Both the position numbers and the translations under genes were made by a program. Shown here in pieces: positions 1 to 21,066 of a DNA stretch of 21,066 nt. The notes under the pieces were generated by a model that saw nothing but the letters and a program-made list of their open reading frames with translations, had not been told where the DNA came from and searched no databases. The DNA comes from a virus: positions 1 to 21,066 of IMG/VR virus record IMGVR_UViG_3300007074_001457; one strand, given 5' to 3'. The first letter of the stretch is position 1, and the number at the start of each line of letters is the position of its first letter.

Positions 1-813
1 AATACGGATTTGATTTATGGAAAAACTGTTCCAGCAACAGAACACTCTATTATGTGTCTCGAAGGTAAGGAGGGTGAGGCTAATATGATGAGAAGAGTCC
101 TAGAAGAGTTTCCGGACCATATCGTAGCTTGTGTGTCTGATACGTATGACATTCAGAACGCTGTTGATAACATTTGGGGTAAAGAGTTGAAGTCAATGAT
201 ACTCAACAGACCCGAATTACCGGGTAATCAACTTGTGATTCGTCCTGATAGTGGTCATGTTATTAACACATTGATTACAATATTCAAATCACTCTTCTCA
301 TCATTTGGATATACAACGAATACAAAGGGTTATAAAGTATTACCTCCACAAGTTCGAGTTATTCAAGGGGATGGTGTAAACATCGGTTCAATTGATGAAA
401 TATATGACATGTTACGAAGAGAGAAGATTTCTCCTGAGAACCTTGTTTTTGGTATGGGCGGTAAACTACTACAGGCGGAGATTGATAGAGACAAACAGAA
501 TTTTGCAACTAAGGCTTGTTACGCTATCTATGACGGTGAAGAACGAAATGTTGTTAAGAGCCCGACTGAAATAGATGAGAACTTCAAAACTTCACAATCA
601 TTCAAGAAGTCAAAACAAGGTATTCCAAAACTTGTTAAAGTAACGGATGGATATATCACTGTTACATCTACTGATTCAACATTTGATGATGTAATTGATG
701 AAATGGAATGGGTATATGAGTACGGTGTTATTCTTAAAGAATTAAAATATGAGGATATACGAGAGAGAGCATCAATTAACGATATTGTAACAGAAGTTTC
801 AGAATTGGTATGA
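1..813 (+). CDS. nadV: Nicotinamide phosphoribosyltransferase, C-terminal part (cut by window start)
   Basis: This enzyme joins nicotinamide to PRPP to give NMN, the first step of NAD+ salvage. The reading frame is open from base 1, so the N-terminus lies outside the window; the first in-frame ATG at 10 is internal. Visible family signatures are VPATEHS (residues 9-15 of the visible part, containing the catalytic histidine of the NAMPT family), IRPDSG (phosphoribosyl/phosphate-binding loop), GDGVN and FGMGG. The order and spacing match the C-terminal half of NAMPT. Large phages such as KVP40 carry nadV, sometimes with an NMN adenylyltransferase gene; no partner gene is visible here. An inferred role is to maintain NAD+ during infection or restore it after NAD+-depleting defence. 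The stop overlaps a possible ATG (ATGA at 810-813). Confidence 0.93.
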   Translation, partial: NTDLIYGKTVPATEHSIMCLEGKEGEANMMRRVLEEFPDHIVACVSDTYDIQNAVDNIWGKELKSMILNRPELPGNQLVIRPDSGHVINTLITIFKSLFSSFGYTTNTKGYKVLPPQVRVIQGDGVNIGSIDEIYDMLRREKISPENLVFGMGGKLLQAEIDRDKQNFATKACYAIYDGEERNVVKSPTEIDENFKTSQSFKKSKQGIPKLVKVTDGYITVTSTDSTFDDVIDEMEWVYEYGVILKELKYEDIRERASINDIVTEVSELV

Positions 814-1025
814 GAACATTTGATTCAAGTGATATGACAAGATGGGATAAAAGGTTTATATGACGGAACGTAAAACACACAAGTCTTTAGCTGATGTGTA
901 GTTTATGAAATTAAACGTATTTCGTCTAATCACGGGAAACCATTATATTTGATGATACATATGATGAACAACCGGAGTTTTTAACCAAATCTAGAATTTC
1001 TAAATTAGAAGATTTGTTAAATTAA
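810..1025 (+). pseudogene. Decayed coding stretch with overlapping micro-frames
   Basis: No intact gene fills this gap. An ATG overlaps the nadV stop (810) and gives 17 codons ending at 863. Another ATG overlaps that stop (860) and gives 13 codons ending at 901. A third frame then runs to a stop at 1023-1025 and ends in a plausible protein tail (KSRISKLEDLLN), running into the convergent gene's stop. The frame changes suggest a small gene broken by several indels. It could equally be non-coding AT-rich filler; no family is recognised. Confidence 0.3.
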
Positions 1026-1795
1026 CTATCAAAATCGATAGAGTTACCAAACTCATCTTCATCACCGGTATTCTGTGAATCTCTTTCCGTAGGATTAACT
1101 AAATCCGAGTCTTCATCATCCAAGTTATCCATATTATTAACATATTTTTCTAGATGATTGAAAGCTGTATCGAAGGCTTCCATAACTTGTTTTGGTTCTG
1201 TTCCATACAAACCCATAATATCATCACCAAGTTTTATTATCTCACTGGAAAGTCTTTCATCAGGTATATCGAATAATAATTTATCTACAATAAACTCAGT
1301 AACCTTTTTATCATAAGGTCTTAGAACATTTTCTAATTCGGCAACAAGTCTGTTCATATGGTCTTTTGAGTAATCCGAGTCTCGTGAGTAAGCATCAAAA
1401 TGATTTTGAATACTTTCAATTTTACTTTTAATGTCTTGAATAGAGTGTCTAGTAATCGAACTGTCATAATGGCCGTTTTCCGACACACCTAGAATTCCTT
1501 GAACACTCTTTTCTATTATTTCAAGACCTTCTTCTACACTTTTAATCTTTCTTTTATTTTCATTCTCTTTCACATATCCTTTTTCGACATCCATTTCACA
1601 CACATAAGAACTATCAAGTTTTAACTTATCATGACTCAAATATACATGTAATAACCCATTTTCTTGGATATCCCAGTGAAATATATATTTTTCGAAATTA
1701 GAAACAAGATCTTTTATTTCCGACATTTTAGCATCGATTAAATCACTAAATTCATTAGTTTTATATTCGTTGAATGTTATTAAATATTTATACAT
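1022..1795 (-). CDS. Unknown phage protein with N-terminal tag-like peptide and acidic tail
   Basis: I do not recognise a family. The 257-aa protein starts MYKYLITFNEYK, similar to the first residues of several other proteins in the window. Residues of about 10-105 form a mixed alpha/beta domain ending in SVEEGLEIIEKSVQGILG. This closely resembles the C-terminus of the gene just upstream (NNLRDCLDVIEKAVRGAIK), so the two probably share a domain. The rest is helical, and the last 40 residues are rich in Asp, Glu, Asn and Ser and look disordered. It follows the 1806-2144 gene by 10 bases on the same strand, which suggests one transcript. It may be a packaged protein, judged only from the N-terminal peptide. 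Confidence 0.7.
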   Translation of the reverse strand: MYKYLITFNEYKTNEFSDLIDAKMSEIKDLVSNFEKYIFHWDIQENGLLHVYLSHDKLKLDSSYVCEMDVEKGYVKENENKRKIKSVEEGLEIIEKSVQGILGVSENGHYDSSITRHSIQDIKSKIESIQNHFDAYSRDSDYSKDHMNRLVAELENVLRPYDKKVTEFIVDKLLFDIPDERLSSEIIKLGDDIMGLYGTEPKQVMEAFDTAFNHLEKYVNNMDNLDDEDSDLVNPTERDSQNTGDEDEFGNSIDFDS

Positions 1796-1805
1796 AACTA
1801 TTAAT

Positions 1806-2144
1806 TTATTTTATAGCTCCACGAACAGCCTTTTCAATAACATCAAGACAATCTCTTAAATTATTAACATCTACACGCTCACCATTTTCGAATAAGATAG
1901 ATGATTGACCATTGATGGTCCATTCCTTGCTTCCAAAACTTGGATTACTAATATCGGTTAAGGAACACACCATCTCAAAAGAACTCCCAGTTGGATCCTT
2001 TTTCGTACATGTGAATAGAATATTTCCCTCAGCATTAGATGATAAAGATTCTAATTCTTGAAATCTTGATTTCATAAGTTTTGTTGCGTCTACAACACTA
2101 TCCCCATATTCCTCAAAAAATTTTATCAATCTACTCATAAACAA
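1806..2144 (-). CDS. Small unknown protein, probable paralogue of the next gene
   Basis: This 112-aa protein is of unknown function. Two ATGs are possible (MFM...). The second gives MSRLIKFFEEYGDS, matching the short N-terminal peptide seen in neighbouring genes, so the true start may be 2138. The body looks beta-rich (strands around FTCTKK, FEMVCSLTD and SILFENG) and ends in an amphipathic helix, LRDCLDVIEKAVRGAIK, that resembles residues of about 87-105 of the downstream gene. It is transcribed away from the sliding clamp; the 43-base gap between the two must hold both promoters. The upstream A/T-rich leader contains no Shine-Dalgarno sequence. Confidence 0.65.
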   Translation of the reverse strand: MFMSRLIKFFEEYGDSVVDATKLMKSRFQELESLSSNAEGNILFTCTKKDPTGSSFEMVCSLTDISNPSFGSKEWTINGQSSILFENGERVDVNNLRDCLDVIEKAVRGAIK

Positions 2145-2169
2145 ATCCTATTTTAAAGTATATATTAAG

Positions 2170-2177
2170 TATAAATA
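2170..2177 (+). promoter_or_regulatory. TATAAATA box, T4 late-promoter-like
   Basis: TATAAATA is the consensus late promoter of T4, read by the phage sigma factor gp55 together with the gp45 clamp. Here it lies 10 bases before the start codon of the clamp-like gene, in the divergent gap. The same octamer occurs inside several genes of this AT-rich window, so position is the only support. Confidence 0.2.
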
Positions 2178-2187
2178 ACCACAATAA

Positions 2188-2967
2188 ATGACAACTAAGA
2201 ATATCACATTCGAATTCGTTCCAGAGAACTTTGATGAGTTTAGAAGAAAATTAAAAGATTTGACACGTTTGAGCGATAACATTAAGTTATCAATAACTGA
2301 CGATAAAATATTTATATACTCAATATTAGGCTCATCTCAGATAGTATTGGCTATGAAATCTTACCAATTGGATAGAATTGATTTCATAGAATCAAATAAC
2401 AGTATCGAACACACAATCGATTGTATTATACTCGGTGCTAAGAAATTTGTTAAGAACATAGATTTTGTTAAAACGAATGAGAAGATTAAATGTAAGGTGA
2501 CCTATAAGATATTTGATGATGATAGAACTGAGGTTAGACAATTTCAATTAACTAGTGGTAAGTTAAAATTGAAAGTAGAAACCGGAGATAGAAATGAGAT
2601 TAAGAATATAACAAAGGAACAGATGAATGAAACTTTGGATCCAAGTAAAAAAGAATGGAGCTTTGATGTTAATGAATCTGACTTCACCGATATTTCAAAA
2701 CTTTCCAAGATAAATACAGATGAGTCCAAAAGAATATTGAATATTAATGCCGAAAACAATACCGTTAAATTGTCCGAAGACGGGTTGTGGGAAATGGAGG
2801 TCGCTGATACAGATCAACCAGACTCTCATATAATGATTAATAAGAATCATCTACCTATGATTGATACATCAGGTACAGATATTACTTTCAACGTATTTAG
2901 GAACTTTATATTCGTTGAGGGAGAGAATTCTAAGCTAATGATAAGCTTCGAACAGACATTTAATTAA
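2188..2967 (+). CDS. 45: DNA polymerase sliding clamp, gp45-like
   Basis: This is probably the ring-shaped processivity factor that tethers the phage DNA polymerase to the template and, in T4, also activates late transcription. The 259-aa protein is a little longer than T4 gp45 (228 aa). It shows the alternating strand and short-helix pattern of a clamp. The C-terminal strands (NFIFVEGENSKLMISFEQ) align with the end of T4 gp45, where FEGE is followed by a hydrophobic strand. There is no catalytic motif, as expected. An internal charged stretch (residues of about 135-190) may be an interdomain linker. The start ATG follows an A-rich leader without Shine-Dalgarno. The assignment is from sequence resemblance only; a structure prediction would settle it. 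Confidence 0.65.
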   Translation: MTTKNITFEFVPENFDEFRRKLKDLTRLSDNIKLSITDDKIFIYSILGSSQIVLAMKSYQLDRIDFIESNNSIEHTIDCIILGAKKFVKNIDFVKTNEKIKCKVTYKIFDDDRTEVRQFQLTSGKLKLKVETGDRNEIKNITKEQMNETLDPSKKEWSFDVNESDFTDISKLSKINTDESKRILNINAENNTVKLSEDGLWEMEVADTDQPDSHIMINKNHLPMIDTSGTDITFNVFRNFIFVEGENSKLMISFEQTFN

Positions 2968-3129
2968 AATAAACAAAAAAGGACGTAATAAGATAAATAG
3001 TTATCTAGAAACTATCAAATATTAAAGTTTATCATCAGTTAAAAATACAACATATTAAAACAAAAATAACAATATAGACATAATTAAGTATATCATTACA
3101 TAGAGAGGCTCTTAAGTAATATATAATTT

Positions 3130-3357
3130 GTGATTGAACATAAGTTATATAATACTTTCGTCTATTATCTCGAAGATAAAAAAAGACATTTAAAACTAAC
3201 ACATACTTGGCTTATTCTAGCCAAAGTATCTGAATTTAACTTTTATACTTTCTTATACGAATTCAAAACAGATTTAAATCTAAGAACTCGAATAATCGAA
3301 ACACATCGATTAGAAAAACTAAACCAATTATTATATGAAGTTAATAGATCAGAGTAA
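3130..3357 (+). CDS. Small unknown protein (75 aa)
   Basis: Starts at GTG; no better start is visible. The protein is rich in aromatic residues and lysine (FVYYLEDKKRHLKLTHTWL, FNFYTFLYEFKTDL) and is predicted to be mostly helical, without signal peptide or clear membrane span. It is the first gene of a four-gene plus-strand cluster and overlaps the next by 23 bases, which suggests coupled translation. The 162 bases before it hold no gene; they are A-rich, with a short 6-bp inverted repeat (ATAGTT/AACTAT) around 2998-3017. Function unknown. Confidence 0.5.
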   Translation: MIEHKLYNTFVYYLEDKKRHLKLTHTWLILAKVSEFNFYTFLYEFKTDLNLRTRIIETHRLEKLNQLLYEVNRSE

Positions 3358-3673
3358 TCATATCAAATACTATGAGGGATTAGATGTAAATAGAATGAAA
3401 AACCATCCAAACGATGGATCAAAAGGACTGATGATAATATTTTTTGACTCAATGGAGAAGGAACAAAAGAAGTATGAACGATCTCGGAAAATATCAAACA
3501 TATTATGGAGTGAGAATTATACTAATTTCAATAATCTAATTGATAGTTTAAAAAATAGTTACTTAGTTATATACGAAACAAAAGGATATACCGATGTCAC
3601 ATACCGAGGTGTTAAAAGTAAAATGGAGACACAGGGATCAACCTGGTCGGCTATATCTGGTATCGCATATTAA
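3335..3673 (+). CDS. Unknown protein (112 aa), tag-like N-terminus
   Basis: Unknown function. It starts inside the end of the preceding gene (23-base overlap). Residues 8-16 (NHIKYYEGL) resemble the short aromatic-x-E peptide at the start of other proteins here; if that is the true tag the start annotation may be slightly long, but no closer start codon is visible. The middle is charged and helical (MEKEQKKYERSRK) and the C-terminal part looks like short strands ending in SGIAY. It lies 11 bases before the next gene in the same cluster. Confidence 0.55.
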   Translation: MKLIDQSNHIKYYEGLDVNRMKNHPNDGSKGLMIIFFDSMEKEQKKYERSRKISNILWSENYTNFNNLIDSLKNSYLVIYETKGYTDVTYRGVKSKMETQGSTWSAISGIAY

Positions 3674-3684
3674 ATATATAACAT

Positions 3685-4155
3685 ATGAGACATCTAATGA
3701 GATATGAAGGATTTTCACACTCTGACCGGGCCGATGAGGTGTTAGATAAGATACATAAATATGGTATAGAATCCATAACACCTGAAGAAAGACAGTTCAT
3801 GGACTCATATAAAACTGGTGAGGAGGAAGAAATACATCACAAATTAACAAAGATGGAAAACGAAGTAGTCTTTGAACATGATACCTTACCAATAAAGTTT
3901 CAACTTAGTGAGGTAAAATATTTAGGTGAAATTAAACAACTAATCGGAATTATTTACGTATCAGATATAACGCTTGATAACGGCAAAGAGATATCTGGGA
4001 GATTAGAGGGTATGATTATTACCAATGATCAGACTGGTGAGATATCTGCCGACTTTTCAAAAGATGAATATGATATATTTGACTTCTGTGAAGGACTTGA
4101 ACACGAACTAGATTCTTTTTTAGAGTATGTCGTAAGTGAAGTTGAGTCAATGTGA
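3685..4155 (+). CDS. Unknown acidic protein with tag-like N-terminus and DUF6576-like motif
   Basis: The 156-aa protein begins MRHLMRYEGF, one of the clearest copies of the N-terminal peptide shared by several genes in the window. Residues of about 17-44 (DEVLDKIHKYGIES, then TPEERQFMDSY) match the pattern of the small helical DUF6576 motif that I know from Bacteroidota proteins, often at the C-terminus of rhomboid proteases (ILDKI..kGIdSLT.eE..fL). The rest is a beta-rich acidic domain (IGIIYVSDITLDNG, GRLEGMIITNDQTG) followed by an acidic helix. It sits between two cluster genes with gaps of 11 and 19 bases. Role unknown; host-protein mimicry or packaging are only possibilities. Confidence 0.65.
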   Translation: MRHLMRYEGFSHSDRADEVLDKIHKYGIESITPEERQFMDSYKTGEEEEIHHKLTKMENEVVFEHDTLPIKFQLSEVKYLGEIKQLIGIIYVSDITLDNGKEISGRLEGMIITNDQTGEISADFSKDEYDIFDFCEGLEHELDSFLEYVVSEVESM

Positions 4156-4174
4156 GAAAAATTAATATTAATTA

Positions 4175-4987
4175 ATGGGTAGAATTATAGAGAGCACTAC
4201 ACAAGGAGAGAGTATCGATAAAGATGATTTGTTTCACAAGATACGACCACTAGGAAGGTGGATAAGTAAAGAATTAGGTATGAGAGATGTTATTGATGAA
4301 ATGACATTACCACACAGAACACCACCCCCACAAAAACAATTAGATAAATTCTATAAAGGAATAGAGATTCTGGAACGAACATCCATGCCACTTAACTTTA
4401 TCAGAACACAGAAGAACCGCTCAAAAGATATGATGTTGGTTTACAACGAAAAAGGCAAATGGGACTATGTTAACAAGTTAAATACAAACTATTCCGATAC
4501 AGCTTTACTATTAGCCGAATTAATAGTTAGGATTTTCAATGATAATCCGGTCAAAGGACTCGAAGCCTATAAAGAAATTTTACAAAATCCAAAATTAGGA
4601 TTACTTAAATTAAAGCCAATAATGAGTGAGTTATTTAAGAAACATTTCACATTTACTGACCTACAAGCTTCTGTTAACGAGATTAAGAAATTCTCTAAGA
4701 GAGGTGAGGAAGCTGAGGAAACAGTAATTGAGTGGTTGGAATATTTAGGATATGAAATTGCATACACTGGTGGTAATGGAGATATGATTGATATGTTATT
4801 CGGGACAGATATTATTGTTAGAACACCCGATCATAAATATTTCACAATACAAGTTAAGAAATCAAAAATGGATTTAAATGAATTAGATTATCTACACGTA
4901 GATTGGATAGTATTTGTTGAGCCAGTTATAAGTGTTTATAACAAGGTTTCCGGAGTTGAGATACCGGAACATGAGTTGATGGTATAA
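4175..4987 (+). CDS. PD-(D/E)XK-type nuclease-like protein
   Basis: The N-terminal 165 residues form an unrecognised helical domain. The C-terminal part has a restriction-endonuclease-like core: a helix with E179 (GEEAEETVIEWLEYLG), then GDMIDMLFGTDII with D203, D206 and D212, a loop, and a strand FTIQVKKSK with Q226 and K228. This is the E...D...(E/Q)xK arrangement of PD-(D/E)XK nucleases; Q in place of the usual E is known in the fold. It would cut or process DNA, perhaps host DNA, unmodified DNA or replication intermediates; the target is not deducible. It is the last gene of its cluster, and its stop codon lies in the loop of a strong hairpin. Confidence 0.6.
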   Translation: MGRIIESTTQGESIDKDDLFHKIRPLGRWISKELGMRDVIDEMTLPHRTPPPQKQLDKFYKGIEILERTSMPLNFIRTQKNRSKDMMLVYNEKGKWDYVNKLNTNYSDTALLLAELIVRIFNDNPVKGLEAYKEILQNPKLGLLKLKPIMSELFKKHFTFTDLQASVNEIKKFSKRGEEAEETVIEWLEYLGYEIAYTGGNGDMIDMLFGTDIIVRTPDHKYFTIQVKKSKMDLNELDYLHVDWIVFVEPVISVYNKVSGVEIPEHELMV

Positions 4988-4999
4988 CCATCAACTCAT
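4971..4999 (+). terminator. Perfect 12-bp hairpin over the stop codon
   Basis: Arms ATGAGTTGATGG (4971-4982) and CCATCAACTCAT (4988-4999) pair perfectly around the 5-base loop TATAA, which contains the stop codon of the upstream gene. An A/T-rich stretch follows, but no long T run, so termination strength is uncertain. The outer 8 bp are the same as those of the hairpin at 13854-13886. Confidence 0.7.
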
Positions 5000-5025
5000 T
5001 ATTTAAATAAATAAAATTAATAATT

Positions 5026-5493
5026 TTGAATATTATAAAATTAGTATATTGGATATACAAAGAAAAAAGTCAACATTTCATATCAGTTCAATCACATATA
5101 TGGGATAAATGGAAAATATTAATTTCGATAGCTATTTGGATGAATCCAAATTACAAGAAATCTATAATACATCGTAAAAGGTATAAAAGATTACGAAATT
5201 TCGTTGTTATCGGACTCAAATGGAGTGGTAAAAACGTAAAGAGAAGAACTTCTGGGTACGCCAAGGAGTATATCAAAAAACACCGAAACACACACTGTGT
5301 ATACTGTGAATGTAGTATTACCGAAGAAAACGCCACAACTGATCACATTATACCCATATCAAAAGGTGGTAATAACTCAAAAGTTAATCTAATGATATGT
5401 TGTTTTGATTGTAACAATGACCGCGGAGATTTAGACTATTCAAAATACTTATCAAAGAAAAATCCAAATAGAAAGGCAGATGATTTCATTTAA
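5026..5493 (+). CDS. HNH endonuclease (probable homing endonuclease)
   Basis: The C-terminal half carries a complete zinc-HNH module: C91-x2-C94, the catalytic D106-H107 in TDHIIP, N121 in the following helix, and C126/C129 with CNN in place of the last histidine (HNN variant). The N-terminal 80 residues are basic and aromatic and probably bind DNA. It most likely makes a double-strand break or nick that spreads its own gene, as free-standing HNH genes do in T4-type phages. The start is TTG. It lies 38 bases after the nuclease gene and directly behind a strong hairpin, in keeping with insertion between a terminator and the next gene. Confidence 0.85.
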   Translation: MNIIKLVYWIYKEKSQHFISVQSHIWDKWKILISIAIWMNPNYKKSIIHRKRYKRLRNFVVIGLKWSGKNVKRRTSGYAKEYIKKHRNTHCVYCECSITEENATTDHIIPISKGGNNSKVNLMICCFDCNNDRGDLDYSKYLSKKNPNRKADDFI

Positions 5494-5533
5494 CCAGAAT
5501 ACCTATTTTTAATAATCTAATATAAAATTCATA

Positions 5534-5827
5534 ATGTATGATAGGAGATATATGGATTTATTCCTTAGTGATAAACCATTAGTGTGGCGTGAAGATTTTG
5601 AACAACATTCCGAGTATTTTATAAAAATAGATTTATCAATTGTTGAGATGATTTACAAACCAAAATTCTCAGAAAAGATAATCGGAATTACGCAACACAA
5701 TCGAGTGATTAATATATTTTTCGTGACGACATCGGGGATCCAACGAATGTGTACTAAATATATCCGAACCGACAGATTCAAATCACTATATAGAAATATA
5801 GTGATAGATAAACTACTCAACAGCTAA
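5534..5827 (+). CDS. Small unknown protein (97 aa)
   Basis: The protein MYDRRYMDLFLSDKPLVWRED... has no recognised domain. Beta strands are likely around KIIGITQHNRVINIFFVTT, with a basic helical C-terminus. It sits between two endonuclease genes, 40 bases after the HNH gene. Its 3' end contains a perfect 9-bp inverted repeat. It may belong to the inserted DNA or be an ordinary phage gene that flanks it. Confidence 0.5.
   Translation: MYDRRYMDLFLSDKPLVWREDFEQHSEYFIKIDLSIVEMIYKPKFSEKIIGITQHNRVINIFFVTTSGIQRMCTKYIRTDRFKSLYRNIVIDKLLNS
5783..5804. repeat. 9-bp perfect inverted repeat inside the gene end
   Basis: TCACTATAT (5783-5791) and ATATAGTGA (5796-5804) flank the 4-base loop AGAA. It is within the last codons of the 97-aa gene and could form an RNA hairpin near its 3' end. 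Confidence 0.55.
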
Positions 5828-5888
5828 AGACTGATATGTTTCTATACCACAAGGAAAGAGTATAGGAAATTAGCATTATATGAGATTC

Positions 5889-7547
5889 TTAATTTTTCAA
5901 ATCGATATCTTCATTAATAAATACCCATTTAGAACTACCACAATCCCACAACCTAAAATACCCCCTTTCATGCATTATTTCAATCTCTGTTTTGTGTATA
6001 TCATACCCCTGAGAAACCAATTTATCCTTTCTGAAGTTAAATCTGTGACACCTTCGTTTATCAACTACCCAATAATAATTTGGTACTGTATTTGAGATGC
6101 GTTTAAACCCAATCATTTTATACAATGATCCATCATATCTAGATGTGTCAGCGTAGCTTATTATACACAGTGGTTTGTAATTTTTCAAAAAATATTTGAA
6201 TAACCTGGAAGCACCACCAACAACAACAGTATTAATCTTATTACAAAATCTTAACATCTCATAATGACCTTCAACAGAAGAGTGACCAAGTGATTTACGC
6301 AAATTTCCAAAATTCATAAAACAAACCAATTCATCATTATGGAATAGTCCTAATTTTACTTTTGATCCTATAAACCCCTGTAAGTGATTGGTATCTAAAA
6401 ACTCACGTATAATATTATTATCTTTAATCAATCTAACTTCACAAGTTCTACCATATATTCTTTTGGGTGTTTTACCAATCTTATTTAGGATTATGGATTT
6501 AACTATATCCGTTTTATAAACCCAATCATCTTCCCATATATGTAAAAGTTTAATACCATTATCCTCACAAGATAATGTTTTGTCTAAATGATATGTATTT
6601 TTTTTATATATCTCAGAATGCCAATATAACCCGTTGAACTCAATACCAACCTTTAAATCCGATATATATATATCCAATTCCATACCAGATAAGACAGTTC
6701 TATTATTCAAATCACAACTGATGTGTTCGGATATGAAATTAAACACTTCATTTTGTTTTACATTTTGTTTTAAAGGATTACAACCCGTACAAACCACATC
6801 ACACTTAAATATCCTTTTATTTCTCAAAGATGTTAATATTTTAAAGTCATTTTTACACTCAATACAATTTATCACATACTCACCATTTTTGGATGATTTT
6901 AAAACACCAATATCCGATAGTTTTTCATACATTTTTTCATACCACTTTTCACGAACTCCTTTCTTAAAATCTTCCGTCTTTGAAAAATTACACACACCAT
7001 ACCTATACATGCACGTATTAACCATCTTATTCAATATGTCTGGATTCATAGATGGGTACTCATATCCAAATTTTTTAATATTCGTATTTTTCACCTTATC
7101 CTTAACCTTCTTAGATGATGATGGATACCTTACCCCATATTTAACAAGTGATGTTTTTCCGGCCAGTTCCCTATTGTTATAATTACCATCACCATATTTA
7201 TTATATTTAGTCTCCTTTATAATACTTTTAACGGATTCGATTTGGAATGTATTCTCAACTCCATATTTTCGTAAATTAGTTTCCTTGGTTTTTATCAACA
7301 CACACACCCGTGAACAGGCAAATTTAAATTCACCAACATTTGTCTGTTTATTATAATCTTTAATAGATATTTCTTTTTTACAAGAACAGTAATCACATTT
7401 AGCGTTAATTTTAATACTGGATCCCTTTGTTATATACAAACTGGATACCGTAACAAAATCACCAATCGATCCATAACCCAGTATATTACTATAATAGGAC
7501 ACATTCTTATTGGATAATTTAATTCTAATATCTTCTGGTATTATCAT
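5889..7547 (-). CDS. Large Vsr-like homing endonuclease with zinc module and repeated KYG motifs
   Basis: A 552-aa modular endonuclease. Residues 1-85 contain a zinc-ribbon-like module (CDYC at 51-54; C78 and C82). Residues of about 90-190 hold five repeats of a (K/R)(Y/F)G unit at about 94, 117, 136, 159 and 182, a DNA-reading array seen in phage homing endonucleases. A second zinc finger follows (C228/C231, C249, C253/C256). The nuclease core is Vsr/EDxHD-like: E290, D292 (GMELDIYI), E303 and H310 (GIEFNGLYWHSE), and HIWEDDW at 336-342. The C-terminal 200 residues form a further domain (GRTCEVRLI, GGASRLFKYFLK). It lies 77 bases downstream of the primase gene on the same strand and probably moves by cutting that locus. 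Confidence 0.85.
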   Translation of the reverse strand: MIIPEDIRIKLSNKNVSYYSNILGYGSIGDFVTVSSLYITKGSSIKINAKCDYCSCKKEISIKDYNKQTNVGEFKFACSRVCVLIKTKETNLRKYGVENTFQIESVKSIIKETKYNKYGDGNYNNRELAGKTSLVKYGVRYPSSSKKVKDKVKNTNIKKFGYEYPSMNPDILNKMVNTCMYRYGVCNFSKTEDFKKGVREKWYEKMYEKLSDIGVLKSSKNGEYVINCIECKNDFKILTSLRNKRIFKCDVVCTGCNPLKQNVKQNEVFNFISEHISCDLNNRTVLSGMELDIYISDLKVGIEFNGLYWHSEIYKKNTYHLDKTLSCEDNGIKLLHIWEDDWVYKTDIVKSIILNKIGKTPKRIYGRTCEVRLIKDNNIIREFLDTNHLQGFIGSKVKLGLFHNDELVCFMNFGNLRKSLGHSSVEGHYEMLRFCNKINTVVVGGASRLFKYFLKNYKPLCIISYADTSRYDGSLYKMIGFKRISNTVPNYYWVVDKRRCHRFNFRKDKLVSQGYDIHKTEIEIMHERGYFRLWDCGSSKWVFINEDIDLKN

Positions 7548-7624
7548 ATACTATATATTAAAAAATACATACTCATATACCCGTATATACACCAATTACA
7601 CATATACATATCTCACAACACCAA

Positions 7625-8803
7625 TTAAAAATCATTCTCACGGAATTTTCTTTCATAATCAATCTCTTCACGATTGGGTTTCCACTTATTTTTGGGTATC
7701 CACTTAGCATCGAAAACATCATCAGAGAAATAATTTTCTAATTTCAATTTACTATATGGTAGTGGGACCAATTCAGCTAACTTATTCAAATCTTTAACCT
7801 GAGAGATTCGGTGGTATAATTTATATGGGTCAGAACCTTTCTTACGTTCTACAATATCTTCGAATAGTTTCAACCATAAGAATATATGACCACCCATAGA
7901 TATCTTCTCTAATGACTTCTTAAACCCTGCTGAATCATTATCATAGAAGTACTGCAAGTCGATATCATTACTTTCGAGGAATTTGAGGTCGGTATTAACA
8001 CCCACAACTCCGATAGAATTTGGATAAAATAACGCATCTAAATATCCCTCGAACAGAGTTACCGTAGAGGATAGATTAACATTGAGTATATTGAAGAAAT
8101 AACTCAACTTGTTATAAACAATCATTTGATGAGCATCCATTTCATTATCAGGATTTACCCATTCAGATAATGTCTCATAATTATAAATTACAAAGAATCT
8201 CCTTCTACCCTTTCTTAGATTCCTAACTTGAATACCCAATACCCGATCCTCTCTACGATTCAATAGAACAATAACATGTTCAAATCCTTCATCACCCTTC
8301 GAATACTTTGCTTGATAGATGTTGGTGTGTTTATCCTCAGTGATACCACGACCAGTTAGGTATTTATATATTCCACCATTTTTAACGATAGGTTCAAAAT
8401 CATATATTGGACTCACCTTCTTAACATTGAAGGCGTGTGTCAGTTCTTCGAGTGATATTAAATCATCAAACTTAGTATCGATGAAATCGTCCTGATAATC
8501 ATTATAGGTTATGTTATTATTGAGATGTTCAATAATCTCCATTTTCTTATCAGGGTCCAAGACTTCATTAAAATCTTTAGCAAACTTATCGAATCCCGTT
8601 TTTTTATCACAACGAAAACACACAAACAATAATTTATTATAATAAACATTACCTCTTTTTTTCGTTTTAGTTCTACCTTCATGGCAATATGGACACCTAA
8701 ACTGCACACGGTCATGGTGATGTGTTATCACAACCCGCTCCATTCTATCCGAAAATTCCTTATTTATTATGTTCGTTACTATACTCTGTATGTACTTTTC
8801 CAT
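7625..8803 (-). CDS. DNA primase, T4 gp61/DnaG-like
   Basis: This enzyme makes RNA primers for lagging-strand synthesis at the phage fork, normally with a replicative helicase such as gp41. An N-terminal zinc ribbon is formed by C37/C40 (CPYC) and C62/C65 (CFRC). The TOPRIM core shows E252 in the strand LFEGYLDALF, then D288 and D290 in YDNDSAG, the metal-binding residues. Length is 392 aa against 342 for T4 gp61. Between them lies a basic segment (RKGRRRFF, residues of about 197-204). The start ATG at 8803 is preceded 33 bases upstream by TATATTTG (minus strand), a fit to the Bacteroidota -7 box. Endonuclease genes flank it on both sides. Confidence 0.88.
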   Translation of the reverse strand: MEKYIQSIVTNIINKEFSDRMERVVITHHHDRVQFRCPYCHEGRTKTKKRGNVYYNKLLFVCFRCDKKTGFDKFAKDFNEVLDPDKKMEIIEHLNNNITYNDYQDDFIDTKFDDLISLEELTHAFNVKKVSPIYDFEPIVKNGGIYKYLTGRGITEDKHTNIYQAKYSKGDEGFEHVIVLLNRREDRVLGIQVRNLRKGRRRFFVIYNYETLSEWVNPDNEMDAHQMIVYNKLSYFFNILNVNLSSTVTLFEGYLDALFYPNSIGVVGVNTDLKFLESNDIDLQYFYDNDSAGFKKSLEKISMGGHIFLWLKLFEDIVERKKGSDPYKLYHRISQVKDLNKLAELVPLPYSKLKLENYFSDDVFDAKWIPKNKWKPNREEIDYERKFRENDF

Positions 8804-8812
8804 ATCAATTAT

Positions 8813-9031
8813 ATGATTTGTGTAAATCTAAGTTTCAAATATAATATATGTATTGAATATGATGGCGAGCATCATTTTAAAAGTGTTTCTAAGTATGGTG
8901 GTGAAAGTTTTCTAGAAAAAGTTAAAAAGTACGATAAGATAAAAAATGAATGGTGTTCGAAAAACAAAATCAGATTAATAAGAATACCATATACTGAGAA
9001 ATCTAGAATATTTGAAGTATTGAATGAGTAG
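8813..9031 (+). pseudogene. C-terminal remnant of an endonuclease
   Basis: Only about 72 codons are left. They encode CIEYDGEHHF, then KVKKYDKIKNEWCSKNKIRLIRIPY, the strand-loop-helix-strand end of a PD-(D/E)XK-type nuclease common in phage homing endonucleases (IEYDGEQHY...DxxKNxYC...IRIPY). The N-terminal zinc and DNA-reading modules and the preceding acidic catalytic region are absent. The frame extends backward over the primase start region on the opposite strand, where it reads as unrelated sequence, so the ATG at 8813 is nominal. It looks like the stump of an endonuclease once inserted between the primase and the 615-aa gene. Confidence 0.7.
8836..8843 (-). promoter_or_regulatory. Possible Bacteroidota-type -7 promoter box for primase
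   Basis: On the minus strand this reads TATATTTG, matching the TAnnTTTG box used by the primary sigma factor of Bacteroidota. It lies about 33 bases before the primase start. No clear -33 TTG element was confirmed, and A/T richness makes chance matches likely. Confidence 0.25.
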
Positions 9032-9035
9032 TTGC

Positions 9036-10883
9036 TTAATATTCATAGTTGAATGTAAACAATGCTTCAGGATTTTGTATTATCTTATGTCTTTGTATTA
9101 AGGCGAAATTATACATAGTCCAAGCTAACTTATGTGACTTCGTAGTACCCTCACTCATTATCAAATCATATAAATCACTCGACAACATATCACTATACGG
9201 ATTCATTTCATCGGTAATCACCAAGTTATTAAATCCTCTATATGAATATTCTGCTTGATTACACATAACTTTCTCTATATCATTTACACCAATAACACAA
9301 TGTAGTATTAAAAAAAATCTAAGACAAGTGTGGAAATCTTCCTTCTTACGATCCTTGAAATATATTGGTATTGTTTTAAAATCAAATGTACCAGACCTAT
9401 TTCCGGTCATTAACATTTTATCAAAATCGGTATAATCTATCTCATCTGTTTTTATATGTTTAGCTAATTCCTCGATTGATAGTATTTTCACACGCTTAGC
9501 AATCCAATCAGATATAGACACACCATCAACCTCATCAGTTATTAAATGGTATTTCTTACCAATTGGATCAAATATAACATCTTTCACTAAGGATTTAACA
9601 TCCTCACCACCTTGAATAGTATCCACTAAAACCGATTTCATTCCTATGGGTATAAAATCAGTCATTTGTGTATCATTATTCCAGTATTTAACCGTTTTAT
9701 CTCTGGGTAACCAATCCTCTAATAAGTCAGAATATTCCGATTCATCTGCATGGTAATAACCACCGAAATATTTAGAACTTACTACCTCTTCTGCCGATTC
9801 TGGATACCAGACACCATCAAAATCTAATTTAATTGAATTATCCCTATTCAACCATCCATAAATTATCGATTCAACAGCTTCATCTTCTTCTAACCATTCT
9901 CTCTCATGCTCAGACCAAATTCCTCCCGACCTTGCAGTACCATCAGCACTTTTCAATTTTAAAATGTTATCATCCGGAAATTCATGCATGTTATAAAGTT
10001 TCCCACTCTCAGTGTTTATAAATTTGAAAGTATCTAAATATGGCCATTTATCAAATTTGAAAGATGTTAATTGTACTGTTATGGTTTGATTTTTTAAATT
10101 ATGTAATGGCACTAACTTATTTTCGTGTTCATAAGCCTTGAATAACCTTTGAACTGGTTCATCAGAAAAATATATTCTATCCATAACAATACCTTTATCT
10201 GTTTTCCATATCAAAGCTCGTCCAGAAATTTTCCCTTTCCTTTGCGATTTCAAAATAAGTAGACTACACACATCTGTATTTTCACAATAGAGATCAATCC
10301 ATTCCTGACACTTCGATTTTCTCATACACGAATTACCAAGATCACCTTGGTCAGACACATAATTATCTTCTAGATACCATTTTCGTATATTTTCACCAGT
10401 AACAACTTCGAAATTCTCAAACTTACTATCCGATACATTATGTATTATGTCATAATTTATTTTATATAAAAGCACAAATTCCTCAGTTTCTGTACCAGTG
10501 GTACCCAATCCGATTATCTTATCAATCTTATTTAAAAATTTTCCGACCTTAACCGGATTTCTCATTCGACTCCAAACTACAGATTTAGGATTATCATATT
10601 CTTCTGATATCCAATCCTTAAAAGCCAATTTCGAACCAGACTGGTTATATAGTTGTCCTATTTTACCAACATGTATGAAAGTAACCATATCATTTCTATT
10701 GGATATATTGATGTAGGTCATGTCGGATTTTACATCACGCCCGTGACTCATTAATATTGAAGATGCGTTGACATTACCATCATTCTTCATCTGTTCTAAA
10801 ATCATCCTCAAATCGATGGATAAATAAAAGGGTATATCATTACTTATTGTCTCAACAATAAATTCATTAAAATTTTTATACAT
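9036..10883 (-). CDS. Unknown 615-aa protein with capsid-targeting-like N-terminus
   Basis: Function unknown. The N-terminus MYKNFNEFIVE|T is strikingly like the capsid-targeting peptide of T4 internal proteins (MKTYQEFIAE), including a hydrophobic-x-Glu site where the T4 prohead protease would cut. This suggests the protein is packaged in the head and injected. Further on is a conserved-looking block GNSCMRKSKCQEWIDLY, then CSLLILKS and GRALIWKTDKG, a cysteine-containing segment and two strands. Residues of about 330-560 are acidic with many Trp and Tyr. There is no signal peptide or membrane segment. It shares a divergent 40-base promoter gap with the metallophosphoesterase. Confidence 0.75.
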   Translation of the reverse strand: MYKNFNEFIVETISNDIPFYLSIDLRMILEQMKNDGNVNASSILMSHGRDVKSDMTYINISNRNDMVTFIHVGKIGQLYNQSGSKLAFKDWISEEYDNPKSVVWSRMRNPVKVGKFLNKIDKIIGLGTTGTETEEFVLLYKINYDIIHNVSDSKFENFEVVTGENIRKWYLEDNYVSDQGDLGNSCMRKSKCQEWIDLYCENTDVCSLLILKSQRKGKISGRALIWKTDKGIVMDRIYFSDEPVQRLFKAYEHENKLVPLHNLKNQTITVQLTSFKFDKWPYLDTFKFINTESGKLYNMHEFPDDNILKLKSADGTARSGGIWSEHEREWLEEDEAVESIIYGWLNRDNSIKLDFDGVWYPESAEEVVSSKYFGGYYHADESEYSDLLEDWLPRDKTVKYWNNDTQMTDFIPIGMKSVLVDTIQGGEDVKSLVKDVIFDPIGKKYHLITDEVDGVSISDWIAKRVKILSIEELAKHIKTDEIDYTDFDKMLMTGNRSGTFDFKTIPIYFKDRKKEDFHTCLRFFLILHCVIGVNDIEKVMCNQAEYSYRGFNNLVITDEMNPYSDMLSSDLYDLIMSEGTTKSHKLAWTMYNFALIQRHKIIQNPEALFTFNYEY

Positions 10884-10897
10884 AATCCTATATATTT

Positions 10898-10909
10898 AAT
10901 AATATAATC
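10898..10909 (+). promoter_or_regulatory. AATAATATAATC intergenic motif
   Basis: AATAATATAATC lies in the divergent gap 15 bases before the phosphoesterase start. The same 12-mer is in the gap at 13109-13120, and its first 11 bases occur 7 bases before uvsW (16663-16673). It contains TATAAT, so it may be a promoter -10 region. Confidence 0.3.
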
Positions 10910-10923
10910 CATATATTTGTACT

Positions 10924-11646
10924 ATGAAATTAAAATTTGATAATGTAATAGCCCTTGGTGATATTCATGGTCATTTTGATGTTATAATCAACCATATTGA
11001 AAAAATTGGTATGGAAAAATCACTCTATATACAAGTAGGTGATTTTGGTATTGGGTTTTATGAGAATGATAAGCAGAACATGACAGTTCTGAATAACAAA
11101 CTCGTGGAGGGTAATAACTTTTTATTTGCTATTCGTGGGAATCACGATGATCCAGATTGGTTCAAAGATGATATGTATGTTGAGTTCAAGAAAACATTGA
11201 CTAACATAAAATTCATACCTGATTACACAGTCATGGATATAAACGATGAAACATATCTCTTCATCGGTGGGGCTGTCTCTATCGATAGAGTTGATCGTAT
11301 TGAGAGAGGTATGGGATGGTTCGAGGATGAAGTAATCAATTTTGATTACAACTTCTGTGAGACTGTAACTGGTATCGATCGAATGGTGTGTCACACATCA
11401 CCAAACTTCAGTCCTCCATTTGCTATACACACTCCCATGATAATGGAACGTACCAAAAAGGATCCGACACTTTTACAAGATCTTGTGAATGAGCGGACAC
11501 AGATTACTAAGATTATCGAAGATATAATGAAGAACAATAAATTGAAGTCTTTTCACTATGGACATTTTCACAAGTCAAGTACTTACCCAGTAGATGGTTG
11601 TGATTTTATCTTACTCGATATAAATGAATTTTTACTTATAGACTAA
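10924..11646 (+). CDS. Calcineurin-like metallophosphoesterase
   Basis: All five metal-binding motifs are present in order: GDIHGH (D13, H15), VGDFG (D40), RGNHDD (N73, H74), CHTSP (H157) and YGHFH (H214, H216). These coordinate a two-metal site that hydrolyses phosphomono- or phosphodiesters. The 240-aa length is a single catalytic domain with a helical insertion near residues 175-205. The substrate cannot be told from the motifs; the fold includes Ser/Thr phosphatases, dinucleotide polyphosphatases and nucleases. In a phage it could remove a nucleotide signal or alter host phosphoproteins, but that is inference. Six bases separate it from the next small gene, so they are probably co-transcribed. 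Confidence 0.9.
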   Translation: MKLKFDNVIALGDIHGHFDVIINHIEKIGMEKSLYIQVGDFGIGFYENDKQNMTVLNNKLVEGNNFLFAIRGNHDDPDWFKDDMYVEFKKTLTNIKFIPDYTVMDINDETYLFIGGAVSIDRVDRIERGMGWFEDEVINFDYNFCETVTGIDRMVCHTSPNFSPPFAIHTPMIMERTKKDPTLLQDLVNERTQITKIIEDIMKNNKLKSFHYGHFHKSSTYPVDGCDFILLDINEFLLID

Positions 11647-11651
11647 ATGAT

Positions 11652-11837
11652 ATGAAATTAAACGGATTAACACTAATGATAATTGGAGTACTTTTTATGG
11701 TACTTGAAGGATATCTATTCGTAAATCACTTCAATATGGTTGATACCACACTTGGTGTTGTCATAGCCATTGCTATACCATCACTTGGAGCATTGTATAT
11801 TATGTATGGTGCTCAGAAATATATGAGAGGAGAGTAA
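11652..11837 (+). CDS. Small protein with two membrane helices
   Basis: The 61-aa protein has two hydrophobic stretches, residues of about 6-24 (LTLMIIGVLFMVLEGYLF) and 32-54 (TLGVVIAIAIPSLGALYIMYG), separated by a short polar loop and ended by a basic tail (QKYMRGE). It should be a hairpin in the inner membrane. It follows the phosphoesterase by five bases. Its stop codon abuts the stop of the convergent HAD-like gene. Possible roles such as lysis timing or superinfection exclusion cannot be distinguished. Confidence 0.65.
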   Translation: MKLNGLTLMIIGVLFMVLEGYLFVNHFNMVDTTLGVVIAIAIPSLGALYIMYGAQKYMRGE

Positions 11838-13094
11838 TTAATTCGAGTGAGCTTCTGGCTCCTTCGAATCTTCTTTTGCTTGTAAAATGTCTTCTTTGGT
11901 TATCGGATTCATCAAAGCCAATTTATCAGCTTTTATAATATTATCTATATACTGTTTCTCGTTAAATTTAGAGAAATTATTTAAATGTTCCATAACTTTC
12001 TTTTCTTTTCTCTTACCAACTTTCACATTATCAGTAGACTCTTTCTCTTTTTCATCATCTACTATTTCCTTGGCCATCTTAGCCAATTCCCTAGATGATC
12101 TCCTAAGTAGTGTATTACCACCATCATCGTCTTTACTACTATTGGTGTGAGTTTTATCACTCAGTTTACCAAAGTCTTTAAATCCGACTAATGAAGACCG
12201 TAAACCAGCAGTACCACCAACACTAATGTTGGCATTTGATTCAACTGTTCGAACCATCTTAGTTACATTATCCGGATCATTCGTATTTTTAATGACATAT
12301 TCATCAATGTGTGAAAAAGTTTCATGGTCTAGATTGTTTACTAAGTCTTCGATACGTTTAACGTTACTTGGATCATCATCAGAGAATCCTATTTTTGCTG
12401 GTATTCCAATATCCATAGCGTATTTATTAACTTTCTTTTTGAAGGATAACAACGCGTCTTCCTTTCCTTGTTCTGGGTTTGATGCATCACCACCTCTTGA
12501 TGGAGAAGATACACCCACGAAATCACAATAAGATAAATATCTTTTAAAAACCTCATTATCACTCGGAACACCTTTTAACACTCGTGGTAAATGATTAACA
12601 TCCTTACCGTAATCATATTCAAATCTCAATAGATTAGAATACATATCAATTCTCTGTTCCTCTGATAAAAAATTATCAATTATCCATTCAATTCCTAATA
12701 AAATACCCTCTGGCTCGTGACCTCTAGCTGTTATAATTGCAAAAATTGATCCATTGATAAGACATTCTATGAAGTCTTCCCAAGCCGGTCCAAATTGATT
12801 ATTCTCAATTGCTGTTTTAGTATCCTCTAAGAAAGCATTTAACCCCCTCGGACCGTTGTCACGGAATTCCGAGAAGGCTTTATCAGGATCATTTTCTACA
12901 ATCCTGTAATTTTGCTTACTTCTTACCTTCACAAACTCAGTGGTCGAAACATCAACTGGTACCCAAGTACCACCTTTATTTTCTTCCATATGTATTTTAG
13001 TATCCATATATAATAAATTATCATCAACATCAAATGCGTAGTAAAGAATATATTCAGGAACTTCAAATTCCTTATATTTTAGGTGCTTAGACAT
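11838..13094 (-). CDS. HAD-superfamily-like hydrolase with tag-like N-terminus
   Basis: Residues 1-245 show the HAD motifs: FDVDDN (D22, D24) for nucleophile and acid/base, TARG (T122) for motif II, K211 in GKEDALLSFKKK for motif III, and SDDD (D239-D241) for metal binding. This fits a phosphatase acting on small phosphates, phosphopeptides or nucleic-acid ends. The cap region between motifs I and II is about 95 residues. The protein starts MSKHLKYKEF, like other tagged proteins here. Residues 280-418 are Ser-, Lys- and Asp-rich and look disordered, and contain a second tag-like copy at 368-379 (MEHLNNFSKFNE). It may therefore be packaged and processed. Convergent with the membrane peptide gene. 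Confidence 0.68.
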   Translation of the reverse strand: MSKHLKYKEFEVPEYILYYAFDVDDNLLYMDTKIHMEENKGGTWVPVDVSTTEFVKVRSKQNYRIVENDPDKAFSEFRDNGPRGLNAFLEDTKTAIENNQFGPAWEDFIECLINGSIFAIITARGHEPEGILLGIEWIIDNFLSEEQRIDMYSNLLRFEYDYGKDVNHLPRVLKGVPSDNEVFKRYLSYCDFVGVSSPSRGGDASNPEQGKEDALLSFKKKVNKYAMDIGIPAKIGFSDDDPSNVKRIEDLVNNLDHETFSHIDEYVIKNTNDPDNVTKMVRTVESNANISVGGTAGLRSSLVGFKDFGKLSDKTHTNSSKDDDGGNTLLRRSSRELAKMAKEIVDDEKEKESTDNVKVGKRKEKKVMEHLNNFSKFNEKQYIDNIIKADKLALMNPITKEDILQAKEDSKEPEAHSN

Positions 13095-13108
13095 AACTAT
13101 ATATATAT

Positions 13109-13120
13109 AATAATATAATC
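13109..13120 (+). promoter_or_regulatory. AATAATATAATC intergenic motif, second copy
   Basis: This is identical to 10898-10909 and also sits in a divergent gap, here between the HAD-like gene and the frameshifted endonuclease. On the minus strand both copies are followed by an ATATATA run before a start codon. Confidence 0.28.
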
Positions 13121-13163
13121 TACCTTGGATTTGGACGAGTCAGTTGTTTTATATATACTTTTA

Positions 13164-13857
13164 ATGTATTCAGATAAAAAGGTTGATATTAAAATTTCTA
13201 AAAGAAATTTTGAGTATTATAAAGGTAAGGGTTATGTATCTACATTACAGGAAATAATTACTATTAAATGTTGTGATATATCACAAACAGTATCAACTAA
13301 AATATATGTAATTTGTGAGTTCTGTAAACAAGAGAGATATATCAAATCTCTGAATTATCACAACCAAATAAAAAAAAAAAAATTTATATGCTTGCTCATC
13401 ATGTAGTAAATATGGCGTAAATGTTTCGAAATTAAACTATATTAAAAAAAAGAAAGAGGAAACCACAATGAGACATTATGGTGTTGTGAATCCATCACAT
13501 TCTCCGGAATTATTCGAAAAAGCACAAAAGTCTGGTAAAAAAATAAAAATGCACGAAACAGGTATTATGTATAGAGGTACATATGAGCAAAATTTCCTTG
13601 ACTTCTGCCTATCCAATAATATTAATGTGTTGAAAGGTAATAGTGTGAAATATAAGTTTGAAGGTAAAAATAGAATCTACCACTCAGACTTCCTAATTAA
13701 GGAATATAATCTAATATGTGAAATAAAATCCAAATATTATTACGATAAGTATTATGATAAAAATATAGCAAAAGAAAAAGCATCTATATCCGAGGGATAT
13801 GATTTCATTTTCATAATCGATAAGAATTATCAAAAATTTATAGAAAAATTTATATGA
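13164..13857 (+). pseudogene. Homing endonuclease split by a frameshift in a 13-A run
   Basis: Two frames together encode one endonuclease. The first starts best at ATG 13164 (MYSDKKVDIKISKRNFEYYKG) rather than the upstream TTG at 13125, carries CEFC, and stops at 13404-13406. After the A13 run (13370-13382) a +1 frame gives ACSSCSKYG, supplying the second half of the zinc ribbon, then a RHYGVVNPS repeat. The nuclease core is HSDFLIKEYNLICEIKSK, a PD-(D/E)XK pattern. The first 85 residues align with those of the endonuclease at 5889-7547, but the nuclease domain differs. The break may be real, a homopolymer sequencing error, or bypassed by polymerase slippage. It ends at a strong hairpin. Confidence 0.78.
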
Positions 13858-13886
13858 GTTGGTATATTTTCATTATACCAACTCAT
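13854..13886. terminator. Perfect 13-bp hairpin between convergent genes
   Basis: Arms ATGAGTTGGTATA (13854-13866) and TATACCAACTCAT (13874-13886) pair perfectly around a 7-base loop. TATTTTT follows on the plus strand and a T-rich tract follows on the minus strand. It should act as a bidirectional terminator for the endonuclease and the acidic-protein gene. The outer 8 bp equal those of the 4971-4999 hairpin. Confidence 0.85.
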
Positions 13887-13896
13887 TATTTTTAAC

Positions 13897-14184
13897 TTAT
13901 GCTTTTCTTTTTGAAACAAAAGATGTAAATGATTCTAGCTGAGCTTCATCTTCATCATCATCTTCATCTTCATCTTCGGCTCCACCTGGAACTTCTTCGA
14001 AATCTTCACCTTGTCCTTCTTCGGCATCAAAAGCTTTAAGATCCTCTCCACCTTCTTCACCTTCTTCGATTTCAATTGTGAATTCTTCCACAACTTCTTC
14101 GTCTAGCGTAGCTGTTACAGAAATTCTGTCTTCGTCACCAGTTACAACAATTAAATATCCTTCTATTTCTACTGTAGTCTTCAT
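13897..14184 (-). CDS. Very acidic small protein
   Basis: The 95-aa protein has three parts: residues 1-38 form beta strands (VEIEGYLIVVTG, ISVTATLDEEVVEEFTIEIEE), residues 39-80 are almost all Glu, Asp and Gly, and residues 81-95 form a basic amphipathic end (AQLESFTSFVSKRKA). Acidic low-complexity proteins of this size include phage prohead core proteins such as T4 gp67, and DNA mimics. Neither identity can be shown. It is divergent from the ClpP gene across a 172-base gap. The GAA/GAT-rich codon run makes the acidic segment a simple-sequence tract at DNA level. Confidence 0.65.
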   Translation of the reverse strand: MKTTVEIEGYLIVVTGDEDRISVTATLDEEVVEEFTIEIEEGEEGGEDLKAFDAEEGQGEDFEEVPGGAEDEDEDDDEDEAQLESFTSFVSKRKA

Positions 14185-14270
14185 AATTTTTATTTATTTT
14201 TATGTTGTATATATTATATCTAAAACCCCTAAAAATACACTTTTTATGAGGTAAATTGATTTTTACGTTA

Positions 14271-14305
14271 ATTAGTATAATTTACACATACCAAACATTA
14301 GTATA
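14271..14305 (+). promoter_or_regulatory. Repeated ATTAGTATA elements upstream of clpP
   Basis: ATTAGTATA occurs at 14271-14279 and 14297-14305, 26 bases apart, and is followed by AT or TAAT, giving TATAAT-like -10 sequences in the divergent gap. A TTGATT at 14257-14262 is only 14 bases from the first TATAAT, so a standard sigma-70 promoter is not convincing. It may be tandem promoters or a binding site. Confidence 0.3.
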
Positions 14306-14356
14306 TAATAAACAGTAATATGTTTTTAATAAAACAATAAAAATGGAAATTTTTTA

Positions 14357-14959
14357 ATGAATAAACCATCACTATCAAAATTAATGTATGGGAAATCTAA
14401 CTTCTTAGAAGATAATACACACCCAACAGATATATTCCACCATCTATTAAATCAACGTATAATAGTATTGAGTGGAGAAATAGACACTTTCTTATGTGAG
14501 TTCGTTAAAGGTTCTCTACTTTTCTTAGAATCCGAAAGTGATGAAGACATTACTCTATATGTAAATTCACCTGGTGGGTCAGTATATGACGGTCTTGGAC
14601 TATTGGATGTAATGGAGTATATAAAACCAGATATCATAACAGTTAATACGGGACTATGTGCTTCAATGGGAGCTGTTATTCTATGTTCTGGTACAAAGGG
14701 TAAACGAAAAGCTCTTAAAAGAAGTAGAACGATGATACATCAACCAATCGGTGGTGGATGGATGCAACAAGCATCAGATATGGAGATTGAAGCTAAGGAA
14801 ATAAACTCTCTGAAGAAAGAACTATATAACATTATATCAAAAAACACTGGTCAAAATTACGAAAAAGTATTTCAAGACTCTGATCGTAATTACTGGATGA
14901 GCTCAACAGACGCTCTAAAATACGGAATGATTGATGAGGTTTTAGATGTTAGAAAATGA
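14357..14959 (+). CDS. clpP: ClpP-type serine protease
   Basis: The 200-aa protein matches full-length ClpP. It has the oxyanion loop NSPGG (70-74), nucleophile S103 in CASMGA, catalytic H128 in MIHQP, and D176 in DSDRNYWMS, followed by the usual end (ALKYGMIDEVL). ClpP forms a 14-subunit barrel that degrades unfolded proteins fed by an AAA+ partner (ClpX or ClpA). No such ATPase is encoded in the window, so it may use the host's. In a phage it could degrade host or defence proteins or process head proteins. The N-terminal 20 residues look non-propeptide-like, and the axial-loop region differs from bacterial ClpP. A 37-aa gene overlaps its stop by ATGA. Confidence 0.93.
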   Translation: MNKPSLSKLMYGKSNFLEDNTHPTDIFHHLLNQRIIVLSGEIDTFLCEFVKGSLLFLESESDEDITLYVNSPGGSVYDGLGLLDVMEYIKPDIITVNTGLCASMGAVILCSGTKGKRKALKRSRTMIHQPIGGGWMQQASDMEIEAKEINSLKKELYNIISKNTGQNYEKVFQDSDRNYWMSSTDALKYGMIDEVLDVRK

Positions 14960-15069
14960 ATGAATTAGAGATAATATACGAGGTTAAGTATCAGAATTCT
15001 GACTATTGGGTAATAGTAAGCCAATATAGGGGTTATAACACTTTTTATTACCAATTCCTACATTTATGA
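14956..15069 (+). CDS. Small translationally coupled protein (37 aa)
   Basis: The ATG overlaps the clpP stop as ATGA, a typical coupling arrangement. The protein (MNELEIIYEVKYQNSDYWVI..., ending in YYQFLHL) looks like two beta strands and has balanced composition, unlike random AT-rich translation. Function unknown. The next gene starts 22 bases later. Confidence 0.45.
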   Translation: MNELEIIYEVKYQNSDYWVIVSQYRGYNTFYYQFLHL

Positions 15070-15091
15070 TAAATTGTGAAGGATAAAAACA

Positions 15092-15322
15092 ATGGCAACA
15101 GATTATAAAATATTAGAACGAAACGGGAAATTCCTTGTTGGGGTCGTCCAGGTAAAGAATAGAGTATTCTCTATGAATCATTTCTGGGAACCGTATGAGA
15201 AATTTCACTGTATTTATATGGGGTTGCATAGACCAGCACATTTTAAGACATTGAAGAAGGCAAGGAAATATGTTAAGAAAATAACTAAGCCAGACACCTA
15301 TCACACACTAAAAAAATCTTAA
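15092..15322 (+). CDS. Small basic unknown protein (76 aa)
   Basis: It begins MATDYKILERNGKFLVGVVQVKN, a beta hairpin, and continues to FKTLKKARKYVKKI, a basic helix. The pattern resembles small phage proteins in which a short sheet is followed by a FKTLKxARKY helix, but I cannot assign a function. It has an AAGGA sequence about 9 bases before the ATG, one of the few Shine-Dalgarno-like sites in this window. It lies downstream of clpP and the 37-aa gene and is probably co-transcribed with them. Confidence 0.6.
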   Translation: MATDYKILERNGKFLVGVVQVKNRVFSMNHFWEPYEKFHCIYMGLHRPAHFKTLKKARKYVKKITKPDTYHTLKKS

Positions 15323-15327
15323 TGTAG

Positions 15328-15384
15328 AAGTATCGAATTAAAAGAGAGAAGTATTTTCCATCAACCTAGTCAAAGTATCGAATT
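15328..15384. repeat. 12-base direct repeat pair
   Basis: AAGTATCGAATT occurs at 15328-15339 and 15373-15384. The second copy lies in the last codons of the minus-strand 254-aa gene. It may be a recombination trace or a duplicated binding site. Confidence 0.55.
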
Positions 15385-16134
15385 TAGTTTTGAATTTCTA
15401 TTAAACTTCTCCTTGTCAAGATGGCTAAGCTCTTTAACTAATTTCCTTTTAAGTAAGTCTAGATTTACATGTGGTGATGTCGGTGAGTAAAGTGTACTCA
15501 TAATATCATTTACCATTTTATTAGTTTCTATATTAACTATTATTTCCTTATGTGCTTTTTTTATTAAAGATTTAGAAACAATTTCATGAGTATGAAATTG
15601 ATACGAATCGGTCATTCCCATAATTTCCTTACTCAATTCCAAACCATTGAAAACAGAATAATTTATGATTTCAACGGATAAATCCCAATTAACCGCCAAT
15701 TCAAGCCTATATAGATATGGGAAGAGAGCCTCCCATCGTTTCATATCATTAAAGCACTTATCAAATTCCTTCTTTGTTAGGTTTTCAAAACGTTCAGCAG
15801 CATCCCATAGACAATTTAATTCATAACTACTGTCATATAATGTATCTTTTTTACAACGATGTGTGGCTTGATCTAAACATTTATAAACACTATCCACCAT
15901 CATAGTCTTCAATGTTTTGAAGTCGATAGTTGTTTTACCCAACATTAAATCCAATTTACGAACATTACATTCATGGAATTCAACGTATAAATTACACATT
16001 TTGTGTAATTTCATATCCACCATATCTCCCCATTCAAACTTATGGTCAAAATATTGTTGAATCTGTGGAAATAATTCCATCACCTCTATTGACCTTTTAT
16101 AATTCTTATTAATAATAGTGAAATTCATCTTCAT
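15370..16134 (-). CDS. Unknown helical protein (254 aa)
   Basis: No family is recognised. The protein is almost entirely helical, with many charged residues and several Cys (C48, C57, then C86 and C94 near HRCKKD) that do not form a clear zinc motif. The start MKMNFTIINKNY follows a short leader. It has no tag-like N-terminus, signal or membrane segment. It lies downstream of a structured gap that may end the transcript of the gene before it. Confidence 0.6.
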   Translation of the reverse strand: MKMNFTIINKNYKRSIEVMELFPQIQQYFDHKFEWGDMVDMKLHKMCNLYVEFHECNVRKLDLMLGKTTIDFKTLKTMMVDSVYKCLDQATHRCKKDTLYDSSYELNCLWDAAERFENLTKKEFDKCFNDMKRWEALFPYLYRLELAVNWDLSVEIINYSVFNGLELSKEIMGMTDSYQFHTHEIVSKSLIKKAHKEIIVNIETNKMVNDIMSTLYSPTSPHVNLDLLKRKLVKELSHLDKEKFNRNSKLNSIL

Positions 16135-16192
16135 GTTTGTAAATGTACGGATAACTTACCGACGGGCCAAATTTAGGTATTATTAACAGAAA

Positions 16193-16222
16193 AAACCATT
16201 AAGGAGCGAATCTCAATGGTTT
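16193..16222 (-). terminator. 8-bp hairpin with T run on the minus strand
   Basis: AAACCATT (16193-16200) pairs with AATGGTTT (16215-16222). Inside the loop GAG and CTC can pair further. Read on the minus strand the stem is followed by more Ts (six in a row in all), as in an intrinsic terminator for the lysine-rich gene. On the plus strand it is instead the first hairpin of the rRNA-like stretch. Confidence 0.45.
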
Positions 16223-16275
16223 CTCTGACCTACCCGATGAACGAGCCGATGTCATAACGGTCCTAAGTCCGTTTG
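16223..16275 (+). ncRNA. Candidate structured RNA resembling 23S rRNA helix-69 region
   Basis: ATAACGGTCCTAAG (16254-16267) is identical to the universally conserved 23S rRNA stretch around E. coli 1916-1929. GCCG (16245-16248) lies at exactly the same 5-base distance before it as in the rRNA. Upstream, CTCTGA, CCCG and AACG blocks occur in the same order as in many bacterial 23S genes. The stretch is clearly richer in G+C than its surroundings. AACGG (16256-16260) can pair with CCGTT (16269-16273). No promoter or ends can be defined, and transcription is not shown. Confidence 0.3.
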
Positions 16276-16297
16276 AAGTATATATTAACTACGAAAG

Positions 16298-16570
16298 TTA
16301 ATCTTTCTTCTTACGAGGTTTGTCTTTTTTTGAAGGCTTTTTCAAACCATCCTTTACCGACTTCACTTCAGAAGATTTCTTAGTACTTTTCTTACGAGGT
16401 TTGTACTTTTTCTTAGGCTTAGACACTACAGGCTCGTCAACTTTCGTTACATACTCAACTTTTATTGGTTCCGAAACTTTATCCACAACCACTTCTTTAA
16501 CTTCTTCTTCAATCTTGTCAGATCTAAAAAGACCTCTGAAAAAAGAAACAATCCATCTCAATAATCTCAT
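16298..16570 (-). CDS. Lysine-rich protein with amphipathic N-terminus
   Basis: The 90-aa protein starts with an amphipathic aromatic/basic helix (MRLLRWIVSFFRGLFR), continues with an acidic Val-rich middle (EEEVKEVVVDKVSEPIKVEYV), and ends in a histone-H1-like tail with KPKKK, KPRKK and PSKKDKPRKKK repeats. The tail should bind nucleic acid without sequence specificity and the N-terminal helix may attach to membrane. It could be a DNA-condensing packaged protein or an antimicrobial-like effector. Identity unknown. A hairpin in the gap after its stop may end transcription. Confidence 0.6.
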   Translation of the reverse strand: MRLLRWIVSFFRGLFRSDKIEEEVKEVVVDKVSEPIKVEYVTKVDEPVVSKPKKKYKPRKKSTKKSSEVKSVKDGLKKPSKKDKPRKKKD

Positions 16571-16662
16571 TCTACGTGTAATTAATTTTTAATATATATA
16601 AAAAACCGTTCCCTCCCACGGAATATTTTAGTAATCAATTATTTACAACAAAAATTCGGGCA

Positions 16663-16673
16663 AATAATATAAT
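16663..16673 (+). promoter_or_regulatory. AATAATATAAT motif before uvsW
   Basis: Third copy (11 bases) of the motif found in two other gene-start gaps, here ending 7 bases before the ATG. It contains a TATAAT element. Confidence 0.25.
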
Positions 16674-16680
16674 ATTAGAT

Positions 16681-18213
16681 ATGAAGTTTAAATATGATAA
16701 AGTTAAGGAAGAACTTGTTGTTACAGAAGCATCAAGAATAGAATATCACCAATTGGAAATATGGTTATCTAGAAATGTGAAGGGGTACCGATTTATGCCT
16801 GCTTATAAAATGGGTATATGGAATGGTCAAAATTCATATTTTAGAGATGGTCATGTAAATCTAGGACTCTGGAAAGAATGTTTAAAAGCCGCCAAGGAAA
16901 TTGGTGCAAATTTTCAGGTTGAGAATAAAGAAGATTTTCCATTAAATAGAGAAGTTACGATGAATAGTGTTAGGGAATTCTGTGATGAATTTTTTAATAA
17001 ACATAAAGTTAAAAATAAAGATGGTGGGTGGTCAGACTTTATGCCTTACGACCATCAGATTGATACTGCTTTTAAGATATTAAAAAATAGATATTGTATG
17101 GCTGAGGTTGCCACTTCTGGTGGTAAATCACTCATAATATCAATTGTTATATTTTACACTCTTAAAAACCTAAACCCGGATGCTAAGTTTTTGATGATTG
17201 TACCATCAATTACACTGGTCACACAGTTCTACGATAACTTACTCGAATATAATTATGGTGAGCAAACCCTGGCCGAAGTTAAAGATGATAAATTAGAAGA
17301 ACTACTTGTTGGTGGTGAGGGAAAACCTTCAATGCCATGTACTCTTAGAATAGAAGAAGTTATGTCTGATAAACCAAGAAAACATTCTGGTGTTAAAGAT
17401 GCTAATATCTACATCGGTACTTACCAATCACTAGAGAAGTGGCCAAAAGAATTCTTCAAACAATTTCATACAGTTGCTTGTGATGAAGCTCACGGGGCTA
17501 AGGCCCAGACAACACTAACCATATTGAAAAAAACAATTGGACACGCCTATTCAAGATTTGGTGTTTCTGGTACATTTCCACCTGATGATTCTTGTGAAAT
17601 ACTCACAATACAATCTGTATTAGGTCCAAAAATTACAGAAGTATCAGCAACTCATTTGAAAGAAAAAGGTATCATAACACCGATGAAAGTAAAGGCGGTT
17701 ATAATGAACCATGCTGATCCATCTTTCGAAAGACAAATGGAAGAAATACGTAGAGGAGGATTGGGTAAAGAAGTTTTAAACTTCGAGAAGAAATACATAC
17801 AAGAATCTGTCAAACGAAAAGATATCATAAGTAAGATAGTAAAACGATGTGATAAGAACACACTTATACTTTTTCACTCAATCGAACATGGTGAGTCATT
17901 ATTGAAATACCTTACTAATGAATGTCCTGATAAAGAGTTCTATTATATTGATGGTTCTGTTAAGAACAAGCAGAGAGAAATCATAAAGGCTAAGATGGAA
18001 GAAACACAAACAAAAGTGGAATATACCATTTTAAATTTTGGTAGATATGAAATTGATGTGAAATCTGATAAAATGATATTATTAAGTGATGGTAAGTATA
18101 AAAAAGCCAGTGATATAAATAAAAATGATGATATAGATGATAAATTCATCGAAACCCTTCGGAATGATATCAAGGGGGTAATAAATGCTGATGAGGATAA
18201 ACGGAAATATTAA
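16681..18213 (+). CDS. uvsW: UvsW-type DNA/RNA helicase, N-terminal part with foreign tail
   Basis: In T4, UvsW unwinds R-loops and branched DNA and drives the switch to recombination-dependent replication. Motifs seen are a Q-like YDHQ (123-126), Walker A TSGGKS (145-150), DEAH (268-271), SGTFP (296-300) and the start of the second RecA domain (LILFHS, 396-401; YYIDGS, 421-426). Similarity ends at about residue 446 (TKV). The last 64 residues (including KSDKMILLSDGKYKKASDINKNDD) are unrelated to UvsW and look like an intein/Hint-type strand pattern. Motifs V and VI are absent here and found downstream in a separate fragment. Alone this product should lack helicase activity. Confidence 0.85.
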   Translation: MKFKYDKVKEELVVTEASRIEYHQLEIWLSRNVKGYRFMPAYKMGIWNGQNSYFRDGHVNLGLWKECLKAAKEIGANFQVENKEDFPLNREVTMNSVREFCDEFFNKHKVKNKDGGWSDFMPYDHQIDTAFKILKNRYCMAEVATSGGKSLIISIVIFYTLKNLNPDAKFLMIVPSITLVTQFYDNLLEYNYGEQTLAEVKDDKLEELLVGGEGKPSMPCTLRIEEVMSDKPRKHSGVKDANIYIGTYQSLEKWPKEFFKQFHTVACDEAHGAKAQTTLTILKKTIGHAYSRFGVSGTFPPDDSCEILTIQSVLGPKITEVSATHLKEKGIITPMKVKAVIMNHADPSFERQMEEIRRGGLGKEVLNFEKKYIQESVKRKDIISKIVKRCDKNTLILFHSIEHGESLLKYLTNECPDKEFYYIDGSVKNKQREIIKAKMEETQTKVEYTILNFGRYEIDVKSDKMILLSDGKYKKASDINKNDDIDDKFIETLRNDIKGVINADEDKRKY

Positions 18214-18351
18214 ATAGTATGAATGAGGTGGTAAGAGAATATAATTTCAGTACAGAAAGTATATAGATAAAGATATTACTATACAGGAAAAAGATTTAAA
18301 TGATGTAAGTATATCACTACTAAATTGTAAAATAAAAACAATAAATATATA
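18214..18351 (+). other. Intervening stretch within the uvsW locus
   Basis: This 138-base gap separates the two uvsW pieces. It contains only short frames, among them a 15-codon one from 18220 and one ending ...LNDVSISLLNCKIKTINI just before 18352. No group I intron core or known endonuclease is visible. It is probably the decayed middle of an insertion. Confidence 0.5.
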
Positions 18352-18694
18352 ATGGCAAGAATAATCGATAAAAGAAAAGAAATTAGAGAAGAAGGGGCGA
18401 CTAAGGTATTAGTTGCCTCTTATTGAGTACGGGACATTAAGTACGGGAGTCTCAATTAAAGCTATTTTTAACGTCATATTTGCTGACTCTTTCAAGTCTG
18501 AACAGATTATCATACAATCTATCGGTAGAGCTCTTAGACTACATAAGGATAAGGCAACTGCCATGATATTCGACCTTGTTGATATATTTACAGATGTGAA
18601 TCCGAATAACATATTATACAGGCACTTCATGGAACGTAAGAAGTTTTATAAAAATAGAGAATATCCCTATTCAGTTAAAAAGATAATCTTATAA
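18352..18694 (+). pseudogene. uvsW: uvsW C-terminal fragment (motifs V and VI), frameshifted
   Basis: An ATG at 18352 opens 24 codons ending ATKVLVASY and TGA (18424). The next frame continues the same protein with YGTLSTGVSIK (motif V), QSIGRALRLHK (motif VI arginine finger) and a C-terminal tail to 18694. Intact UvsW reads VLVASYGTLSTG, so a 7-base insertion at about 18424-18430 explains the shift; AGTACGGGA occurs twice here (18426-18434, 18440-18448), pointing to a templated slip. Its upstream part (REEGATKV) repeats the end of the N-terminal piece (MEETQTKV), so both pieces overlap in sequence content. It lacks a normal start for motif V to VI unless translation begins at TTG 18413. Confidence 0.75.
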
Positions 18695-18733
18695 TAATTT
18701 TCTATGATTACTAAAATATGAAATGAAATGAAT

Positions 18734-20194
18734 TTAAGTTATTTGATTACTAGGTAATAAATCAACTCTATTCTCATCATATTTTATTCTAATAACACTT
18801 CTTATCAATTTCGTTGATCGTGTCTTCTTATAAACACCATCACCCTCACTACTACCTTTCTTATTGGTATTGCCTTCCATGGTTGATATTTTGTTATTCT
18901 TTATATCACTCAATGAAATACCGATGTGGCTAAAATTAAATACGATTATATCACCAGGTAATATTTTTTCAAATGGTGGTTTTAGTACATCGACAAAATT
19001 TTGATTCTGCCGAGCCCAGTTCTCGAAATCATATGCTCCGGCAGTTTTGGGTAATGTGAATGAATATTTAATATTATCCATATTAGAAACTGCCTTAAAA
19101 CAGAAACACACAAAGGCGGCACACCATGGCCAACCAGGTCCAGGAATTTTACTAGGTTTTAACCATGTAGAAGCTTGGTAGATATAAATATCCTTACCAG
19201 TATTGGAATTCTCTGGGTCTTCACGAACACCTTCTTGCGTAAGACTCACCTCAACTATATTTTTAGCAAAGTCACTTATAACACCACCAGATGGTCCAAC
19301 CTTTTCATCAACATAAACAGGAGCACTCTTTACAACTTCAATAGTTGGATCTTCCGTAACATTTGCATCGTTATTAGGATCTAATAATGGAACGTAACCA
19401 GGTACATCATCATCAAATGCCATCGAAACTTGTGAAACTTTTTTAGTCGATTTCCAATCATCTCCAATAACTTGATCACTTTTTCTATTTGAAGCATTAT
19501 CACTAACAGTCTTTATCTTAGAATTACTATTAGTATAGACATTATTTGATAAGAACTTTGGATCACGTAATTCAAAATACTCATTCAATACGTCTATAAA
19601 TCCTGGCATTGGTTGAACTGGAGCACCCTGATTACCCATATATGGACCACTACCCAGTCCGGCCAATTGTTTTATGAATTTATCCATCCATTTCATGTAA
19701 TTAGTACCCAAGATAACTTGTTGGTCAGCATTGGCATCACCAAGTGATAATTTTGAGTAATTATCCTTTAAATTTATATCGATTGTTGAATTTTTAATAT
19801 TTATATTGTTGAATTTATAATCCATCATCAATCCCTCATCATCGTTCGAATATATCTGTGTCTTGTGGTCAAACAACATTGTCTTCATGGACTTATATCC
19901 TTGTTCTGACAAATCCTTTAATTTGTTTTCTAGATTCATATTATAATGATCAGCAAAGATATATTCTGGTTTATAAATATTACCGGAATCAAAAACACAA
20001 GTGAGAACCTTACCAACTTCTGGTACATTAAACTCATTACCATTTATATCTTTCCATGGTGATGCCCATGGAATATCATCAGTCGGAATATCATCAAAAA
20101 CATCTAATATTCTTATACGACATCTACCGAGTCGTTTTGGGTCAATATTTACCTCGACCACACCTATATAGGTTTTAGATTTATTGATTTGCAT
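18734..20194 (-). CDS. Baseplate spike protein: gp5-like OB domain fused to CHAP-type peptidase
   Basis: The N-terminal 85 residues (YIGVVEVNIDPKRLGRCRIRI, DDIPWASPW, VPEVGKVLTCVFDSG) match the OB-fold of T4 gp5 and related baseplate spikes. Residues 90-300 form a spacer with strands (NINIKNSTIDINLK) and a disordered linker. Residues 308-470 form a CHAP/NlpC-like domain: C358 in WPWCAAFV, PGDIIVF before H423 in SHIGIS, and EGN (440-442). It should cut the peptidoglycan peptide or amide bond as the tail tube passes the envelope, taking the place of the lysozyme domain of T4 gp5. The next gene upstream is also a tail protein. Confidence 0.85.
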   Translation of the reverse strand: MQINKSKTYIGVVEVNIDPKRLGRCRIRILDVFDDIPTDDIPWASPWKDINGNEFNVPEVGKVLTCVFDSGNIYKPEYIFADHYNMNLENKLKDLSEQGYKSMKTMLFDHKTQIYSNDDEGLMMDYKFNNINIKNSTIDINLKDNYSKLSLGDANADQQVILGTNYMKWMDKFIKQLAGLGSGPYMGNQGAPVQPMPGFIDVLNEYFELRDPKFLSNNVYTNSNSKIKTVSDNASNRKSDQVIGDDWKSTKKVSQVSMAFDDDVPGYVPLLDPNNDANVTEDPTIEVVKSAPVYVDEKVGPSGGVISDFAKNIVEVSLTQEGVREDPENSNTGKDIYIYQASTWLKPSKIPGPGWPWCAAFVCFCFKAVSNMDNIKYSFTLPKTAGAYDFENWARQNQNFVDVLKPPFEKILPGDIIVFNFSHIGISLSDIKNNKISTMEGNTNKKGSSEGDGVYKKTRSTKLIRSVIRIKYDENRVDLLPSNQIT

Positions 20195-20214
20195 GATTTA
20201 TATATTGATTAATA

Positions 20215-21066
20215 TCACCCACCAGTGATCGTATTAGTTAATACATCTCCTCCAAAATCTCTAAGAGAGTTTCTAATATCAAAAAAGAATTGGTTTGACA
20301 CACCATCGACAATCTGTGATTGATAAACATTTGTTGGAGCTGGCATCCTACCTATACCCATCGAATTTCTAAGTTGGTCCAGTGAGTTGTTTATTAGTGA
20401 GAACTGTGTATTCAATTGCCTTTGAGCCTCTTGTAAGGCAGCATTTTTTAGTCCGTTTAATAATCTGGATGTTGCCGAAGTCTTTTGGTCTTTTGAGTAA
20501 GATTCTAACGCTACTGGTGTTCTAGTATCACCTTCATTCACCTTCATAACAGAACCATTTGGTGAAGAGTCTTTCAGTTTCCAATTTCCGACATTTAAAA
20601 TAAATCCATTTCTTCTCGGAATAACAACCGATGGATTAATTGGTTGTGGAAATATTGAGTAATCATATAATTCCTTATAAGTATCCTTTGCAGGATTATA
20701 CCTGACAAAAGACACGTTTGAATATTTATAAGAAATCTGAGTTGACCACTTATCCATAGATACTGGCTTAGTAGATAAATCAATCGAATTCGGATGTACT
20801 GGTTTATCAAAAAAGAACTGACACTCATACACATAATAGACATATTTGGATAGGTTTGCTTTTATCATTTCTAATTTGGATAAATTATCTTCAACAGAAG
20901 CTCCCTTCTTAATCTGGACAAAATTCCTCATCTCAGAAACATTTATCTTCATATCAAAACGAAGTAGGTTTTCTGGACATAATGATTTACCATTAATCTT
21001 TGACCAATATAACTTTTTATATAATGAGTATAATGTACCCATATTTAAAGTAGTATCTTCGTAAAA
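20215..21066 (-). CDS. Baseplate or tail-tube-like protein (N-terminus beyond window)
   Basis: The frame is open to the window edge, so the ATG at 21042 may be internal and the protein longer at its N-terminus. Residues after that ATG (SLYKKLYWSKINGKS, then ENLLRFDMKINVSEMRNF, YVYECQFFFDKP, STQISYKYSNVSFVRY) follow the beta-barrel pattern of T4-type tail-tube and baseplate tube-initiator proteins (gp19/gp54/gp48 group). The C-terminal 120 residues are helical with a Gln/Asn-rich segment and a GG end. It lies 20 bases before the gp5-like gene on the same strand, which fits baseplate assembly genes. The exact counterpart cannot be settled from sequence alone. Confidence 0.55.
   Translation of the reverse strand, partial: FYEDTTLNMGTLYSLYKKLYWSKINGKSLCPENLLRFDMKINVSEMRNFVQIKKGASVEDNLSKLEMIKANLSKYVYYVYECQFFFDKPVHPNSIDLSTKPVSMDKWSTQISYKYSNVSFVRYNPAKDTYKELYDYSIFPQPINPSVVIPRRNGFILNVGNWKLKDSSPNGSVMKVNEGDTRTPVALESYSKDQKTSATSRLLNGLKNAALQEAQRQLNTQFSLINNSLDQLRNSMGIGRMPAPTNVYQSQIVDGVSNQFFFDIRNSLRDFGGDVLTNTITGG

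Follow-up and report, generated by a model that had tools for sequence, protein, structure and literature searches.

A cleavable-looking N-terminal leader on unrelated proteins of Mahaphage-type huge phages resembles the capsid-targeting sequence of T4

Why should otherwise unrelated proteins of one phage begin with a similar peptide of about ten residues? The question is raised by the window, i.e. the whole 21,066-nucleotide record analysed here, part of the genome of a Mahaphage-type phage related to the largest known bacterial viruses. No head module is present within this fragment, and the prohead protease, the scaffold and the gp23-type capsid protein were investigated in relatives of the window phage. 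Motif patterns (C1, C1E and C2) were fixed on one relative, LR745206 (635 kb), and applied unchanged to LR756502, LR756504, LR756501 (735 kb), LR756500 and a further genome, G004. Gene calls and start sites were assigned mechanically.

The first-pass annotation had grouped six N-termini of the window. All quoted peptides are present; five are real N-termini, four of which (ORFs 1022, 3685, 9036 and 11838) are supported by orthologues. The sixth, NHIKYYEGL, begins at residue 8 of ORF 3335-3673 and is a false positive, because it aligns with the segment IVKFYDGIDL located about 18 residues into the orthologous proteins. The weak member of the five is ORF 1806, for which no orthologue was found in the compared sequences apart from near-identical contigs; it may be a distant paralogue of ORF 1022 (E=0.006).

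Table 1. Leaders, candidate leaders and predicted cargo in the window (↓, putative cleavage site).
Feature	Position	Strand	Remarks
ORF 1022-1795, leader MYKYLITFNE	1766..1795	-	N-terminus MYKYLITFNEY
ORF 1806-2138, possible leader MSRLIKFFEE	2109..2138	-	Sequence only; ATG at 2138
ORF 3335-3673, no leader	3335..3673	+	HIKYYEGL is protein body
ORF 3685-4155, leader MRHLMRYE	3685..3708	+	Matches C1E; N-terminus MRHLMRYEGF
ORF 4175-4987, possible short leader MGRIIE↓S	4175..4192	+	Fits I-x-E↓S
ORF 9036-10883, protein body, predicted cargo	9036..10850	-	Weakly GNAT-like
ORF 9036-10883, leader MYKNFNEFIVE↓	10851..10883	-	Matches C2
ORF 11838-13094, internal leader-like copy MEHLNNFSKFNE	11958..11993	-	In C-terminal extension; from sequence
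ORF 11838-13094, HAD-motif protein body, predicted cargo	11838..13061	-	Conserved FDWDDNIL, ITARGHE, GFSDDD
ORF 11838-13094, leader MSKHLKYKEFE	13062..13094	-	Degenerate copy; fails strict patterns

Among the orthologues a leader is retained while its letters change. Counterparts of ORF 1022 start with MIKNWNQFINEN or MIKKWNQFIREF, those of ORF 3685 with MKHLMRYEGY, MKHLIRFESY or MRRLMIYEEF, and those of the 615-residue ORF 9036 protein, in which the putative cleavage site is followed by threonine, with MKRFLEFINEN, MLRYEDFIIES, MIQSFLEYIFES or MVKKYFEFINEN. The latter protein belongs to a large paralogous family, some members of which lack the leader. Residues 1-15 of its AlphaFold model are of low confidence; the body matches no Pfam or PHROG family, and nearly all top Foldseek matches are GNAT acetyltransferases, at weak scores (E 0.02-0.4, model pTM 0.36). 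The putative leader of ORF 4175 is unsupported, because orthologues of this frame were found only in near-identical contigs.

Nearly all orthologues of ORF 11838 carry a leader (MLLKFNNFIKES, MIKRFESFIEES, MDILRFDQFIRES), one in LR756504 does not, and residues 1-10 of the model have a pLDDT of 38. The protein, which has at least 582 relatives in IMG/VR, is a putative HAD-like hydrolase on account of its motifs, in which Asp22, Asp24 and Asp239-Asp241 are invariant; neither a Pfam match nor a significant Foldseek match to a PDB structure was obtained. The internal leader-like copy noted earlier in this protein is indeed present, within an extension confined to the window phage and absent from the orthologues; the orthologue in L032 has a different C-terminal extension, containing TLESFSK.

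The N-termini of LR745206 are sharply patterned from residue 2 to residue 11, and beyond residue 12 no positional bias is seen. The bias at the C-termini of this genome involves mostly Lys, Ile, Leu and Arg, without a leader-like consensus. Two leader forms are found, M-K-[YH]-[LI]-K-x-[FY]...E↓S and M..[KR]-[YF]-x-x-F-[IL]-x-E↓[SNA], on about 138 of 840 genes. The C2 pattern includes a T4-like core in which aromatic-x-x-F-[IL]-x-E precedes a small residue; the C1 form is the commoner one in this genome and a looser relative of that core. A motif model gains 950 log units on the true N-termini, compared with 270-340 on shuffled sequences and 180 at internal methionines.

Applied without change, the patterns show strong enrichment in LR756502, LR756504, LR756501 and LR756500 and hold in G004 as well. 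The excess of strict patterns in relatives is overwhelming, with C1 matched by 113 of 891 (6.6 expected), C1E by 91 (1.3 expected) and C2 by 31 (1.3 expected); C2 stands above expectation in five huge phages as well as in G004. A loose pattern of the kind used in the first-pass annotation is only weakly enriched in the phage of the window itself (15 of 73 genes, 8.9 expected). Strict patterns identify seven genes there, where the three of them would be expected to yield 0.24, 0.48 and 0.0; among the five true N-termini of the window, those of ORFs 3685 and 9036 alone match. The leader extends far beyond six proteins: it is borne by some 6-20% of the genes in the huge phages examined (one in fifteen to one in five, or 36-138 carriers per genome). 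In Lak-B5 and PTm1 the signal is weak or almost absent.

The residue following the glutamate is serine in 52 of 131 leaders, compared with 7% after glutamate in general, and Ser, Asn and Ala are enriched at this P1′ position in all five huge phages. In many C1 leaders P1′ is Glu, Lys, Asp or another residue, and some carriers are devoid of a good cleavage site.

The leader is independent of the body to which it is attached. The alignment of 73 carriers extends only over MKYLKxF; two carrier alignments (A5 and A6) agree at the N-terminus only, whereas a control alignment (A7) does not. Beyond the leader the carriers have nothing in common, and housekeeping domains are scarce. Leader dialects differ by lineage, and in two orthologue pairs the leader types have been exchanged.

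A prohead protease and a scaffold, fused in one reading frame in the huge phages, as well as the capsid protein have orthologues in five relatives. Profile searches in a relative gave a gp23 match with E=7e-26 and an S77 protease match with E=1.1e-4, the latter below the curated cut-off but in the right place. The scaffold carries the leader core in tandem, as YSEYLAE↓N, in 11 copies where 0.18 are expected; in five phages the C2 core occurs 11, 11, 11, 14 and 11 times (0.18-0.33 expected). The C2 pattern had been set before the scaffold sequence was first read. Sites of the type [FILVMY]xE[SNAHG] number 21 in the scaffold (2.9 expected), and in the major capsid protein (MCP) two are located within residues 1-45 and one in the other 516. 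The MCP sites SINE↓N, QINE↓N, QIHE↓N, QMNE↓N and ELYE↓N share one alignment column, and their type I-x-E↓N matches the leader site. No co-variation between leader dialect and scaffold repeat was seen; LR756500 has clear leaders, yet only two scaffold core copies. From the patterns in LR756500, Lak-B5 and PTm1 it follows that leader and scaffold repeat need not co-occur.

The closest known system is that of the T4 internal proteins IpI-IpIII, whose capsid-targeting sequence (CTS) operates with the gp21 protease and the gp22 core (PMC3012670; sequences AF158101). In both cases a peptide of about ten residues is common to the N-termini of unrelated proteins, and the spacing agrees, as seen from MKTYQEFIAE↓A of IpII/IpIII, which fit C2, and MIKKYLDFIKE↓S. 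Also shared are a T4-type S77 protease, a scaffold and a gp23-type capsid protein, with similar sites in gp22 and gp23. Contrary to the huge phages, T4 has only a handful of internal proteins and neither a fused protease-scaffold with about 11 tandem core copies nor lineage dialects and leader swaps; its packaging and cleavage are proven, while the huge-phage leaders are known here as sequences. In Sphingomonas phage PAU an N-terminal leader of another dialect, MK[TS][LI]xxLYE↓[SA], is found on 17 of 280 proteins, including the annotated scaffold gp152 and the annotated internal capsid proteins gp142 and gp154; unlike in Mahaphages, scaffold and protease are separate genes. We found no paper describing this leader.

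The propeptides which gp245 of the SPN3US/phiKZ type cuts off the N-termini of several head and ejection proteins resemble the leaders in their removal by a prohead protease and in the preference for serine at P1′, but they measure 20-254 residues, occur on eight proteins and lack a single short common tag (PMC10052503). In phage P1, an N-terminal signal of DarB directs this injected counter-restriction protein, and also a reporter, into the head; in contrast to the leader carriers, no common consensus was seen by the authors among Dar proteins (PMC9024508). Judged by titles and abstracts, the surveyed papers that mention a capsid targeting sequence deal mainly with T4, P1, P22 and SPN3US, and none with a huge phage of Bacteroidetes.

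The best explanation, and quite probably the correct one, is that the common N-terminal peptide acts as a leader which targets proteins to the prohead core, in the manner of the T4 CTS. The capsid-targeting peptide with a prohead-protease site proposed at the outset is strongly, if indirectly, supported by the IpII/IpIII spacing, the tandem motif in the S77 protease-scaffold fusion and the MCP sites. Also in its favour are the PAU leader, with its place on scaffold and internal capsid proteins and its carriers gathered among the head genes, and the exchange of leader types between orthologues. The leader would join the assembling scaffold core by copying the scaffold repeat aromatic-x-x-aromatic-aliphatic-x-Glu. 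As suggested by the matching sites, the S77 protease would then cut scaffold, MCP propeptide and leader after glutamate, at [ILF]-x-E↓[SNA], and the released cargo would remain in the mature head and enter the host alongside the DNA. In Mahaphages this system would serve the above share of the genes, with one leader dialect per lineage. Packaging, cleavage and injection of the carriers are what we infer from these sequence matches. Counting against this explanation are the few scaffold core copies in LR756500, the weak signals in Lak-B5 and PTm1, the varied P1′ residues and missing sites, the S77 score below the cut-off, the mechanical gene calls and the unusually large number of protein species, above one hundred, that a head would have to hold.

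A narrower possibility, less probable but to be taken seriously, is that the tag truly mediates scaffold binding and cleavage, yet not all carriers end up in the mature head: many would be helpers of the core or of assembly which are cleaved, disappear in maturation and are never injected. The T4 core proteins gp22 and gp67, which have similar sites, are degraded in the prohead according to their annotation, and in PAU 11 of the 17 carriers cluster among the head genes (P=4e-9). Against this, the carriers of LR745206 are dispersed over the entire 635 kb genome, and enzyme domains are present in many carriers of the huge phages, suited to action in the host cell, namely RNA ligase, methyltransferases, NUDIX and an Acb1-like (anti-CBASS-type) 2H phosphoesterase, which is tagged in three Mahaphages.

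It is rather unlikely that the leader, though a genuine protein-level tag, directs proteins elsewhere, be it to the host membrane, to a compartment made by the phage, to the ribosome or to a host factor, with the prohead protease leaving it uncut. Residues 2-6, being basic, aromatic or hydrophobic, would also suit membrane or RNA binding, and ribosome binding has been proposed for the N-terminal extensions of phage S21 that are rich in basic and aromatic residues (PMC7162821). Yet the leader core and its glutamate site are the same as in the scaffold repeat and the MCP, the PAU leader resides on scaffold and internal capsid proteins, and none of the five genomes possessing an S21 gene has a leader on it.

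Very improbable is an effect at the nucleotide level, in which A-rich gene starts aid translation and the peptide has no role. Lysine codons are A-rich, and lysine at position 2 is favoured in Lak-B5 and PTm1 too; but this reading is largely refuted by the free use of synonymous codons (AAA/AAG, TAT/TAC, CAT/CAC, TTA/TTG/CTA/CTT), and the signal comprises Phe/Tyr at 7, Phe at 10, Glu at both 9 and 11, and a Ser following Glu, and is absent from non-carriers of the same genome. Chance or the expansion of one gene family, to which the weak loose-pattern enrichment, the one false case among six and the large paralogous ORF 9036 family might point, is refuted by the positional bias, the motif model, strict-pattern counts many-fold above expectation in independent sequences, and the restriction of the carrier alignment to MKYLKxF.

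The leaders are therefore best read as T4-like, cleaved, core-targeting peptides deployed at genome scale in lineage-specific dialects. For the majority of genes in the largest phages no function is known. Should the leader prove to be a tag for packaging into the head, dozens to more than a hundred of these genes per genome would gain a place and a time, namely the virion and the first minutes of infection, and factors of counter-defence and takeover could be picked out in uncultured phages from their first ten residues. Since the tag most likely sends a protein into the head and is then cut off, a probable cargo list can be read from the genome; the resemblance of the leader to the scaffold's own repeat offers a testable hypothesis on how targeting peptides are recognized. 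There is about an even chance that in Mahaphages, the 735 kb phage perhaps among them, some hundred different proteins are packed into the head by means of one cleavable, scaffold-mimicking tag, so that the virion would deliver a starter proteome together with the DNA (counter-defence, RNA repair and possible acetyltransferase effectors), and that the dialects would render the cargo lists of uncultured phages readable from sequence.

The whole IMG/VR record is represented by the window (21,066 bases, GC about 31%), and two longer contigs of 46.8 and 62.5 kb are near-identical to it. Its top matches in the phage collection, LR745206.1 (635 kb), LR756502.1 (642 kb) and LR756504.1 (636 kb), are consistent with membership of the Mahaphage clade of huge phages, for whose largest members Bacteroidetes hosts have been predicted (PMC7162821); sequence similarity suggests that the window phage is a member too.

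In LR745206, for which all ORFs were taken longest-first with ATG starts as a crude gene call, residues 2-11 are strongly biased position by position and residues 12-22 are unbiased. A motif model gained 950 log units; shuffled residues gave 270-340 and internal Met starts gave 180. The three fixed leader patterns C1, C1E and C2 were found 113, 91 and 31 times (6.6, 1.3 and 1.3 expected). As they are partly derived from LR745206 itself, independent evidence comes from applying them without change to other genomes, namely LR756502 (95, 82 and 18 vs 3.2, 1.7 and 1.4 expected), LR756504 (32, 14 and 17 vs 4.5, 1.7 and 1.7), LR756501 (8, 4 and 32 vs 3.2, 0.7 and 2.0), LR756500 (27, 24 and 19 vs 2.8, 0.7 and 0.7) and the 249-kb relative G004 (15, 9 and 11 vs 1.6, 0.6 and 0.2). 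The proposed excess of such N-termini over chance is borne out in all five. Counting genes that match at least one pattern, LR745206 has 138 among 840, and the portion of LR756502 that was covered has 115 among 579; for LR756504, LR756501 and LR756500, each also covered in part, the number is 36-45 out of about 490-570.

Five of the six peptides that the first-pass annotation had described as shared by window proteins are true N-termini. The sixth, NHIKYYEGL of ORF 3335, begins eight residues inside the protein where orthologues align a body segment, and ORF 3335 is therefore not a member. For ORF 1806, a weak case, no orthologue was found among the fetched sequences. Orthologues support the leaders of ORFs 1022, 3685, 9036 and 11838, and the N-termini of these orthologues are often a better match to the pattern than those in the window. 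Across 62.5 kb of the window's own phage, 7 of 73 genes match, with leader starts outside the window such as MLKKYFEFIVE/S and MNFLKRYKVFE/K (a slash marks the predicted cleavage point). AlphaFold models of both window cargo candidates, the HAD-motif protein ORF 11838 and ORF 9036, have very low confidence over the first 10-15 residues.

A DNA-level signal as cause of the motif is largely ruled out by the free use of synonymous codons at matching gene starts. Alignment of 73 carriers agrees over MKYLKxF only, where 73 aligned random non-carriers show no shared N-terminal segment. In ORF 11838 orthologues the leader is retained with altered letters, followed by a variable linker and the conserved YYAFDWDDNIL body; one LR756504 orthologue has no leader. 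Between LR745206 and LR756502 leader types are exchanged in two reciprocal-best pairs, one of them with 84% body identity and the leaders MIIKKYIKFINEEFDHL and MKYLRTYEGFDHL. Leader presence agrees strongly over the reciprocal-best comparison (both 30, one 23, neither 216), to which shared descent contributes.

The leader letters differ by lineage: MK[YH]LKxFNE/S and MKxLKxYKxFE/S in LR745206 and LR756502, MxKKYxxFINE/A in LR756501, MKYIKEYEEFILE/A in LR756500 and MKTLTQLYE/S in the cultured phage PAU. With 1.1 expected among 280 proteins, the PAU pattern, made after inspection, occurs on 17. These carriers include gp152, annotated as scaffold, and gp142 and gp154, annotated as internal capsid proteins; 11 of the 17 map among head genes (P=4e-9). 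A different clade, found via its HAD-motif gene (IMG/VR contigs L181-L234), uses MKxxLTE/SQYK (38 of 460 vs 1.3 expected), with a pattern made after inspection and the HAD-motif gene itself accounting for many of the 38. The HAD-motif gene there carries the form MKxKLTE/SQYK, which is also seen on several other proteins, e.g. MKKLLITESQYKRIFLLEQ. Lak-B5 has a weaker variant (10 vs 2.8 expected) and PTm1 almost no signal.

The LR745206 head module is of T4 type, with an S77 protease in the expected location (E=1.1e-4, short of the curated cut-off), a gp23-type capsid protein (E=7e-26) and, from its position, a probable portal protein. One long reading frame holds both protease and scaffold, and the scaffold part contains tandem repeats, e.g. 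YSEYLAENLDKNI. The protease-scaffold proteins of five phages have 11, 11, 11, 14 and 11 copies of the core [YFW]-x-x-[FY]-[ILVM]-x-E, which was set before the scaffold sequence was read (0.18-0.33 expected); that of LR756500 has just two. Sites of the type [FILVMY]-x-E-[SNAHG] number 21 in the LR745206 scaffold (2.9 expected); its capsid protein has two in the first 45 residues and one in the remaining 516. A single alignment column of the capsid proteins, just ahead of a conserved GMG segment, reads SINE/N, QINE/N, QIHE/N, QMNE/N and ELYE/N. In the T4 record IpII and IpIII begin with MKTYQEFIAE/A and gp22 with MLKEQLIAE/A, and SFLTE/A is present in gp23.

The 73 carriers comprise 16 Pfam families, compared with 70 in a random set of 73 non-carriers of comparable length, additionally purged of any E/[SNA]-type start. 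Non-carrier families include tRNA synthetases, HSP70, gyrase and PhoH; carrier domains include RNA ligase, poly(A) polymerase, NUDIX, methyltransferases, PPK2 and radical SAM. An Acb1-like 2H phosphoesterase is tagged in three phages, one of which has an untagged second copy; in LR756502 it and RNase_T are separate leader-type proteins. The ORF 9036 family, large and paralogous with about ten or more mostly leader-bearing members per huge-phage genome, shows weak GNAT likeness, and some members have DnaJ-like zinc-finger repeats (CxxCxGxG). These proteins are possibly GNAT-like effectors; the GNAT and ART domains reported in injected phage proteins (PMC7824862) are compatible with that role but no proof of it.

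Coordinates of individual genes in the window and in related phages
Sequence	Position	Strand	Feature
Window	5889-7547	-	ORF resembling a homing endonuclease of a mobile element, inserted between conserved genes
Window	13125-13857	+	ORF resembling a homing endonuclease of a mobile element, inserted between conserved genes
Window	13897-14184	-	acidic protein, 95 aa, C-terminus LESFTSFVSKRKA
Window	16681-18213	+	UvsW-like helicase, apparently split, first ORF; end after EETQTKVEYTIL resembles piece of an intein or other insertion
Window	18413-18694	+	UvsW-like helicase, second ORF
LR745206	448257-449573	-	leader-bearing fusion of Acb1-like 2H phosphoesterase and exonuclease (RNase_T) domain
L003	40898-42298		ORF 9036 family
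L010	16232-18202		ORF 9036 family
L036	6904-10169		ORF 9036 family

The acidic window protein is reminiscent of gp67, an acidic core protein of T4. Its gene usually immediately adjoins the HAD-motif gene in the orthologues, all of which keep the C-terminus LESFQ[SA]F[VIF]xK; this segment might itself act as a tag within the leader system.

The internal proteins of T4 are described as diverse defence proteins with the capsid-targeting sequence alone in common, which carries them into the scaffolding core (PMC3012670), and the same kind of leader is already known there. No description of its scale, dialects, tandem scaffold copies or swaps was found in open-licence full texts, covered mostly at title and abstract level. 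A single T4-style mechanism fits the evidence well: the leader, resembling the scaffold repeat, would target its carrier to the prohead core, the prohead protease fused to the scaffold would cleave the leader, and the carriers would be injected, with a targeting leader deployed on an unusually large share of the genes.
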